Shown piece by piece: positions 1-64,000 of a stretch of 64,000 bases of DNA. Positions within the stretch are counted from its first letter, which is position 1. Each line of letters opens with the position of its first letter. This stretch comes from Bacteroidetes bacterium GWB2_32_14 (lineage in GTDB: Bacteria; Bacteroidota; Bacteroidia; Bacteroidales; UBA12077), in the NCBI GenBank assembly GCA_001768235.1, contig MENK01000024.1, positions 1-64,000 of the forward strand, given 5' to 3'. The notes under the pieces were generated by a model. It ran no database searches and was not told the DNA's origin. It worked only from the letters and a program-made list of their open reading frames with translations. The translations under genes and the position numbers were made by a program.

Positions 1-23
1 AAAGATTATAAACTCTTTTAGAG

Positions 24-764
24 TTAAAAGTTTTTAAAAGCCACCACCTTTGGTGGTGGTTGTTTACTTCTTTTATATATCAAAAAGATACCAATAACCA
101 GTATTAACGTTCCAATAATAAAAATTAACCAGGGAAAACAATTGGGAGTATATTGAAATGAAAGTTCATATAATCTTTCAAATAATGTTTTCTCATGAAT
201 TTCAGTATTACTTATATTCCGGGATATAAATTTGCAATAATCCCAAATAAAAGAAATAAAAACCACAAATGAACCTGAAATTAACAGGAGCCATTCCTTT
301 TTTGAAATCCGGGCATTAAAATTACTCTTTATATTGAAACAATATATTGTTAAAGCCAGCAAAATCATTAATACAGATATAATTACAGGTGCAATAACCG
401 GGCCTGTCCACGTAACAGGCAATAAGAATAAAATATCCCAGGTAAAGAGGTTTTCAGGCCAACCTAAAATTAAGTACAGGAATACATAATAGACGATATC
501 CCAAACAGCAAAAGAATAAATAAACCAGGCAAATCGTTGGGAGAAGTTTTTACCTGCCAGAATGCCAACAGAGAGTAACATCATTAAAGATGCAAACTCG
601 CGGATCAATTCTGTTATTGCTACCTGGTTGCTCATCAATTTCAGGGGGAAATTAAATCCTTCGGGATAATATAAAGCCCGTAAATAAACCACCACGGCAC
701 CTTCGAATATTCCCATTGAAATAGCAAAAAGAGTTACTAAAAATAAACCTTTATACTTTTTCAT
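24..764 (-). CDS. Multipass membrane protein of unknown function
   Basis: A 246-residue protein with about six hydrophobic segments and a short basic cytoplasmic tail (KRSKQPPPKVVAFKNF). I do not recognise a family, and there are no obvious catalytic or metal motifs. It starts 10 bases downstream of the ZIP transporter stop on the same strand, so the two genes are probably co-transcribed. The last codons are built from an intrinsic terminator: the CCACCACC/GGTGGTGG stem encodes the PPPKVV stretch. The coding frame looks genuine because hydrophobic segments run its whole length. A role alongside metal transport is only suggested by the neighbour. Confidence 0.7.
   Translation of the reverse strand: MKKYKGLFLVTLFAISMGIFEGAVVVYLRALYYPEGFNFPLKLMSNQVAITELIREFASLMMLLSVGILAGKNFSQRFAWFIYSFAVWDIVYYVFLYLILGWPENLFTWDILFLLPVTWTGPVIAPVIISVLMILLALTIYCFNIKSNFNARISKKEWLLLISGSFVVFISFIWDYCKFISRNISNTEIHEKTLFERLYELSFQYTPNCFPWLIFIIGTLILVIGIFLIYKRSKQPPPKVVAFKNF
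34..59 (-). terminator. Intrinsic terminator inside the 3' end of the membrane-protein gene
   Basis: An 8-bp perfect stem (41-48 with 52-59, loop of 3) is followed on the minus strand by C-TTTT-AAAAA-CTTTT. The hairpin lies before the stop codon at 24-26, so the terminator is also coding sequence. Confidence 0.6.
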
Positions 765-774
765 TTTTAAAATT

Positions 775-1590
775 TTATCCTAAAGCCACGTCAAGCAACA
801 TCATTGTTGCAAAACCAAGCATTGCTCCTAAAGTTGATAAATCTGTTTCGTTTCCGGTTTGCGATTCTGGTATTAATTCTTCTACTACAACAAATATCAT
901 TGCTCCGGCTGCAAACGAGAGTGCGTATGGGAGTATCGGGGTAATAACTAAAACTAAATATGCACCAAAGACTCCCGCGATTGGTTCGACTATTCCTGAT
1001 AATTGCCCGTAATTAAACGACTTTAATCTTGATAACCCTTCGCGTCTTAACGGAATTGAAACTGCTGCACCTTCTGGAAAATTTTGCAGGCCAATTCCTA
1101 TAGCCAGAACAATAGCACCTGCAAGCAATCCTGCATCCGGATTACTTGCCAAAGCGCCAAAGGCTACTCCCACGGCTAATCCTTCGGGTATATTATGAAG
1201 GGTGATTGCAAGAACAAGTAAAATGCTCCTTTGCCACGATGTCTTAATTCCTTCTGCTTTATCCATTGATAATCCTATATGTAAATGAGGAAGTAGTTTA
1301 TCAATTAAAAATAAGAAGGCTCCTCCTAACAAAAAACCAACAACTGCAGGAATCCATCCTTTTGTTCCATTTGTTTCAGCCATTTCAATTGCCGGTTTTA
1401 AAAGCGACCAAAAACTGGCTGCAATCATAACACCTGCAGCAAATCCAAGCATGGAGTTGAGAACCTTTTTATTTATAGTTTTAAAAAAAAATACCATGGA
1501 TGAACCTAATGCAGTAATTCCCCATGTAAATAAAGTTGCAAAAAGTGCCAGTAATACCGGGTTGTATTCAAGTAACCAATCTAATTTCAT
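775..1590 (-). CDS. ZIP-family metal transporter (GufA/ZupT-like)
   Basis: A 271-residue inner-membrane protein of the ZIP family, which imports divalent cations such as zinc. The two family signatures are visible: [10 protein letters not shown] near residue 132 and [10 protein letters not shown] near residue 169. Their His/Asn/Glu residues form the metal site in transmembrane helices 4 and 5. Roughly eight hydrophobic helices and the overall length fit the GufA/ZupT branch of bacterial ZIPs. It is the first gene of a probable two-gene minus-strand operon with the unknown membrane protein. The exact metal cannot be read from sequence, and no metal-responsive operator was recognised in the 127-base gap upstream. 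Confidence 0.9.
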
Positions 1591-1717
1591 TTTTATCTAT
1601 ATTATAATATTTTAAAAAATTGATAAAATTTTCAAATTAATACTAACCAATTAAACGAAATCATTGTTCATTTTTAATCCTTTTAAATATAAAAATATAG
1701 TTATGCAACACAAAAAA

Positions 1718-3280
1718 TTAAAACGGGAAGTTTTCTTCCGGTTCTTTTTTTTGGGTTGTTTCATCAGGTTCCCGGGCAGTTAAATGTACTTTATTTCCTT
1801 CAATGTAAATAGCTTTATATGGAGTTGTCGGGCAAGCATATTCACATGCCCCGCATCCAATACAAATTTCAGAAGTAACATTTGGAATAACTAATCCATT
1901 TCTCCAGGGAATCATGGTTACTGCTTTCGTTGGACAATGTTCGGCACATGCTCCACAATCGGTTCCTTCAGTTTCTACAATACAATTTCTTTGTTCAAAA
2001 TGGGCTATTCCTATTTGAGTAAGTTTTTTACTTCCCAACTCAATGGGGGTTATTGCACCTGTAGGACAAACCTCGCTGCATTTTATACATTCAAAATTGC
2101 AGAACCCTGCCTGATTATCCATGACGGGCTGCATAAAACCGATTAGTCCGTAATCGGTATATGAAGGTTGCAGAACATGTGTAGGACAAGCACTAATGCA
2201 TAAATGACAGGCAGTACAAGAAGCATTAAACATTTCAACAGAAATTGAACCGGGTGGTGAAATTGGTATTTGCCTTTTGGTGCGAACAGTTGCCGTGTTG
2301 GTTACAATTTCCTGGGCTTTAATTTTTTTGATACTTGCTGCAAGAATAAGAGCCAGTATTCCTAAAAATTGTCTTCTTGTATTTCCATTTATATTTGAAT
2401 TTGGTTTTATTTCAGGCAAACTTTTTTTGGTTGTATAGGTAATTGCATTATCCCTGCAAACATTTACACAGTTATAACAAGCTACACATCTCTCAAAATC
2501 TACACTTTGGTTTCTAATATCAATACAGCCTGCTTTACACGACCTTATACATAAGGAACATCTGGTACATGAGTTTTTGTTTATTTCAATTTTGAAAAAT
2601 GAAACTTTAGAACATAATCCAAGAAAAGTTCCTACGGGGCAAATGGTATTGCAATACAATCTTCCTTTAAAAACAGAAAAAAGAATAATTAAAACAAAAA
2701 AGAATAATGTAACAGCAAGGATAGTCCAGTGTTCTGCTTTTAAATCGACACGATACAGAGAATACATATTTATTTTTTGGAGTTCCGACACAAGAATGTT
2801 ATTTCCATAAGTGAGTATTCTACGGAACAATCCGGATGATATTCGCCCGTATATACTGTAAGGGTCCAGTAATGAAACAACAACTGAAGTACTTGTAAAC
2901 AGGCAAAAGACAAAAATTGTAAGAAAACTATATTTAATAAAACGATATGGCTTTAAAAACTGGTATTTGTATTTCTTGAGTTTCCTTATTTTACGAGATA
3001 TAAAACTTATTATATCCTGCAATGTACCCAGTGGACAGATAAAAGAACAATAAACCCTGCCAAATAAAATATTTAAAAGGAAAATGAGAATGAACCCGAT
3101 TCCAGCTAAAATTAAAAGATTTTTAAATTTGAATAATGAAGGCACAAATTGTAAAAAAACAATTGAATCGTAAACTGAAGGTGGAATTAACCCGGTAAAA
3201 TCAATAAACAAAAGAGTAATAATTATAAAATACAAAATCGAAAAAATGACTCGTATTTTTTTTAAAACAGAAAGATTCAT
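1718..3280 (-). CDS. NapH/NapG-like membrane polyferredoxin fusion
   Basis: A 520-residue electron-transfer protein made of two parts. Residues 1-220 form a NapH/YccM-like membrane domain with several helices and two CxxxCP motifs (C78-C82-P, C210-C214-P). They are followed by two 4Fe-4S motifs starting at C238 and C265. Residues 301-323 carry an RRQFLG-type twin-arginine/hydrophobic segment. A periplasmic NapG-like ferredoxin follows, with four further clusters (starting near C355, C393, C442 and C473). This looks like NapH and NapG fused in one chain. Such proteins pass quinol electrons to periplasmic partners. The DUF362 gene lies just 4 bases upstream, so the two are one operon. No nitrate reductase subunits are nearby, so the electron acceptor is unknown. 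Confidence 0.8.
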   Translation of the reverse strand: MNLSVLKKIRVIFSILYFIIITLLFIDFTGLIPPSVYDSIVFLQFVPSLFKFKNLLILAGIGFILIFLLNILFGRVYCSFICPLGTLQDIISFISRKIRKLKKYKYQFLKPYRFIKYSFLTIFVFCLFTSTSVVVSLLDPYSIYGRISSGLFRRILTYGNNILVSELQKINMYSLYRVDLKAEHWTILAVTLFFFVLIILFSVFKGRLYCNTICPVGTFLGLCSKVSFFKIEINKNSCTRCSLCIRSCKAGCIDIRNQSVDFERCVACYNCVNVCRDNAITYTTKKSLPEIKPNSNINGNTRRQFLGILALILAASIKKIKAQEIVTNTATVRTKRQIPISPPGSISVEMFNASCTACHLCISACPTHVLQPSYTDYGLIGFMQPVMDNQAGFCNFECIKCSEVCPTGAITPIELGSKKLTQIGIAHFEQRNCIVETEGTDCGACAEHCPTKAVTMIPWRNGLVIPNVTSEICIGCGACEYACPTTPYKAIYIEGNKVHLTAREPDETTQKKEPEENFPF

Positions 3281-3284
3281 GTTG

Positions 3285-4208
3285 TTATACTTTAATCCGG
3301 CTGATATTCAATTTTGAAAGATCCATTTGCCCAACCCCCATATCACTGGCTATTTGAATATAATTAATCAGTCCGGGTTCCATGCCAAATATTTTTGCAG
3401 CTGCAGCATCAGCGGCCACCATGTCTGTAGAAGCAATAAGGTATTTCATTGTTACCACATCGGCTTTTGAAACACCTCGTGGCCCATTTTTAGTCATAAC
3501 ATGATATGCATCGACAATATTCAGGTCGGGTTTTCTATATGTTGCAAAATCGGCAATACATTGATTCAGGTTGTTTCTATGCCAATAACGACGATCCCAG
3601 ACTATACCCATCAGGTTTTTCATAGTTATTGTAAGTTTTGCTGAACCATGGCTTTTCAATATAGGGACATTAATAAAAACATCTGAGCTTAATATAAGCT
3701 CGTGTACTTTTGCTTCTTTTAAATTTTTTCCATTTGGAATACTAACCTGTTGAAAATAGCCTTCGCTGTGTGCAGGAGCTATTTTTGCACCAGCATCTTT
3801 AGTTGCTTTTTCTATTCCGCTGTTTTTGTAGCAGGCAGTCCAGTTGTCGCATGTATTATCAAAAACATAAACTTCCTTTGCCCCGGCAGTAAAGCAATGA
3901 CTGATTAAACGTTTTATTAGTAATGGATTTGTGTTTGCCGCTTTTTCGGGTTCAACGTCCCAGCCAATATTTGGTTTTATAACAACGGTTTGGCCTTTCT
4001 TAACAAATTTTTGAATGCCACCTAAAGCTTCAAGAGCTTTATCGAGCATCAGGCCGGGTTCTCCATCGCGTACGGCAACTAAATCGTATGGAAGAAGAGG
4101 ATCGTCAACAATACGGGCAAATAGTTTGCCATATCCACCGAAACTTAATGCAGTACCTGCTATAACCCCGGCACTAACCGATTTACGTATAAAATCTCTG
4201 CGTTTCAT
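3285..4208 (-). CDS. DUF362 protein with Tat signal
   Basis: A 307-residue protein with a twin-arginine signal (MKRRDFIRKS then a hydrophobic stretch to about residue 31), so it is probably exported folded. The rest matches the DUF362 family (for example VVIKPNIGWD, FINVPILKSHG and MKNLMGIVWD), which is often encoded beside polyferredoxins. Its biochemical role is not established. It precedes the NapH/NapG-like gene by 4 bases on the same strand, which indicates co-transcription and a possible role as cofactor or redox partner of the polyferredoxin. No cysteine cluster for an Fe-S centre is seen in the mature part. Confidence 0.85.
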   Translation of the reverse strand: MKRRDFIRKSVSAGVIAGTALSFGGYGKLFARIVDDPLLPYDLVAVRDGEPGLMLDKALEALGGIQKFVKKGQTVVIKPNIGWDVEPEKAANTNPLLIKRLISHCFTAGAKEVYVFDNTCDNWTACYKNSGIEKATKDAGAKIAPAHSEGYFQQVSIPNGKNLKEAKVHELILSSDVFINVPILKSHGSAKLTITMKNLMGIVWDRRYWHRNNLNQCIADFATYRKPDLNIVDAYHVMTKNGPRGVSKADVVTMKYLIASTDMVAADAAAAKIFGMEPGLINYIQIASDMGVGQMDLSKLNISRIKV

Positions 4209-4279
4209 AAACTTAGATTTTAAGTTTGAGCCAACTTGATAAATTTACAAAAAACAAAGCAGGATTGAAAATTATTCCT

Positions 4280-4287
4280 TAAATTTG
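4280..4287 (+). promoter_or_regulatory. Bacteroidota -7 box upstream of membrane protein 4334
   Basis: TAAATTTG matches the Bacteroidota TAnnTTTG -7 consensus exactly and lies 46 bases before the ATG at 4334. No TTTG at the usual -33 spacing is seen, so support is modest. Confidence 0.35.
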
Positions 4288-4333
4288 ATTGATAGATATT
4301 TAACTCTTTGAACCTGATTAAATTATTTACACC

Positions 4334-4843
4334 ATGAATACTACAGGAATTAATTATTTCAGCAAACAAAATTTAAAAAGTGCATTCTTCGATATTGCAG
4401 CTTTAGCATTCATTTATTTTGTTCCGGTTATTTCTCACCTTATAAGCTTACCCGTGTATTTAATTGAACCCATGCGCTTAATGTTAATTCTGGCTTTGGT
4501 TCATACTACAAAGCAAAACGCTTATATTATTGCTGTTACATTACCCCTGTTTTCATTTCTTATATCGGCACACCCGGTTTTACCCAAAATGATACTGATA
4601 TCTTTTGAACTGGTATTGAATGTGTTTTTGTTTTATTTGCTTATTACTAAATTTAAAAATACATTTTTCCCAATCATTATAAGTATTATTGCCAGCAAGC
4701 TGATTTATTATGTTATTAAATTTGGTTTAATAAAACTTACATTATTAGACTCCGGCCTTATTTCTACCCCAATTCCTATTCAGGTCATAACAGCATTGAT
4801 TTTTAGCAGTTATTTATTTAGTTTCTACAGGAAAGAACTTTAA
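4334..4843 (+). CDS. Small multipass membrane protein, possibly ECF S-component-like
   Basis: A 169-residue, very hydrophobic protein with about five or six predicted membrane helices and few charged residues. Size and layout resemble substrate-binding S components of ECF transporters, but I see no diagnostic motif, and no EcfA or EcfT gene is in the window. It is transcribed divergently from the DUF362/polyferredoxin pair across a 125-base gap holding a plausible -7 box. Divergent placement may mean shared control. Function should be treated as unknown. Confidence 0.65.
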   Translation: MNTTGINYFSKQNLKSAFFDIAALAFIYFVPVISHLISLPVYLIEPMRLMLILALVHTTKQNAYIIAVTLPLFSFLISAHPVLPKMILISFELVLNVFLFYLLITKFKNTFFPIIISIIASKLIYYVIKFGLIKLTLLDSGLISTPIPIQVITALIFSSYLFSFYRKEL

Positions 4844-5007
4844 AATTGATTTCTGATAAAAGAAAATAAGATATCCTTAATTTTATCGGATTCCTTTTAT
4901 ATTGATGGGAAAATAGTAAACAGGGGGTATTGACAATCCGGGATTATTTCTTAAATTTAGTTTTCTAAATCTATTTAAATTCATAACCTAACTAAAGAAC
5001 CAATAAA

Positions 5008-6540
5008 ATGAAAATACTTGTAAGGTTTATACTTCCACTGATCCTGGTTATAGCTATTCCATTAATTCTTTTTTATCAGAAGAAAGATAGCGACCTGAAG
5101 CAGTTCGACAAGGCAACCCAGGAAGTTTTTAAAACGTTTAATCCTGCCGGATTAAGTGTTGCTATTGTAAAAGATGGGGCAGTGATTTATGAAAAAGCTC
5201 TTGGGTATAAAAATGTATCCACGATGGATTTTATGGACAATGGGGCAATTTTCAACATTGCATCATGTTCCAAAGCTTTTACTGCAGCATGTATTGGCAA
5301 ATTGGTTCAGGAGGGGCTTATATCGTGGGATGATAAAGTGATTGATTATATCCCTGAATTTAAATTGGCAGATGAATGTATCACAAACGAAATGAATATC
5401 CAGGATTTACTCTCGCATCACAGCGGATTACAAACATTCGAAGGCGATTTACTCTGGTACAATACTCAATATACAAACGAAGAAATTATTGACAGGATAC
5501 AATATCTGCCTGTTACAAAAAAGTTCAGAACCGATTATGGCTACCAGAATAACATGTTTATGATTGCAGGGGAGATAATTGAACGTATAACAGGGCAAAC
5601 CTGGGAGAAATTTGTTACCCAGAATTTCTTTGCTCCGCTCGAAATGTACGACTCGAGAAGCTCCAGCGATGCATTCGATGGGAAAGAAAATATAGCTTAT
5701 CCGCATTCTAAAGATTCGGTAATTCCAATTTTTGATTTCGAAGGCTCAAAACCTGCAGCTTCAATCTGGTCAAATCCACGTGATTTGGCAAAGTGGGTTA
5801 ACCTGTTTATGAATGATGGGAAATATAAAGACATTGAAATCTTATCTCCCGATATCATTAAAAAATTAACTTCGCCGCAAACAATCCTTAAAGTATCCGA
5901 CGAAACAGCCAGTTTTGGAACTCATTTCAGAACTTATGCACTGGGTTGGTATGCATACGATTATCAGGGTTGTAAAATTCTCGAACATGATGGCAGCATG
6001 CCCGGATATATAAGTAAAGTGGCTATGATTCCCGAAAAAAATACCGGTATCATTATTCTGAATAATGGTTTCGACTTTTATTGTAACGATGCTTTAATGC
6101 TTTCGTTTGTTGATATTATTTTTGAAAAATCAATAAATGACTGGGTAGAATATTTCGAAAACAAAGAAAGAGAAGACAATACTTATGAAAAAGAACAAAA
6201 TAATGAGCGGGTATCAAAAAGAGAATTAAATACAAGCCCAACAATTGATTTAAGTAACTTTGAGGGAACATATTCGGATAAGATGTATGGAAACGCCCTG
6301 GTTGAGACTGTAAATAACCAGTTGAAAATTACTTTATTGCCAACAGCAAAAGTATTTTGCAGCACAATGGAACACTGGCAAAACAATACTTTTAAAGTGG
6401 TATTTAAAGATCCATATCTTCCTTTTGGATTAGTTAATTTCGATGTAGATAGTAATTCAAAAAAAGTTAAAGGCTTTAAAATTGACTTGCCAAGTAATGA
6501 TTTCAATTTTTCAATCCTTGATTTTAAGAAAATAAACTAG
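5008..6540 (+). CDS. Serine hydrolase, class C beta-lactamase family, with DUF3471-like tail
   Basis: A 510-residue exported or membrane-anchored serine hydrolase of the class C beta-lactamase/esterase family. Residues 1-23 are a hydrophobic leader. The catalytic SxxK is S86-C-S-K89, the YxN motif is Y179-Q-N181, and an HDG triad (327-329) replaces KTG. Residues about 400-510 form a small beta-rich C-terminal domain like DUF3471. Members act on peptides or esters, and the substrate here cannot be told. A plausible promoter lies upstream (TTG, 19 bases, TAAATTTA). The gene appears to stand alone between intergenic gaps. Confidence 0.88.
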   Translation: MKILVRFILPLILVIAIPLILFYQKKDSDLKQFDKATQEVFKTFNPAGLSVAIVKDGAVIYEKALGYKNVSTMDFMDNGAIFNIASCSKAFTAACIGKLVQEGLISWDDKVIDYIPEFKLADECITNEMNIQDLLSHHSGLQTFEGDLLWYNTQYTNEEIIDRIQYLPVTKKFRTDYGYQNNMFMIAGEIIERITGQTWEKFVTQNFFAPLEMYDSRSSSDAFDGKENIAYPHSKDSVIPIFDFEGSKPAASIWSNPRDLAKWVNLFMNDGKYKDIEILSPDIIKKLTSPQTILKVSDETASFGTHFRTYALGWYAYDYQGCKILEHDGSMPGYISKVAMIPEKNTGIIILNNGFDFYCNDALMLSFVDIIFEKSINDWVEYFENKEREDNTYEKEQNNERVSKRELNTSPTIDLSNFEGTYSDKMYGNALVETVNNQLKITLLPTAKVFCSTMEHWQNNTFKVVFKDPYLPFGLVNFDVDSNSKKVKGFKIDLPSNDFNFSILDFKKIN

Positions 6541-6683
6541 TTCTTGATTTAAATATAAATTACTCATGTTTTGAACATGATAGTAAGATATTGCAAATCA
6601 ACCAGATATAAATCTTGTTTAATTAGTAAGTTAGTAAAGAATTCAGATTTTATAAATACTTTGTGTTTTTTTGTGCCAACAGA

Positions 6684-6723
6684 GTATTCTTAGTGCCTGC
6701 CGACAGGTAGGCACTAAGAATAC
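6684..6723. repeat. Perfect 15-bp inverted repeat with 10-base loop
   Basis: GTATTCTTAGTGCCT at 6684-6698 pairs with AGGCACTAAGAATAC at 6709-6723. The loop contains CCGACAGG, giving an inner CCTG/CAGG pairing. There is no T-run after it. It looks more like a dispersed palindromic element than a simple terminator. Confidence 0.7.
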
Positions 6724-6827
6724 AAAGGAATTCACAAAGAATATATGTACTTAAATTTAAACAGTTTTGCCTTTATAAAAATAGCTATAAGCATTAGTAA
6801 ATTAATAATCGATAATATTCATTAAAG

Positions 6828-8099
6828 ATGAGTTTCATTTCAGAAGATTCAATATCTGAAATATTTATAAATTGTTTAAAATCAAGGTTTATTCATTACG
6901 AAAATGATACTACAGTCATTTTCTACGATTTTAATCAACTTGCTAATAGAATAACTACACTTAAAGCTGCCTTTCCAGATAATACAATGCATACAGTAGC
7001 TATTAAGGCAAATCCTTTGATAAAAGTTTTACAAGAAATCCAAAAAAAAGGACTGGGTGTTGAAGCTGCTTCTGAAGGTGAACTTTTTATTGCTCAAAAA
7101 ACTGGATTTAATTCCAAACAAATTGTTTTCGATTCACCTGCTAAAACAAAGAATGAGATTCTATATGCAATTGAAAATGGAATACATATCAATGCTGATT
7201 CAACAATGGAACTGGAACGAATTGCGGATATGGAAAAAAAAATTAACCCGGCAGGTAAAATTGGCTTACGAATAAATCCACAGGTTGGTTATGGAACAAT
7301 TGAGGCAACATCGGTTGCGGGCGAATATTCAAAATTTGGCATACCCGTTAAAAGCCATAGAAAAGAAATCATAGAATCATTTTTAAAATACAAATGGCTT
7401 TCAGGTATTCATATCCATATTGGTTCTCAAGGTTGTTCAATGAAAATGCTTTTAGACGGATTTGAAGAAATCCTGAAATTAAGTGTTGATATTCACCAGC
7501 AAACAAAAAATAAAATCCAATTTATAGATATAGGAGGGGGGATTCCTGTTTCGTATCATCACGATCAAAATCCTCCTGATATAGCCGAATATGGTTCTGA
7601 AATTCAAAGCTTGTTAAACAAGTACCAACTTGAAAATTTACAATTGATAACTGAATTTGGCCGGTATTTACACGCGAACTCAGGTTTCACAATTTCAAGA
7701 GTTGAATATGTAAAGCATTATATTGAAAAGAATACATTGATTATTCATGCCGGTGCAGATTTGTTCTTACGTGAATGTTTAAATCCCGGGCAGTGGTTTC
7801 ATGAATTTACTTTACTCGACAAGAATGGTAAAATAAAACATTCAGATAATAAATTGAAATATCATATTGCAGGGCCTTTATGTTTTGCAGGTGATATTGT
7901 TGCCCGTGATGTTGAACTTCCACGGGCAGAAGAAGGCGATTATCTTGTAATTCACGACACCGGGGCTTATACATTCGGAATGTGGTCGAAATATGTCAGC
8001 AGGTTATTCCCCAAAATTATTGGAATTACAGGCAATTCATATAAAGTTATTCGAAAACGGGAAACATCAGATGAGATTTATAAATATTGGACGGATTAA
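6828..8099 (+). CDS. PLP-dependent decarboxylase, DAP/ornithine decarboxylase fold III (LysA-like)
   Basis: A 423-residue alanine-racemase-fold decarboxylase. The PLP-binding lysine is K60 in VAIKANP. Other family motifs include HIHIGSQG near residue 195, a glycine-rich GGGIPV phosphate loop, TEFGRYLHAN, and GPLCFAGDIVARD carrying the catalytic cysteine region near residue 350. The C-terminal GAYTFGMWSKY supplies PLP contacts. The organisation is that of diaminopimelate decarboxylase, and lysA would be the default name. The sequence deviates from housekeeping LysA, and no lysine-pathway neighbour is adjacent (dapF lies 21 kb away). A carboxynorspermidine- or other amino-acid-decarboxylase role therefore remains possible. 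Confidence 0.82.
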   Translation: MSFISEDSISEIFINCLKSRFIHYENDTTVIFYDFNQLANRITTLKAAFPDNTMHTVAIKANPLIKVLQEIQKKGLGVEAASEGELFIAQKTGFNSKQIVFDSPAKTKNEILYAIENGIHINADSTMELERIADMEKKINPAGKIGLRINPQVGYGTIEATSVAGEYSKFGIPVKSHRKEIIESFLKYKWLSGIHIHIGSQGCSMKMLLDGFEEILKLSVDIHQQTKNKIQFIDIGGGIPVSYHHDQNPPDIAEYGSEIQSLLNKYQLENLQLITEFGRYLHANSGFTISRVEYVKHYIEKNTLIIHAGADLFLRECLNPGQWFHEFTLLDKNGKIKHSDNKLKYHIAGPLCFAGDIVARDVELPRAEEGDYLVIHDTGAYTFGMWSKYVSRLFPKIIGITGNSYKVIRKRETSDEIYKYWTD

Positions 8100-8181
8100 T
8101 TTTTAATGAAAACCCTTAAACAATTTTCGTTTAAGCCTGTTTTAGAAACAATAAATAGTATTAACTAAAACAGAAACAGAC

Positions 8182-8388
8182 ATGAAAAAAAACATGGGGA
8201 AAGTGGATAAAACTATCCGGATAATTGTAGCATTAGTGATTGCAATTTTATTTTTCACAAAAATAATTACAGGTACTTTAGGCATTATTTTACTCGTTGT
8301 TGCCGGAGTTTTCCTGGTAACCAGCTTCATAAGTTTTTGCCCTCTATATACTTTGGTTGGTTGCAATACCTGTAAAGTAAAAGAATAA
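8182..8388 (+). CDS. DUF2892 (YgaP transmembrane-like) small membrane protein
   Basis: A 68-residue protein with the DUF2892 pattern: an N-terminal MGKVDKTIRI, two membrane helices, and a C-terminal FCPLYTLVGCNTCK with three cysteines. It resembles the membrane part of the sulfurtransferase YgaP without the rhodanese domain. Stand-alone copies are common in Bacteroidota, and their role is not defined. A strong bidirectional terminator follows directly. Confidence 0.85.
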   Translation: MKKNMGKVDKTIRIIVALVIAILFFTKIITGTLGIILLVVAGVFLVTSFISFCPLYTLVGCNTCKVKE

Positions 8389-8402
8389 TAAACTAAATAA
8401 AA

Positions 8403-8432
8403 AACCTTGACAAATCAGTGTCAAGGTTTTTT
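8403..8432. terminator. Bidirectional intrinsic terminator
   Basis: CCTTGAC (8405-8411) pairs with GTCAAGG (8420-8426), flanked by an A-run and a T-run. It lies between the convergent DUF2892 gene and the TonB-receptor gene and can serve both. Confidence 0.85.
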
Positions 8433-8449
8433 ATAGTTATAAATTGGAA

Positions 8450-10888
8450 TTATTGTATTTCAAAGCCCTCATCAAAATCGTCTTGTTGGCCATTATTATT
8501 TGTTTTTTTACGATCTGGTTTGTAATTATTTAATCGCCAGGTAAGAGCAATGCTAACCATTGGCGAATAAGGTTCGAACTTGCTGTATGAGTAAAAATCA
8601 CTACTCTGGGATGTAAATTCGTGGCCTGCAGTATTAAAAATATCCCTGGCCTGTAACGTAACAGACATCTTGTTTTTGAAAAAGTCCTGTTTATAAGCAA
8701 AAGTAGTTACAATAAATCCTTCGCGTTCGCCCTGTGCAGAAACAGACGGGCTGTTGTACATATTGTTTAACTGAATACGGGAATTTTTACCCAATCTAAA
8801 AGTAGCATTTATTCGGGTATTCCAGTTAAAACTTTCTTCAGAAAAATCCCTGTTGTATAATTCTCCTTCTACTTTATAAGAATAAATATTTCCCATCAAA
8901 TCTAATCTCCACCATTTGTATAAATCGAGGCCGAACATGAGTTCTACTCCTAACGAGTTATCGAAACCTACATTTTCTGATGTTTGTAAAATAACATTTT
9001 CCTTATCGGGATACGATTTTTTTACACGTTCAATTTTATTATTTGTCTTACGATCATAAATATCTATAGAGAATGTATTTTTACCTAAAAGAACCTGGTA
9101 ATTTAACTCATAGGAATCGATGTATTCATTTTTAAGAGCCGGGTTTCCTTGTTGAACTGTGTAAGCATCAATCCATGTTAAAAAGGGTTCTAAATCCCAA
9201 CCATGAGGACGTTCAATTCTGCGGGTGTAACTTAACATTATTTGTTGCTCTTTTGGTAATTGATACGATAAATGAAGTGTTGGAAAAAGATCCCATTGAT
9301 CGATTGTAAATTCCTGGCTTTCCCCAACCAATTCAATAAGCCTGTAAGTATATTCGCCTCTTAATCCTGCCTGGTATCCAAATTTACCCAGGTTCCCTGA
9401 ATAGGTTGTATATATTGAATGAATATCATCAATATTATTTACATTGTGAGTCAGGGTGTCGATTAGGTTATAGCTGCCTGATATTGTGTCATAATCCTGT
9501 ACTTTATTTAAATCGTCACTATTACTCATTCGAAGTTGATAACCAGCTTCAAGTTTATCTTTTTCGCCTATTGGTAAAGTATAATCAACTTTAGCCCTGT
9601 AACTTCTTCCCGGGCCTTCTTCAATGTTTTTCTGCCCGAATGTAATATTGTCATTTAAATCAAGTAATTTATTGTTTGTATTTTCATCAAAATTCCTGTA
9701 ATCGGTATTTAATTGAAATACAAGTTCGTGGCCCTTTTGAATAAATTTATGGGTGTAATCCAGGTTGACTGAATAGAAATCGCCTCCTCGTTCTGATAAA
9801 TTCTGACTGGTGTATCCAGTTGAAATACTTGAAGGAATAGTGCTTACAGAATAATCGGCGAATGAATTTCCTTTCATGCTTCTGTATCCATAACGCCCGC
9901 TAATACTAACGGTGTTTTGGGCATTTATTGAGAAATCAATTCCACCACGAACACCATAAGTAAATCCTCCCCGGTTAAACATGCCGTCGGAGAATACTAT
10001 GGTTGAAGTATCGTTTTTATTAGTGATATTTTTATTTTCGTATTTGCCATACATATTCCGGTTGTTGATATCGCCCCCAATGTAAAAGTTAAATCGTTCT
10101 TTTCGGAAATTTAACAGAAAGTCGCCTCCATACTGGTCGAAATAACCTCCTGTTAAATTAATTAGCCCTGTAACACCCTGGAGCTGGTTCTTTTTTGTGA
10201 TAATGTTTATTATTCCTGATGAACCATCGGGATCAAATTTTGCTGAAGGATTGGTAATAATTTCGATGTTTTCAATTGCACTAGCCGGAATCTGGTTCAA
10301 GGCTTCGCTTGGTTCCAAAACGGTTGGTTTATTATCGATAAGTACAGTAAAGCTTGAACTTCCGCGTAAACTTACATTTCCTTCAATATCAACTGTAACA
10401 GATGGAATTGTTTCGAGTAACTCAACGGCCGTTCCCGATGCAGATGTATGCTGCTGACTTACATTAATTACTTTTTTATCGATTTTATACGATACTGTTG
10501 GCCTGTCAGAAACAACTACAACTTCATCGAGATTTTGCGAGGCGGGGGCTAAAACCACCTGCCCCAAATCAATAAAATTGTTTTTTGATGTTAATTCAAA
10601 CTCGGGCAATGCTGTTGTTTTGTATCCAATAAATGTGACTTCAATACTGTATTTCCCAAAATCAAGATCAGCTATTCTAAAAAAGCCGCTTTGATCGGAA
10701 ATGGTACCGTCCAGTTTATTGGTTAATTTATTTTTAACTGCAATTGTTGCATATTCTAATGGTGCTTTTGTATCGGAATCAATTACAAAACCTTTTATTC
10801 CGCCTTTTTTCATTTCGCCTTCGTTTTCTGTTGCAAATGCAGAAAACACAAGTATTGCTGTGAGCAATGAGAGTAGTATTCTTTTCAT
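8450..10888 (-). CDS. TonB-dependent outer-membrane receptor, CarboxypepD-reg plus OMP beta-barrel family
   Basis: About 812 residues when started at the methionine before KRILLSLLTAI, which gives a clean signal peptide; an upstream in-frame start at 10930 would add 14 residues. After the signal comes a carboxypeptidase-like Ig domain (KGFVIDSDTKAPLEYATI). A TonB-dependent plug follows (VELLETIPSV, LRGSSSFTVLID, IITNPSAKFDPDGSSGIINI), then a beta-barrel of the outer-membrane-protein beta-barrel family 3 type. Such proteins lack a SusD partner and probably bind metal complexes or peptides. No SusD, FecR or sigma gene is adjacent. The acidic C-terminal tail (QQDDFDEGFEIQ) is unusual for a barrel end. 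Confidence 0.9.
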   Translation of the reverse strand: MKRILLSLLTAILVFSAFATENEGEMKKGGIKGFVIDSDTKAPLEYATIAVKNKLTNKLDGTISDQSGFFRIADLDFGKYSIEVTFIGYKTTALPEFELTSKNNFIDLGQVVLAPASQNLDEVVVVSDRPTVSYKIDKKVINVSQQHTSASGTAVELLETIPSVTVDIEGNVSLRGSSSFTVLIDNKPTVLEPSEALNQIPASAIENIEIITNPSAKFDPDGSSGIINIITKKNQLQGVTGLINLTGGYFDQYGGDFLLNFRKERFNFYIGGDINNRNMYGKYENKNITNKNDTSTIVFSDGMFNRGGFTYGVRGGIDFSINAQNTVSISGRYGYRSMKGNSFADYSVSTIPSSISTGYTSQNLSERGGDFYSVNLDYTHKFIQKGHELVFQLNTDYRNFDENTNNKLLDLNDNITFGQKNIEEGPGRSYRAKVDYTLPIGEKDKLEAGYQLRMSNSDDLNKVQDYDTISGSYNLIDTLTHNVNNIDDIHSIYTTYSGNLGKFGYQAGLRGEYTYRLIELVGESQEFTIDQWDLFPTLHLSYQLPKEQQIMLSYTRRIERPHGWDLEPFLTWIDAYTVQQGNPALKNEYIDSYELNYQVLLGKNTFSIDIYDRKTNNKIERVKKSYPDKENVILQTSENVGFDNSLGVELMFGLDLYKWWRLDLMGNIYSYKVEGELYNRDFSEESFNWNTRINATFRLGKNSRIQLNNMYNSPSVSAQGEREGFIVTTFAYKQDFFKNKMSVTLQARDIFNTAGHEFTSQSSDFYSYSKFEPYSPMVSIALTWRLNNYKPDRKKTNNNGQQDDFDEGFEIQ

Positions 10889-11042
10889 TTTAGTTTTTAT
10901 TGATTTTAAATTCATGTTTGTTTTGGACAATCTAAATGTGGATTTGTTTAATCCATTTTTAAATAGTTACACTTTTGACACGATTGTTATAAATATATTA
11001 CAGGCTTGATAAAATATTTTACAAAATAGTGTATAAGTCAAG

Positions 11043-11063
11043 AAAAACCGGCTTGATAGCCGG
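11043..11063 (-). terminator. Intrinsic terminator downstream of tex
   Basis: On the minus strand CCGGCT-ATCA-AGCCGG is followed by TTTTTCTT. It lies about 80 bases beyond the tex stop codon. Confidence 0.75.
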
Positions 11064-11144
11064 GCATAATTCTTTTGGTTCCTGTTTGAACAACCGAAAA
11101 AATGCAATTACTAATTATTGGTTATTAATTATCGGGTAAAAAAA

Positions 11145-13271
11145 CTATATATCTTTCATCGACAATTGTATTCTTTTTCTTGCAGCATCCACTTCCAGAA
11201 CTTTAACCTGTACATGTTGGTGGAGTTTTACGATCTCGTTGGGATCTTTAATAAAACGGTTTGCTAACTGCGAAATATGAACCAATCCATCTTGTTTCAC
11301 ACCTATATCGACAAATGCACCAAAGTTGGTAATATTGGTTACAATGCCGGGTAAAACCATCCCTTCTTTTAAATCTTCCATTTTATGAATTCCTTCGGCA
11401 AACTCGAATACTTTAATTCCTTTTCGGGGATCGCGTCCGGGTTTTGCAAGTTCATTCATTATATCTTTTAATGTGGGCAGGCCAATTTCTTTGGTTATGT
11501 ATTTTTCAATTTTTATCTGTTTTCGGAGATCTTCTTTTTGGATGAGATCAATGACCTGGCATTGCAGATCGGAAGCCATTTTTTCAACCACGTGGTAACT
11601 CTCGGGATGTACAGCGCTATTGTCTAAAGGGTTTTGGGCTTCGGTAATACGTAAGAAACCTGCTGATTGCTGAAAAGCTTTATCGCCCATACGTTTAACA
11701 CTTTGCAAATCTTTCCTTGATTTGAATGCCCCGTGTTCTTTCCTGTAATCAACAATATTTTGAGCTAATTGCGGGCCTAATCCTGAAATATAAGTAAGCA
11801 AATGTTTGCTTGCTGTATTTAAATTAACTCCTACATTATTTACACAGCTTTCAACTACCTGGTCGAGTTTGCCTTTTAATTTATTCTGTTCCACATCGTG
11901 CTGGTATTGGCCAACACCTATCGATTTAGGATCAATCTTGACCAATTCGGCCAACGGGTCCATTAACCGGCGGCCAATAGAAACAGAACCACGAACAGTA
12001 ACATCAAACTGGGGGAATTCTTCGCGGGCAACAGGTGATGCTGAATAAACAGAAGCTCCATCTTCGCTTACAACAAACACTTTTATATCGCGCGAGAATT
12101 TAATGTGTTTAATTAAGGCTTCGGTTTCACGGCTTGCTGTCCCGTTTCCAATAGCTATGGCATCAATTTTATAGGTTTCAATTAAGGTGTCAATCTTTTT
12201 TATTGATTTTGCTGTTTCGTTTTGTGGCTGGTGAGGATATATGGTTTCGTTATGAACTAAATTTCCCTGTTCGTCGAGACAAACAATCTTGCATCCGGTA
12301 CGGTAACCGGGATCGATTGCAAGAACTGATTTTTGCCCCAATGGCGGAGCAAGTAAGAGCTGCCGGAGATTTTCGGCAAAAACTTTAATAGCTTCTTCAT
12401 CGGCCAGTTCTTTCGAAGAGTTTTTAAACTCTGTTTCCATTGATGGTGCAAGCAGTCTTTTATAAGAATCTTTAACAGCCATTCGAACCTGCTCAGAAAC
12501 ATCATAAACTCCTTTTACATATTGTTGTTCGAGAATTTCCACGGCTTTGTCTTCGTCAGGCTCAATGGTAAGTTTAAGGAAACCTTCATTCTCTCCCCTG
12601 TACATAGCCAATAACCGATGCGACGGGCAACGTTTCAACGGTTCTTCCCATTCGAAATAATCCCTGTATTTTATGCCTTCTTCATCTTTTCCTTTAACCA
12701 GCTTCGACTGAATAGTAGCTTCGTGTTGAAATAACCGCCGTATGCTGTTACGCGATCTTTCGTTCTCGTTAACCCATTCAGCAATAATGTCGCGTGCTCC
12801 CTGTAAAGCATCTTCTACCGTTGGAACATCATCGTTAATATATTGTTCGGCTTTAGCAGGTAAATTGAGTTCCTGTTGTTTAAGAATCAGCTTTGCCAAA
12901 GGTTCAAGCCCGCGTTCTTTGGCTTTAGTGGCACGGGTTTTCTTTTTAGGTTTATATGGCAGGTAAATATCTTCCAATTCAGTTATTGTTTGGGCATTCT
13001 CAATTTTTTGCTTTAAATCATCAGTCAATAAACCCTGCTCATCAATTGTTTTTAAAATCGTTTCACGACGATTATCCATTTCTTTGAGCTTGGCTATTTG
13101 GTCTTTAATAAATTCAATTTGAATTTCGTCCAAACTACCTGTAACTTCTTTTCGGTATCGGCTGATAAAAGGAATTGTTGCTCCTTCGCCGAGCAGTTTA
13201 ATTGTATTTTCAACCTGCCACTCGTTAACACTTAACAAGGCTGATATTTTTTTTACATATTTTTCGTTCAT
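11145..13271 (-). CDS. tex: Tex family RNA-binding transcription accessory protein
   Basis: A 708-residue cytoplasmic protein with the complete Tex layout. An N-terminal helical region carries the family start (EWQVENTIKLLGEGATIPFI) and is followed by a YqgF/RuvX-like nuclease-fold domain (LAIDPGYRTGCKIVCLD near residue 320). Helix-hairpin-helix repeats come next near residues 490-560. A C-terminal S1 RNA-binding domain (GMVLPGIVTNITNFGAFVDI, near residues 630-705) completes the chain. Tex binds nucleic acid and affects transcription. Length is slightly short of the usual 720-780 but all domains are present. It is monocistronic, with its own terminator and an upstream gap of more than 400 bases. 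Confidence 0.95.
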   Translation of the reverse strand: MNEKYVKKISALLSVNEWQVENTIKLLGEGATIPFISRYRKEVTGSLDEIQIEFIKDQIAKLKEMDNRRETILKTIDEQGLLTDDLKQKIENAQTITELEDIYLPYKPKKKTRATKAKERGLEPLAKLILKQQELNLPAKAEQYINDDVPTVEDALQGARDIIAEWVNENERSRNSIRRLFQHEATIQSKLVKGKDEEGIKYRDYFEWEEPLKRCPSHRLLAMYRGENEGFLKLTIEPDEDKAVEILEQQYVKGVYDVSEQVRMAVKDSYKRLLAPSMETEFKNSSKELADEEAIKVFAENLRQLLLAPPLGQKSVLAIDPGYRTGCKIVCLDEQGNLVHNETIYPHQPQNETAKSIKKIDTLIETYKIDAIAIGNGTASRETEALIKHIKFSRDIKVFVVSEDGASVYSASPVAREEFPQFDVTVRGSVSIGRRLMDPLAELVKIDPKSIGVGQYQHDVEQNKLKGKLDQVVESCVNNVGVNLNTASKHLLTYISGLGPQLAQNIVDYRKEHGAFKSRKDLQSVKRMGDKAFQQSAGFLRITEAQNPLDNSAVHPESYHVVEKMASDLQCQVIDLIQKEDLRKQIKIEKYITKEIGLPTLKDIMNELAKPGRDPRKGIKVFEFAEGIHKMEDLKEGMVLPGIVTNITNFGAFVDIGVKQDGLVHISQLANRFIKDPNEIVKLHQHVQVKVLEVDAARKRIQLSMKDI

Positions 13272-13724
13272 CGCTGAATAAATCTAAAAATTATAAGAAA
13301 AGCTAAATTAGTTTATAAAAGATGAACTATTAATTGTTGCAAAGTAATTTTATAAACAATTTTTAATTCTTTTCAAAAATCAGGTTACATGACGGTACTG
13401 GTGTGTGATTAGCTGGCGTTTTCTAAGCTCTTTCTTACCAGGTTGCAATTTACGTTGAATAAAAGTACAAAACTTTTGCACCCGGGCAAAGCGAACTCAT
13501 GAACTGCCGGATGGTGGTGAATAAACCACTATCCCGCCAACCGGCAGTAAGGAGTTCACCGTAGGAAATTAACTATATACCATGTCAGGCATCCGGGCGT
13601 TTTAATTTTCAATTAGTTACGTTAAAAGTACGATACAAAATCTTTGTTTTTCCGGCACCGGAGTGGAACGGGTTGTCAGATTCTTCAACCAAACTTTTTG
13701 TATCACCTCGGCAAAAACAATCTG
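13272..13724. other. Intergenic region with structured repeat element
   Basis: 453 bases without a credible gene. From about 13385 the sequence becomes more GC-rich and structured. A long imperfect hairpin runs at 13493-13557, and a pair of arms GATACAAAA/TTTTGTATC sits at 13632-13640 and 13696-13704. Two diverged direct copies of an ACGTT..AAAAGTAC..ACAAAA segment lie near 13453-13475 and 13618-13641. The short open frames across it are not protein-like. It separates tex from the exporter genes and may mark an insertion boundary. Confidence 0.5.
13493..13557. repeat. Large interrupted hairpin
   Basis: Nested arms: GAACTC (13493-13498) with GAGTTC (13552-13557), CTGCCGG (13504-13510) with CCGGCAG (13541-13547), and GTGGT (13514-13518) with ACCAC (13525-13529). 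There is no T-run, so it is not a normal terminator. Confidence 0.65.
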
Positions 13725-14492
13725 TTACACCCGCTTTTTATACGCCCGCATCGCAAATATATAAGCCACAAGCATAATCCCGATACACCACGCAAGTGCG
13801 ATCCAAATATCGTTTCCCACTGGCTGGTTATTGAGCAACGCGCGCATCGCGTTAACTATTGATGTTACCGGCTGATTTTCGGCAAACACACTTACCACCG
13901 TAGGCATTGTGTTGGTCGGTACAAACGCGGAGCTGATTAACGGCAAGATGTGAATCGGATAGGCAATTGCAATGGCGCCATCCTGCGTTTTTGCAGTCAA
14001 ACCGGGAATTGCAGCCAACCATGTCAAGGCAAGCGTAAACAACGCGAGTATTCCAATTACGGCAAGCCATGACAATACGCCTGCAGGCGAGCGGAATCCC
14101 ATAATGAATGCAATAAGAATGATTACAACAACCGATACTGCATTGGAAACCAACGAGACCAGCACATGCCCCCACAACGCGGCAGAACGTGCAATCGGCA
14201 TGGAATGAAAACGTTCGAATATTCCTTTTTGTACATCGTTAAACAGACGAAAAGAAGTGTAGCCCATACTGTTTGCAATAGCCATTAGCAGTACGCCGGG
14301 CAACAGGTAATTCACATAATTATTACTACCCGACTCAATTGCGCCGCCTAACACGTAAACAAACAACAGCATAAGAGCAACAGGCATGATGGTAGCTGTA
14401 ATGATTGTATCTACACTGCGGAAATGATGACGCATGGAACGCCCAAGCATAACACTCAAATCCGTGAAATAATAGTTTTTAATCGTTTCCAT
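13725..14492 (-). CDS. ABC-2 type transporter permease (DrrB-like)
   Basis: About 255 residues with six hydrophobic segments and the ABC-2 membrane architecture seen in drug and antibiotic exporters (TATIMPVALMLLFVYVLGG, NYLLPGVLLMAIANSMG, ERFHSMPIARSAALWG). The start chosen is METIKNYY at 14492: it lies one base after the ATPase stop and is preceded by a strong AGGAGG. The longer frame to 14567 would overlap the ATPase gene. It forms the membrane half of an exporter with the preceding ATPase. G+C is visibly higher than in flanking housekeeping genes, which supports acquisition by transfer. The substrate is unknown. Confidence 0.88.
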   Translation of the reverse strand: METIKNYYFTDLSVMLGRSMRHHFRSVDTIITATIMPVALMLLFVYVLGGAIESGSNNYVNYLLPGVLLMAIANSMGYTSFRLFNDVQKGIFERFHSMPIARSAALWGHVLVSLVSNAVSVVVIILIAFIMGFRSPAGVLSWLAVIGILALFTLALTWLAAIPGLTAKTQDGAIAIAYPIHILPLISSAFVPTNTMPTVVSVFAENQPVTSIVNAMRALLNNQPVGNDIWIALAWCIGIMLVAYIFAMRAYKKRV

Positions 14493-14493
14493 T

Positions 14494-15261
14494 TTACTTT
14501 TCCTCCTTTTTGCCGACAATTGCAAGAAATATTTCTTCCAGTGTCGGTTGTTTTTCAATATATTCAACTTTTGTTGGCGGGAACAGTTTTTTCAGCTCCG
14601 TGAGCGTGTCGTTCACGATAATCCTGCCATTTTGAAGAATGGCAATTCTGTCGGCGAGTTGTTCGGCTTCTTCTAAATACTGCGTGGTCAGGAATACCGT
14701 TGTGCCGTTATCTGAAAGTTCTTTAATAAACTTCCAAACTTCAATACGAGCCTCGGGGTCAAGCCCGGTGGTCGGCTCGTCGAGGAAAATAAGCTGCGAC
14801 TTACCAACAAGGCTCATGGCGATGTCGAGCCTGCGGCGCATTCCGCCCGAATAGGTGGAGACCCTGCGGTTGGCGGCATCGGTCAGGCCGAAGCGCTTCA
14901 GCAAATCGTCCGCAACCTGACGAGGATTTTTGAGGTGCCGTAGCCTTGCAATCATAATCAGGTTTTCCCGCCCGGACAATATTTCGTCCACGGCTGCAAA
15001 CTGCCCTGTAAGACTTATGGACTGCCTTACACTGTCGGGTTTTGACGCAACATCGAACCCGTTTACTACAGCAGTTCCGCTATCGTGTTTGAGCAGGGTG
15101 GTGAGGATTTTGACAATCGTTGTTTTGCCCGTGCCGTTGGAGCCGAGCAGGGCGAAAATACTGCCTGTTTTTACTTTAAAATCTACTCCTTTCAACACGG
15201 GAATGTTTTTATAGGATTTTTTCAATCCTTGCACCGAAATGGCGATTTCATTTGGTATCAT
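14494..15261 (-). CDS. ABC transporter ATP-binding protein (DrrA-like)
   Basis: A 255-residue ABC ATPase. Walker A is GSNGTGKTT, the signature is YSGGMRRRL, Walker B is LIFLDEPT followed by the D-loop GLDPEA, and the switch position reads FLTTQY, with Gln in place of the usual His. Such a Q occurs in DrrA-type drug exporters, and the C-terminal extension PPTKVEYIEKQPTLEEIFL also fits that branch. Its ATG overlaps the TAA of the HTH-pentapeptide gene (TAATG), and a strong GGAGG lies inside that gene's last codons, so the two are translationally coupled. It energises the adjacent permease. Confidence 0.92.
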   Translation of the reverse strand: MIPNEIAISVQGLKKSYKNIPVLKGVDFKVKTGSIFALLGSNGTGKTTIVKILTTLLKHDSGTAVVNGFDVASKPDSVRQSISLTGQFAAVDEILSGRENLIMIARLRHLKNPRQVADDLLKRFGLTDAANRRVSTYSGGMRRRLDIAMSLVGKSQLIFLDEPTTGLDPEARIEVWKFIKELSDNGTTVFLTTQYLEEAEQLADRIAILQNGRIIVNDTLTELKKLFPPTKVEYIEKQPTLEEIFLAIVGKKEEK

Positions 15262-16286
15262 TATTCGTTTCCTCCTTTTTGTGATATCAAAGTGATACCA
15301 GTTAAATCTGCCTTCCCTTGTTTCAGAAATTCGTAAGTCATCCGGTCGGCCCGACAGTCTATAAACCGGATTCGTTTCAATTTTTTATTGTTTTTAAAGA
15401 AAGTGTTACTAAGTGTTACATTTTGGAATGTTACTCTTGTAAATGCGCAGTTTTCGAAATAACAGTCGTCCAACGTGCCGGTGAAAACGATATTGGCAAC
15501 CTGTGTATCAATAAAAGAGGTACGGTTCCACACGGCTTTTGCAATTGTTTTTTTCCCGAAATCACCAGATTTAACAACCACTCCGGTAAAGCCTCCGGAT
15601 TTAATCACCACTCCCGTAAAATCGGCACCGGTGAAATCGCAGCCGTAGATATAACTTTTAGAAAATTTGGTGCCGGTAAAATCGACACCGGAGAAATCGC
15701 AGTTTTCGATATTGCTTTCTGAAAATTCGGTTTCTTTCAGTTTACAGTCCTTGAATACATTATTGCCTAAGTTGGAATCCTGAATGTGGCTCTTGCTGAT
15801 ATCGGAACCTGAAAAGTCACAGCTATCCACATTATTGTTTTTTAGAAGAAGCCCCGACAAATCGGAACCTATAAACTTGCAACGCTGCATGTTGGATGAA
15901 CTGAATTTTTCATGCAGGTTTTTCAACCCTGAAAAGTCAGCATCCACCCAGTTTCCGCGTGACATATCCCAGCTAAGCTTATTCCCTGCCTTTCCGACCT
16001 GGTTTTCCTTACCTGATGTCGATCCAACCGTTTGCTTAACCAATGACTCAACAGGAGCTATTTCAGTGGGCGGGGATTGGAAATTTTCTGAAAAATAGTT
16101 AAGGTCAACACCCAGAATTTCAGCCAGACGGTTAAAAGTTGTGATATCCGGCATTGATTCTCCGCGTTCCCATTTTCCGACTGCCTGTGAACTGATGAAT
16201 AGACGCTGAGCAAGCTGGGCCTGAGAAATATTGATTTTCTTTCGTGCTTCGGCAATTTTATTGCCAATTTCTTTAGTATTTAACAT
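15261..16286 (-). CDS. XRE-family HTH regulator fused to a pentapeptide-repeat domain
   Basis: A 341-residue cytoplasmic fusion. Residues 1-65 are a Cro/C1-type helix-turn-helix (SQAQLAQRLFISSQAVGKWERG), residues about 66-110 a low-complexity linker, and residues about 113-330 a right-handed pentapeptide-repeat helix with the A/C-D/N-F-X-X rhythm (CDFSGSDIS, CDFSGVDFT, CDFTGADFT). A recent 30-bp tandem duplication encodes two near-identical ten-residue units near residues 222-241. It is first in an operon with the ABC exporter, overlapping the ATPase start. The HTH is likely to regulate the operon. The repeat domain could sense a ligand or mimic DNA as Qnr/MfpA do; that is inference. Confidence 0.85.
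   Translation of the reverse strand: MLNTKEIGNKIAEARKKINISQAQLAQRLFISSQAVGKWERGESMPDITTFNRLAEILGVDLNYFSENFQSPPTEIAPVESLVKQTVGSTSGKENQVGKAGNKLSWDMSRGNWVDADFSGLKNLHEKFSSSNMQRCKFIGSDLSGLLLKNNNVDSCDFSGSDISKSHIQDSNLGNNVFKDCKLKETEFSESNIENCDFSGVDFTGTKFSKSYIYGCDFTGADFTGVVIKSGGFTGVVVKSGDFGKKTIAKAVWNRTSFIDTQVANIVFTGTLDDCYFENCAFTRVTFQNVTLSNTFFKNNKKLKRIRFIDCRADRMTYEFLKQGKADLTGITLISQKGGNE
15564..15622 (-). repeat. 30-bp tandem duplication inside the pentapeptide domain
   Basis: Two adjacent diverged copies (about 15564-15591 and 15594-15622) encode TGVVIKSGGF and TGVVVKSGDF. The in-frame repeat extends the pentapeptide helix by two coils. Confidence 0.7.
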
Positions 16287-16403
16287 AATCTCTTAATTTT
16301 ATTGTTACTATTTCTTTATCTTATTTTGTTTTGTCGACATCACAAAGATATTTGGCTTCATTCCCGGAATCAAAAAAAATAAAAAACTTTTAGTTGTAAA
16401 TCC

Positions 16404-16437
16404 GCTACATATAGTTGTTATTCAACAACTATATGTA
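16404..16437. promoter_or_regulatory. Perfect 15-bp inverted repeat, possible operator
   Basis: CTACATATAGTTGTT (16404-16418), a four-base ATTC spacer, and AACAACTATATGTAG (16423-16437). It is A/T-rich with no T-run and lies about 118 bases upstream of the HTH-pentapeptide start. It could bind the dimeric XRE regulator, or be a terminator-like or cruciform structure. Confidence 0.5.
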
Positions 16438-16625
16438 GTATATGTTGCTATTCATGGAAATAATGGAACAGATCTTTGGCAAAAAAAGTTCAGAAACTAG
16501 TTGGGATGCCAGCAGAGATGGGATGATGCTCTGCGTGTTGTATGCCTCCTGAATGTATTTTCATGAACGCCGGCAAAACAAAAAATTATTTCATGTTATA
16601 ATTAAGAGCAGTTATGGTGCACAAT

Positions 16626-16752
16626 GGTTAATGGTAGTGAGTCGTGTGTGGAGTGAGATGCGTTATTACTTATCAGTTTACACCAGCTTTTTTACGAGTT
16701 ACAAACCTTTGAAAATATCTGGAACCTGCATGCACTATATCATTTATTAGGC
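16626..16752 (-). repeat. attC-like recombination site downstream of the ART-like gene
   Basis: On the minus strand, 10 bases after the stop codon, GCCTAAT begins a site that ends about 127 bases on with CACTACCATTAACC. The ends are complementary (CACTATATCATT against AATGGTAGTG, with a two-base bulge). GCCTAAT nearly matches the attC R'' box GCCTAAC and pairs with GTTAGGC at the unit's other end (17454-17460). Size and form fit an integron attC. Confidence 0.5.
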
Positions 16753-16761
16753 TTTCGTACT

Positions 16762-17445
16762 TTATAAAATTTCATTTATACCTTTATATTCTTTAATAAT
16801 TTCAAAACTACCTTCATACGAAAACTCAATTTCTTTAGAATTACTTATTTCACCACTCCAGTATTTTTTTGCAAGTATTTGGTATTCATCGATTGAAAAA
16901 GTTTCTGTATCAATCAAAGTTCCGTTACCTTTATGAACTCTTTTATTGTCATCAAGTTTTAATTCAAAAATTCTTTTCTCAGCACTGTCTCTAAATATAT
17001 CCCACCATTTTTGTATATCATTTTCTGTACAAATCCATATACAATGTTTTCTTGAAGGTAAATCATTATCAATCTTGATTCTTTCAAGTTCAAAAATTTC
17101 TTCTCTTATCCATTTAAGATATTGAAATAGTGACCAATGTAATTTATTAGCGAGATTCTCATATTCAAAGCTATTGTCTTGAAATTCGTAATAAAGATTT
17201 TCAAAATCATTATTTTGGCTTTTAATATTCTTGTTTATATCTTTCTTAAAAATCAGGTTCGAATATTTTATTAATCCTATTGTTTCTCCATTTGCATTTA
17301 CTTTATCAACAGTGTCTCTTAATAATCCTGAATAAAAGGCATTGTATCTCGTCTTGGATGTTCGCAAACAGTCACCTTTATGCCAGATATCTCTCTCAAA
17401 ACCGGACCTTTGAATATGATAGTATGTTTTGCTATGTGTTGTCAT
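16762..17445 (-). CDS. DUF2441/ADP-ribosyltransferase-like protein in a cassette
   Basis: A 227-residue soluble protein beginning TTHSKTYYHIQRSG. An ART-like DUF2441 resemblance is suggested by the opening YHIxR, the central EIFELERIKIDNDLPSRKHC block, the W-rich IQKWWDIF, and the closing acidic segment YWSGE...IEFSYEGSFEI. I could not confirm this, and catalytic activity is unproven. The gene lies in a unit whose start (GTTAGGC nine bases before the ATG) is complementary to its end (GCCTAAT just past the stop). That is the form of an integron gene cassette. It follows the hybrid kinase gene directly. Lysine- and A/T-rich codons are typical of cassette genes. Confidence 0.65.
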   Translation of the reverse strand: MTTHSKTYYHIQRSGFERDIWHKGDCLRTSKTRYNAFYSGLLRDTVDKVNANGETIGLIKYSNLIFKKDINKNIKSQNNDFENLYYEFQDNSFEYENLANKLHWSLFQYLKWIREEIFELERIKIDNDLPSRKHCIWICTENDIQKWWDIFRDSAEKRIFELKLDDNKRVHKGNGTLIDTETFSIDEYQILAKKYWSGEISNSKEIEFSYEGSFEIIKEYKGINEIL

Positions 17446-17453
17446 TGCATGAA

Positions 17454-17460
17454 GCCTAAC
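17454..17460 (-). repeat. GTTAGGC core at the cassette start
   Basis: GTTAGGC on the minus strand fits the integron R' core GTTRRRY exactly. It marks the 5' boundary of the ART-like gene, about 20 bases past the kinase stop codon. Confidence 0.5.
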
Positions 17461-17479
17461 AAAAAGATAAGATTAGAAT

Positions 17480-18889
17480 TTACACATTTAATGCATTAAG
17501 CCGGGAATCAATTTTTTCAAGAAGTTCTGATTTACAGATTGGCTTAGCAATATAATCATCGCAACCTGCTTCAATAATAACCCTCCGGTCGTCGGCCATG
17601 GCATTGGCTGTTTGAGCAATTATTGGTAAACCGGGCCTTATTTTTTTAATTATTCGGGTTGCTTCCAGTCCGTCAATTGTTGGCAGTTGAATATCCATTA
17701 ATACCAAATCGATATTTTTATTGTCTGTACAAAATTTAACAGCAAGGTCACCATCTGTTGCATGCAGGATATTTGCCCGTGTTCCGTTCATGAATCGTGT
17801 TAACAATTCAAACGATACTTTTACGTCTTCAACAATGAGTATTGTTTTTGTTTCCCAGTTAAAAGTTTTGGGTTTTTCTTTAATATCCTGCATTTTACTA
17901 TTTGATTCCTTAACTGCCAGTAAAGGTATTGTAAAAAAGAATGTTGAACCAACAAATTTTTCAGATTCAACCCAGATTTTACCTTTTAAATTTTCGATTA
18001 TTCCTTTGGATATCGAGAGGCCTAGTCCAGAGCCTCCATATTTTCGTGTGAGTGCATCGTCGGACTGCCTGAAACGCTCAAATATGATATCCTGCTCTGC
18101 CTTGCTTAATCCTATGCCTGTATCCTTAACATAAAATTCAATATCATCTTTACGTATTTTGTAACCAAAATCAATAGTTCCCTCTTTTGTAAATTTTAAA
18201 GCATTATTTAACAAGTTATACAATATCTGGCGAATACGGGTTGCATCAGTATAGATCAAAAAACGGGTATCATCAATATCTTTTGATACCGTGATTTGTA
18301 CATTTTTTTCTCCCGCGTTTCTTTCTGAAATATAATGGTTTAAAAGATCGTCCATTAATTCGTTCAGGTTGCAATTTGAATAATTAATTTTTAGTTGATT
18401 TGCCTCAATTTTTGAAAGATCGATAATATCGGTTATGAGATTTAATAAAATATATCCACTCCTGTTTATAATATTCAGAAATTTTAAGCGGGTTTCTGTA
18501 TCCAATTCAGGGCTATCAATAAGTAACTTTGAGAACCCTATAACTCCGTTCATGGGAGTTCTTAATTCGTGTGACACGTTTGCCAGAAAGGCTGATTTTA
18601 AACGATTTGCTTCTTCTGCTTTTTCCTTAGCACGTATTAATTTTTCGTTGTTTAACTCAAGTTCTGTCTGGCATTGTTTTTCTGAACTTAGTTGTTTTTG
18701 CCTGAAAAAAATATAAACCGACAGAACAATAATTACCAACAGAGATAAAACAAACAAGATACTATAAAAATCAAACTGGTTTTTATGGTAAAAATTAATT
18801 AGAAAAATGTTCTTTTTTTCTTGTGAAAATGATTGATAAGAAAAGAAGAAAAGAAGAAGAAAAGATAAATAGAGTTGTTTAAAAAACAT
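17480..18889 (-). CDS. Hybrid sensor histidine kinase with receiver domain, almost no sensor region
   Basis: A 469-residue kinase. A signal-like segment (1-22), about 20 residues of external sequence and one membrane helix (about 42-62) are followed by a short coiled coil (70-98). HisKA has H107 in SHELRTP. HATPase shows the N box [26 protein letters not shown] and GGSGLGLSI. The C-terminal receiver has D399 in LVLMDIQLP and an acidic VED pocket. No periplasmic sensor domain is present, so the input may come through the membrane, a partner protein or the cytoplasmic coil. The output partner is unknown. It lies between the rnf operon and the ART-like cassette. Confidence 0.92.
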
Positions 18890-18951
18890 AATGAATTTAT
18901 AAAACAGTACAATTTATAAAAAAATGATAAAATACAAACGATATAATAAGA

Positions 18952-18976
18952 AAAAGCAACCTCATAGGTTGCTTTT
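18952..18976. terminator. Terminator at the end of the rnf operon
   Basis: AAAAGCAACCT (18952-18962) pairs perfectly with AGGTTGCTTTT (18966-18976), loop CAT. The minus-strand copy ends in a T-rich run after rnfA. Confidence 0.85.
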
Positions 18977-18995
18977 GTATTTTAAAGACAATTTT

Positions 18996-19568
18996 TTATA
19001 CAAGTCCTGCAAACCCCATGAATGCTAATGCAAGAATGCCGGCAGTGATTAATGAAATAGGAACGCCTTTCATTCCTTTAGGGATATTAACAAGTTCCAT
19101 TTGTTCACGAATACCTGCCAAAATAACCAGTGCCAACCCAAATCCAACAGCTGTTGCAGCACCAAATACAACGCCTTGCATTAAGTTGTAATTTTTTTGA
19201 ATAACAAGAATGGCGACACCAAGAACAGCGCAATTCGTGGTGATTAACGGAAGAAAAATTCCTAATGCCTGGTATAATGGAGGGCTTACTTTTTTAAGTA
19301 TGATCTCAACCATTTGAACTAAAGCTGCAATCACAAGAATAAAAGTAATGGTTTGCATAAATGCAATACCTAGTTTATTCAAAACATAAATCTGAATAAG
19401 GTAGGTAACCATGGTGGCCAAAACGATTACAAAGGTAACAGCACCGGTCATACCCAGGGCAGTAGTTATTTTATTTGAAACACCTAAAAACGGGCATACA
19501 CCCAGAAACTGGGCTAATACAACATTATTAACAAATATTGCTGATATAATAATTAATATATATTCCAT
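18996..19568 (-). CDS. rnfA: Rnf complex subunit RnfA
   Basis: A 190-residue inner-membrane protein with six helices and the RnfA/NqrE sequence ([43 protein letters not shown]). It is homologous to RnfE and forms an inverted pair with it in the membrane. The conserved Cys residues near 25 and 108 bind an Fe-S centre between the two subunits in related complexes. It is the last gene of the rnf operon, 11 bases after rnfE, and is followed by an intrinsic terminator. Confidence 0.96.
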
Positions 19569-19579
19569 ATAGCTTCCTC

Positions 19580-20164
19580 CTAGTTTGCTTTTCTGATTCG
19601 ATTAATAAGAGCAATTAAATATCCTAATGCAATAAATGCCCCAGGAGCAAGAATGAATACAAGAATTCCATCTCCTGAAATAAATTTGTACCCAAAAATT
19701 GACCCGCTTCCGATCAATTCTCTAATTGAACCAAGAATACCTAAGGCCATAGCAAATCCTAATCCCATTCCAACTCCGTCAATTAATGATGATAGAACAG
19801 TGTTTTTACATGCAAAAGCTTCAGCTCTCCCAAGTACGATACAGTTAACTACAATTAATGGAATAAATATGCCTAATTTCTCATATAATGATGGAACATA
19901 TGCTTGCATAAGTAAGTCAATAATTGTAACAAATGATGCAATCACAACAATAAAAGCAGGGATTCTTACTTTGTCCGGAATTATTTTAGCTAACATCGAT
20001 ATTACAACATTTGATCCAATTAAAACGAACGTTGTTGCCAAGCCCATACCAATTCCATTAATTGCAGAAGATGTTGTTGCTAATGTTGGGCAGGTACCCA
20101 GCACAAGAACTAATATCGGGTTTTCCTTAAAGAATCCTTTTGTAAAATTTTGTAATTGGTTCAT
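19580..20164 (-). CDS. rnfE: Rnf complex subunit RnfE
   Basis: A 194-residue inner-membrane subunit ([38 protein letters not shown]) with six helices, homologous to RnfA/NqrD. The cysteine pair in LGTCP and VNCIVLGR matches residues that hold the membrane Fe-S centre. Its start overlaps the rnfG stop by four bases (ATGA), which indicates translational coupling and fixes the start codon. Confidence 0.96.
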
Positions 20165-20736
20165 TTTAAACCTCCTTTTTGTAAAGTATTGTATGCACGT
20201 TGAATTGCATCACAAAATGCCCGTGAACTAATTGTTGCTGCAGTAATTGCATCAACCTGGCCTCCATCTTTTTTAACTGTCATAGCAAATGAAGACGGAT
20301 TTTTACCATTAAACTGATCTTTGAACTGAGGCTCAGCCATTTTGGTGCCTAAACCGGGAGTTTCCTTTTGCTGTAAAACAGCAATATTTATAATACTACC
20401 TTCAGGTTTAAACCCAACTATTAATCCTACATATCCACTAAAACCTTTGTTTGTATATGTCTTTACTGCATACCCGACAATTTCGTCGTTATTTTTAGCC
20501 GGATAAATCTCGAGGCTGTCACCTTCGTCTGTAGGTAATAAAAACATATCATCAGTTGGATTATTAGTAAATGAAGGTACTACCTGTTTTATTGCATCAA
20601 GTTTTTTATTCAAATTTGTTTGCTCAATAGGTACTTTTGTTTTTTCATAAACAAACCCTAATGTGGTTGCCGCAACTAAAGAAATACCGGAAAGCACAAG
20701 AAACATGTTCTTAAATGTTGATTCTGTTTTAGCCAT
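20161..20736 (-). CDS. rnfG: Rnf complex subunit RnfG (FMN-binding)
   Basis: A 191-residue periplasm-facing flavoprotein subunit with one N-terminal helix (about 10-30) and an FMN-binding domain. The flavinylation motif reads VDAITAATISS (161-171), where T168 would carry the phosphodiester-linked FMN. The usual SGAT glycine is alanine here (TAAT). The gene overlaps rnfD by eight bases upstream and rnfE by four downstream. No ApbE flavin transferase, needed for FMN attachment, lies in the window. Confidence 0.95.
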   Translation of the reverse strand: MAKTESTFKNMFLVLSGISLVAATTLGFVYEKTKVPIEQTNLNKKLDAIKQVVPSFTNNPTDDMFLLPTDEGDSLEIYPAKNNDEIVGYAVKTYTNKGFSGYVGLIVGFKPEGSIINIAVLQQKETPGLGTKMAEPQFKDQFNGKNPSSFAMTVKKDGGQVDAITAATISSRAFCDAIQRAYNTLQKGGLK

Positions 20737-21730
20737 GATTTACTACCTCCCCAAAACGTTTTGGTTTAACATAGGTATTAATAAGTGGTACAAATGAATT
20801 CATTATAAGAATTGCAAATGAAACACCTTCGGGATAGGCTCCAAAAACACGAATAAGTACGGTAATAATTCCAATTCCAATACCGAAAATCCACATCCCT
20901 TTCGGAGTCATTGGTGAAGTAACATAATCGGTAGCCATAAATATTGCTCCTAACATTACACCCCCTGTTAATAAGTGGAATAAGGGGTCAGCATTGGTTT
21001 CAGGATTTATATACCATAATATTCCTGTAAATATTGTTATTGTAAGTATTATTGAAACAGGGATATGCCAGGTAATTACTTTCCTTATCAGGAGATAAGC
21101 AAATCCAAGAATTAAGGCAGCGGCAGCAATTTCTCCCATTGAACCTCCCATGTGTCCGTAGAACATTTCCATGTGGCTTGGAACCTGGTTCATTAAATCT
21201 GAAATCTGGTCTCCTTTACCTAAACCTTCTTTAACTATACCAAGAGGTGTTGCTCCTGTTACTGCATCAGCATATCCGGTTTTGAATCCGCCGGGTATTG
21301 GCCAACTGGTCATTTGTACAGGAAACGAAATGAGTAAAAATACACGTCCTACGAGTGCCGGATTGAATGGGTTATTACCTAATCCACCAAAAGACATTTT
21401 TCCAATTCCTATAGCAACTAAGCTGCCAATAATAATTATTCCAATAGGTAAATTCGATGGTACATTAAATGCAAGCAGGATACCGGTAACTATGGCTGAT
21501 CCATCGGTTATGGCAGGTTCCTGTTTTAAAATATATTTCTGAATTAACCATTCAAAGGCTAAGCACGAAACTACGGCAACCAATGTTACTATTATTGCAC
21601 CCATACCAAAAAAATAGATGGATATTGCCAATGCCGGCAACAATGCAATAACAACATCGAACATTAGCCGTTTCACTGAAGTGTCCTCATAAACGTGAGG
21701 AGACGGTGATATTGTTATTCGTTTATTCAT
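20729..21730 (-). CDS. rnfD: Rnf complex subunit RnfD (FMN-binding)
   Basis: A 333-residue subunit with about ten membrane helices, homologous to NqrB. The covalent FMN site is VTGATPLG (T161 the likely acceptor). Motifs such as GGLGNNPFNPALVGRVFLL and ATDYVTSPMTPKG are characteristic. The start codon overlaps the rnfC stop by one base. It forms part of the ion channel through which Rnf moves Na+ or H+, and the ion used here cannot be read from sequence. Confidence 0.96.
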   Translation of the reverse strand: MNKRITISPSPHVYEDTSVKRLMFDVVIALLPALAISIYFFGMGAIIVTLVAVVSCLAFEWLIQKYILKQEPAITDGSAIVTGILLAFNVPSNLPIGIIIIGSLVAIGIGKMSFGGLGNNPFNPALVGRVFLLISFPVQMTSWPIPGGFKTGYADAVTGATPLGIVKEGLGKGDQISDLMNQVPSHMEMFYGHMGGSMGEIAAAALILGFAYLLIRKVITWHIPVSIILTITIFTGILWYINPETNADPLFHLLTGGVMLGAIFMATDYVTSPMTPKGMWIFGIGIGIITVLIRVFGAYPEGVSFAILIMNSFVPLINTYVKPKRFGEVVNHG

Positions 21731-23061
21731 TATTGTTTTCTTGATCTGATTATTTTACTTACTCTGGATTTTCCCAGGCGGATATAATCCAGTAATGGTA
21801 ATCCTGCAGGGCATGTAAAGCTACATGAACCACACTCGATACAATCCATTACCCCGCTTTGTTCCAGAGTATCATTTTTTTCTAACTGAGCTTGTTTTTT
21901 TAAAAGGTAAGGTTCTAAGCCTTGAGGACAGGCAGAAACACATTTTGCGCAGCGAATACATGTTGCTTCTTTCTTGCGTTTCGATTCACTTTCCGACATG
22001 ATTAAAATGCCGGATGTTCCTTTTGTAACGGGCACTTCAAGCGAATTAACAGCCTTACCCATCATTGGGCCGCCGTTAATAATTTTCCCGGTATCTTCAG
22101 GTAAACCACCTGCTGCTTCAATTAAGTTTGAAACAGGAGTTCCGATTCGTACTAAAAGGTTTGAAGGTTTACTTACCAGTTGGCCTGTAACAGTTACCAC
22201 GCGTTCAAATAATGGTTTGTTTTTTTGAGTTGCCTCGTAAACTGCAAAAGCTGTACCTACATTATGAACTACAGCCCCAACATCGAGGGGTAATCCTCCG
22301 GATGGCACTTCACGATTGATAAGGGCTTTTATTAATTGTTTTTCACCACCCTGTGGGTACTGTACTTTTAGTGCATGTACTTCTATTCCCGGGTAGTTTT
22401 TTACCAGGTTAGTTAAATGTGCAATAGCATCCGGTTTGTTGTTTTCAATACCGATTAATGCCCTGTTAACGCTCAGTGCTTTCATCAAAATCTGAATTCC
22501 TACAAGCATTTCTTCAGCTTTTTCAACCATTAATCTATGGTCTGAAGTTAAATAAGGCTCACATTCAACACCGTTGATTATAAGTACATTTATCTTCTTG
22601 CCATCAGGAATTGATAATTTAACGTGCGATGGAAATGTTGCTCCGCCCAAACCAACAATTCCTGCCAGGTTAATCTTCGCGATTATTTCCTTATCAGTTA
22701 AGTTGATTTCTCTCCTGAGTTCAGGCGAGCGGTCAATAGTTTCATTCCACTCGTCGCCTTCAACATCGATAACAATACATGGCCGTTTGTAGCCTGTAGA
22801 ATCAAGAATATCGTCTATTTTAGCGACAGTTCCTGAAACTGAAGAATGAATGTTTGCAGAAACAAATCCTGAACTTTCGGCAATCTTATCACCAACTTTC
22901 ACTTTATCTCCTTTAGCAACAATTGCCTTTGCAGGAGCACCAATATGTTGGGCTATTGGAATTGATACTGTTTTAGGGAGCGGCAGAATCTCAATCCGGC
23001 TATCTTCAGAATATTTACATTCTGCCGGATGAACGCCACCTTTTGCAAATGTTTTTAACAC
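21730..23061 (-). CDS. rnfC: Rnf complex subunit RnfC
   Basis: A 443-residue peripheral subunit that holds NADH and FMN sites and two 4Fe-4S clusters. It has the N-terminal GGVHPAECKYSED family start, a glycine-rich nucleotide site (GIVGLGGATFPSHVKL), the GVECEPYLTSDHRL motif, an SLBB-like segment and two cluster motifs (CIRCAKCVSACP, CIECGSCSFTCP). It lacks the long repetitive C-terminal tail of gammaproteobacterial RnfC and resembles the short anaerobe form. It accepts electrons to reduce NAD+, or donates them in reverse. Confidence 0.96.
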   Translation of the reverse strand: MLKTFAKGGVHPAECKYSEDSRIEILPLPKTVSIPIAQHIGAPAKAIVAKGDKVKVGDKIAESSGFVSANIHSSVSGTVAKIDDILDSTGYKRPCIVIDVEGDEWNETIDRSPELRREINLTDKEIIAKINLAGIVGLGGATFPSHVKLSIPDGKKINVLIINGVECEPYLTSDHRLMVEKAEEMLVGIQILMKALSVNRALIGIENNKPDAIAHLTNLVKNYPGIEVHALKVQYPQGGEKQLIKALINREVPSGGLPLDVGAVVHNVGTAFAVYEATQKNKPLFERVVTVTGQLVSKPSNLLVRIGTPVSNLIEAAGGLPEDTGKIINGGPMMGKAVNSLEVPVTKGTSGILIMSESESKRKKEATCIRCAKCVSACPQGLEPYLLKKQAQLEKNDTLEQSGVMDCIECGSCSFTCPAGLPLLDYIRLGKSRVSKIIRSRKQ

Positions 23062-23088
23062 TTTAACCCTCCTGTTTATTAAATATGA

Positions 23089-23976
23089 TTATTCGTTTTC
23101 TTTTTTACCGGTTTTTGATGTCTCTGTATTTTCGGCGTCTCCTTCTTTTTCTTTTCGCGGAGGAAAATTTATTTCAAGAATAGCGCCTGTAGGGCATTCT
23201 TCGACACATTTCCTGCAAAGCTTACACTTATTCGGGTCGATATAAGCAAGGAAGTTTTCGAGAGTAATTGCTTCGTATGGGCAAACTTTAACACATTTTC
23301 CGCAGCCAATACATGCCACTTCGCATGCTTTTTTAGCTATTCCGCCTTTGTCTTTGTTTACACAAGAGACAAATATTTTTCGGTCTTTTTTATTTTTTTT
23401 CCTTAATTCAATAATTCTGTTAGGGCAAGCTTTAACACAGGCTCCGCATGCAGTACATTTATCATCTATAACAACAGGCAAGCCGGTTTCTTTATCCATG
23501 TATATTGCGTCGAATTTGCACACGGCAACACAATCACCCATTCCAAGGCATCCATACTGACATCCTGTTTCTCCGGAATAGAGTGACGAAGAAATAATAC
23601 AAGAAGTTGCCCCGTCATATTCGTTTAATCTTGGCCTTTTGGCAAATGATCCCGAACAACGGACAACGGCAACAAGAGGTTCTTTAGCTATAGCTTCTTT
23701 ACCCAATATTTTTGCCACGGTAGCCATAACATCATTTCCGCCTACAGGGCAATAAAACGATGAAATATCATCGGCTTTAACCATTGCTTCGGCAAGACCC
23801 CGGCATCCCGGATAACCACAACCTCCGCAGTTTGCTGCTGGTAATGCTTCTGTAACCAAATCAATACGGGGATCCTCATATACTTTAAACTTCTGGGCAA
23901 CAAAATATAAGATTATTGCAGATATAGCACCTAATGCACTTAAAGAAATAATAGTAAACAATAGTGTTGTACTCAT
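23089..23976 (-). CDS. rnfB: Rnf complex subunit RnfB
   Basis: A 295-residue ferredoxin-type subunit with one N-terminal helix (about 5-28). An Fe-S domain follows (C50, C53, C58 and C76 in ANCGGCGYPGCRG). Further cluster motifs are CQYGCLGMGDC, CTACGACVKACP, CIGCGKCVKVCP and CKLCRKCVEECP. RnfB takes electrons from reduced ferredoxin. The C-terminus is a charged, Glu/Lys-rich tail. It is the first rnf structural gene, as in acetogens and many Bacteroidota the order varies but B-C-D-G-E-A is common. Confidence 0.95.
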   Translation of the reverse strand: MSTTLLFTIISLSALGAISAIILYFVAQKFKVYEDPRIDLVTEALPAANCGGCGYPGCRGLAEAMVKADDISSFYCPVGGNDVMATVAKILGKEAIAKEPLVAVVRCSGSFAKRPRLNEYDGATSCIISSSLYSGETGCQYGCLGMGDCVAVCKFDAIYMDKETGLPVVIDDKCTACGACVKACPNRIIELRKKNKKDRKIFVSCVNKDKGGIAKKACEVACIGCGKCVKVCPYEAITLENFLAYIDPNKCKLCRKCVEECPTGAILEINFPPRKEKEGDAENTETSKTGKKENE

Positions 23977-23988
23977 GTTTTAAAATAT

Positions 23989-24411
23989 TTATTCAATTTT
24001 TTGTATAGTAAATGTAAACGACTGTTTAAGTTTTTTTCGAAACAAATATAACGTAAGATAATAGGGAATAAGAACGGCTATGGCAACCAAACCCGATAAT
24101 GCTTCTTTTCCCGTAATTTCAGTTAGAATTATTAATGTTAATATTACAAACAGCAGGGGTTGAATATACCCGAGCCATATAGCCTTAAAACCCAGGTTCT
24201 GGTTCATAACTACATGAACATCTTCTCCTACAGCATATTGATTCGAGAAATCAGTTACTTCAACTGATTTCTCTTCCATGTTGGATGGCGAACAATACGA
24301 TTTCGCATGACAAGATGCACACCCCGAATATGCTATGAAACTTACACTTATTTTGTTTCCGTTAATTGATTCTATTCGGCCCTTATGTTCGACTGATTTT
24401 GAATTTGACAT
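23989..24411 (-). CDS. rseC: RseC/MucC family (SoxR-reducing system) protein
   Basis: A 140-residue protein with a cytoplasmic N-terminal domain bearing cysteines (GCASCHAKSYC, about residues 30-40), two membrane helices (about 74-95 and 100-122) and a basic tail. This is the RseC/MucC layout. In Bacteroidota an rseC-like gene typically heads the rnf operon, and relatives help reduce the SoxR Fe-S cluster using Rnf. It starts the operon, 12 bases before rnfB. A TATTTTTG box lies 29 bases upstream. Confidence 0.88.
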   Translation of the reverse strand: MSNSKSVEHKGRIESINGNKISVSFIAYSGCASCHAKSYCSPSNMEEKSVEVTDFSNQYAVGEDVHVVMNQNLGFKAIWLGYIQPLLFVILTLIILTEITGKEALSGLVAIAVLIPYYLTLYLFRKKLKQSFTFTIQKIE

Positions 24412-24439
24412 TCAGTAATAAATCAAAAAAATTTGGATA

Positions 24440-24447
24440 CAAAAATA
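24440..24447 (-). promoter_or_regulatory. -7 promoter box for the rseC-rnf operon
   Basis: Minus-strand TATTTTTG matches TAnnTTTG exactly, 29 bases upstream of the rseC ATG. No clear -33 TTTG was found at 19-21 bases. Confidence 0.45.
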
Positions 24448-24662
24448 ATTTTATTTAAAAAAAATATATTGCTTTTTGTCAGTTTTTAAACAACAAACAC
24501 TTATTTAGTATGATTTTAAATAAGAAATAAATAGTATTAAAAAAATCTCATCTGAAGAAAAATGTATATTCTTTTTGTAATTTTATAAGAATAAGGTTTA
24601 AATAATAGAAATATTAAAATTCAGCAATTAAATAATTTATAGTCAGATAAATATATAATAGA

Positions 24663-25037
24663 ATGAAAAATATTTTTACATCCGTTTTACTAGGAATAAT
24701 TCTTTTTACATCATGCGAAAAAGACAAACCTGAATTATTTGAACAGGAAGCAAAGTTAAAAATTGAAAATACTTCTACATCAAACAATATTATAGGTGTT
24801 TATTTTGGTACTGTTGGACCGGGAGAAACGAATAAAATTAGCAGCAATATTGAACCGGGAGAGAGTAAAACATTCACTATTGATATAGAAGATGATAGTG
24901 TTTATGATATTAGAATAACTTCAGATATGGTTGGTTACGAAGAATTTACATTGACTCATCTCACATTTTATTGGGATGATGTTTATGTTATAGAATTGAC
25001 AAACAATGGGTGGTACGATGACGAATCGTGGAAATAA
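24663..25037 (+). CDS. Putative lipoprotein of unknown function
   Basis: A 124-residue protein with a signal peptide and lipobox ILFTSCEKD (Cys18), so it is probably lipid-anchored. The mature part is acidic and beta-rich, with a core like a small Ig or jelly-roll fold (KLKIENTSTSNNIIGVYFG, EPGESKTFTIDI). I recognise no specific family. It stands alone, convergent with the DUF3108 gene and separated from it by a shared terminator. Confidence 0.75.
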   Translation: MKNIFTSVLLGIILFTSCEKDKPELFEQEAKLKIENTSTSNNIIGVYFGTVGPGETNKISSNIEPGESKTFTIDIEDDSVYDIRITSDMVGYEEFTLTHLTFYWDDVYVIELTNNGWYDDESWK

Positions 25038-25043
25038 TCACTT

Positions 25044-25080
25044 AAAAATAACCCGGAACTGAAAGCTCCGGGTTATTTTT
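25044..25080. terminator. Bidirectional intrinsic terminator
   Basis: A long stem (25044-25057 with 25067-25080, AAAAATAACCCGGA with TCCGGGTTATTTTT) between convergent genes. It has a T-run on both strands. Confidence 0.9.
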
Positions 25081-25903
25081 AATATTTATCAATTAACGAA
25101 CTAAGCGGATGCTTTATTCCTGAGTATTTAACCAGCCTGGCTTTTACCGTACCAGCAATTATCGGGCTTTCGATCCAGACAGGAATATGGTTTTTATCGT
25201 CGGTAACCCAAATGGTAAGATCTTCACCTCCTTTAAATATATCGCCTGCAATCAACGAACCTGTAAATTTTATGCAATTGAATTTACCTACTCCACGTAC
25301 TTTTTTAACTTCTTTTCCTTTATAACGAATGTAAACATCATGCAATTCGTTGTCGAGTAATATTTTGAATTTTATTTTTTCGTCTTTTTTTACTTTTGAG
25401 AAATCAATATTGCGGGCCTGATAAATTACTGAAACAACATCGTATGTGCATTTGGGAACAGGGATTGTATCATACCAAAGTGGTTTTCGTGTTTTAAATG
25501 ATTCGGAATATGCACACATATTTTTGTAGTCAAAGGTGTATTTTATGTTTATGATATAACCTCCTTCATTTACATCGCGATGATAATAAACAGGCAACAA
25601 GGTATTCGGTTCTGCCCAGGAAGTATATATGTCTTTTACAGGGAAGAACCAGTCGTAAAAAGGATACGAGATTCCAATTCCTCTTAACAAAAGCACATCT
25701 TTGTTAAATTTTTTGTCCGCTTTGGCTTCGAAAGTAATGGCGCCAACATCTGTCCAAACCAGAAACCAGTTATATGTAATTACATAGTTTAATGTTTCGC
25801 CCGATTTAAAAGCATTGTTTTTAAACCCGCAGGAAGAATTATCCTGGGCAAACAATAAAGATGAATTCACTAAAAGAAGTAAGATGAAAGTATTTTTTAG
25901 CAT
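25079..25903 (-). CDS. DUF3108 domain-containing exported protein
   Basis: About 274 residues started at MLKNTFILLLLV, which gives a clean signal peptide ending near FAQD; the open frame extends upstream to 25945. The mature protein follows the DUF3108 pattern (AFKSGETLNYVITYNWF, VYYHRDVNEGGY, IWVTDDKNHIPVW), a beta-rich lipocalin-like fold common in Bacteroidota envelopes with no defined reaction. It lies about 60 bases downstream of a radical SAM/SPASM gene on the same strand, possibly in one transcript. The function is unknown. Confidence 0.85.
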   Translation of the reverse strand: MLKNTFILLLLVNSSLLFAQDNSSCGFKNNAFKSGETLNYVITYNWFLVWTDVGAITFEAKADKKFNKDVLLLRGIGISYPFYDWFFPVKDIYTSWAEPNTLLPVYYHRDVNEGGYIINIKYTFDYKNMCAYSESFKTRKPLWYDTIPVPKCTYDVVSVIYQARNIDFSKVKKDEKIKFKILLDNELHDVYIRYKGKEVKKVRGVGKFNCIKFTGSLIAGDIFKGGEDLTIWVTDDKNHIPVWIESPIIAGTVKARLVKYSGIKHPLSSLIDKY

Positions 25904-25962
25904 TTCGAACAATCGGGCTTGTATCTTAAAATTTCTCAACTGCAATAAAGATGCCAGTAAAG

Positions 25963-27027
25963 CTATTCACAAACGATATCGCGGTATTTTTGTGTTTTAT
26001 TTTCTGACCACCAGTATTTTCCAAAGGCCAGTTCAATAACTTTTTTGGGAAGTACCATTTCCATATTGCGGTATAGTACAATATCATATTTACGGTGATA
26101 ATTAACCCAGCACTCGTTACAATTGTGTTTATGTTTCCTGTGTAATTCAATAGTCGATTTTTTGTTCATAATTGAATTAATCGGTTCGTTGTACACATTT
26201 CCTAAAATTATTTGCTTATTCTGGCAAATCGGAATGTCCCCGTTTGGGTAAATAACAATACTGTCGGCAATACTATTACAGGATAACTTTAAATTTCCAT
26301 CGCGGTGCTTGGTGTATAATGCCATGAAATCGTAATTTTCTTTAAAATCTTTTACCACTTCGGGAATGTCTTTTATGCTGTAATTAAGTGAGTCTGACCT
26401 TTTTTCCGATTTGTCTGTTTCGAAATATTCCATATTGTTATATATCCCTATACGCATATCAAGATTGTGTTCTTTACAAAATGCAGCAACGTGTTCCAAA
26501 TCGGTATAATCGTTGTAGTTTGTAAGCGTGAACATGATGGATATTGGCACAATACCCTTTATTTTTTCAACACTCTCTAAAACCTTATCGTAACCGTCAA
26601 CTCCTCGAAGCTTCAGGTATGTTTCCCTTGTACCATCGAGAGAAATATATACTCTCTTAGGTTTGTACCTGGTAGCGAAATAAACAAGTTTTTCAACCAT
26701 GAGGCCATTCGATAATAAATCGAAATTAGGATGATGTTTTGCAAAATACTCGAATATTTGTTCTGCTTCCGGGTGCATAATAAATTCGCCACCTTCAAGG
26801 CCAAAAACGGTATCTTTATTAACAAGTTTACTTTGAACAATTTCTTTAATCTTTTCGAATGATAAATGCTGTTTTGGATTCTTTTTCCATATATAGCAAT
26901 GCTTGCATTGTGAATTGCATCTGTCGGTAGCATAGAGCATTATTGTCGATAGCTTTTTATGCTTTGGGAAAATAATATTGTTTGCAAGTTTTATTCCTCG
27001 CCTGAAATAATCTGATACTTTATACAT
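25963..27027 (-). CDS. Radical SAM protein with SPASM-type C-terminus
   Basis: A 354-residue radical SAM enzyme. The [4Fe-4S]-SAM cysteines are C37, C41 and C44 in RCNSQCKHCYIW. The GGE motif (LEGGEFIMHP) follows. The C-terminal region has cysteines in LKLSCNSI, DIPICQNK and KHNCNECW that match a SPASM auxiliary-cluster domain. Such enzymes modify peptides or carbohydrates, but no small precursor-peptide gene is visible next to it. Neighbours are the DUF3108 gene downstream and a Gfo/Idh/MocA oxidoreductase upstream, all on the minus strand. Confidence 0.85.
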   Translation of the reverse strand: MYKVSDYFRRGIKLANNIIFPKHKKLSTIMLYATDRCNSQCKHCYIWKKNPKQHLSFEKIKEIVQSKLVNKDTVFGLEGGEFIMHPEAEQIFEYFAKHHPNFDLLSNGLMVEKLVYFATRYKPKRVYISLDGTRETYLKLRGVDGYDKVLESVEKIKGIVPISIMFTLTNYNDYTDLEHVAAFCKEHNLDMRIGIYNNMEYFETDKSEKRSDSLNYSIKDIPEVVKDFKENYDFMALYTKHRDGNLKLSCNSIADSIVIYPNGDIPICQNKQIILGNVYNEPINSIMNKKSTIELHRKHKHNCNECWVNYHRKYDIVLYRNMEMVLPKKVIELAFGKYWWSENKTQKYRDIVCE

Positions 27028-27124
27028 TTGTTAATAAACTTGAAATTAAACTAAATCTTGTAGTTGGTTAAAAGGTTTCAAAATTAAGAAAAAAATTATC
27101 AACCCTGTCTTTAATTAAATGGCA

Positions 27125-28162
27125 TTAAAATTTGTTTTTGATCTCATCAATGAGTTTATAGGTATTTAAAACTGATTTCAGTGTTGACTGGTTTGATGTT
27201 TTTCGTCCTTCACATAAATCGAGAAAACATTGAATCTCGTTAAAATAACCGGATGAGTATATTTGATTCTGTTCTCTGGAAGGCAGGAAATTATTTTGGT
27301 GGTAGAGTATTGTTTCCTGGAATTTGGGAGATTTTATTTTTTCTAATGGTACTGAAAAAATAGTAACGGGTTTAGGAATTGAAACCAACTCTTCGGTATT
27401 TTTGCTTTCAAGATAGTGTTTGTCGGTATTAACAAACATGGATTCGTAACTTTTTGACCACCAGTAATCAGACGAAAGTTCAAGATTCCCTATCACTCCT
27501 TTTTCATGGGCAAGATGAATTAAGTATGTCTGGCTACCCTTTGTTTTAACAATTTTCTGTAACGACAAAATTTTTGCAGGCCCAAAAAAATTCGAGACTA
27601 CATCTAAGGGATGAATAAATAAATCAAGTAATGCATCGCCTTCGGGATAATTTCCAACAATATACCTGTAATTGTAATAACTTGTACTTTTCGTGTATTT
27701 GCCTAATTTTATGTACAAAGGAGCGTATCGTTTCTGAAGGCCGACCAATACAAAGGCATTACTTTTGTCTTCTATATCAATAAGTTCCTGCAACTCGTCT
27801 TGGGTGGAACATGGTGGTTTTTCTATAAAAACATTTTTGTTTTTAAGCAGGGCTTGTTTAACCAGCTCAAAGTGCGATTTTGGATTCGCTGAAATTAAAA
27901 CGCCCGAAATTTCAGGATCGTTTAATACCATCTCGTAATTATTCGTTCCCCGAACTTCGTTATAGTTTTCATCAACTGCTTTAGCTGTTTGCTCGCTTTT
28001 GGTTACCACATATTTTAAATCGGCATGCAAATAATTCAGTACAGGATATATATTATTAATCGAATGGTTTCCAATTCCCACAAAAGCAAACCTTCCGGAG
28101 TATTTATTCTGAATAAAATTTATAGTTCTTGCCCTTTTTAATTTATTTATCAAGTTTTCCAT
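27125..28162 (-). CDS. Gfo/Idh/MocA family oxidoreductase
   Basis: A 345-residue NAD(P)-dependent oxidoreductase. The N-terminal Rossmann fold has a GIGNHS dinucleotide loop (near residue 30) and the family EKPP motif (VFIEKPPCSTQDEL). The C-terminal domain is the alpha/beta fold typical of sugar and inositol dehydrogenases. The dinucleotide loop is a variant of GxGxxG. The substrate cannot be deduced. It sits 97 bases upstream of the radical SAM gene on the same strand, so the genes could share a sugar- or envelope-modification role. Confidence 0.85.
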   Translation of the reverse strand: MENLINKLKRARTINFIQNKYSGRFAFVGIGNHSINNIYPVLNYLHADLKYVVTKSEQTAKAVDENYNEVRGTNNYEMVLNDPEISGVLISANPKSHFELVKQALLKNKNVFIEKPPCSTQDELQELIDIEDKSNAFVLVGLQKRYAPLYIKLGKYTKSTSYYNYRYIVGNYPEGDALLDLFIHPLDVVSNFFGPAKILSLQKIVKTKGSQTYLIHLAHEKGVIGNLELSSDYWWSKSYESMFVNTDKHYLESKNTEELVSIPKPVTIFSVPLEKIKSPKFQETILYHQNNFLPSREQNQIYSSGYFNEIQCFLDLCEGRKTSNQSTLKSVLNTYKLIDEIKNKF

Positions 28163-28398
28163 TCTTATCGTGATTTATATCCTTATTACAAATATCATAA
28201 ACTTTATACTCAAATCCAATATCAGCAAAAAGTTGTTCTTTCTCATTTTCTCAACTAAAGGCTCCACGGATTATTTAGATACTGACGGTTCACGAAACAG
28301 GTTTTTTAGTTTCTGCAAACCGCTCTAAACCGGGAAATGATCTTATAGTTGATAACCCGAATAGCAAGTGGTATTCTTACTATTTGAAGATTGCATGT

Positions 28399-29487
28399 TT
28401 AGTTGAACCTGTATGAAGCTTTCTCTAAATCATTTACTGTTTTAATTTTTTTAGGCGGATCAAGATATTGATCTAAGAATTTGTAAATTTTCACCCGGAT
28501 TTCTTTAGCATCTTTTGTATCCATCCTGTCGAATGAATGGCCACCCGGAATAGCTTGAAATATTTCATATTCGAACTTTTTACCATCAGCTTTCAGTGAT
28601 TTTATAAGACTTTCAACTTCAAGTACATTTACATCATCATCGGTAGTATTCGTGTGAATTAAAAGGGGTGTATTTTTGAATTTATGGGTATTCCATGCAG
28701 GCGAGCGCCTTCGGTATTCATTTACATCTTCGTTTACTGTTTTCCCGATATGGTATTTTGCAGAATATAAATCTCTGTATTCATCGTCGTAGTAACCCAT
28801 TCTGGCAACAAGATCGCTAACGGGAACTCCGGCAAATGCAACGTTATAATTCCCGGGATAATTGAAAATATTAAACAAAGTAATCAATCCTCCATGGCTC
28901 CAGCCCATTATTCCAACCCTGTTTTTATCAACAATATCGTAATTGTCGATCATGTGCTGGCGGCTGGCATTTACATCTTCAACTTCAAGGCCTCCGTAAT
29001 CGATTTTCTCGTAATGTGATTTTCCATACCCGGTGCTGCCCCTGTATTCAGCAGCTACAACAATATATTGCTGTGTAATTAATTCACGGATAATATGCGC
29101 GTAATAAGTTGTAAAATCGGCATGTACACCACCATGTGGAAGAACAAGCAACGGGTATTTTTTCGAGGGATCGATATCTTTGGGAATAAAAATATAAGTC
29201 CAGAATTTAACAGGATTGCCTGCACCCATGGCTGTCGGGTTTTCTTCTTTCGCTAATGGCGGGCCATAAATATAACTTTTATCTATAAAAGCAATATCAC
29301 CAACTTTATTGTACCACAATATATCATCAATATTTTTTTCTAAAACATCTAACCGGTGCTGTGTATATTCAAGTTGTTGATCGAGTTTTTTTATAATCTC
29401 ATCTTTTTCAGTTATATTCTGAGCAAGAATGCCTGAATGTGTTAAAACGAAGAGAAGTGTAAATGATAAAATAATGTTTTTTTTCAT
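28399..29487 (-). CDS. S9-family prolyl-oligopeptidase-like hydrolase, exported
   Basis: A 362-residue protein with a signal peptide (MKKNIILSFTLLFVLTHSG..LAQ). It carries the catalytic alpha/beta-hydrolase domain of family S9. The nucleophile is S197 in MGWSHGG. The acid is probably among D283-D285 (TTDDDVN), and the base is H317 in GGHSF. The beta-propeller found in most S9 peptidases is absent; a helical segment of about 70 residues replaces it. Without the propeller, substrate size selection would differ, and esterase activity is possible. It is encoded just downstream of dapF on the minus strand but separated by about 50 bases. Confidence 0.88.
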   Translation of the reverse strand: MKKNIILSFTLLFVLTHSGILAQNITEKDEIIKKLDQQLEYTQHRLDVLEKNIDDILWYNKVGDIAFIDKSYIYGPPLAKEENPTAMGAGNPVKFWTYIFIPKDIDPSKKYPLLVLPHGGVHADFTTYYAHIIRELITQQYIVVAAEYRGSTGYGKSHYEKIDYGGLEVEDVNASRQHMIDNYDIVDKNRVGIMGWSHGGLITLFNIFNYPGNYNVAFAGVPVSDLVARMGYYDDEYRDLYSAKYHIGKTVNEDVNEYRRRSPAWNTHKFKNTPLLIHTNTTDDDVNVLEVESLIKSLKADGKKFEYEIFQAIPGGHSFDRMDTKDAKEIRVKIYKFLDQYLDPPKKIKTVNDLEKASYRFN

Positions 29488-29540
29488 CTTGTTTCAATTT
29501 TAAAGAGTTTGATAATTAGATGCACTAAAAAGAAAAAAGG

Positions 29541-30320
29541 TTAAATATCAATTTCACCTTTAAAAACAAAAACAGCGGGACCTGTCAGCCAAATATCAGT
29601 AAAGTGCTGATTATTTATTTTCTTAAATTTTACATTCAGGTTTCCTCCCAATGTTTTAATATTCCATGAATTTTTGTCAGTTTCTAATTTTAGCGATGCA
29701 CTTATGGCAGATGCTGTAACTCCTGTGCCACACGATAAGGTCTCATTTTCTACACCCCGTTCGTAAGTTCGAACAAAAAGCTCATTATTGCCAACTTCAA
29801 CAAAGTTTATATTTGATCCGTCTGTTCCGAATTTATTGCTATATCTTAATTCCCGCCCATCCCGGAACACATCTATTTCAGCTATATTCTTTTCGAAAAC
29901 AATATAGTGCGGTGAGCCGGTATTTAAAAAATAACTGTTTTCAAGAGTTTGAATATTTTTTACATCACCCATGAGTAAGGATATAGTTCCGTCGTTATTT
30001 ATGGTTGCTTCATGCAAACCGTCAATAGCTTTAAAATGAACATTTTTTGAAATAATTCCAATGGAATTGGCAAAAGAAACAAGGCAACGCCCGCCATTAC
30101 CGCACATGGTACTTTTGTTCCCGTCGGAATTGAAATACCGCATACTAAAGGCAAGTTCAGGATGATTTTCAATAAACATTAAACCATCGGCTCCAACTCC
30201 AAAATGCCTGTCACAGAGTTTTTCTATAATATCTTTCTCTAAATTTATTGTTCCGGAGCGATTATCAATAATAATAAAATCGTTTCCTGTACCGTGATAT
30301 TTATAAAAATCGAACTTCAT
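29541..30320 (-). CDS. dapF: Diaminopimelate epimerase
   Basis: A 259-residue cytoplasmic epimerase converting LL- to meso-diaminopimelate for lysine and peptidoglycan. The two catalytic cysteines are visible: C73 in MCGNGGRC and C197 in LSCGTG. The N-terminal FYKYHGTGNDFI and DGLMFIE motifs also fit. Length is near the family norm. It lies upstream of the S9 hydrolase gene, and no other dap gene is adjacent. Confidence 0.96.
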   Translation of the reverse strand: MKFDFYKYHGTGNDFIIIDNRSGTINLEKDIIEKLCDRHFGVGADGLMFIENHPELAFSMRYFNSDGNKSTMCGNGGRCLVSFANSIGIISKNVHFKAIDGLHEATINNDGTISLLMGDVKNIQTLENSYFLNTGSPHYIVFEKNIAEIDVFRDGRELRYSNKFGTDGSNINFVEVGNNELFVRTYERGVENETLSCGTGVTASAISASLKLETDKNSWNIKTLGGNLNVKFKKINNQHFTDIWLTGPAVFVFKGEIDI

Positions 30321-30425
30321 TTTTTATTTTTTTGTAAATTTAAAAAAATACATGCGATTTTAATCGTTTCGTTAAATAATGTTAAGATTTTAGTAATCTG
30401 ATAACATGGGTATTAATTTTGACGT

Positions 30426-30433
30426 TAGCTTTG
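30426..30433 (+). promoter_or_regulatory. -7 box upstream of the HtrA-like protease gene
   Basis: TAGCTTTG matches TAnnTTTG exactly, 35 bases before the ATG. The expected TTTG at -33 is not clear. Confidence 0.45.
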
Positions 30434-30468
30434 TGTTAATTTAAAGTTGAATTCAAAAAATATTTTTT

Positions 30469-31944
30469 ATGAAAACAAAAACTTTTTTCTGGAACATCTT
30501 GATTTCACTTATTACTGCTCTTATAACTATCTTGGTTTATACATCAATAATCAATGAGAAAGAAGAGTCGATTAATACCGGGCATGCAGGTTCGGCGACA
30601 ATTGATTCGAATACCGACACGAATTCGTTTCACATGGTAAATATGCCCGTGCTAAGTGGTGAAACTTATACTGATTTTACCGTTGCTGCCGAAAAAAGTG
30701 TGAATTCAGTTGTACACGTTACATCAAAGTATAATATTGAAAATAATTACTACAACAACCCGATTCTTGAATTATTCTTTGGTGACGGGTATAGTAATCA
30801 GCCTGTCATGTCGTTTGGTTCGGGAGTAATTGTTTCTGATGATGGATACATAGTAACAAATTACCATGTTGTTGAAAAATCAAATGAAATAGAAGTTATT
30901 TTAAACGATAAACGCTCATTTACAGCGGAAGTTATCGGAACCGATCCGGGTACAGATTTAGCTTTATTAAAAGTTAAAGAAACAGGATTGCCATTTATCC
31001 AGTTCGGGAATTCTGATGATGCTAAAGTAGGGGAATGGGTGTTGGCCGTTGGAAACCCGTTTAACTTAACATCAACGGTTACAGCAGGTATTGTTAGCGC
31101 TAAGGCCAGGAATATTAATTTATTAAGAGACCAGCAATTCCCGCTTGAATCATACATTCAAACCGATGCAGCAGTAAATAAGGGAAACAGCGGGGGAGCA
31201 TTAGTTAACCTCGAAGGTAAACTTATTGGTATTAATTCTGCCATTTTATCCCCATCGGGCTCTTATTCTGGTTATTCGTTTGCTATACCTGTAAATATTG
31301 TAAAAAAAGTAATTGCCGACCTTATAAAATACGGCGAGGTTCAGAGGGCCGTTTTAGGTGTTAATATTGCTGATGTGAATAATGAAATTGTTCAAAGATT
31401 AAATCTTGATAAGATTGAAGGAGTTTATGTTGGAGGTGTTACTGAAAACGGCGCGGCTGAAGAATCAGGGATGAGAAAAGACGATATTGTTCTGAGTATA
31501 AATAATGTTGCTGTAAACTCCGTTGCCGAACTTACCGAGCAAATGGGCAAATACAGGCCGGGTGAATCTGTAAATATTATGATTAAAAGAGATAATAAAC
31601 GAAAAGAATTGGCGGTGATTTTAAAAAATGTTCAGGGAAACACTAAAATTGTTACAGTGGAAGAATCATTTGCAGCTTTGGGTGCATCGTTTAAGAAAAT
31701 TGAAGGAAACGATTTGAAACGCTTTGGAATTGAAAACGGAATACAAATCTCAGATTTGAACGATGGCGTATTAAAAGAATCGGGGATAAAAAAAGATTTT
31801 ATAATTACTAAAATACAAGGTCAAAGGATTAATTCAGTAGATGAGTTAAAGAATATTCTCAAGAACAATAAAACCTTAATTGAAATTGAAGGAACATATC
31901 CCGGAGCCAGATATATGTATATATACAGGGTTAATTTTAAATAA
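30469..31944 (+). CDS. HtrA/DegP-like periplasmic serine protease with two PDZ domains
   Basis: A 491-residue protease anchored or exported by an N-terminal hydrophobic segment (about 8-28). The catalytic triad is H133 (VTNYHVV), D163 (GTDLALL) and S241 (GNSGGA). Two PDZ domains follow (about 275-370 and 385-490). This is the DegP/DegQ layout used for envelope protein quality control. A -7 promoter box precedes it and the primary sigma factor gene follows about 90 bases downstream with its own promoter. Confidence 0.94.
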   Translation: MKTKTFFWNILISLITALITILVYTSIINEKEESINTGHAGSATIDSNTDTNSFHMVNMPVLSGETYTDFTVAAEKSVNSVVHVTSKYNIENNYYNNPILELFFGDGYSNQPVMSFGSGVIVSDDGYIVTNYHVVEKSNEIEVILNDKRSFTAEVIGTDPGTDLALLKVKETGLPFIQFGNSDDAKVGEWVLAVGNPFNLTSTVTAGIVSAKARNINLLRDQQFPLESYIQTDAAVNKGNSGGALVNLEGKLIGINSAILSPSGSYSGYSFAIPVNIVKKVIADLIKYGEVQRAVLGVNIADVNNEIVQRLNLDKIEGVYVGGVTENGAAEESGMRKDDIVLSINNVAVNSVAELTEQMGKYRPGESVNIMIKRDNKRKELAVILKNVQGNTKIVTVEESFAALGASFKKIEGNDLKRFGIENGIQISDLNDGVLKESGIKKDFIITKIQGQRINSVDELKNILKNNKTLIEIEGTYPGARYMYIYRVNFK

Positions 31945-31981
31945 AAATTGATAAACACGAGATACCTTATAATTATTAAGT

Positions 31982-32013
31982 TTTGGCTTTAGTTAATTTT
32001 TGTCATACTTTCG
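31982..32013 (+). promoter_or_regulatory. Promoter of rpoD
   Basis: TTTG (31982-31985), 20-base spacer, TACTTTCG (32006-32013, one mismatch to TAnnTTTG). The ATG lies 19 bases past the -7 box. Element and spacing fit the Bacteroidota primary promoter. Confidence 0.6.
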
Positions 32014-32031
32014 CAAAATAAAATTTAGCTA

Positions 32032-32892
32032 ATGAGGCAACTTAAGATTACAAAATCGATTACAAACAGGGAAAGTGCATCCTTTGATAAATATTTACAG
32101 GAAATAGGTAAAGAAAGCTTAATAACTGTAGAAGAAGAAGTTGAATTGGCCCAACGAATAAAAAAAGGAGACCGGGAGGCACTTGAAAGGCTTACAAAAG
32201 CAAATTTGCGATTTGTTGTTTCCGTGGCTAAACAATACCAGAATCAGGGATTAACATTGCCCGACCTAATTAATGAAGGTAATATCGGGTTAATTAAAGC
32301 TGCCGAAAAATTTGATGAAACACGTGGATTTAAGTTTATTTCCTATGCGGTATGGTGGATTCGACAGTCCATATTACAGGCTATTGCAGAGCAATCGAGG
32401 ATTGTGCGATTGCCTCTTAATCAGGTTGGCTCGTTGAACAAGATAAATAAAGCGTTTTCAAAATTTGAACAGGAAAATGAACGAAAACCTTCTTCAGAAG
32501 AATTGGCTAAATCACTTGATTTACCCGAAGATAAGGTTGCAGAATCTTTAAGGGTTTCGGGCCGCCATGTTTCTTTTGATGCTCCTTTTCAGGAAGGAGA
32601 GGAGAATAGCCTTATTGATGTTTTAACAAATGACGATGCGCCAAACTCTGATAGTACTCTTATATGTGAATCGCTGGTTAAAGAAATTGAAAGAGCATTA
32701 GCTACATTAACCGAGCGTGAAAGGGATATTTTAAAATTATTTTTTGGAATAGGAATCCAGGAAATGACCCTGGAGGAAATTGGCGACAGGTTCGATTTAA
32801 CACGCGAACGTGTAAGGCAAATAAAAGAAAAAGCTATACGAAGGCTTCGCCATTCTTCGCGCAGTAACCTGTTAAAACCATTTTTAGGATAA
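32032..32892 (+). CDS. rpoD: Primary RNA polymerase sigma factor (RpoD/SigA, Bacteroidota short form)
   Basis: A 286-residue sigma-70 protein. It starts [15 protein letters not shown] and lacks the long region 1.1 of proteobacterial RpoD. Regions 1.2-2 carry [18 protein letters not shown] and the melting motif [11 protein letters not shown]. Region 3 is followed by region 4 with the [22 protein letters not shown]. The length and start match the essential Bacteroidota housekeeping sigma factor, whose promoters read TTTG/TAnnTTTG. It is preceded by such a promoter and followed by a strong terminator. Confidence 0.97.
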
Positions 32893-32902
32893 ATATTCAG
32901 GA

Positions 32903-32935
32903 AAGCTGCCGGGGTTCCGGCAGCTTAATTTTTTT
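32903..32935 (+). terminator. Terminator after rpoD
   Basis: AAGCTGCCGG (32903-32912), loop GGTT, CCGGCAGCTT (32917-32926), then AATTTTTTTC. The stem overlaps the last bases of the convergent uvrB stop codon. Confidence 0.9.
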
Positions 32936-34931
32936 CTTTCAGCAATTCCTGTAAAGCAAACATCTCATCTCTTAATCGTGCAGCTTCAATAAAATTAAGT
33001 TCTTTTGCAGCTTTTTCCATTTTTAATTTAATGTTATTAATGGCTTTATCAAGAGCTGTTTTATTCATGTATTTTATTATTGGGTCAGCAGCAATATCGA
33101 CATTTTCAGGTTCTACATAGGCTTTCCCGGTTTTATCTTTGTAACCCATCATTGGCCTTGATGCTTTTACAATCTGGGTAGGAGTAATGTTATTTTTTTC
33201 GTTGTAGGCCAACTGTTTTTCTCTTCGCCGGGTTGTTTCTTCAATGGTTTGTTTCATCGAGTCGGTCATCTTATCGGCATACATGATTACCCTGCCATCG
33301 ATATTCCTTGCTGCACGCCCCGATGTTTGAGTTAACGAACGTGCAGAACGTAAAAAACCCTCCTTGTCGGCATCGAGAATAGCTACTAAAGCTACTTCGG
33401 GGAGATCAAGCCCTTCACGTAAAAGATTAATTCCGATTAATACATCAAACACGCCATTACGGAGCTGATCCATTATTTCAACCCGTTCCATGGTATCTAC
33501 ATCGGAATGAATGTACCTGCATTTTATCCCGAACCGGGTTAAGTATTTTGTTAACTCTTCGGCCATTCGCTTTGTTAAGGTAGTTACTAAAACCCGTTGA
33601 TTTTTTTCTGTACGCGAATGGATTTCTTCCATCAAATCATCTATCTGGTTTAGCGATGGGCGAACTTCTACTTCAGGATCCAGCAAACCTGTAGGCCGTA
33701 TGAGTTGTTCAACAACTACTCCTTCGCATTTTTCAAGTTCATAATCAGCAGGAGTTGCACTAACAAATAAAATCTGATTTACAAGATTTTCAAACTCGTC
33801 AAATTTTAACGGGCGATTATCGATAGCTGCCGGGAGGCGAAAACCATATTCAACGAGATTTTTTTTACGAGAAAAGTCGCCTCCATACATTGCTTTTATT
33901 TGAGGCAAAGTAACATGGCTCTCGTCGATAACTGTCAGGTAATCTTTTGGGAAATAATCGAGCAGGCAGAAAGGCCGTGTACCTGGCTTTCGGCCATCGA
34001 AATAACGCGAGTAATTTTCTATTCCCGGGCAATATCCCAGTTCTTTTATCATTTCCAGGTCATATTCAACACGTTCTTTTATTCGTTTAGCCTCGTAATT
34101 TTTACCTGATGATTTGAAAAACTCGATTTGCCTGAAAAGGTCGTCTTGTATTTCACGAATAGCTTTATGCATCCGTTCTTTGGTAGTAACAAAAATATTG
34201 GCAGGATAAATAATCCCTTTTTTTAGTGTTTCAACAGGCTGATTGGTTATTGGATTAAACGATTCAATCTCTTCAATTTCATCGCCAAAAAACACAATTC
34301 GGTATGCTAAATCGCTGTATGCAAGATAAATATCAATTGTATCTCCGTTAACACGAAATGTTCCTGCTTTAAATTCCAGTTCGCTTCGTGAATATAAGCT
34401 CTCTACAAGATGTCTTAAAAATTTGTTCCGGCTGATAGCCTGTCCCTGCTCAACAGTAATTGTATTGCTGTGAAAATCCTCTGGATTTCCAATACCATAA
34501 ATACACGATACGGATGAAACAACAATAACATCGCGCCTGCCTGATAATAATGATGAGGTTGCACTTAAACGGAGTTTTTCGATCTCCTGGTTTATCGATA
34601 AATCTTTTTCAATGTACGTATCGGTAACTGGTAAATAAGCTTCGGGCTGGTAATAATCGTAATACGAAACGAAATATTCAACTGCATTGTTTGGGAAAAA
34701 CTGCTTGAACTCGCCATACAATTGGGCAGCCAGTGTTTTGTTGTGGCTTAAAACAAGCGTGGGTTTCTGAACTTTCTCTATCAGGTTGGCAACAGTAAAT
34801 GTTTTTCCCGATCCGGTAACGCCTAAAAGTGTTTGAAACTTATCGCCTCTCGAAATTCCTTCCGCAAGCTGCTTAATGGCCTCCGGTTGATCGCCCGTGG
34901 GAATATAATCAGAAACAATTTTAAAATCCAT
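32925..34931 (-). CDS. uvrB: Excinuclease ABC subunit UvrB
   Basis: About 668 residues from the start at MDFKIVSDYIPTGDQPEAI. The longer open frame to 34991 adds a poorly conserved 20-residue extension. UvrB scans DNA with UvrA and loads UvrC in nucleotide excision repair. Walker A is LLGVTGSGKTF, the DNA-separating beta-hairpin is YYDYYQPEAYLP, helicase motifs include the SATPADYEL and REGLDLPEV blocks, and the C-terminal UVR motif (KMEKAAKELNFIEAARLRDE) binds UvrC. All regions are intact. It converges on rpoD. Confidence 0.97.
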   Translation of the reverse strand: MDFKIVSDYIPTGDQPEAIKQLAEGISRGDKFQTLLGVTGSGKTFTVANLIEKVQKPTLVLSHNKTLAAQLYGEFKQFFPNNAVEYFVSYYDYYQPEAYLPVTDTYIEKDLSINQEIEKLRLSATSSLLSGRRDVIVVSSVSCIYGIGNPEDFHSNTITVEQGQAISRNKFLRHLVESLYSRSELEFKAGTFRVNGDTIDIYLAYSDLAYRIVFFGDEIEEIESFNPITNQPVETLKKGIIYPANIFVTTKERMHKAIREIQDDLFRQIEFFKSSGKNYEAKRIKERVEYDLEMIKELGYCPGIENYSRYFDGRKPGTRPFCLLDYFPKDYLTVIDESHVTLPQIKAMYGGDFSRKKNLVEYGFRLPAAIDNRPLKFDEFENLVNQILFVSATPADYELEKCEGVVVEQLIRPTGLLDPEVEVRPSLNQIDDLMEEIHSRTEKNQRVLVTTLTKRMAEELTKYLTRFGIKCRYIHSDVDTMERVEIMDQLRNGVFDVLIGINLLREGLDLPEVALVAILDADKEGFLRSARSLTQTSGRAARNIDGRVIMYADKMTDSMKQTIEETTRRREKQLAYNEKNNITPTQIVKASRPMMGYKDKTGKAYVEPENVDIAADPIIKYMNKTALDKAINNIKLKMEKAAKELNFIEAARLRDEMFALQELLKEKN

Positions 34932-35100
34932 GCCCTGTTTATAATGTTTATAAGTTCTTTTATCCCTATATGAATAACTCGAAATGAACAATTAAAAGGG
35001 AAAGTGGAAAAAATGGAATAATGTTATGTATGAAACCAATTTCAAAGCCTTCCATTCTTCCGATGTTCCATTTTAAAGGTATAATTAAACTGTTTCGAAT

Positions 35101-36120
35101 TTATCTTTTAATAAAGGTTACATATACCGGGTAATGATCGCTGTATCCTCCGTAGTAATTGTTTCCACCATAAGTTCTGTTGGGCGATTTTTCTCCTTTA
35201 TTATTCACGAAGGTTATAAATTCAGGATTAAATATATTCCCCCGGTTTTTTTCAACAATAAATCCCTTGTTATTAGTTAGAAAAGATCGTGAAACGATAA
35301 TATTATCGAGCATGTTCCATTTACCCCGGTAGGTTAGAGTTCCATTTCCTTCATCGGCTAACGGGAGCATTAAATTGAACAGGTTTTTGGTATCTGCCAT
35401 GTTGTTGTTTGCTTTTAAGTATTCAAAAATACTTACATTTCGCGGTTCATCGTTTAAGTCGCCCATAATCAGTATTTTTGCATTCTTATCAGATGCCAGT
35501 AGTTCATCTACACGGCTTCTGAGAAGTTGCGACTGGATTACCCTGTATTTTTCTGTTTCTTTTTCCCCGCCACTTCTCGATTTCCAATGATTTATAAATA
35601 CATGAACAGTATCTTTTTTACTCAGTATCCCCTGAACATATAAAATATCACGCAATTTAAAGTCAGGTTCTTTGGCAGCCGTAAACGGGATAATACTATG
35701 TGAAATATATTGGAATTCTGCAGGTTTGTAAATTAGTGCCACATCTATTCCCCTGCCGTCGGGACTATCCTTGTGAACAATTTGGTAATTGCCGTTTCTT
35801 AAATAACTTATTGATATTAAATCTTCTAAAACCTGCCTGTTTTCTATCTCGGCAAAACCAATAATCTCAGGAAGTTCCTTTTTGTTTATTGATTTAATTA
35901 CTTTAGCTATATTTTCAAGTTTCTTGTTATATTTCTCAGTATTCCACTTTTTAGCTGAAGAAGGCAAAAATTCATCATCATCAATTGCCGGATCATTTAT
36001 TGTATCAAAAAGATTTTCAACATTATAAAATGCTGCTGTTACTGTTTTTCTGTCGTTTTTTTGAGAAAAAAGGGAGAGAGAAATCAAAATGAAGAGTATA
36101 ATGAATGCTGAGTTTTTCAT
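35101..36120 (-). CDS. Exported endonuclease/exonuclease/phosphatase family protein
   Basis: A 339-residue protein with a signal peptide (MKNSAFIILFILISLSLFSQ) and the metal-dependent EEP fold. Active-site motifs are FYNVENLFD, EIENRQVLE, INHWKSRSGG, GDLNDEP and YSDHYPVYV (catalytic His). Relatives include DNase I-like nucleases and phosphodiesterases, and export suggests a secreted or periplasmic nuclease. It stands alone on the minus strand. Confidence 0.9.
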   Translation of the reverse strand: MKNSAFIILFILISLSLFSQKNDRKTVTAAFYNVENLFDTINDPAIDDDEFLPSSAKKWNTEKYNKKLENIAKVIKSINKKELPEIIGFAEIENRQVLEDLISISYLRNGNYQIVHKDSPDGRGIDVALIYKPAEFQYISHSIIPFTAAKEPDFKLRDILYVQGILSKKDTVHVFINHWKSRSGGEKETEKYRVIQSQLLRSRVDELLASDKNAKILIMGDLNDEPRNVSIFEYLKANNNMADTKNLFNLMLPLADEGNGTLTYRGKWNMLDNIIVSRSFLTNNKGFIVEKNRGNIFNPEFITFVNNKGEKSPNRTYGGNNYYGGYSDHYPVYVTFIKR

Positions 36121-36224
36121 ATCATATTTATTTTAAGTGTAGGCTTACAAATTTAGTATTTATCTTAAATCAAACAGAAATTTTCGAAATATGTTTATTG
36201 ATAAGTTAATTTTAAATGCGAAAG

Positions 36225-36698
36225 CTAGCTGGTAAGTGTACTCAGTTCTTTTCCAAAATCATGCTGTAAATCTTCATGTAAAGTTGGTAATTTCTTTCGG
36301 ATAAGCTCAATTTGTGTATGGTATAAATTGGCAAGCCGTGGACTCCGATTGATTGATGGTTTTAAATTTTTTAGCTTGGTACAAAAATAAATGAGCAGTT
36401 CTACTTCGGTTTGTTTATTCTGCGAGTAGCGGATATATTTCTTTATATTCGATAATATTTTGCGAACACTTTTTTTAATCAGGTAATAGGTTTTTTTATT
36501 AATCAGCTCAAACTGTTCATCAATCTCCCTTTTTACGCTCTCCACATACGATACTTCGTCAGATTCGAACAAGAGATACGTTAATAATTCCTTGTTTTCT
36601 TTTTTAAAAACCGACAAACGAAGACAGAGTTCAAGCAGTTCCCTGGGTGAACGATTCTTTAATTCTTCTTTGAGTTCTTTAACAGTAACGGCTTTCAT
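36225..36698 (-). CDS. Conserved hypothetical helical protein
   Basis: A 157-residue, strongly charged, mostly alpha-helical soluble protein starting MKAVTVKELKEEL. The repeated Leu/Lys/Glu pattern suggests a helical bundle. It resembles a Bacteroidota-wide family of unknown function, but I cannot name it with confidence. It sits between the EEP nuclease and the GAF histidine kinase genes on the same strand, 57 bases after the kinase stop. Confidence 0.65.
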   Translation of the reverse strand: MKAVTVKELKEELKNRSPRELLELCLRLSVFKKENKELLTYLLFESDEVSYVESVKREIDEQFELINKKTYYLIKKSVRKILSNIKKYIRYSQNKQTEVELLIYFCTKLKNLKPSINRSPRLANLYHTQIELIRKKLPTLHEDLQHDFGKELSTLTS

Positions 36699-36755
36699 TT
36701 ATTCTGTTTAAATAAGAGTTTAATTTTCAGATGTTTTGGCGTGATATTTTTATTC

Positions 36756-38096
36756 TTATTCTTTCGTTATGGGTAAAGTAAATTTAAAATCACTTCCTTT
36801 TCCTGGTTCGCTCTCGACCCAAATTTTCCCGCCATGTTTTTCTACAAACTCTTTACAAAGCAATAAACCTAAGCCCGTTCCTTTTTCATTGGCTGTTCCC
36901 GTGGTTGTATATAGTTGCGATAATTCCCAAAGTTTTGATTGATTGTCTTTGTCAATCCCTGTTCCGTTGTCTGATACTGTTATTGTTATATCAGACGGGT
37001 TATTTTCAGTGTAAATGCTGATTTGCCCTTTTTCGTTTGAAAATTTAATCGCGTTTGAAATTAAATTTCGTAAAATCGTTTTAACCATATCTACATCAGC
37101 CATTAATACAGTTTTCTCGTGTTCAAAACAATTTATTGTTATTTCTTTTTTATTTGCCTGGTTTATCAGGCTATTGGTTACCACGGCACAAATTTCCCTG
37201 AAATCAACTTTTCGTGGCTTAAATGGTATTTTCCCGGATTGTGCCCTTGCCCACAGTAAGATATCTTCCAGTAATTCAAAAGTGTTTTGAGCGGTATTGT
37301 TAATTATATTTAATTGTTTTTCAATTTTTTCAATATCATATTTATGAATGTTGGTTAAAAGTAAGCTCAAAAACCCAAGTATTGTATTAAACGGGCTTTT
37401 TAAATCATGACTGAGAATAGTTATAAAACGGTCTTTGTCGGCATTAAGATGTATTAATTTTTTTTCGCTTTCTTTTACCAGGTTTCGCTCCCTGTTAAGT
37501 TTTATTTTCATTAAGGCAAGGCTGACCTGCTTTGCAACAGACTCGATAAAACGAATTTCACCCTGGGTCCACTTTCTTGGTTCTAAAACCTGGTTTAAGG
37601 CAAACAGGTATAAATTATTATCATCAAAATCGAAAGGATACCAGAGTAAACTTTTAATGTTCATGTATTCGTGCAATATTTTATCTGCCCCGTCGGTAAT
37701 AAAATTTTCATTAATATCAAAATAGTGGCTCTCGATATATTTTTGTGTTTTTTTAGCATGAATATATGAGGATTTGAATAAATCCAGCGAGTAGGTACCT
37801 TTGGTTGCAGAAATTCTGGAATCAGTTGTTTTTAACCATTCGCACAAAGCAACAACCTGGTTTTGTGCGTATGAAACATAATAGATTAAAGCCCTGTCCA
37901 ATTGTAAGGTTTCGCCTAAAACGCGATTAACATCTTCCAGTAAGTCTTCAGGATTTCCTTTTATAACAATTATTTCAGCAATTGAATTCAATGCTGATGT
38001 AAATAATTCCTGTTGTTTACGATAATTATCATTAGAGACTTTAAGCCCGATAATTTGCTTTTCTAATTCTTCATATGTCGGTTTTTTCTTTCTCAT
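36756..38096 (-). CDS. GAF-domain sensor histidine kinase
   Basis: A 446-residue cytoplasmic kinase with no membrane segment. A coiled coil (about 5-30) is followed by a GAF domain (about 35-195), then HisKA with H230 in [13 protein letters not shown]. HATPase has the N box [17 protein letters not shown] and GTGLGLLLC. No receiver domain is fused and no response regulator is adjacent. The GAF ligand cannot be predicted. The gene borders the small-cassette region at 38.2 kb. Confidence 0.92.
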
Positions 38097-38237
38097 ACGG
38101 TTACGTATTACTTGTGCGACAGTCTTCGAAATTTAGACGGGAATTTCCGCCCGGCTTTTTTATCAGTTGAAAAATAAATTTATGAATTTATAAATTTAAT
38201 AACCACTAAACTTCAGTTAAAATTTAAATCGCCCGAT

Positions 38238-38256
38238 GTTACGCATTGACAAAATT
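38238..38256 (-). repeat. Cassette-end repeat, lipoprotein unit (3' side)
   Basis: Plus-strand GTTACGCATTGACAAAATT lies next to the stop codon of the lipoprotein gene. It resembles the reverse complement of the unit's start at 38697-38718 (shared GTTA...ACAAAATT, with gaps), giving complementary ends. This is the weakest of the three repeat pairs. Confidence 0.4.
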
Positions 38257-38691
38257 CTACTTTTCTATAATATAAGTATCTCCTTTCTTTATTAATTCTT
38301 GTCCATTATGCTTTATGGTTTTCAAATTGAAACCGCCAAGGCATTGAATAGCAGGATCTATTTTATATGTAATTTCCAGAGTATCAGTATCAAAATGATT
38401 TAAATAGAGAAAGATTTCATGGTCTGGGTTAAAAGTATTTAATATTCTGGTAGCCATTGACAAAATACTTTCAGCACTTTCAATGTCAAAATACGATTTA
38501 GTTTCATAAGTGTCTTGAAACAAAAAAATTGTATCAGAATTGTAAAAACCGGTTTCAAGCAAATTATTGTCTAGATTATCAATAATTTTAATCTTCAGTT
38601 CGCAACTTATTTCGTCTTTTGAGTCATCAGTACAACTTGTAAAAGCTATCAGGAAAATAAATAGCCCAAATAAAAAATTTTTCAAAGTCAT
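38257..38691 (-). CDS. Putative lipoprotein (cassette-borne)
   Basis: A 144-residue protein with signal peptide and lipobox LIAFTSCTDD (Cys20), so probably membrane-anchored by lipid. The mature part has a beta-rich pattern with a conserved-looking QCLGGFNLKTIKHNGQEL end. I recognise no family. It lies within a unit whose two ends are complementary, like its neighbours, and it follows the same minus-strand orientation. Its small size and isolation fit integron cassette cargo. Confidence 0.65.
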   Translation of the reverse strand: MTLKNFLFGLFIFLIAFTSCTDDSKDEISCELKIKIIDNLDNNLLETGFYNSDTIFLFQDTYETKSYFDIESAESILSMATRILNTFNPDHEIFLYLNHFDTDTLEITYKIDPAIQCLGGFNLKTIKHNGQELIKKGDTYIIEK

Positions 38692-38696
38692 TTTTC

Positions 38697-38718
38697 GAAA
38701 TTTTGTTTATTATATAAC
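38697..38718 (-). repeat. Cassette-start repeat, lipoprotein unit
   Basis: Plus-strand GAAATTTTGTTTATTATATAAC just upstream of the gene start resembles the inverse of 38238-38256 at the unit's other end. The pairing is gapped, so support is moderate. Confidence 0.35.
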
Positions 38719-38873
38719 GATATTCGGTTATGTTTTGCGCTGGAATTATTTGCTGGCACTCATGAGATAGCTTCGCTTAATTTCGCTTAGCGTTTCTTTC
38801 AGCTGCTAACCAAGTTTAAAAATAGTAAAAATTGTCAAAAAAACACTGAATCCCGCTTTTTTTATGATGCAAT

Positions 38874-38889
38874 GTTGGCAATAGTTGTT
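38874..38889 (-). repeat. Cassette-end repeat, toxin-antitoxin unit (3' side)
   Basis: Plus-strand GTTGGCAATAGTTGTT, four bases beyond the toxin stop codon. Its reverse complement matches 39475-39490 at 15 of 16 positions, so the ends of the unit pair with each other. Confidence 0.55.
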
Positions 38890-38892
38890 CTT

Positions 38893-39192
38893 TTATTTGA
38901 TTTTCAAGTCATCAGGATTTTGGTTGCAATCCCAAACAGTATGAACAATAATGAATTCAGAAGCCACTTCATAAAAAAGAATATATTCATCAATAATCAG
39001 TCCGCGAACCGATTCTAAGTCAGTATTAATTCCAATTTCCGGCTGTTTTAGAAGTATTGATAATTCTTTTTTAAATTTCTTGTATAGTTTCTTTGAGTAG
39101 GTTGTACTTTTATTTCTTTCAGAGTAGTAATCGAGTATCTTAAAAAGTTTAATATTTGCTTTATGAGACCAAACTATCTTGCGCTTTGCCAT
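38893..39192 (-). CDS. RelE/ParE-superfamily toxin
   Basis: A 99-residue basic protein with the ParE/RelE fold pattern: KRKIVWSHKANIKLFKILDYY at the start, a central KKFKKELSILLKQPEIG, then RGLIIDEYILFYEV and VHTVWDCNQNPDDL. ParE-type toxins inhibit gyrase and RelE-type ones cleave mRNA; which applies here is not clear. Its start overlaps the antitoxin gene by 19 bases. The pair sits in a unit with complementary ends, as expected for an integron cassette. Confidence 0.9.
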   Translation of the reverse strand: MAKRKIVWSHKANIKLFKILDYYSERNKSTTYSKKLYKKFKKELSILLKQPEIGINTDLESVRGLIIDEYILFYEVASEFIIVHTVWDCNQNPDDLKIK

Positions 39193-39419
39193 TTTTTAAA
39201 TTCTTTGTCAAGTTCAGCTTGTTCAATAAAAAGTCCTTGTTCAATTTCTTTTTTTGATTCAATAATTTCAACTTGTTGATCGGGTGTCAAAGAAATAATT
39301 TGGGATTGTGTCTTAGAGTCAAGTATAGTTTTTAGTGCTTTCAGAAATGATTCATCGTTAATTTCTGCAATTCTATGTATCAATAATTTCTTTAATTCAA
39401 TCGATGTCATAACTTTCAA
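39174..39419 (-). CDS. Antitoxin partner of the ParE/RelE toxin
   Basis: An 81-residue acidic protein (MTSIELKKLLIHRIAEINDESF...) of the type commonly encoded before ParE/RelE toxins in Bacteroidota. The C-terminal part (EIEQGLFIEQAELDKEFKKW) is the region expected to wrap the toxin. The two genes overlap and are co-transcribed. It lacks an obvious N-terminal DNA-binding fold of a named type. MKVMTS gives a second possible start at the third residue after M1. Confidence 0.85.
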   Translation of the reverse strand: MKVMTSIELKKLLIHRIAEINDESFLKALKTILDSKTQSQIISLTPDQQVEIIESKKEIEQGLFIEQAELDKEFKKWQSAR

Positions 39420-39474
39420 AATTTATCAAAGATACAAATATTTTAATAAAAATGTATCTGCTTATAGCGATTTC

Positions 39475-39490
39475 AACAATTATTGCCAAC
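39475..39490 (-). repeat. Cassette-start repeat, toxin-antitoxin unit
   Basis: Plus-strand AACAATTATTGCCAAC, the inverse of 38874-38889 (15 of 16 bases). It overlaps the end of the attC-like body after trpF (39488-39586). Confidence 0.55.
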
Positions 39491-39586
39491 GGTTCGTACT
39501 TACGTTTTGAGCGATCACCCGTTACCGAAAAAAGACAACTGAAATTATAAAAAAACTACCAGCCCTTGCATGGAATAAGAACCGTT
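39488..39586 (-). repeat. attC-like recombination site between trpF and the toxin-antitoxin unit
   Basis: AACGGTTC (39488-39495) pairs with GAACCGTT (39579-39586) across 99 bases. Partial further pairing is interrupted by a single extra base, as in attC L boxes. The GTT at the boundary is preceded by CC. Length and form fit integron attC sites, although the outer box is GTTGGC rather than the strict GTTRRRY. Confidence 0.5.
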
Positions 39587-39596
39587 ATTGTGTGCC
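39582..39596 (-). repeat. Cassette-end repeat, trpF unit (3' side)
   Basis: Plus-strand CCGTTATTGTGTGCC, just beyond the trpF stop. Its counterpart at 40286-40297 (reverse complement CCGTTGTATGCC) matches except for a three-base insertion and one substitution. Confidence 0.5.
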
Positions 39597-39600
39597 GTAT

Positions 39601-40251
39601 TTAATTCCATACATTTTTAAAAAACCGTTCCAGCTTTTCTGGGTCAAGTTTATTATTTGTTCTGACTCCACTGCACAAATCAAGTCCGAAAGGTTGTACT
39701 TGGTCTATAGCCTGTCTTACATTTTCCGGGGTAAGTCCGCCTGCAAGAAATACGGGAACTTTTGATTGTTCCACTATTTTTCTGCTTAATTTCCAATTAT
39801 GAACCCGGCCTGTTCCGCCTAGTTCTTTTATTTTTAAATTTGGGTTTCCACTGTCCAGAAGCAATGCGTCAACAAGATGTGAAATTTTCACTGCTTCATC
39901 TACTGTTTTTTCATCAATTACATGTATAACCTGAACTATTTTTATAGCAGGGAGTTCATTCTTAATAAGTACATAAGAGCTTTCATTAATCTTATCAACA
40001 ATTTGAATTGTACTTGTAAGTGTTCTTTTATGGTGCTGAATAATTTCATTTGCAGAAGTTTCACTTGTCAACATAAATGTAGAAACTGATGGAGGAACTA
40101 TTCTGGCAATCTTCATTATCAGTTCATCCCCGATAACTCCTGGTCCGCTTGGCATATTCCCAACAAGTCCTAATGCAGAAGCTCCATAATTAATTGCAAG
40201 ATTTGCTTCTTCTACTGAACTAATACAACAAATTTTTACTCTTGGTATCAT
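39601..40251 (-). CDS. trpF: Phosphoribosylanthranilate isomerase-like protein (TrpF)
   Basis: A 216-residue TIM-barrel enzyme of the TrpF family, catalysing the Amadori step of tryptophan synthesis. The catalytic cysteine region reads RVKICCISS, where housekeeping TrpF usually has KICG(I/L)T; the following Cys replaces Gly. The catalytic aspartate region is ALLLDSG. The phosphate motifs GGTGRVHNW and FLAGGLTPENV are intact. No other trp gene is nearby. It sits in a unit with complementary ends between the toxin-antitoxin cassette and a transposase remnant, so it is likely cassette cargo, and its substrate may differ. Confidence 0.85.
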   Translation of the reverse strand: MIPRVKICCISSVEEANLAINYGASALGLVGNMPSGPGVIGDELIMKIARIVPPSVSTFMLTSETSANEIIQHHKRTLTSTIQIVDKINESSYVLIKNELPAIKIVQVIHVIDEKTVDEAVKISHLVDALLLDSGNPNLKIKELGGTGRVHNWKLSRKIVEQSKVPVFLAGGLTPENVRQAIDQVQPFGLDLCSGVRTNNKLDPEKLERFFKNVWN

Positions 40252-40285
40252 TTTATTTATAAACTTTAAAAGTCAAAAAAAATAT

Positions 40286-40297
40286 GGCATACAACGG
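40286..40297 (-). repeat. Cassette-start repeat, trpF unit
   Basis: Plus-strand GGCATACAACGG (minus CCGTTGTATGCC), inverse of the repeat at 39582-39596. It lies about 35 bases upstream of the trpF start. Confidence 0.5.
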
Positions 40298-40318
40298 CAG
40301 TTTGTCTAAAAACTGTTT

Positions 40319-40620
40319 TTATTTTAATTTATGATATAATTGAATGCAAAGAGCTACGAGGTATTTACGGAATAGTTCTTTACCCAGAATATTAAATATT
40401 CTGTGGATGTTATGTAAATATCAACCCCCATTTCAGAATCAGCTCTATCTTTTCCCTTTTTAGTCAGAACATAAGAAAATACCCATTGGCGTTGTTCCAC
40501 GATAGCCTGCTGGTTTCTGTATATATCTTTGTATTTATCAAAGTTTTCCTTATTTTTTCAACATATTCGGCGTATTGGCACCGTTGAATGATTCTTCCGT
40601 TCTTTGTAGATTTTGTGCAG
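40319..40620 (-). pseudogene. Frameshifted C-terminal remnant of an IS1182-type transposase
   Basis: Three reading frames on the minus strand join into a transposase tail. The first reads KNGRIIQRCQYAEYVEKIRK, the second FDKYKDIYRNQQAIVEQRQW then FSYVLTKKGKDRADSEMG, and the third HNIHRIFNILGKELFRKYL, ending at a stop at 40319-40321. These match the end of IS1182-family DDE transposases. The usual HPFGT(I/L)K between IVE and RQW is deleted, and two frameshifts break it. The N-terminal and catalytic parts are gone. It abuts the rhuM stop. Confidence 0.8.
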
Positions 40621-40627
40621 AGATATT

Positions 40628-41623
40628 TTAAGGGGCATTATTTTTCCTTTTTTTGGTTTTAGCTTCTAATACTTTCAAACTTTCCAAATAATTTTTTTCT
40701 GCTTCGCTCAATGTTTTTTGCTGATACTTCTTATATTCTGTGGTAGCTTTTTCAATGGCAATTTCATGACTGATAGAGCCTACTCCCTGCAACAGTTTTT
40801 CACCACTCATTGTTAGGATTTTATCTAAATGTTCAGCCCAATCTTTCATTGTCATAGTCTGCTCTCTTTCGGCTTGACGTTCAGCAAAATCCAAATACCC
40901 TGATATTATTTGTCCAAGCGAGCGAAGTTCCTTTTCGTCCAAATAATTTTTTGCTACAACAACATCTTTCAGGTATGGACGATTTCCTGGGAAAGTCATC
41001 AAGCCCATAAATTCTTTTTCGGCATCGGCACGGGTGTAAATTACTTCGGCTGCTGTTTGTCCGTGTACTGCATAATGAATTTTGTTTTGTACCTTTTTAA
41101 AAAATGTAATGGAAACTTCTGCTTTGGGGTCGTAATCAATACTGGTTGCGTAAATATCAAGTACCTGACGATAAAATACTTTTTCGGACGCACGAATATC
41201 TCGAATACGCTGCAATAATTCTTTCCAATAGCCACCACCACCCAAATTTTTGAGGCGTTCATCGTCCATGGTAAAACCTTTACGGATATATTCGCTAAGT
41301 CGTTTGGTTGCCCAAATACGAAATTGGGTACCACGTTGCGATTTTACCCTATACCCAACAGAAATAATAACATTCAGGTTGTAAAATTTTACTGGTTTAT
41401 CGGAATTTGCAATGTGCAAAAATTGCACATTGCTTTTTTCGTCCAATTCGCCTTCCGAAAATATATTGGCAATATGCTTAACTATTACAGTCCTGTCTCT
41501 TTCAAACAATGTAGCCATTTGGTCTTGTGTTAGCCACACTGTTTCATCTTCAAAACGAACATCAACAGATATTTTTTCGTCTTCGGTTTTGAATAAAATA
41601 AAATCTGAATGTTTTTTAACCAT
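40628..41623 (-). CDS. rhuM: RhuM-family protein
   Basis: About 331 residues from MVKKHSDFILFK, the start that lies one base after the dndE-ATPase stop; a longer frame to 41734 would overlap that gene. The RhuM family pattern is clear (VWLTQDQMATLFERDRTVIVKHI, NVIISVGYRVKSQRGTQFRIWA). A C-terminal lysine-rich tail follows a central region (RIRDIRASEKVFYRQVLDIY). RhuM-type proteins accompany restriction-modification and defence loci, and the molecular role is not established. Here it closes the dnd-like operon and may be an accessory. Confidence 0.85.
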   Translation of the reverse strand: MVKKHSDFILFKTEDEKISVDVRFEDETVWLTQDQMATLFERDRTVIVKHIANIFSEGELDEKSNVQFLHIANSDKPVKFYNLNVIISVGYRVKSQRGTQFRIWATKRLSEYIRKGFTMDDERLKNLGGGGYWKELLQRIRDIRASEKVFYRQVLDIYATSIDYDPKAEVSITFFKKVQNKIHYAVHGQTAAEVIYTRADAEKEFMGLMTFPGNRPYLKDVVVAKNYLDEKELRSLGQIISGYLDFAERQAEREQTMTMKDWAEHLDKILTMSGEKLLQGVGSISHEIAIEKATTEYKKYQQKTLSEAEKNYLESLKVLEAKTKKRKNNAP

Positions 41624-41624
41624 A

Positions 41625-43205
41625 TTATTTTTTTCTTTCCCAATGTTGTTTAACCTTAAATAATTTAGCAACTTCAAATTCTTTAATGTTTGAAATTGCT
41701 TGACCTTTTTTGATGTTTTCCATGCTTCGGGCAATTGTTTTACTTGTATTACCTGATAAGCCTAAGAACTTTTCCATTACCTTAATATTCCGGTCCTTAA
41801 TGTCAAGTAAAAAAGCTATTTCACACATGGTTGAAAAATCAAAATCGGGTTGATTATATTCTTCAATCCCTTGTGAAAGTAGCACCACTGAAACACCCTT
41901 TGAGCGAATTTCACGTAACATTTTTTCAAGAATACTTTGATATTTTTTTTCTTTAAAAATTACGTGAGCTTCATCAATTAATATCACATATCGCATTGCT
42001 TTTATGTTATCTTCAACAGGACTATTGTCCATGTTCATAAAAGTATTGTAGATGTAATTGATAATTAAAAACAAAGAGGTAAAACGAACAGAGTTTGATA
42101 AGTCACCCGATAATGACAAATAGAGGTTTTTGGCAAAGAAATTTGATTGATTTTTCGGGTCGTCAATAAATATTTTATAACGACTTAATTCATCCATAAT
42201 TTCAGTCAAAGTATCTTTTTTGTCTCCAACAATACTTTGCAAATGTTCATTTATTTGGCTGATTGATGGATAAGTACCGCCTTTTTGTTCAATAAATGCT
42301 TCTAAAGCCGCTTCACGAAGTTTACCCTTTTGTTTAATTCCAAGATTTGAATATTTACATACAATATCAACAAATTTATCAATCCCCATATTTTTATTAA
42401 CCTCATTCACATTATCAATAAATGTTAGCGGATTTACAGGGAATGGATTTTGTGGAACATCAATAAAGTCCGTTTTAGTATCTGTAAAAAAGTTTTCTAA
42501 TTCTTTTACATCATCTTGTTTTAAACCTTTAAAATCGAGGTAAATATAATTTACATGTCCATTTGATTGCTCAAAAATTTGAGTTAGAAATTCTAATGCA
42601 AATTGAGTTTTTCCAGTTCCAGAATTACCTGCAACTGCTATATGGCAATTATTGTAAATACCTGTATTGTTTAAACTTAAACATATTGGTTCATCGTTAT
42701 CAATGCGCTTACCAACTTCTATTTTAATAGGATTAGAATAGAAAGATTTGTCAATATGTTGCTGATTGTTTTTTACAGGGTCAAGTGAAACATTAAGGTC
42801 GGTTAATGACAATGCCCCTTTTTCAATATGTTCTGCAAGAAAATCAAAAAAAGTATAATTGTAATTGTCTTGAAAAATTCCCTCTAACAATTCCAAACCA
42901 TGGTCTATATGTAATTTTATGTATTTAGGAATGTTTTCATTTGTTTTATAAATTCCGTAATGCTGACAAATCAATGCTACATAAAAATCTCTAAATTTTG
43001 CATCAAAAAGAATATGGTCTTTATATTCTTTCCCTTTAGAATCGTAAACATTACCATCATTGGACGAATATTTTTTTCCTGTTTGTAAAGAATAACCTAA
43101 AGCAATACGTGCAATTACATTTTCTTTGGTGCCATTTGGAAGTTTTGACGTTAATTTTCTTACAACTTCCTGATTTTTTTCCGAAGTTTTTATATTAATC
43201 TGCAT
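41625..43205 (-). CDS. DndE domain fused to a HerA/FtsK-like ATPase
   Basis: A 526-residue two-domain protein. Residues 1 to about 115 resemble DndE, the small nicked-DNA-binding protein of the phosphorothioation complex (VRKLTSKLPNGTKENVIARI, LGYSLQTGKKY, IKLHIDHGLELLE). From about residue 165 follows a P-loop ATPase: Walker A AGNSGTGKT (192-200), Walker B YVILIDEAH (406-414) and VVLLSQGIEEY as a sensor. This resembles HerA/FtsK-type translocases (DUF87/DUF853). Canonical DndE is only 110-130 residues, so the fusion is the notable feature. It overlaps dndD by 11 bases. Confidence 0.85.
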   Translation of the reverse strand: MQINIKTSEKNQEVVRKLTSKLPNGTKENVIARIALGYSLQTGKKYSSNDGNVYDSKGKEYKDHILFDAKFRDFYVALICQHYGIYKTNENIPKYIKLHIDHGLELLEGIFQDNYNYTFFDFLAEHIEKGALSLTDLNVSLDPVKNNQQHIDKSFYSNPIKIEVGKRIDNDEPICLSLNNTGIYNNCHIAVAGNSGTGKTQFALEFLTQIFEQSNGHVNYIYLDFKGLKQDDVKELENFFTDTKTDFIDVPQNPFPVNPLTFIDNVNEVNKNMGIDKFVDIVCKYSNLGIKQKGKLREAALEAFIEQKGGTYPSISQINEHLQSIVGDKKDTLTEIMDELSRYKIFIDDPKNQSNFFAKNLYLSLSGDLSNSVRFTSLFLIINYIYNTFMNMDNSPVEDNIKAMRYVILIDEAHVIFKEKKYQSILEKMLREIRSKGVSVVLLSQGIEEYNQPDFDFSTMCEIAFLLDIKDRNIKVMEKFLGLSGNTSKTIARSMENIKKGQAISNIKEFEVAKLFKVKQHWERKK

Positions 43206-45312
43206 TGTACAATTCTTTATAAGTTTCTAGAAATTCATTGGGCTGACACTCTTTAAACACTGATTTTTCGTTTGAAATATTATCAATCAAGAATGTTTTA
43301 CAAACTTTTGTATGAAGTTGTTTATACTCTTTTTCTGTCAATTCCTTATTTATAAGTGGGAATATAACGACTTGTTTTGAAACATTCGGATAAAAATGTT
43401 TGATAATGTTTTCAGCATGTTGCTCATCAAATTTCTGCATTGGACTGTCAATGAAAACAGGGAATTCAATATCTGATTCATCTACCAACGCATTTAATAA
43501 GGCAGAAGCATACATTTGTCTTTCTCCCATTGAAAGAGAGCCTTTATCAATTTGCTTATTGCTTTTGTTGTATAGTGAAATATCAATATCTTCACCTGTA
43601 TGGCTAATATCCACTTCTACTTTAGTGATAAAATCTTTTTTGTGCATTAAAGTATTTAATCCTTTAAGCATTTTTTCCTCTAAAGACTGTTTTTTCAATT
43701 CCTTGAACTTAGCAATGAATGTTTGAAGCTTGTTAATAATGAGCTTTGTTTTTCTTTCCTTTTCAGAGTATTCAGTTGATTCATCAATTTTTTTTCTTAA
43801 AATTTCTTGTTTTTGTTTAAGAATCTTGGTTTGATTGTTAAGTTCACCAATCTTTTGACTTATTGTTTCAATCTCGTTACCTATTGATAAAATTCGTTTA
43901 TCTAAAGTTTCCTTTTTCCTTCTTAATTCTGCAATGTATTCATCTTCGGCACTTTTTTCAGCATCTCTAATTTTTCTGCTAATTGAATCCAACTGATTTT
44001 TCAAATACGAATATTCAGTATTTAATCTTGCAAAAGTTTCTTTAAAACTATGCTTGATTGTATTTACAAGTTGATTCAACTCATTCGTTTCAGAATTTGA
44101 AAAATCATGTAATGCCTGAAAATTTTCTGGAACATCTGGCACGTCAGAAAAGAAATGTTTTTTAATCAAACGAACTATTTGATTTTCATAGAAATCTCGA
44201 ACATTTGTATCAAAATACAATTTTTCATTAATTCTATGTTGTTCGATTTCTTGTTTTATCTGATTTATTTTTGAATTTACATCTTCTTGTTTATAGGTCT
44301 GTTCAATTAAATTCCTTTCATTAGTAACCTGCTCTGAGATATTCATCAATGTTTCACCTGCCAATGCAAAAGGAATAATATCAAAATAATCCTTTAAACT
44401 TTCTTGTACATCAGATTTTTTCTGTTCAAGTTTTGATTGTTCTTCTTTTAGTAAATTTAGTTCATCGAGGGTCATTTTATCTCCCTCCTTTATTAATCTT
44501 CGTTGAATGTCTTCTGCTTCCTTCTCTTTTTGATTTTTTTCGTGCTTTAAGTCATCTATATTTTCAACGAGTTTTTCAATTTCAATCTTGTTATTTTCAA
44601 TATCTGTATGAAGTTGATTCAATTCCTCCTTTTCTTCTGGTTTTGCAGAACGACGACGATATTCATCCTGTTTTTCCTCAAGGTTTGCTTTTAAATCCTC
44701 ATATTTTTGAATTCCTAAAACTTCAGAATACGCCTTACTTAACTGGCGACGCTGATTATTGGAATTAATTTCAGCAAGTGAAACTATTTTCTCGGCGTCA
44801 AAAAAGAAGAATTTTGCAATTTCAATCGGTAAGATAAAATCACGAATAAATATTTCTTCTCCTTTCTGATTCTCCTTTGTTAAATCTTCAATAAGTTGAT
44901 TTTGATAACCATCAATTAACACTTCAACCCTGTCAGATGTATTGGAAATTATATTATAGCTACGCTTTATTGTAACCTCATTGCATGTTACATCAGGGAT
45001 TTTAACGCCTGAGAAAGTAACGGATACAGAAAACTCAGATTCTCCATCTTCGAATGCTTTCCTGTTTAAACTATTGGAAATATATTTTGTATAATTGCCC
45101 TTATCTCTAATTTCTTTTTCATACAATTCATCAACTTTCTCCATTTGTTTACCATAGAGGCACCAAACGAGTGACATTAAGAAGGTGGTTTTACCAAAAC
45201 CATTTTTACCACTTATTACAATAATATTTTTATCGCCATCAGGCATTAAAGAAATTTTATTAATGCCTTTATATATCCTGAAATTATTCAGTTCTATCTC
45301 TTTAATGTACAT
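43195..45312 (-). CDS. dndD: DNA sulfur-modification protein DndD, SMC/Rad50-like ATPase
   Basis: A 705-residue SMC-like ATPase. Walker A is SGKNGFGKTT (34-43). Two long coiled coils (about 180-330 and 430-570) are separated by a central hinge. The ABC signature is LSMGERQ (about 593-599), and Walker B is VFIDSP (619-624) with Asp622 followed by Ser, so the usual catalytic Glu is not at the next position. DndD is needed to introduce sulfur into the DNA backbone with DndC and DndE. It overlaps dndC and the dndE fusion gene by 11 bases each, so the three are translationally coupled. Confidence 0.88.
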   Translation of the reverse strand: MYIKEIELNNFRIYKGINKISLMPDGDKNIIVISGKNGFGKTTFLMSLVWCLYGKQMEKVDELYEKEIRDKGNYTKYISNSLNRKAFEDGESEFSVSVTFSGVKIPDVTCNEVTIKRSYNIISNTSDRVEVLIDGYQNQLIEDLTKENQKGEEIFIRDFILPIEIAKFFFFDAEKIVSLAEINSNNQRRQLSKAYSEVLGIQKYEDLKANLEEKQDEYRRRSAKPEEKEELNQLHTDIENNKIEIEKLVENIDDLKHEKNQKEKEAEDIQRRLIKEGDKMTLDELNLLKEEQSKLEQKKSDVQESLKDYFDIIPFALAGETLMNISEQVTNERNLIEQTYKQEDVNSKINQIKQEIEQHRINEKLYFDTNVRDFYENQIVRLIKKHFFSDVPDVPENFQALHDFSNSETNELNQLVNTIKHSFKETFARLNTEYSYLKNQLDSISRKIRDAEKSAEDEYIAELRRKKETLDKRILSIGNEIETISQKIGELNNQTKILKQKQEILRKKIDESTEYSEKERKTKLIINKLQTFIAKFKELKKQSLEEKMLKGLNTLMHKKDFITKVEVDISHTGEDIDISLYNKSNKQIDKGSLSMGERQMYASALLNALVDESDIEFPVFIDSPMQKFDEQHAENIIKHFYPNVSKQVVIFPLINKELTEKEYKQLHTKVCKTFLIDNISNEKSVFKECQPNEFLETYKELYNAD

Positions 45313-46648
45313 TTTCAGACTCTTTTTTTAGGTACTTTTCAATAACTCTTTCCATGTCATCTTTTAAACCTCTTTTGCGATTCAATAATGCTTTGTTTTT
45401 TTGCATTATTAAAAGTTCTTGAATTAAGTCAAAATCTGAAGTTTGGTCTTCGCAAACACCTTTAAGCAAAGCGATTTCCTTTTGGATTTTTTCGTCGTTT
45501 TTCTTCATATCCAGTTCTTTATTGTAAACTCTGTTATATATATCTGAAACCCTGTACTCAAAGCATAAATCACGATGCCAAATTACTTGAATTGCAACTA
45601 ATTCTTGATTAGTAACAAGTTCTAAATGTGGTTTTTCAAGCTGAACTTCTCTTTGTGCAATTAGAACTTGTTCTAACAATTTTGCTCTGTATTTTGGGGT
45701 GTAATTTCCCTGAAAATGTCCTTCGTCAGTAATGGCAGATTGACCGTTTCTTCTAGTCGGCATTCGGTTTTCAGAAATATTTCTTTCATCAACCATGCTT
45801 GCTCTTAAATCCAATAATGGTTTTAACCAAGGATAACCCTTACTAACCATTGCTGTCATTGACTTATCTTCTTTTACAACGGTACAAGTCCAACATCCAA
45901 ATCGACTTTGCCCACATGAAGAATGACTTTTGTCTGTTACCATTGTAGGACATTCATAATCATCGGCACTTGCATCGGTGTATATTTTGAAAAGTTTTGA
46001 ATTGTCGGCACCCCATGGCGAAGTCATAGCATTAATAATGTACCAAACTTCTTCAAGCATTAAATCTTTGATTGGGGAATAGACATAAGTATTATGTTGA
46101 TGTGGGTGCTTAGTAAGCCTCTTACCCTTTATTTCGTGCTTTTTGATTGATTTTGCCCTTGTTGCACTTTCCGCACTTCTTGTGCCAATTAAAATTATTG
46201 CTTCACCGTTTTCCGCAACCTGATCAGTTATAAACCTTGATGTTGGTTTAATTTTCATTTTATCAGTACACCAGCGAAAAGCATTATTGGGAACTGGATA
46301 ACCTCTACCAAGTATATTTACCCAAAATGTATCTTCTAAACGTGGAATTGTTTTTTGAACTTCTATTGGTAAGCCTTGTTCAACAGCTGCCTGTTCAATT
46401 TTCTTTAAGATTTCAAAAACATAGTCCGTAACAATTGGATTCTCGACTAAAGTGTCGTTGCAAACCACATAAATCTTTCTATTTCTTAACTCATGAGGAA
46501 TATTTTTAAGTGCAAGCCAAACGAGTTGCAGAAGAGCTGTAGAGTCTTTTCCTCCACTAAATCCAATAATCCAGGGACGTTGAGAATCATTGTCCATTAA
46601 ATATTGGTCTTCAAGTTCTGATATGATGTAATTAATTTTTTTTGACAT
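45302..46648 (-). CDS. dndC: DNA sulfur-modification protein DndC (PAPS-reductase-like)
   Basis: A 448-residue PP-loop ATP pyrophosphatase: SGGKDS (31-36) binds ATP. Cysteines C233, C245, C252 and C255 (YECPT, SSCGQSRFGCWTC) match the 4Fe-4S site of DndC. Other family blocks are NAFRWCTDKMKIKP, GTRSAESATRAK and the SPIKDLMLEEVW segment. It activates the DNA phosphate for sulfur transfer. It heads the operon, with a TAAATTTG -7 box 18 bases before the ATG. No DndA cysteine desulfurase or DndB regulator is present in the window, so another desulfurase would have to supply sulfur. Confidence 0.9.
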   Translation of the reverse strand: MSKKINYIISELEDQYLMDNDSQRPWIIGFSGGKDSTALLQLVWLALKNIPHELRNRKIYVVCNDTLVENPIVTDYVFEILKKIEQAAVEQGLPIEVQKTIPRLEDTFWVNILGRGYPVPNNAFRWCTDKMKIKPTSRFITDQVAENGEAIILIGTRSAESATRAKSIKKHEIKGKRLTKHPHQHNTYVYSPIKDLMLEEVWYIINAMTSPWGADNSKLFKIYTDASADDYECPTMVTDKSHSSCGQSRFGCWTCTVVKEDKSMTAMVSKGYPWLKPLLDLRASMVDERNISENRMPTRRNGQSAITDEGHFQGNYTPKYRAKLLEQVLIAQREVQLEKPHLELVTNQELVAIQVIWHRDLCFEYRVSDIYNRVYNKELDMKKNDEKIQKEIALLKGVCEDQTSDFDLIQELLIMQKNKALLNRKRGLKDDMERVIEKYLKKESENVH

Positions 46649-47321
46649 AATTAGTTTTAAAACTTCAAATTTAGTAAATTTCTATGAGCAGTGAAAAGAA
46701 TGGCTCTTTTGATTTTGCCGAAGGGTTGGCTTTGTGTGTCTGGGCAAAATTAAATGTGCCATTGTGTGTCGTCAATTGTTTTAAAAAATATGCGGTGGGC
46801 AAAAAGTAAAAAACATCGGGCCGTCTTGAGTGTCGGCTTTCTTGTTTTGTCAATATTTCTTTTTCTGTCTGTCCTTTCACAGGTTTACTTTTCAATTTCT
46901 GTCTGTCGTTTCCGTCATCTTACACTTGGTACTAACTACTTTATAGATATACTTTTATCATTTCAATATATCAGCTATAAAGTTAGGATAAACATGTTTG
47001 ATAATTTTTCGATTTTTAAAATTAAACAAAAAATTTAAAAATTCTTTTTCTTTTCTTCAAAACAATTTTTTTACTGACAAATAGGCATATTTCCCGGTTA
47101 AAAGTTTTTTTGTTTTTAAAGACAAAAGCAATTATGCTTTTTACCCCGGCTTGAATAAATACCCTGGGATGCTGATTTATGTTCCTGTTGGAATTCAAAA
47201 ACGTGACGGGTATAATTTATATTCTGTTTAAATTTGGTATATTTATTGACTGGTTTGAAATCGGTGTATATAAGTATGTAAATAATTAATACTAATTTGA
47301 AATTAAATAAATTATAACAAT
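46649..47321. other. Intergenic region upstream of the dnd operon, no gene seen
   Basis: 673 bases without a credible gene. The dnd promoter lies at 46666-46697. Beyond it are GGGCAAAA direct repeats (near 46740 and 46797) and a TTTTGCC/GGCAAAA pair, with compositional shift typical of accessory DNA. The short open frames here have no protein-like pattern. The rest is A/T-rich leader of trxB. Confidence 0.5.
46666..46697 (-). promoter_or_regulatory. Probable promoter of the dnd operon
   Basis: Minus-strand TAAATTTG (plus 46666-46673) is an exact TAnnTTTG match. A TTTT -33-like element lies 20 bases further upstream (46694-46697). The ATG is 18 bases downstream. Confidence 0.5.
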
Positions 47322-48314
47322 ATGGCACTATTTAAAACAATTGAAAACCTGGATGAAAAAGAAAATCAGGATAAATTAGACTCCGGGGTTGAAAAAGTAA
47401 AATGCTTAATAATAGGTTCGGGTCCTGCAGGATATACTGCAGCAATATATGCAGCAAGAGCAAACCTGAATCCTGTATTGTACGAGGGTTTAGAACCTGG
47501 TGGCCAGCTGACTACCACTACCGAAGTAGAAAATTTCCCCGGTTATCCCGATGGAATAACAGGCCCGGCGATGATGGAAGACCTTAAAAAGCAGGCTCAG
47601 CGATTTGGAACCGATGTACGTTTCGGAATTGCCACGGCATCTGATTTATCGAAAAGGCCATTTAAAATTACAATCGACAATAAGAAAGTTGTTGAAGCCG
47701 AGAGTGTTATCATTGCTACAGGAGCAACAGCCAAATATTTAGGACTGGAATCAGAGAAGAAATTCATGGGACAGGGCGTTTCTGCCTGTGCTACCTGCGA
47801 TGGGTTCTTCTATAAGGGAAAAGATGTTGCCGTGGTTGGCGGTGGCGATACTGCAGCAGAAGAAGCAACATATTTGTCGGGTATTTGCAATAAAGTATAT
47901 TTAATTGTGCGAAAAGATTATTTACGTGCATCGAAAGTGATGGTAGAAAGAGTAATGAAAACTCCAAATATAGAAGTTCTGTTTGAGCATGTTACTAAAG
48001 AAATTGTTGGTGATATGAGCGGAGTAACAGGTGTGATTTTAACGAATGCAAAAGGGGAAGAAGTAAAAAAAGATATTCATGGTTTCTTTGTAGCTATAGG
48101 ACATAAACCCAATTCTGACATCTTTAAACCATATATTGATACCGATGAAGTAGGTTATATAATAACCGAAGGCAGTTCATCCAAAACTAAGGTAGATGGT
48201 GTTTTTGCCTGTGGCGATGTTATGGATCCGCATTACAGGCAGGCAATAACTGCTGCTGGTTCAGGATGCAAGGCTGCAATTGATGCAGAGCGATTTTTGG
48301 GTACGCAGAAATAA
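47322..48314 (+). CDS. trxB: Thioredoxin reductase
   Basis: A 330-residue FAD/NADPH flavoenzyme that reduces thioredoxin. The FAD motif is IIGSGPAGYTAA, the redox pair is C156-A-T-C159 in SACATCDGFF, and the NADPH motif is VVGGGDTAAEEA. FAD closing motif GVFACGDVMDP is present. About 25 residues precede the usual start (EKVKCLIIG), so an internal start is possible. It is followed by a strong terminator. Confidence 0.96.
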   Translation: MALFKTIENLDEKENQDKLDSGVEKVKCLIIGSGPAGYTAAIYAARANLNPVLYEGLEPGGQLTTTTEVENFPGYPDGITGPAMMEDLKKQAQRFGTDVRFGIATASDLSKRPFKITIDNKKVVEAESVIIATGATAKYLGLESEKKFMGQGVSACATCDGFFYKGKDVAVVGGGDTAAEEATYLSGICNKVYLIVRKDYLRASKVMVERVMKTPNIEVLFEHVTKEIVGDMSGVTGVILTNAKGEEVKKDIHGFFVAIGHKPNSDIFKPYIDTDEVGYIITEGSSSKTKVDGVFACGDVMDPHYRQAITAAGSGCKAAIDAERFLGTQK

Positions 48315-48316
48315 AA

Positions 48317-48346
48317 AAAAGCCGGTTTAAATTTTAACCGGCTTTT
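48317..48346. terminator. Bidirectional terminator after trxB
   Basis: GCCGGTT (48321-48327) with AACCGGC (48336-48342), flanked by A-run and T-run. It lies between trxB and the convergent oxoamine-synthase gene. Confidence 0.85.
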
Positions 48347-48365
48347 TAAATCTGAATATTTAAGT

Positions 48366-49607
48366 CTATACTTTGGCAATTGATTCGGCCCTGTATTCGC
48401 CGGCAATTAATTTTTTATGTACTGCTTTAAATGCATTAATCGTATATTCAACATCTTCTAATGTATGTGCAGCTGTTGGAATAATACGTAGCATTAATTG
48501 TCCTTTTGGAATAACCGGGTAGGTTACAATAGAGCAGAAAACATTATAATTTTCCCTTAAATCCATTGTAATGTTTGTTCCTTCAGGTACACTTCCCGAG
48601 AAGAATACAGGAGTTACAGGTGATTCTGTTTTCCCGAGGTTAAATCCTGCTTCGCGCAATCCTTTTTGTAATGCATGGGTTATTTTCCAAAGATTCTCGC
48701 GGAGTTGTTTCTGGGATTTTAATAACTCAAGTCTTTTTAAAGAGCCAACAACCAAAGGCATAGGAAGCGATTTTGCAAAAATCTGTGAACGCATATTGTA
48801 ACGTAAGAAGTTGATTACTTCTTCTGTTGAAGCAACAAACGCACCTATCCCTGCCATTGCTTTTGCAAATGTGGCAAAGTAAACATCAATTTCACCCTGA
48901 ACACCTAAATGTTCGCCGGTACCGGCTCCTGTTGCTCCCATTGTTCCAAAACCATGAGCATCGTCAACCAGGAGTCTGAAGTTAAATTTCTTTTTAAACG
49001 AAACGATTTCTTTTAATTTACCCAAATCGCCAGCCATACCAAAAACACCTTCGGTAATAACCAAAATCCCGCCATTTGTTTTTTCAACAAGCTTTGATGC
49101 ATGTTCAAGTTGTTTTTCAAAGCTTTGCATGTCGTTATGCGTGTAAACGAATCGTTTTCCCATGTGTAAGCGCAATCCATCAAGAATACATGCATGTGCT
49201 TCAGAATCATATACAATAACATCGTTCCTGCTTACAAGAGTATCAATAATTGAAACCATCCCCTGGTAACCAAAATTGAGAAGGTAAGCATCATCTTTAC
49301 CAACGAATTCGGCCAGCTGGTTTTCCAGTTCCTCGTGCAAAGTAGTTTGCCCCGACATCATTCGTGCTCCCATTGGATAGGCAAGGCCATATTGTTTCGA
49401 TGCATCGGCATCTGCTTTTCGTACTTCGGGGTGATTTGCCAAACCGATATAATTATTTAAACTCCATGTCAGAACTTCTTTTCCGCGAAACTTCATACGG
49501 GGAGCAATTTCTCCTTCGAGTTTTGGAAAAGTGAAGTAACCATGTGCTTCTTTCATGTACTGACCCAGGGGGCCCATACTCTTTTGTATTTTATCGAATA
49601 AGTCCAC
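48366..49607 (-). CDS. Alpha-oxoamine synthase family PLP enzyme
   Basis: A 413-residue fold-type I PLP enzyme. The PLP lysine is K249 in FATFAKAMAGIGAF. The DDAHG motif (215-219) and HNDM block are those of the alpha-oxoamine synthases (glycine C-acetyltransferase, 8-amino-7-oxononanoate synthase, serine palmitoyltransferase, cysteate acyltransferase). In Bacteroidota this group includes enzymes of sphingolipid and sulfonolipid synthesis. Substrate cannot be fixed from sequence, and no neighbouring lipid or biotin genes resolve it. A lipid role is a reasonable inference. Confidence 0.85.
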   Translation of the reverse strand: MDLFDKIQKSMGPLGQYMKEAHGYFTFPKLEGEIAPRMKFRGKEVLTWSLNNYIGLANHPEVRKADADASKQYGLAYPMGARMMSGQTTLHEELENQLAEFVGKDDAYLLNFGYQGMVSIIDTLVSRNDVIVYDSEAHACILDGLRLHMGKRFVYTHNDMQSFEKQLEHASKLVEKTNGGILVITEGVFGMAGDLGKLKEIVSFKKKFNFRLLVDDAHGFGTMGATGAGTGEHLGVQGEIDVYFATFAKAMAGIGAFVASTEEVINFLRYNMRSQIFAKSLPMPLVVGSLKRLELLKSQKQLRENLWKITHALQKGLREAGFNLGKTESPVTPVFFSGSVPEGTNITMDLRENYNVFCSIVTYPVIPKGQLMLRIIPTAAHTLEDVEYTINAFKAVHKKLIAGEYRAESIAKV

Positions 49608-49763
49608 TTTACTTAAATTTTAAGTTAAATTTGATGGCACAAAAGTAAACTTTTTTAAAAAATTAGCAAGCAGAAGAAAATAATTTAGCTATTTTCGCCG
49701 TTTTAAACAATTAAATTTTATCATCTTAAACTAAAAATGTACATTTGCAAAATGTTTGAAAAA

Positions 49764-50546
49764 ATGAACCGATTATTATTTATATTAGCTTTTATAGCTT
49801 TATTTACATCATGTAAATACGAAAAATTACTTAAAAGCCATGATTACAAGCTTAAATACCAGAAAGCCCTGGAATATTATGCTGAAGAAGATTATATAAG
49901 GGCCGATGGTTTGTTTGAACAGCTAAAACCGATTTTAAAAGGTTCTATTCAGGCTGATACCGTATTTTTTTACAGTGCCTATTGTAATTTCTACCAGGAA
50001 GATTATCTCTTGGGAGCACATTATTTTGATGAGTTTAGAAGAACATTCGGGAATAGTCCCTTTGCTGAAGAAGCAGAATTTATGAGTGCTTATTGTACAT
50101 ATAAATTATCTCCCCGTCCGACCCTGGATCAATCCTATTCAACTAAAACAATATCTCAAATCGGACTTTACCTTTCAAAATACCCAAATTCACCGAGGAA
50201 AGATGAATGTATGAGAATAATTGAAGAACTGAGAAATAAACTTGTTGAAAAATCATACCTGAGTGCAAAATTATATTATAACCTGAGCGATTATAAAGCA
50301 GCGGTTATAGCTTTAAATAACAGCCTTGAACAATTTCCCGAAACAAAATACAGGGAAGAAATCATGTTTTTAATTCTAAAAGCCAGTTTCTTACTTGCCG
50401 AAAATAGTGTTGCAGAGAAAAAGATTGAACGATACCAGGCAACTGTAGATGAATATTACACGTTTACTGAAGAATTTCCTGGAAGCAGTTATTTAAAGGA
50501 AGCTGAGAAGATGTTTTCTGATTCCCGAAAAATATTAAAAAATTAA
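49764..50546 (+). CDS. bamD: Outer-membrane assembly lipoprotein BamD
   Basis: About 260 residues from MNRLLFILAFI; an in-frame start at 49737 would add nine residues. The lipobox is FTSC (Cys17), so it is lipid-anchored in the periplasm. The mature protein is built of TPR-like helical repeats (ALEYYAEEDYIRADGLFEQL, KLYYNLSDYKAAVIALNNSL, YYTFTEEFPGSSY) typical of BamD, which assists BamA in folding outer-membrane proteins. It opens the bamD-rpoZ-coaBC-porD-recN block conserved in Bacteroidota. Confidence 0.9.
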   Translation: MNRLLFILAFIALFTSCKYEKLLKSHDYKLKYQKALEYYAEEDYIRADGLFEQLKPILKGSIQADTVFFYSAYCNFYQEDYLLGAHYFDEFRRTFGNSPFAEEAEFMSAYCTYKLSPRPTLDQSYSTKTISQIGLYLSKYPNSPRKDECMRIIEELRNKLVEKSYLSAKLYYNLSDYKAAVIALNNSLEQFPETKYREEIMFLILKASFLLAENSVAEKKIERYQATVDEYYTFTEEFPGSSYLKEAEKMFSDSRKILKN

Positions 50547-50566
50547 ATATTAATAAATAGTTCAGT

Positions 50567-50899
50567 ATGATCGATTACAAAAAAACCAAAGCTCCGGTTA
50601 CAACTGTTACACGTAATCTTGCAGATTTAAATAAAGATACAGGTAATATATACGAAACAGTTGCGATCGTGTCGAAAAGAGCAAATCAGATTAGTGGAGA
50701 GCTTAAGGAAGAGTTAAACAGGAAATTAGAAGAATTTGCTTCTTATACCGATAACCTTGAAGAGGTTTTCGAAAACAGAGAACAGATTGAGATTTCTAAA
50801 TTTTATGAACGTTTACCAAAACCTACTTTAATTGCAATGCAGGAATTTCTTGATGATCAGGTTTATTTCAGAAAACCTGAAATCGAAGAAGTAGAATAA
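50567..50899 (+). CDS. rpoZ: RNA polymerase omega subunit, Bacteroidota type
   Basis: A 110-residue protein with the Bacteroidota omega pattern (TVTRNLADLNKDTGNIYETV, IVSKRANQIS). The position between bamD and coaBC is the conserved location of this subunit in the phylum. It helps assemble the beta-prime subunit. Sequence is divergent from E. coli RpoZ, but the SKRANQIS block corresponds to the canonical AxRxRQL region. Confidence 0.88.
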   Translation: MIDYKKTKAPVTTVTRNLADLNKDTGNIYETVAIVSKRANQISGELKEELNRKLEEFASYTDNLEEVFENREQIEISKFYERLPKPTLIAMQEFLDDQVYFRKPEIEEVE

Positions 50900-50918
50900 G
50901 GCTTGCAAAAATTAGCTT

Positions 50919-52133
50919 ATGAAGCTAAACGATAAACATATTTTATTAGGTATTACAGGAAGTATAGCGGCCTATAAGGCTGCTATTCTTGTTAGATTAC
51001 TTGTGAAAGAAGGTGCTCAGGTAAAAGTAGTTATGACCGAACTGGCCAAAGAGTTTATTACACCTTTAACCATGGCTACCTTATCCAAAAATCCTATTCT
51101 TGTTGATTTTTTCGATCCTGAAAACGGGCAATGGAACAGTCATGTGGATTTAGGAATGTGGGCAGATTTGTATTTAATAGCTCCTGCGACAGCCAATACT
51201 ATGGGTAAAATGGCTAACGGGGTGGCCGATAACCTGCTTTTAACTTCATACTTATCGGCAAAATGTCCTGTAATGGTTGCTCCTGCAATGGATTTAGATA
51301 TGTTTCAACATCCTGCAAATACAAAAAATATTGAAATACTAAAATCATACGGGAATATTATATTAGAACCTGCAACTGGTGAACTCGCCAGTGGATTGTC
51401 GGGTAAAGGACGAATGGAAGAGCCTGAAGTGATTGTAGAAAAAGTAATTGATTTTTTTACTTCAAAAAAAAAACTAAATAACAAAACAGTTTTAGTTACA
51501 GCCGGCCCAACATACGAGCCGATTGATCCTGTTCGTTATATTGGAAATTTCAGTACAGGGAAAATGGGTTTTGCTATTGCTGAAGAACTGGCAAATCAGG
51601 GAGCCCGGGTTTTTTTAATTACAGGGCCTACATCCTTAAATACAATCAATAAATCAATTTCACGAATTGATGTTGTTACAGCTGATGAAATGTATTCAGC
51701 AGCAATTAATTATTTCCCTAAATGCGATATAGCTGTTATGTCGGCAGCTGTTGCTGATTTTAAACCATCGGAACTGTTCCAGGAAAAGGTAAAACGCGGA
51801 AAAGATAACTTGCAGATAAACCTTGTCCCGAATAAAGATATTGCAGCCGAATTAGGAAAAATAAAATCAAAAAATCAGGTACTGGTTGGTTTTGCTTTGG
51901 AAACCAACAATGAACTTGAAAACGCAACTCAAAAAATCAAATCAAAGAATTTGGATTTTATTGTTCTCAACTCGTTAAAAGAAAAAGGCGCCGGTTTTGG
52001 TTTTAATACAAATAAAATATCCATAATTGATAAAAACGGGCGTAAATCGGATTTTGAATTAAAACTGAAAAACAAAGTTGCTATAGATATCGTTAATAAA
52101 TTAGTTGATTTGCTTAACCAAAAAAACAACTAA
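50919..52133 (+). CDS. coaBC: Bifunctional phosphopantothenoylcysteine decarboxylase/synthetase
   Basis: A 404-residue two-domain enzyme of coenzyme A synthesis. The N-terminal CoaC flavoprotein domain has GITGSIAAYKA and the LIAPATANTMGKMANGVADN block, with the APAMD motif. The C-terminal CoaB domain has VLVTAGPTYEPIDPVRYIGN, KMGFAIAEE and a conserved NDxLVFAL-type end. It condenses phosphopantothenate with cysteine and decarboxylates the product. All motifs are intact. Confidence 0.96.
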   Translation: MKLNDKHILLGITGSIAAYKAAILVRLLVKEGAQVKVVMTELAKEFITPLTMATLSKNPILVDFFDPENGQWNSHVDLGMWADLYLIAPATANTMGKMANGVADNLLLTSYLSAKCPVMVAPAMDLDMFQHPANTKNIEILKSYGNIILEPATGELASGLSGKGRMEEPEVIVEKVIDFFTSKKKLNNKTVLVTAGPTYEPIDPVRYIGNFSTGKMGFAIAEELANQGARVFLITGPTSLNTINKSISRIDVVTADEMYSAAINYFPKCDIAVMSAAVADFKPSELFQEKVKRGKDNLQINLVPNKDIAAELGKIKSKNQVLVGFALETNNELENATQKIKSKNLDFIVLNSLKEKGAGFGFNTNKISIIDKNGRKSDFELKLKNKVAIDIVNKLVDLLNQKNN

Positions 52134-52144
52134 TACTTACTCTT

Positions 52145-53047
52145 ATGGAAAAAAAGTTTTTCGTTCTCATTGCATTCATCTTCGTGTCATACCTTGGCAT
52201 TGGTCAGGAGTTAAGGTGTAATATCCAGGTTGTTTCATCGCAGATACAAGGTACAAATAAACAGGTTTTTCAAACCTTGCAGAATGAGTTGTATGAATTT
52301 ATGAATAATACTGCCTGGACAAATCATATTTATAAGAATGAAGAACGAATTGATTGCAATATAATGATAAATCTTACCGACCATTCGGGAGATGAATTTA
52401 AGGGAAGTATTCAGATTCAATCCAGGCGGCCGGTTTATAATACATCGTATAACTCGGCAATTTTAAATTATAAAGATGATGATGTTAAATTTAATTATGT
52501 TGAGTTCGAACCTCTTGAATTTAGCTTAACCGAACATCGCTCGAACCTTACTTCGATATTAGCCTATTATGCATATATTATTATAGGTTTTGATTACGAT
52601 ACCTATTCATTGTTAGGCGGAACAGAATACTTTCAAAAAGCAGAACAAATTGTGAACAATGCTCAAAATGCAGCTGAAAACGGATGGAAAGCATTTGAAA
52701 GCAGGAAAAACAGGTACTGGTTAGTTGAAAATATTCTAAATGATCAATATAAAGGCGTACGTGAGTTCCAGTATCGCTTTCATCGCCTGGGACTCGATGT
52801 AATGAGCTCAAAAGAAGCAGCAGGAAGGGCAGATATAGCTGAAAGCCTTGAATTACTGCAAAAAGTTTATCGGCAAAAACCCGATCCTTTCCTGTTTTTC
52901 TACGACATGGTAATGTCAGCTAAATCTGACGAACTGGTTAATGTTTTCTCTGAATCATTTATGGCTGAAGCCGACAGGGTTTACAACATACTTGTTGAAA
53001 TTGATCCTTCCAGATCGGAGAAGTATAAGAAAATCAAAGAACAATAA
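52145..53047 (+). CDS. porD: DUF4835/PorD-family periplasmic protein
   Basis: A 300-residue exported protein (signal MEKKFFVLIAFIFVSYLGIG) with the DUF4835 pattern (ELRCNIQVVSSQIQGTNKQV, NLTSILAYYAYIIIGFDYDT). Members in Bacteroidota have been named PorD in connection with type IX secretion; the mechanism is unclear to me. The conserved cluster position between coaBC and recN supports the assignment. Confidence 0.8.
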   Translation: MEKKFFVLIAFIFVSYLGIGQELRCNIQVVSSQIQGTNKQVFQTLQNELYEFMNNTAWTNHIYKNEERIDCNIMINLTDHSGDEFKGSIQIQSRRPVYNTSYNSAILNYKDDDVKFNYVEFEPLEFSLTEHRSNLTSILAYYAYIIIGFDYDTYSLLGGTEYFQKAEQIVNNAQNAAENGWKAFESRKNRYWLVENILNDQYKGVREFQYRFHRLGLDVMSSKEAAGRADIAESLELLQKVYRQKPDPFLFFYDMVMSAKSDELVNVFSESFMAEADRVYNILVEIDPSRSEKYKKIKEQ

Positions 53048-53084
53048 GTTTTATTCAATTTCATTTTATTTCTAATAAAAACGA

Positions 53085-53118
53085 TTTAGTAAAATTTCCT
53101 GATTTTTACCTAAGTTTG
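53085..53118 (+). promoter_or_regulatory. Internal promoter for recN
   Basis: TTTA (53085-53088), 22-base spacer, TAAGTTTG (53111-53118, exact TAnnTTTG match). It lies 37 bases before the recN ATG, so recN may be expressed independently of the upstream block. Confidence 0.45.
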
Positions 53119-53154
53119 TATTTAATAACGGAATTGATTTAATGTTATTTTAGA

Positions 53155-54813
53155 ATGCTACAATCCTTATATATTCAGAATTATGCACTGATAAATGAAC
53201 TGGAAATTGATTTTAACAGTGGGCTAAACATTATTACTGGCGAAACAGGTGCAGGAAAATCTATTTTATTAGGCGCACTATCATTAATTTTAGGGCAAAG
53301 AGCCGATACCACGATTTTAAAAGACAAATCAAAAAAATGTTTTGTCGAAGCAAAATTTAAAATCAGTAAGTTCGAGATTAAAGATTTTTTTAAAACGAAC
53401 GATATTGATTATGATGATGTTAGCGTTATACGAAGGGAAATCACTGATAATGGTAAATCAAGAGCATTTATAAACGATACACCCGTAAATATTAGTATAT
53501 TAAAGGAGCTTGGAGCATTTTTAGTTGATATTCATTCTCAACACCAGACCTTGTTGCTGGGAGATGATCATTTCCAGCTTAGCCTGGTCGATTCTTTTGT
53601 AAATCATAAAGAAATACTTGAAAAATACGGACTTGAATACAATGAGTATAATAAATTGGTAAGTGAATATAACGGATTACTTACGAATTCAAAAAAAGCT
53701 AAAGATGATCTCGATTATTACCAGTTCCAGTATAATCAACTCGATACAGCTAAATTAATCGACGGAGAACAGGAAGAACTCGAAGCTGAATTGGAGAAAC
53801 TGACACATTCTGAAGAAATCAAACTCAATCTTTCCAACTCGTATAATATATTGAATGGCGAAGAAATTGACCTGCTTTCGAACCTGAAACAGGCAAAAAA
53901 TTCAATAATTTCTATTTCGAATTACATGAAAGATTCTTCCACCCTGGCTAACAGGCTTGAATCTGCTTACATTGAGTTAAACGATATTGCAAAAGAGATT
54001 GAAAACCTGAACGATTCCATTGAACATGACCCGGAACGTATAGTATTTATTAAAGAAAAGCTGGATATCATCTATTCATTGCAACAAAAACACAAGTGCA
54101 ACTCGGTTTCTGAGTTAATAAAAATTAAAAATGATTTAAGTGATAAAATAGAGTTAATAACATCTTATGATTTTCGAATTGATGATATTGTAAAACAAAT
54201 AAACCGTGAAAAAGAAGTTTTAGAGAAATTATCTGTACAGATATCGGGAAACAGGAAAAAAAGAATCCCCGACATTGAAAAGAAAATTGCAGATATGTTA
54301 CACCAGTTGGGTATTCCAAATGCTGTATTTAATGTTGAACAAATACCATCTGGTGATTATCTGCCTACAGGCAAAGAAACCATTGTATTTCTATTTTCGG
54401 CCAATAAAAATGTTGTCCCGGAAGAATTGTCGAAAGTTGCATCTGGCGGAGAAATGTCGAGATTAATGCTTAGTTTAAAATCGATTATGGCAGAGTCGTT
54501 AACTTTGCCTACAATTATTTTTGATGAGATTGATGCCGGTACTTCAGGTGAAATAGCTGACAAAATGGGAGCAATAGTTAAGCGAATGTCCGAAAAAATG
54601 CAGGTTATCCATATTACACATTTACCCCAGATAGCAGTAAAAGGGAATTACCATTATCTTGTTTACAAAAAAGACAATACCGAAACTACCAATACACATA
54701 TCAAATTATTAAATAAAGAAGAACGTGTAAACGAAATTGCCAAGATGCTTAGTGGCGAATCTCTCACCGATGCAGCAATTCAGAATGCTAAAGTTTTACT
54801 TGGCGAAGAGTAG
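53155..54813 (+). CDS. recN: DNA repair protein RecN
   Basis: A 552-residue SMC-like ATPase for double-strand break repair. Walker A is TGETGAGKSILLGAL, the signature is ASGGEMSRLMLSLK and Walker B is TIIFDEIDAGTSGEIA. Coiled-coil arms span about residues 160-380. A C-terminal HLPQIA motif is conserved. All regions are present. An independent promoter box lies upstream. Confidence 0.96.
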   Translation: MLQSLYIQNYALINELEIDFNSGLNIITGETGAGKSILLGALSLILGQRADTTILKDKSKKCFVEAKFKISKFEIKDFFKTNDIDYDDVSVIRREITDNGKSRAFINDTPVNISILKELGAFLVDIHSQHQTLLLGDDHFQLSLVDSFVNHKEILEKYGLEYNEYNKLVSEYNGLLTNSKKAKDDLDYYQFQYNQLDTAKLIDGEQEELEAELEKLTHSEEIKLNLSNSYNILNGEEIDLLSNLKQAKNSIISISNYMKDSSTLANRLESAYIELNDIAKEIENLNDSIEHDPERIVFIKEKLDIIYSLQQKHKCNSVSELIKIKNDLSDKIELITSYDFRIDDIVKQINREKEVLEKLSVQISGNRKKRIPDIEKKIADMLHQLGIPNAVFNVEQIPSGDYLPTGKETIVFLFSANKNVVPEELSKVASGGEMSRLMLSLKSIMAESLTLPTIIFDEIDAGTSGEIADKMGAIVKRMSEKMQVIHITHLPQIAVKGNYHYLVYKKDNTETTNTHIKLLNKEERVNEIAKMLSGESLTDAAIQNAKVLLGEE

Positions 54814-54875
54814 AATAATTTGAACTTTATTACCAGTTAATTGTATTTAGTACGTAAAAACATAATTTTATTCAT

Positions 54876-55754
54876 ATGACTCATAATTTATTAAAAGGAA
54901 AAAAAGGATTGATTTTCGGAGCATTAAACGATCAGTCTATTGCATGGAAAGTAGCTGAAAAAGCCTATGAAGAAGGAGCAGAAATAGTTTTAACAAATGC
55001 ACCTTTTGCAATGAGGCTTGGAAGTGTTGATGAGCTTGCTGAAAAGTGTAATACTATCGTTATTCCTGCCGATGCAACCAAAGTTGAAGATGTTGAAAAT
55101 TTAATCGTGAAAACAATGGAGTTTTTCGGGGGAAAATTCGATTTTATTTTACATTCAATAGGCATGTCGCCCAATGTTCGTAAAGGAATAACTTATGATA
55201 ATTTAAATTATGATTATTTTTTAAAAACACTTGATGTTTCTGCATTATCATTTCATAAAATGCTTCAGGTTTCAAGAAAACATGATGCACTGAATGATTG
55301 GGGATCTGTTGTTGCATTATCATACGTGGCAGCTCAAAGAACTTTGTACGGGTATAATGATATGGGTGATGCAAAAGCACTTTTAGAATCAATTGCACGA
55401 AGTTTTGGATACATTTACGGACGCGAAAAAAGAATCAGGATAAATACTATCTCCCAATCACCAACAGCTACAACGGCCGGACAGGGAATTATGGGTTTTG
55501 ATGGATTGGTCGATTTCTCGAACAGGGTTTCTCCTTTAGGAAATGCTGATGCCGAAGAATGTGCAAACTTTTGTGTGACTATGTTTTCTGATTTTACACG
55601 AAAAATTACAATGCAAAATATTTTCCACGACGGGGGGTTCTCAAGTATGGGTATGAGCAAAAGAGCAATGGATGTTTATAATAAGAATCTCGATGAATGT
55701 TGTGAAGATAAAGATAATGATGAGTTTAAAGATATTACTTATAAAATAAAATAA
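54876..55754 (+). CDS. fabI: Enoyl-[acyl-carrier-protein] reductase FabI
   Basis: A 292-residue NAD-dependent reductase of fatty-acid elongation. The nucleotide motif GALNDQSIAWKVA and the catalytic YGYNDMGDAKALLES (Tyr and Lys spaced six apart) identify FabI. The sequence is longer than E. coli FabI by about 30 residues, as in the Bacteroidota form. It is followed by a stem-loop between it and the convergent transporter. Confidence 0.93.
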   Translation: MTHNLLKGKKGLIFGALNDQSIAWKVAEKAYEEGAEIVLTNAPFAMRLGSVDELAEKCNTIVIPADATKVEDVENLIVKTMEFFGGKFDFILHSIGMSPNVRKGITYDNLNYDYFLKTLDVSALSFHKMLQVSRKHDALNDWGSVVALSYVAAQRTLYGYNDMGDAKALLESIARSFGYIYGREKRIRINTISQSPTATTAGQGIMGFDGLVDFSNRVSPLGNADAEECANFCVTMFSDFTRKITMQNIFHDGGFSSMGMSKRAMDVYNKNLDECCEDKDNDEFKDITYKIK

Positions 55755-55769
55755 TTCATTTAAAGAAGA

Positions 55770-55810
55770 ATGATAAGTCAGGAGTTGAGAATTAATTCCT
55801 GACTTATCAT
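55770..55810. terminator. Long stem-loop between fabI and the YfcC-like gene
   Basis: ATGATAAGTCAGGA (55770-55783) pairs perfectly with TCCTGACTTATCAT (55797-55810). No long T-run follows, so termination efficiency is uncertain, but its location between convergent genes fits a terminator. Confidence 0.6.
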
Positions 55811-55831
55811 TATAAATGAAAGCAAGAGCAA

Positions 55832-57433
55832 TTAAAATCCGTTAAGTTTCATGTAAATAGTTGGTATTAAAAGAATAAATGCTGCAACAATTAATATTAG
55901 CATTAATGGCAGGAACCAACGAAACCATTTGTTGTACGGAATTCTGGCAATACTTAATACTCCGACCATAACACCAGAAGTAGGCGTGATAAGGTTTGTA
56001 AAACCTCCTCCAAGCTGATAAATTGTTACCGTGGCTTGTCGGCTAATCCCTATAAGATCAGAGAATTGAGACATTAATGGAATGGTGAGTGCCGCTTTGG
56101 CTGATCCCGAGGCAATAATAAAATTTAAAAGGTTGTAAAAAATAAACATTATGGCAACCGACATTAACTTCCCGTAACCCTGCATTGAATCAGCAGCATA
56201 GAAAAGCAATGAATCAATTATTTTCCCCTGTTCAAGAATTACAACTATTCCACTTGCCAATCCAACTACCAGTGCAGCCGACATAATATCCTTGGCCCCT
56301 TCAATAAAAGATTTGGCAATCTGATTTGCACCCTGCCCAAACGAAACTCCTGATAAAAGCCCCATGACAAGAAATAAGGTTGCAATTTCTTTTATATACC
56401 ATCCATATCCCATTACGCCAATTATAAGGAATAATATAGTAAATATGAGGATGTTAACAATAAAAAGCTGAACGCTATGACGTAATGCCATGATTCCAAT
56501 TATTATCCAGATACCCGTGAGAATTGGAATTATTGGAGCAGAAATTGAACTATTTCCAATGGCTAAATGGGTTATGGGGTAATAAAATGAAAAGAGTAAA
56601 AAAACTATAGAAACAAAAATAAATACTAACCATGCTGGCCTTTCAGCTTTATTTCTTGTGCCATTGTTTTCTGCTTCACCCTTTTTTCTCCAGTATTCAT
56701 CAATCTCGTAAACAGGAGATAGTTTTGGATTTTTCTTTATTTTGTTTGCATACCAAAGTACATAACCAATACCTATAGTGTTAATCACCAACCAGATAAT
56801 AAATCGATACTCTATTCCGGAGAATAGTTGAATGCCAGATAGTCCCTGGGCTATTCCAATTGTAAATGGATTAAGAAGAGCACTTGCAAAACCTAATCCC
56901 GCGCCAAGAAAGCAAAGACAGATACCTACGATTGAATCGTATCCCATGCTAATAGCAAGGGGGACAAATATTACCACAAAGGCAATTGTCTCCTCGCTCA
57001 TGCCAATTACTGCCCCAAAAAAACTGAAGCATACCATAATTAATATAATTACAAGGTTATTCACCCCGATAAACTTTAAAATTTTGAAACGCTCAATCCG
57101 TTTAGTAAAGTTAAGGAAAGAATAAATGGCTACATCAAGGGCTTTACTTTCATTCATTAACCAGAATGCGCCACCAATCATTAAAATATAAAAAATAATG
57201 TCGTAAGTGCGTTGCATCCCCTTAAAAATAGATGTGAAAACCTGCCACGATTGAGGCTGATTATCAACCTGGTTAAATGATCCGGGTACAATTACTTCCC
57301 TGTCAATACCATTTATATTTTTAATTTCACGGGCAAATTCCCCTCCTGGTACAATCCAGGTAAGAATAGCGCTTAAAATAATAATTGAAAATATAATTAC
57401 ATAGGTGTGAGGAAATTGACGTTTCTTTTTCAT
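55832..57433 (-). CDS. YfcC/DcuC-like transporter
   Basis: A 533-residue membrane protein with about 12-13 helices and the YfcC pattern (PHTYVIIFSIIILSAILTWI, ALLNPFTIGIAQGLSGI, FIASGSAKAALTIPLM). These transporters carry organic anions or basic amino acids. It is divergent from hutI across about 200 bases, next to genes for histidine breakdown. Import of histidine or related amino acids is a reasonable inference but unproven. The closing LGGGFTNLITPTSG block is typical. Confidence 0.83.
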   Translation of the reverse strand: MKKKRQFPHTYVIIFSIIILSAILTWIVPGGEFAREIKNINGIDREVIVPGSFNQVDNQPQSWQVFTSIFKGMQRTYDIIFYILMIGGAFWLMNESKALDVAIYSFLNFTKRIERFKILKFIGVNNLVIILIMVCFSFFGAVIGMSEETIAFVVIFVPLAISMGYDSIVGICLCFLGAGLGFASALLNPFTIGIAQGLSGIQLFSGIEYRFIIWLVINTIGIGYVLWYANKIKKNPKLSPVYEIDEYWRKKGEAENNGTRNKAERPAWLVFIFVSIVFLLFSFYYPITHLAIGNSSISAPIIPILTGIWIIIGIMALRHSVQLFIVNILIFTILFLIIGVMGYGWYIKEIATLFLVMGLLSGVSFGQGANQIAKSFIEGAKDIMSAALVVGLASGIVVILEQGKIIDSLLFYAADSMQGYGKLMSVAIMFIFYNLLNFIIASGSAKAALTIPLMSQFSDLIGISRQATVTIYQLGGGFTNLITPTSGVMVGVLSIARIPYNKWFRWFLPLMLILIVAAFILLIPTIYMKLNGF

Positions 57434-57585
57434 AGCGATAATTTTTTCTTTGCTTATTATAAATAGGTATATCTAAAATTAATTTTACTGTTAGCTTTCA
57501 GTATATCATTAATGATTTATCATATAAAAAATCATTTGTTGATTCGTAAAAATAGAACATAAGTTGTACAACAGGAAATTTTTTA

Positions 57586-57614
57586 TTGATATACAATCGT
57601 TTTTTGTATTTTCG
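57586..57614 (+). promoter_or_regulatory. Promoter of hutI
   Basis: TTG (57586-57588), 18-base spacer, TATTTTCG (57607-57614, one mismatch to TAnnTTTG). The ATG at 57637 is 22 bases past the -7 box. An open frame starting at 57586 lies inside the promoter, which argues for the later start. Confidence 0.5.
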
Positions 57615-57636
57615 TAACATTAAAATTCTCTGGATT

Positions 57637-58878
57637 ATGGCATTACTGATTAAGAATATCAAATCTTTGATTAATACTGAAAACAAACCGGTTAAATGGG
57701 TTGCAGGAAGCGATATGCAAAAATTAAACACGATTGAAAATGCATATCTTCTAATCGAGAAAGATATAATAGTTGATTTTGGGAAGATGAGTAATTTAAA
57801 AATCAACGACTTTAATGGTAAAACGATTGATGCAACAGGAAAAATGGTTTTCCCTTCATTTTGCGATTCGCATACACACCTTGTATATGCTGGTAGTCGT
57901 GAAATTGAATATGGCGATAAAATAAGAGGATTATCGTACGAAGAAATTGCAAAACGTGGGGGAGGAATTTTAAACTCAGCTAAACTTCTGCATAATACAT
58001 CTGAAGAATCATTATATCAGCAGTCTTTACAACGAATCAATGAAATTATTGGTTTTGGAACCGGTGCCGTTGAAATAAAAAGTGGTTATGGACTTAATCT
58101 CGAAGATGAGCTTAAAATGCTCCGGGTAATAAAACGATTAAAAGAAACTACACCTGTAACCATAAGATCAACATTTTTGGGTGCTCATGCAGTTCCAGCC
58201 GAATATAAAGGAAAGCAGGGTGAGTATGTTGATTTAATCATTAACGAGATGATTCCTGTTATTGCATCAGAAGATTTAGCCGATTATATTGACGTTTTCT
58301 GCGATAAAGGATTTTTTACCGTTCAAGAAACAGAACGTATGTTGATGGCAGGTATTAAATATGGTATGCGCCCGAAGATTCATGCCAACGAACTTGATTT
58401 CTCAGGAGGTATTCAGGTTGGAGTTAAATACGAAGCCTTATCAGTAGATCATCTTGAATTTACAGGTGATGAAGAAATACAATCCCTTAAAAATTCTGAA
58501 ACAATGCCTACATTATTACCAGGAGCAGCTTTCTTCCTGGGAATGATTGATCCTCCGGTTCGGAAAATGATAAGTGCAGGCTTGCCTGTTGCCCTGGCTT
58601 CTGATTACAACCCGGGTTCTTCGCCATCAGGGAATATGAAATTCATTATGTCTTTAGGAACAATAAAGTTACGAATGTTGCCGGAAGAAGTAATTCATGC
58701 AACTACAATAAATGGTGCTTATGCTATGGGAATAAGTGATACACATGGAAGCATTGCAAAAGGTAAAATCGCGAATGTGTTTATTACCAAAGAAATCCCG
58801 ACTTACGATTACATGCCTTATGCATACACGAGCAATTTAATTGAAAAAGTGATATTAAATGGAAAAGTAATTATGTAA
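57637..58878 (+). CDS. hutI: Imidazolonepropionase
   Basis: About 413 residues from the start MALLIKNIKSL; the promoter position excludes the longer 430-residue frame. It is an amidohydrolase of histidine catabolism that opens the imidazolone ring. Metal-binding motifs are DSHTHLVYAGSR near residue 65, and HANELDFSGG and SVDHLEF further on. The start of the barrel and the ALASDYNPGSSP block with the metal Asp are intact. It forms a cluster with ftcD and a YfcC transporter; hutH and hutU are not in the window. Confidence 0.95.
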   Translation: MALLIKNIKSLINTENKPVKWVAGSDMQKLNTIENAYLLIEKDIIVDFGKMSNLKINDFNGKTIDATGKMVFPSFCDSHTHLVYAGSREIEYGDKIRGLSYEEIAKRGGGILNSAKLLHNTSEESLYQQSLQRINEIIGFGTGAVEIKSGYGLNLEDELKMLRVIKRLKETTPVTIRSTFLGAHAVPAEYKGKQGEYVDLIINEMIPVIASEDLADYIDVFCDKGFFTVQETERMLMAGIKYGMRPKIHANELDFSGGIQVGVKYEALSVDHLEFTGDEEIQSLKNSETMPTLLPGAAFFLGMIDPPVRKMISAGLPVALASDYNPGSSPSGNMKFIMSLGTIKLRMLPEEVIHATTINGAYAMGISDTHGSIAKGKIANVFITKEIPTYDYMPYAYTSNLIEKVILNGKVIM

Positions 58879-58937
58879 AAGAAGTGAACTGATTTTGAAA
58901 TAGTGATTAACGATTTAGGAATTTTGAAGTTGAAAAA

Positions 58938-59204
58938 ATGAATAGAATAGAGATAGTTGGAATAGTTGCTGGGGCATTATCTTGCACTACATTTTTACCT
59001 CAAGTAGTAAAAACATACAAATCGAAATCTACCAAAGATGTTTCGCTTGTTATGTTTATAATTGCAACTGTTAGTACTGCTTTATGGCTAATATATGGAA
59101 TACTTATCGACAGTTTTTCAGTTACATTCACCAATGTTATAGTATTTATCTCATCAGCAATAATGCTTTACCTAAAAATAAAGTACAGAAATCGCGAAAA
59201 CTAG
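58938..59204 (+). CDS. SemiSWEET-family sugar transporter
   Basis: An 88-residue protein with three membrane helices and the PQ-loop signature (TTFLPQVVKTYKSKSTKDVS). This is the SemiSWEET family, which forms homodimers that carry sugars. It lies between hutI and ftcD, though it has no obvious histidine-pathway role. The gene is short but the pattern is clear. An alternative PQ-loop substrate is possible. Confidence 0.85.
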   Translation: MNRIEIVGIVAGALSCTTFLPQVVKTYKSKSTKDVSLVMFIIATVSTALWLIYGILIDSFSVTFTNVIVFISSAIMLYLKIKYRNREN

Positions 59205-59343
59205 ATTTATTTAATAGAATGATAATAATTTATGGCAATAAAGTCGAAACAGCGCAGAAAAATGACATTAAATTCAAATCTTAAATTAAATATTGTTAAT
59301 CATTAATCATCAATAAGGATAAATAACTTTAAATATTAAACTA

Positions 59344-61035
59344 ATGATAGGAAAACAATTAATAGAGTGCGTTCCCAATTTCAGTGAAGGGAACGATATG
59401 AATATAATTAAGCAGATAACTAATGAGATTGAATCTGTTGAAGGTGTTAGCCTGCTTGATGTCGATCCGGGTAAAGCTACAAATCGTACAGTAGTTACAA
59501 TGGTAGGTTCTCCCGAACAGGTTATTGAAGCAGCTTTTCGGGCTGTAAAAAAGGCCCAGGAGCTAATTGATATGCGTGGACATAAAGGTGCTCACCCACG
59601 GTTTGGTGCTACAGATGTATGTCCACTGATTCCGGTTGCGGGAATAACCATGGAAGAAACAGTAGAGTATGCGCGAAAATTGGCAAAACGAATTGGTGAT
59701 GAATTAAACATACCTATATATTGTTATGAGAATGCAGCATTTTCTGAAGTTCGAAAAAATCTCGCCAATTGCAGGGCAGGAGAATATGAAGGCTTAAAAG
59801 ACAAGCTTTCAAAACCGGAATGGAAACCCGATTTTGGTCCTGCCGAATTTAATGCCAGGGCAGGAGCAACTGCAGTTGGTGCGCGTGACTTTTTAGTAGC
59901 CTATAATGTAAATTTAAATACAACATCTACGCGAAGGGCAAATTCAATAGCTTTTGATGTTCGCGAAAAAGGACGCCCCATGCGTGAAGGTGATCCTGTT
60001 ACAGGCAAACAGGTTGTTGATGAAAAAGGAAACAAAGTATGGATTCCCGGTACTCTTAAAACAGTAAAAGCCATTGGTTGGTATATTGACGAATATGGTA
60101 TTGCGCAAATATCGATGAACCTCACCAATATTAGCATAACACCCGTTCATATTGCCTTTGACGAAGTTTGTAAAAAAGCCCAGGAGCGCGGAGTAAGAGT
60201 TACTGGCTCGGAACTTGTCGGATTAATTCCTTTACAGGCAATGATAGATGCAGGGAAATACTTTCTGAAAAAACAAAAACGTTCGGTTGGAATACCTGAA
60301 AGTGAAATTATAAAAATTGCAGTGAAATCTCTGGGTTTAGACGATTTATACAAATTTAAACCCGAGGAAAAAATCATTGAATACAAGTTGGCTGCTGATC
60401 AAAAGAAAAAAAGGTTAGCAGATTTAACCATAACCGGGTTTGCAGACGAAACGGCTTCGGAATCTCCTGCCCCTGGTGGCGGCTCTATTTCTGCATATAT
60501 GGGAGCTCTTGGTGTGGCTTTAGGAACAATGGTGGCAAACCTTTCTTCACACAAGCGTGGTTGGGACGACCGTTGGGAGGAATTTTCAAACTGGGCGGAA
60601 AAAGGAATGAAATATCAAATGGAACTTATCCGATTAGTTGATGAGGATACCGATGCATTCAATAAAATAATGGATGCTTTCAGTTTGCCTAAGAAATCAG
60701 ACATTGAAAAAGATATTAGAAAAAAAGCTATTCAGGAAGCTACAAAAAATGCAATTCTTGTTCCGTTTAAAGTAATGGAAACAGCATATAAATCAATGGA
60801 AATTGTAAAAGCAATGGCCGAAACAGGTAACCCGAACTCAGTTTCCGATGCTGGTGTAGGAGCCTTAGCTTTACGCTCATGCGTTAAGGGAGCTTTCTTG
60901 AATGTAAAAATTAATGCTTCCGGTTTAGAAGATAAAGCCTTTGTTGATGATATCCTTAAAAAAGGAACTCATATTGAAACAGAAACAGAAAGACTGGAAA
61001 AAGAAATCTTGGAAATTGTAAGCTCTAAAATATAA
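59344..61035 (+). CDS. ftcD: Bifunctional glutamate formimidoyltransferase/formimidoyltetrahydrofolate cyclodeaminase
   Basis: A 563-residue two-domain enzyme. Residues 1 to about 330 are the formiminotransferase (LIECVPNFSEGNDM, GHKGAHPRFGATDVCPL, ITPVHIAFDEVC). Residues about 355-563 are the cyclodeaminase (ASESPAPGGGSISAYMGALG). Together they pass the formimino group of the histidine breakdown product to tetrahydrofolate and release ammonia. The fused form is common in Bacteroidota. It follows hutI and the SemiSWEET gene on the plus strand. Confidence 0.95.
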   Translation: MIGKQLIECVPNFSEGNDMNIIKQITNEIESVEGVSLLDVDPGKATNRTVVTMVGSPEQVIEAAFRAVKKAQELIDMRGHKGAHPRFGATDVCPLIPVAGITMEETVEYARKLAKRIGDELNIPIYCYENAAFSEVRKNLANCRAGEYEGLKDKLSKPEWKPDFGPAEFNARAGATAVGARDFLVAYNVNLNTTSTRRANSIAFDVREKGRPMREGDPVTGKQVVDEKGNKVWIPGTLKTVKAIGWYIDEYGIAQISMNLTNISITPVHIAFDEVCKKAQERGVRVTGSELVGLIPLQAMIDAGKYFLKKQKRSVGIPESEIIKIAVKSLGLDDLYKFKPEEKIIEYKLAADQKKKRLADLTITGFADETASESPAPGGGSISAYMGALGVALGTMVANLSSHKRGWDDRWEEFSNWAEKGMKYQMELIRLVDEDTDAFNKIMDAFSLPKKSDIEKDIRKKAIQEATKNAILVPFKVMETAYKSMEIVKAMAETGNPNSVSDAGVGALALRSCVKGAFLNVKINASGLEDKAFVDDILKKGTHIETETERLEKEILEIVSSKI

Positions 61036-61056
61036 TTACAATATGTTCTATTTGTA

Positions 61057-61085
61057 CTAAAGGGTTGAGTTTTTCAATCCTTTAG
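61057..61085 (+). terminator. Probable terminator after ftcD
   Basis: CTAAAGGGTTGA (61057-61068) pairs with TCAATCCTTTAG (61074-61085) with one G-T pair. It is followed by TATTTCTGTCTG, a T-rich but interrupted run. Confidence 0.65.
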
Positions 61086-61293
61086 TATTTCTGTCTGTAT
61101 GCATTATCAATTGTAAGTAACTATATATAATACTTTGATTTTTAAAAATATGATTTTATCAAGAATTATTCATTTTTAAAAAAATGTTAAAAAAAGTTAA
61201 ATACGAAATATTGTTTCTATTATATTTTTATTACATTAGCACGTTGAATAATTTTTATTTAATTAACTTTTTATGAACCTAAAATTTTTATCT

Positions 61294-64000
61294 ATGAAAA
61301 AACTAACAATTTTTCTTGCATTCTTGTTGTTTGTAGGGTTTACCGTACAGGCACAGATGCAGATTTCGGGAACGGTAACCGGCGCTGAAGACGGTTTATC
61401 AATCCCCGGAGTATCTGTAGTGGTAAAAGACAATCCCACTATTGGTACTACAACCGACATTGATGGAAAGTACAGTATTACCGTACCCAGCAGTGCTCAA
61501 GCATTAATATTTAGCTTTGTTGGTATGAAAGCACAAGAGGTTGCAATAAACAACCAATCTGTGATCAATGCTATTATGGAAGCTGAAGTTCTGGAAATGG
61601 ACGAAGTTGTTGTCACTGCTCTTGGTATTTCCAGAGAGAAAAAATCTCTTGGTTATGCTGTGCAGGATGTAAAGGGTGATGAGTTGGTTAAAGCTCGTGA
61701 AGCTAACGTTGTAAATTCATTGTCAGGTAAAGTTGCAGGGGTAAACATTACATCAAGTTCTGGTGGTATTGGTGCTTCTAGCAGGGTTGAATTAAGAGGT
61801 TCTTCTTCTTTAACCGGTAATAATCAACCATTATATGTTATTGATGGTATTCCAATTGATAACAGTAACTATTCTGGTGCTTCAAGTACTGGAGGTTTTG
61901 ATACTCCCAATGGTATTTCTGATATTAATGCTGATGATATCGAATCAGTTTCTGTGTTAAAAGGCCCTAATGCTGCTGCTCTTTATGGTGTTCGAGCTGC
62001 AAATGGGGTTATTGTTATAACAACAAAAACAGGAAAAGCTGGTAAAAACGAAATAGGAGTTTCTTTTAATTCTACAACTACATTCGAAAATCCATTAGTT
62101 ATTCCTTCATTCCAAAACTCTTATGGACAAGGTCCAAGTAAAGATAATTTTTATTGGGTTGATGGTATGAATGATGATGGTGGTGTTGACGAAAGCTGGG
62201 GCCCTCCATTAGATCAAGGTTTGGAATTTACACAATGGAATTCTTATACCGTTGATGGCGAACCATTACCATGGGTTTCTCAACCAGATAACGTGAAAGA
62301 TTTTTATGAAACAGGAGTTACTACTAATAATAACTTATCTTTTACAGGTGGAACAGAAAAATTAGGATACAGATTATCATTAGGATATAGTAATCAAACC
62401 GGTATTATACCAAATACGGATTTAAAAAAGTACAATGTTTCTGGTAATGCTAATTATAAATTTACTGATAAGTTTAAAGCAGGTTTTAACTTTACTTATA
62501 CAAAAACTCAAAGTGATAACCTTCCAACAGTTGGTTATACAAATGAAAATCCTATCCAGCAAACAATTTGGTCAGGAAGAAATGTTGATTTCCAAGCTTT
62601 AAAAGATTATAAAAATCTACCATTAGCTGCTGAAGGTACTGCTGCTGAAGGTACTCCAATTAACTGGAATACACAATTCCAAAATAACCCTTATTGGGTT
62701 CTTGACAATAACTTGAATAGTTTAAATAAAGACAGAATTATTGGTGCTGTTAATTTGTCTTACCAATTGACTGATTATTTAAGCATTTCGGGTAAAACTA
62801 GTCTTGATGATTATTCTCAGTTAACAACTGTTCGTAAAGCTATTGGTACAAACGAGTATCTTGAAGGATTTTATGGTGAATATTCAAGAAGATTTTTAGA
62901 ATCTAACTCAGAATTATTATTGTCATTGAATACAAGTATTACTGATGATTTAACATTCAGTTTCAACTTTGGTGGAAACACTATGTACAGACAATATTCA
63001 AGATTATCTGGTGAAGCTCCTCAATTGGAATTACCAAACTTATATACTCTTGCAAACGTTAAATCTGGTGTAACTGTATCATTGTCAAATTATTCAGAAG
63101 AAACAAAAATTAACAGTTTGTATGGTTTTGGACAAATCGCATTTAAAAATGCAATATTCTTAGATTTTTCAGGAAGAAATGACTGGGCAAGCGTATTGCC
63201 AGTTGATGGAAACTCATTTTTCTATCCTTCTGTAAACCTAAGTGCTGTATTAACAGATTTACTTCCTATTAAATCAACAACTTTAACTTTCTTAAAATTA
63301 CGTGGTGGTTGGTCAAAAGTAGGTAGTGTTGGTATCCTTACTCCATATATGTTGGAACAAACTTATTCCTTTAGAGCAGATCCATATGGAGATGTACCAT
63401 TAATGTACAATCCAGATGAATTAAGTAATCCTGAAATTAAACCGGAAGTAAAAACATCTATTGAAGCTGGTTTAGACTTAAGAATGTTTGATAACAGAAT
63501 CAGATTAGATGGAACTTATTATAACATGAAGAGTACTGACCTAATCGTTGGAGTTGAAATTTCAGCTGCATCTGGTTATATTTATGCTTTAAGAAACGTT
63601 GGTGAAATGACTAACAAAGGTTTTGAAATCATGTTAGGTACCACTCCAATTAAAACCAAAGATTTAACAGTTGATTTAGATTTTAACTTTTCTAAAAACA
63701 GAAACGAAGTTACTTCTTTAGGCGGTCTTGAAACTTTAATTCTTGGTGGTCAATGGAACGTTGATGTTATTGCTAAAGAAGGCGAAGCTTATGGTGCAAT
63801 ATTTGGCCCTGCCTACTTAAAAGACGAAGATGGTAATATCGTTCACGAAAATGGTTTACCGGTTATTGACAGCGAATACAAAATTTTAGGAAACTACCAG
63901 CCAGATTGGAGAGGTGGTGCTACATTAAGAATAGCTTACAAAGGTATTACTTTGAGCACTACAATTGATGCTAAAATGGGTGGAGATGTTTACAGTATGA
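61294..64000 (+). CDS. SusC/RagA-family TonB-linked outer-membrane protein, cut by the window end
   Basis: At least 902 residues, open to the end of the window, so the true length is not known. A start at 61273 would add seven residues. The signal peptide is MKKLTIFLAFLLFVGFTVQA. A CarboxypepD-reg-like domain follows (ISGTVTGAEDGLSIPGVSVV), then the TonB box region with DEVVVTALG, the plug (NSLSGKVAGVNITSSSGG, LRGSSSLTGNNQPLYVIDG, VLKGPNAAALYG) and the start of the beta-barrel. SusC proteins import glycans or peptides with a SusD lipoprotein, which would be expected just beyond the window. A 15-bp tandem duplication lies in the barrel region. Confidence 0.95.
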   Translation, partial: MKKLTIFLAFLLFVGFTVQAQMQISGTVTGAEDGLSIPGVSVVVKDNPTIGTTTDIDGKYSITVPSSAQALIFSFVGMKAQEVAINNQSVINAIMEAEVLEMDEVVVTALGISREKKSLGYAVQDVKGDELVKAREANVVNSLSGKVAGVNITSSSGGIGASSRVELRGSSSLTGNNQPLYVIDGIPIDNSNYSGASSTGGFDTPNGISDINADDIESVSVLKGPNAAALYGVRAANGVIVITTKTGKAGKNEIGVSFNSTTTFENPLVIPSFQNSYGQGPSKDNFYWVDGMNDDGGVDESWGPPLDQGLEFTQWNSYTVDGEPLPWVSQPDNVKDFYETGVTTNNNLSFTGGTEKLGYRLSLGYSNQTGIIPNTDLKKYNVSGNANYKFTDKFKAGFNFTYTKTQSDNLPTVGYTNENPIQQTIWSGRNVDFQALKDYKNLPLAAEGTAAEGTPINWNTQFQNNPYWVLDNNLNSLNKDRIIGAVNLSYQLTDYLSISGKTSLDDYSQLTTVRKAIGTNEYLEGFYGEYSRRFLESNSELLLSLNTSITDDLTFSFNFGGNTMYRQYSRLSGEAPQLELPNLYTLANVKSGVTVSLSNYSEETKINSLYGFGQIAFKNAIFLDFSGRNDWASVLPVDGNSFFYPSVNLSAVLTDLLPIKSTTLTFLKLRGGWSKVGSVGILTPYMLEQTYSFRADPYGDVPLMYNPDELSNPEIKPEVKTSIEAGLDLRMFDNRIRLDGTYYNMKSTDLIVGVEISAASGYIYALRNVGEMTNKGFEIMLGTTPIKTKDLTVDLDFNFSKNRNEVTSLGGLETLILGGQWNVDVIAKEGEAYGAIFGPAYLKDEDGNIVHENGLPVIDSEYKILGNYQPDWRGGATLRIAYKGITLSTTIDAKMGGDVYSM
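62626..62655 (+). repeat. 15-bp perfect tandem duplication in the SusC gene
   Basis: GCTGCTGAAGGTACT occurs twice in direct tandem (62626-62640 and 62641-62655), encoding AAEGT-AAEGT. It is in frame and lies in an extracellular-loop-like segment of the barrel. Confidence 0.8.

Follow-up and report, generated by a model that had tools for sequence, protein, structure and literature searches.

What a DNA phosphorothioation locus does when dndA, dndB and dndFGH are missing from its surroundings and a rhuM gene stands at its end is the question raised by the window, a 64,000-nucleotide stretch of contig MENK01000024.1 from Bacteroidetes bacterium GWB2_32_14. A sequence-only reading had offered two answers, solitary modification or an unrecognised restriction activity supplied by RhuM and an ATPase. 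The answer we prefer, and to which we give about an even chance, is that this is a working DndEi-type phosphorothioation operon whose slot after dndEi holds rhuM, the gene of a DNA-binding, non-nuclease accessory of modification-based defence.

The list of open reading frames and the family searches place four genes on the minus strand between 40628 and 46648, in the order dndC (45302-46648, 448 aa), dndD (43195-45312, 705 aa), dndE-ATPase or dndEi (41625-43205, 526 aa) and rhuM (40628-41623, 331 aa). Each of the first two genes overlaps the next by 11 bases, and a single base separates dndEi from rhuM. The earlier description of a tight operon stands; RhuM had also been called fused into the operon, and rhuM is a separate gene rather than part of a protein fusion. 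The rhuM frame as listed begins with TTG at 41734, and we took the ATG at 41623 as the better candidate start because it matches that of a related locus, L025, and puts a single base between the dndEi stop and rhuM. Located 25 bases 5' of the dndC start is the sequence TAAATTTG (46666-46673, minus strand), which we take to be a Bacteroidota-type -7 box. A TAnnTTTG box was also observed at -24/-25 in L025, L057 and L013 and was absent at that place in L014; within 80 nt upstream of dndC it occurs in 15 of 57 loci, whereas the opposite strand has it in 2 of 57. The pattern upstream of the operon has no second copy in the window or among 134 loci, where only two loci matched, both of the same place, and the search for repeats flanking the island gave just short, diverged matches. 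Outside the island lies an Exo_endo_phos_3 gene (35101-36120), which in this genus is also found next to trxB in genomes that lack dndEi.

The three core enzymes appear intact. DndC, a PP-loop sulfurtransferase of DNA phosphorothioation, scores 447 bits with TIGR03183 (cut-off 290.4) and 495 bits with the PADLOC DndC model, carries SGGKDS and the conserved cysteines C252 and C255, and keeps 112 of the 113 positions at which conservation among 57 relatives is 97% or higher, the remaining one being an I to V change. DndD, an SbcC/Rad50-like ABC ATPase, reaches 283.9 bits with TIGR03185 (cut-off 245.85), has GKNGFGKT and LSMGE, and retains all 140 conserved positions (54 relatives). The N-terminal part of DndEi (aa 5-109) matches the DndE family PF08870 with 69.4 bits (cut-off 25); its score of 40.9 bits with the NCBIfam DndE model TIGR03184 is under the cut-off of 71.85, which we take to reflect the fused subtype. 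The ATPase half (aa 147-510), with GNSGTGKT as its Walker A, is like the ATPase at the C-terminus of DndH (PADLOC DndH, 90 bits; DptH, PDB 7es4, E 1.3e-12), and a ResIII match at aa 374-429 is a helicase/ATPase domain within it. All 120 conserved positions are kept (63 relatives). Since nearly all conserved residues are retained in the three enzymes, they are predicted to modify DNA and should act in phosphorothioation.

Two known systems bear on these assignments. A DndE domain and a HerA/FtsK-type ATPase in one open reading frame is the arrangement of the DndEi subtype. PMC7464106, which cites Zheng et al. 2016 for the DndC-DndD-DndEi systems, notes DndE proteins in Bacteroidales that carry a DNA helicase domain as well, and PMC10853773 describes a fusion of DndE with a clade-3 HerA/FtsK domain, encoded next to a DndD-related ATPase; the operon seen here has this architecture and differs by the rhuM that comes next. 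The best PADLOC label of DndD was PbeC (1090 bits), which we rejected as the protein lacks the CxC motif described in PMC10853773 for the ABC ATPase coiled coil of the PbeABCD/CxC system. Neither CxC nor CxxC was found in the window DndD, nor in the coiled-coil region of any of 54 relatives. As DndC is also present and no HKD-helicase gene is seen beside it, this ATPase belongs with DndD.

DndEi was found at 67 related loci, 61 of them titled Bacteroidota, with dndC, dndD and dndEi in the same order wherever contigs were long enough, some exceptions aside. The gene content that follows dndEi varies. Among the 65 scorable loci (L018 and L039 have less than 1.5 kb downstream), this place is taken by a small gene with DndB in 24, a ParB-like/unknown pair in 16, a GHKL/methyltransferase pair in 7 and rhuM in one, and 17 fall into a catch-all class of other or none that may hide unrecognised modules. 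In L057, whose DndEi is 95% identical to that of the window, GHKL and methyltransferase genes occupy the place and DNA similarity ends at the dndEi stop. At least 30 changes of content are needed on the DndEi tree, from which the short L074 was left out, compared with 34.5 ± 1.9 over 300 shuffles, of which 5 needed 30 or fewer; slot content therefore follows the core only weakly. Unrelated accessory modules are thus exchanged in the slot behind dndEi. A rhuM in this slot was seen in the window and L025 only. The tree places the two as sisters (SH-aLRT 87, not starred), and one acquisition would account for both. DndEi was found in 12 of 393 genomes of the order; the nine new regions among those fetched (L088, L091-L093 and L261-L265) showed no rhuM, and L257, L258, L259, L260 and L089 are copies of L057, L014, L017, L044 and L018. 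In L091 and L092, whose DndEi is 29-32% identical, no dndC match was obtained. There was no sign of transfer in the collections searched, the viral contigs yielding no relative of DndEi and the plasmids no match at E 1e-40.

The rhuM family is widespread: of 395 genomes sampled from the phylum, 117 have it. Thirteen of the best 30 RhuM hits lie tightly in restriction-modification operons (with hsdM/hsdS, hsdR or mod), often with 4-base overlaps, and in L114 the gene sits between mod and res. In another 15 of the 30, neither a restriction-modification gene nor a nuclease or sbcCD gene is linked to rhuM, counting L150, whose neighbours are on the opposite strand. The wide spread of the gene and these 15 loci speak for a rival reading, in which the modification is solitary, with an epigenetic or antioxidant role, and rhuM is a mobile passenger or an autoregulator that replaces DndB through its winged helix. 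The 17 of 65 relatives without a recognised module after dndEi, the DndB pairs that hold the slot in 24 loci and the Bro-N/repressor-like N-terminus of RhuM also agree with it. Against this, the one-base gap and the recurrent lodging of RhuM in modification operons suggest a shared task, and most invariant positions of RhuM are in its C-terminal domain. We regard this explanation as possible but doubtful, and continue to prefer an accessory of defence.

The missing partners were sought across the genome using the families DndH, DndF, DndB, DndA/aminotransferases, PAPS reductase and RhuM. DndB (PF14072) gave no match at E 0.001, and the DndH model (PDLC02685) matched only the ATPase of DndEi itself, 4 of 14 controls being matched, possibly as ATPase only; the earlier reading of an operon without dndB and without a recognised dndH is right. 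The DndF model TIGR03238 found nothing, in the genome or in any of its 14 controls. No desulfurase exceeded the DndA cut-off. A PAPS_reduct match at G000:C14 was considered as a second dnd locus; it adjoins helicase-like and ParB-like genes, as read from protein sequence, and was not taken as dnd. The gene set is as had been described, and calling it 'reduced' is less apt, since it is a normal state of a known subfamily, 17 of whose 65 scorable members lack any recognised module behind dndEi. That dndA, dndB and dndFGH were not found is ordinary because the core is of the known DndEi kind and housekeeping desulfurases can supply sulfur. According to a 2024 survey (PMC10853773), modification genes are commonly uncoupled from DndFGH, and among taxa with modification genes DndA occurs in 32% and DndB in 51%. 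The core dndC-dndD-dndEi is of known type, and rhuM is the unusual part.

Restriction could also come from a phosphorothioate-sensing enzyme elsewhere in the genome, an arrangement compatible with the other readings. HNH genes in 5 and HARE-Mrr genes in 9 of the 67 relatives' loci speak for it, and the confinement of the genome search to the six families named leaves room for one. The DndH model, though, picked up nothing but the ATPase of DndEi, 4 of its 14 controls matching, and the sole nuclease-type family among the window proteins scanned at 35-48 kb is the Exo_endo_phos_3 outside the island. We consider such an enzyme rather unlikely.

RhuM itself matches PF13310 with 356 bits (cut-off 33.7) over profile positions 17-249 of 252, and comprises a Bro-N-like winged helix and a helical C-terminal domain. 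Comparison with L025 revealed that aa 36-80 (41384-41518, minus strand), a segment of the winged helix that is predicted to read DNA, are 38% identical between the two proteins, whereas the flanks are 86% and 94% identical. At the nucleotide level, identities per 50-base window are 21 and 17 in the core, 34 and 35 in the next two, 26 in the last and 38-48 in the others. The helix-turn-helix of the window RhuM is 73% like that of L202 (rest of the protein 43-50%) and that of L025 is 76% like L192 (rest 43-61%). For this mosaicism, Fisher p values range from 2e-17 to 4e-13, with segment and donors picked after seeing the data and many mosaic pairs sharing one protein, L168. No comparable divergent block was found in DndC, DndD or DndEi between the window and L025, the lowest 50-residue stretch being 76% identical. 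The winged-helix segment has most likely been replaced by recombination. The recognition domains of HsdS are likewise exchanged by recombination.

Searches of the PDB with the RhuM sequence gave nothing credible. When the predicted model (pLDDT 84.9) was submitted to Foldseek, ranks 1 to 6 were all DdrC (E 7e-4 to 2e-2, only one hit being below 0.001), the next unrelated hit had an E value of 0.15, and an earlier, poorer model had also pointed to DdrC. The model aligns with DdrC (VIA) at Z 9.2 over 213 residues of the 226-residue chain with the domains in the same order, the rmsd being 6.4 over both domains and a Z of about 9 not being decisive for helical proteins. For the N-terminal domain alone the match to DdrC has Z 7.0, on a level with those to partition proteins and to Dachshund/Ski proteins (Z 6.1-6.8). 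DdrC of Deinococcus radiodurans, a DNA-damage response protein which according to PMC5436757 binds, protects and circularises DNA, may share with RhuM, judged by the predicted model, the winged-helix N-terminus followed by a helical C-terminal domain, but has no detectable sequence similarity to it: profiles of 13 and 66 RhuM sequences matched no DdrC chain at E values up to 10. We read RhuM as most likely an accessory that binds DNA through a recognition segment open to exchange, and not as a restriction nuclease. In the open literature searched, we found no known activity for RhuM and nothing that links RhuM with dnd and phosphorothioate or with DdrC/Deinococcus; among the matches listed for hsd genes, none held RhuM.

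A toxin role has been proposed, in PMC3710099, from RhuM beside PrrC and restriction-modification genes and from a DOC-domain fusion. RhuM could then be an effector whose action on proteins or nucleic acids harms the cell once modification is overcome, and PADLOC does list RhuM-type proteins among its candidate defence proteins (PDC-S05). The protein has no enzyme family match above cut-off, and the nearest fold is that of a protein which binds DNA; the mosaic segment, predicted to read DNA, also fits a reader of DNA better than a protein-modifying toxin, and we hold this role to be unlikely. That restriction of an unrecognised kind comes from RhuM together with the DndEi ATPase, an idea favoured by the relation of this ATPase to the DndH translocase of the DndFGH complex, is most improbable, as no nuclease family was recognised in either protein (Pfam, PADLOC, NCBIfam), relatives without rhuM have the same ATPase fusion, and DndEi is reported to be a helicase that modification requires (the title of Zheng 2016, as cited in PMC7464106). 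In comparison with the DndFGH (or DptFGH) complex, the REase-bearing part of DndH is absent.

Our preferred reading is thus of a modification operon with a DNA-binding accessory. DndC would activate sulfur from a housekeeping cysteine desulfurase (a NifS-SelD-like fusion or SufS), and DndD and DndEi may form an ATP-driven machine that scans and opens DNA and places the sulfur. RhuM, lodged in a slot that relatives use for unrelated accessory modules, would bring a Bro-N-type winged helix, its recognition segment swapped by recombination, and a DdrC-like helical domain for dimerisation and DNA holding, nicked or broken ends being a natural guess from DdrC. It might in this way hold or mark either DNA ends made during defence or any DNA that is not the host's own modified DNA. 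The operon, the intact motifs, the exchange in the slot, the mosaic segment and the fold resemblance of a predicted model are what the sequences show; that phosphorothioate is made, where its sulfur comes from, that RhuM binds DNA and that it has any part in defence are inferred from them.

The RhuM of type I and type III operons belongs to the same PF13310 family and is as tightly lodged; the window operon differs in that it is predicted to put sulfur on the backbone and not methyl on bases. We tentatively suggest, as a lesser but real prospect, that RhuM is a general specificity-swapping DNA-binding accessory of DdrC-related fold, used alike by type I, type III and phosphorothioate operons, its segment being exchanged independently of the specificity of the modification enzymes, and that here it holds or marks nicked or foreign DNA. 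RhuM is common and carries a virulence name, and the DdrC-like model and the mosaic segment give it a testable activity, which would explain its recurrence in several modification systems. The slot map is in itself a natural experiment, in which closely related cores are combined with four interchangeable modules or with none recognised, and their comparison could show how phosphorothioation is used without DndFGH.

The gene coordinates in the sequence-only reading were correct: on the minus strand, dndC (46648-45302) overlaps dndD (45312-43195) by 11 bases, dndD overlaps the dndE-ATPase fusion gene dndEi (43205-41625) by another 11, and the rhuM start codon (ATG at 41623, the gene running to 40628) lies one base past the dndEi stop. 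DndC, DndD and RhuM each score over the cut-offs of curated models. The DndE domain is over the cut-off in Pfam and below it in the NCBIfam DndE model, and the ATPase half of DndEi was matched by profile to the C-terminal ATPase of DndH, as well as to a solved DptH fragment (7es4). The sequence TAAATTTG, 25 bases upstream of dndC, is presumably a -7 box. A TAnnTTTG box was observed at the equivalent position (+/- one base) in the related loci L025, L057 and L013, and is absent from a fourth, L014. The core type is already known: DndEi is the published name for a DndE with an added helicase domain (a 2016 paper, as cited in PMC7464106), and the fusion of DndE to a HerA/FtsK domain is described in PMC10853773.

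Of 67 related loci fetched, 61 are from Bacteroidota by record titles, the others being from two Ignavibacteria or Melioribacteraceae, three proteobacterial bins and one further bacterium. Where the contig is long enough, the gene order is dndC-dndD-dndEi, the exceptions being L035 and L064, with a truncated dndD, and L046, in which dndD was undetected and an HNH gene occupies its expected place; a few loci have interrupted ORFs. In all three exceptions an HNH nuclease gene directly follows dndC (5965-6927 in L035), as if it had broken into dndD, and the HNH cluster is present in five of the 67 loci overall. DndEi has a scattered distribution: it was found in three of 25 family-level genomes, 12 of 393 at the order level and four of 395 at the phylum level, counts that include the window's own genome and come from searches with differing E limits. 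At positions that are the same in at least 97% of relatives, the window's proteins keep 112 of 113 in DndC (57 relatives; the remaining one is a mild I to V change), all 140 in DndD (54 relatives) and all 120 in DndEi (63 relatives). Since these positions are kept, the absence of partner genes is not a sign of decay.

Missing partners were looked for throughout the genome to which the window belongs, which is 98.95% complete in 36 contigs. DndB has no match in it, DndH has none apart from the ATPase of DndEi itself, and RhuM is present in a single copy. The DndF search is silent, with zero matches from the search and zero from its controls as well. For the sulfur donor, the two best desulfurase matches to the DndA model are both under its cut-off. 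The top one is a cysteine desulfurase fused to a SelD-like AIRS/AIRS_C domain pair (1459-3705 of locus L135, G000:C8), and the second, which scores strongly for Aminotran_5, is on that account taken to be SufS. The missing dndA is no puzzle, since IscS-type enzymes can stand in for DndA, according to PMC7464106 and PMC10853773. The latter also states that modification genes are often uncoupled from DndFGH, and that among taxa with the modification component DndA occurs in only 32% and DndB in only 51%. The window holds a phosphorothioation operon of the DndEi type that is intact and has RhuM in its accessory slot, after dndEi.

The dnd island is bounded on one side by trxB and on the other by an Exo_endo_phos-family gene (35101-36120), which has a small neighbour (36225-36698). 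Among ten trxB-side regions fetched from same-genus genomes, some of them short, two (L128, L131) have these flanking genes about 0.4 kb apart, two (L125, L129) hold unrelated genes, and L127 appears to carry a type II CRISPR-Cas locus (1833-11788), judged from the protein text by a 1301-aa Cas9-like ORF and an array of repeats. The contents of this site thus vary among genomes of the genus, and the operon is probably an acquisition there. Beside the island, a ParE-type toxin gene (PF05016) and an overlapping 81-aa ORF before it (38893-39419, minus strand) are probably a type II toxin-antitoxin pair; the 81-aa ORF has no family match. The gene directly downstream of the operon encodes phosphoribosylanthranilate isomerase (TrpF; 39601-40251, minus strand), and no further tryptophan gene stood out in the ORF list for 36000-52000.

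Slot content was scored in the 65 loci whose sequence extends 1.5 kb or more beyond dndEi, its families being scanned on cluster representatives. A small gene and a DndB-type protein occupy it in 24 loci (one such small gene, when scanned, was weakly GIY-YIG-like, under the cut-off), a GHKL ATPase and Methyltransf_35 in seven (including L028, 5357-7634), rhuM in L025 alone, and something else or nothing in 17. In the remaining 16 (including L015, 7741-9916) a ParB-like protein, c0, called by eye and resembling PADLOC PD-Lambda-5_A, is paired with c1 (~330 aa), for which the representative scanned matched no family in Pfam or PADLOC; this pair is a candidate for an unknown effector of phosphorothioation. 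On a quick DndEi tree, in which 17 of the 64 inner branches are open, the 65 labelled rows require at least 30 slot changes, against 34.5 +- 1.9 in 300 shuffles (30 or fewer in five), and slot content therefore tracks the tree only weakly. The exchange is clearest close to the window itself: L057, whose DndEi is 95% identical to the window's, carries the GHKL and methyltransferase pair and resembles the window in its DNA only as far as the dndEi stop; in L025 the similarity continues through rhuM. Nothing recognisable was found in the slot of L013 (DndEi 90% identical). As the window and L025 are sisters on the tree (SH-aLRT 87), one acquisition of rhuM is enough for both.

Between these two, RhuM identity is 86% for aa 1-35 and 94% for aa 81-300, but only 38% for aa 36-80, the winged-helix recognition part. 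In the DNA, two 50-base windows drop to 21 and 17 identities, the following two have 34 and 35, the final one, where the gene ends, 26 and the others 38-48. This segment in the window's RhuM is 73% like that of L202, the remainder being 43-50% identical, and that of L025 is 76% like L192 (remainder 43-61%). Informative-site counts gave Fisher p-values of 2e-17 to 4e-13, which overstate the case since segment and donors were chosen after looking. In 28 RhuM pairs the C-terminal part is at least 85% identical, and in 12 of these the segment is at most 60% identical; the pairs share members, and many include one protein, L168. No such divergent block was seen between the window and L025 in DndC, DndD or DndEi, whose lowest 50-residue stretch is 76%. 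Thus the DNA-reading part of RhuM changed without a change in the modification core, to which the DndE domain belongs.

A RhuM model built from a 66-sequence alignment (mean pLDDT 84.9) had DdrC of Deinococcus radiodurans as its top six PDB matches (Foldseek, E 7e-4 to 2e-2); just one is below 0.001, and the best unrelated match has E 0.15. VIA-align to a 226-residue DdrC chain gave Z 9.2 over 213 residues (rmsd 6.4), with both domains in the same order. The N-terminal DdrC domain alone scored Z 7.0, with partition and Dachshund/Ski proteins level at 6.1-6.8. A poorer, earlier model (13 sequences) again placed DdrC top (Z 9.1 on the C-terminal half), and proteins with Bro-N, KilA-N and repressor domains are numerous among the viral-library matches. 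Sequence searches gave no support for homology to DdrC, and for a helical protein a Z of 9 is suggestive, not proof. DdrC is described in PMC5436757 as binding single- and double-stranded DNA, protecting it against nucleases, condensing it and favouring circularisation.

Of 395 genomes sampled from the window's phylum, which its relatives indicate to be Bacteroidota, 117 carry RhuM. In the 30 best-scoring loci, biased to high scores and one genus code, 13 have a same-strand restriction-modification gene within 60 bases, identified in nine by Pfam scan and in four (L157, L158, L162, L163) by near-identity of the text to L156. In L161 the RhuM gene lies between SbcD-like and SbcC-like genes (39-3743), in L164 it adjoins a YhcG nuclease gene, and 15 loci (including L150) have no restriction-modification, nuclease or sbcCD link. 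On the viral contig L114, RhuM has a DNA methylase on one side and a type III-like restriction subunit on the other. The option raised in the sequence-only reading, that RhuM and the ATPase supply an unrecognised restriction activity, was not supported for RhuM. The most useful outcome is a lead, based on predicted structure and comparative evidence: RhuM may be a DdrC-like, recognition-swapping DNA-binding protein common to several modification systems.
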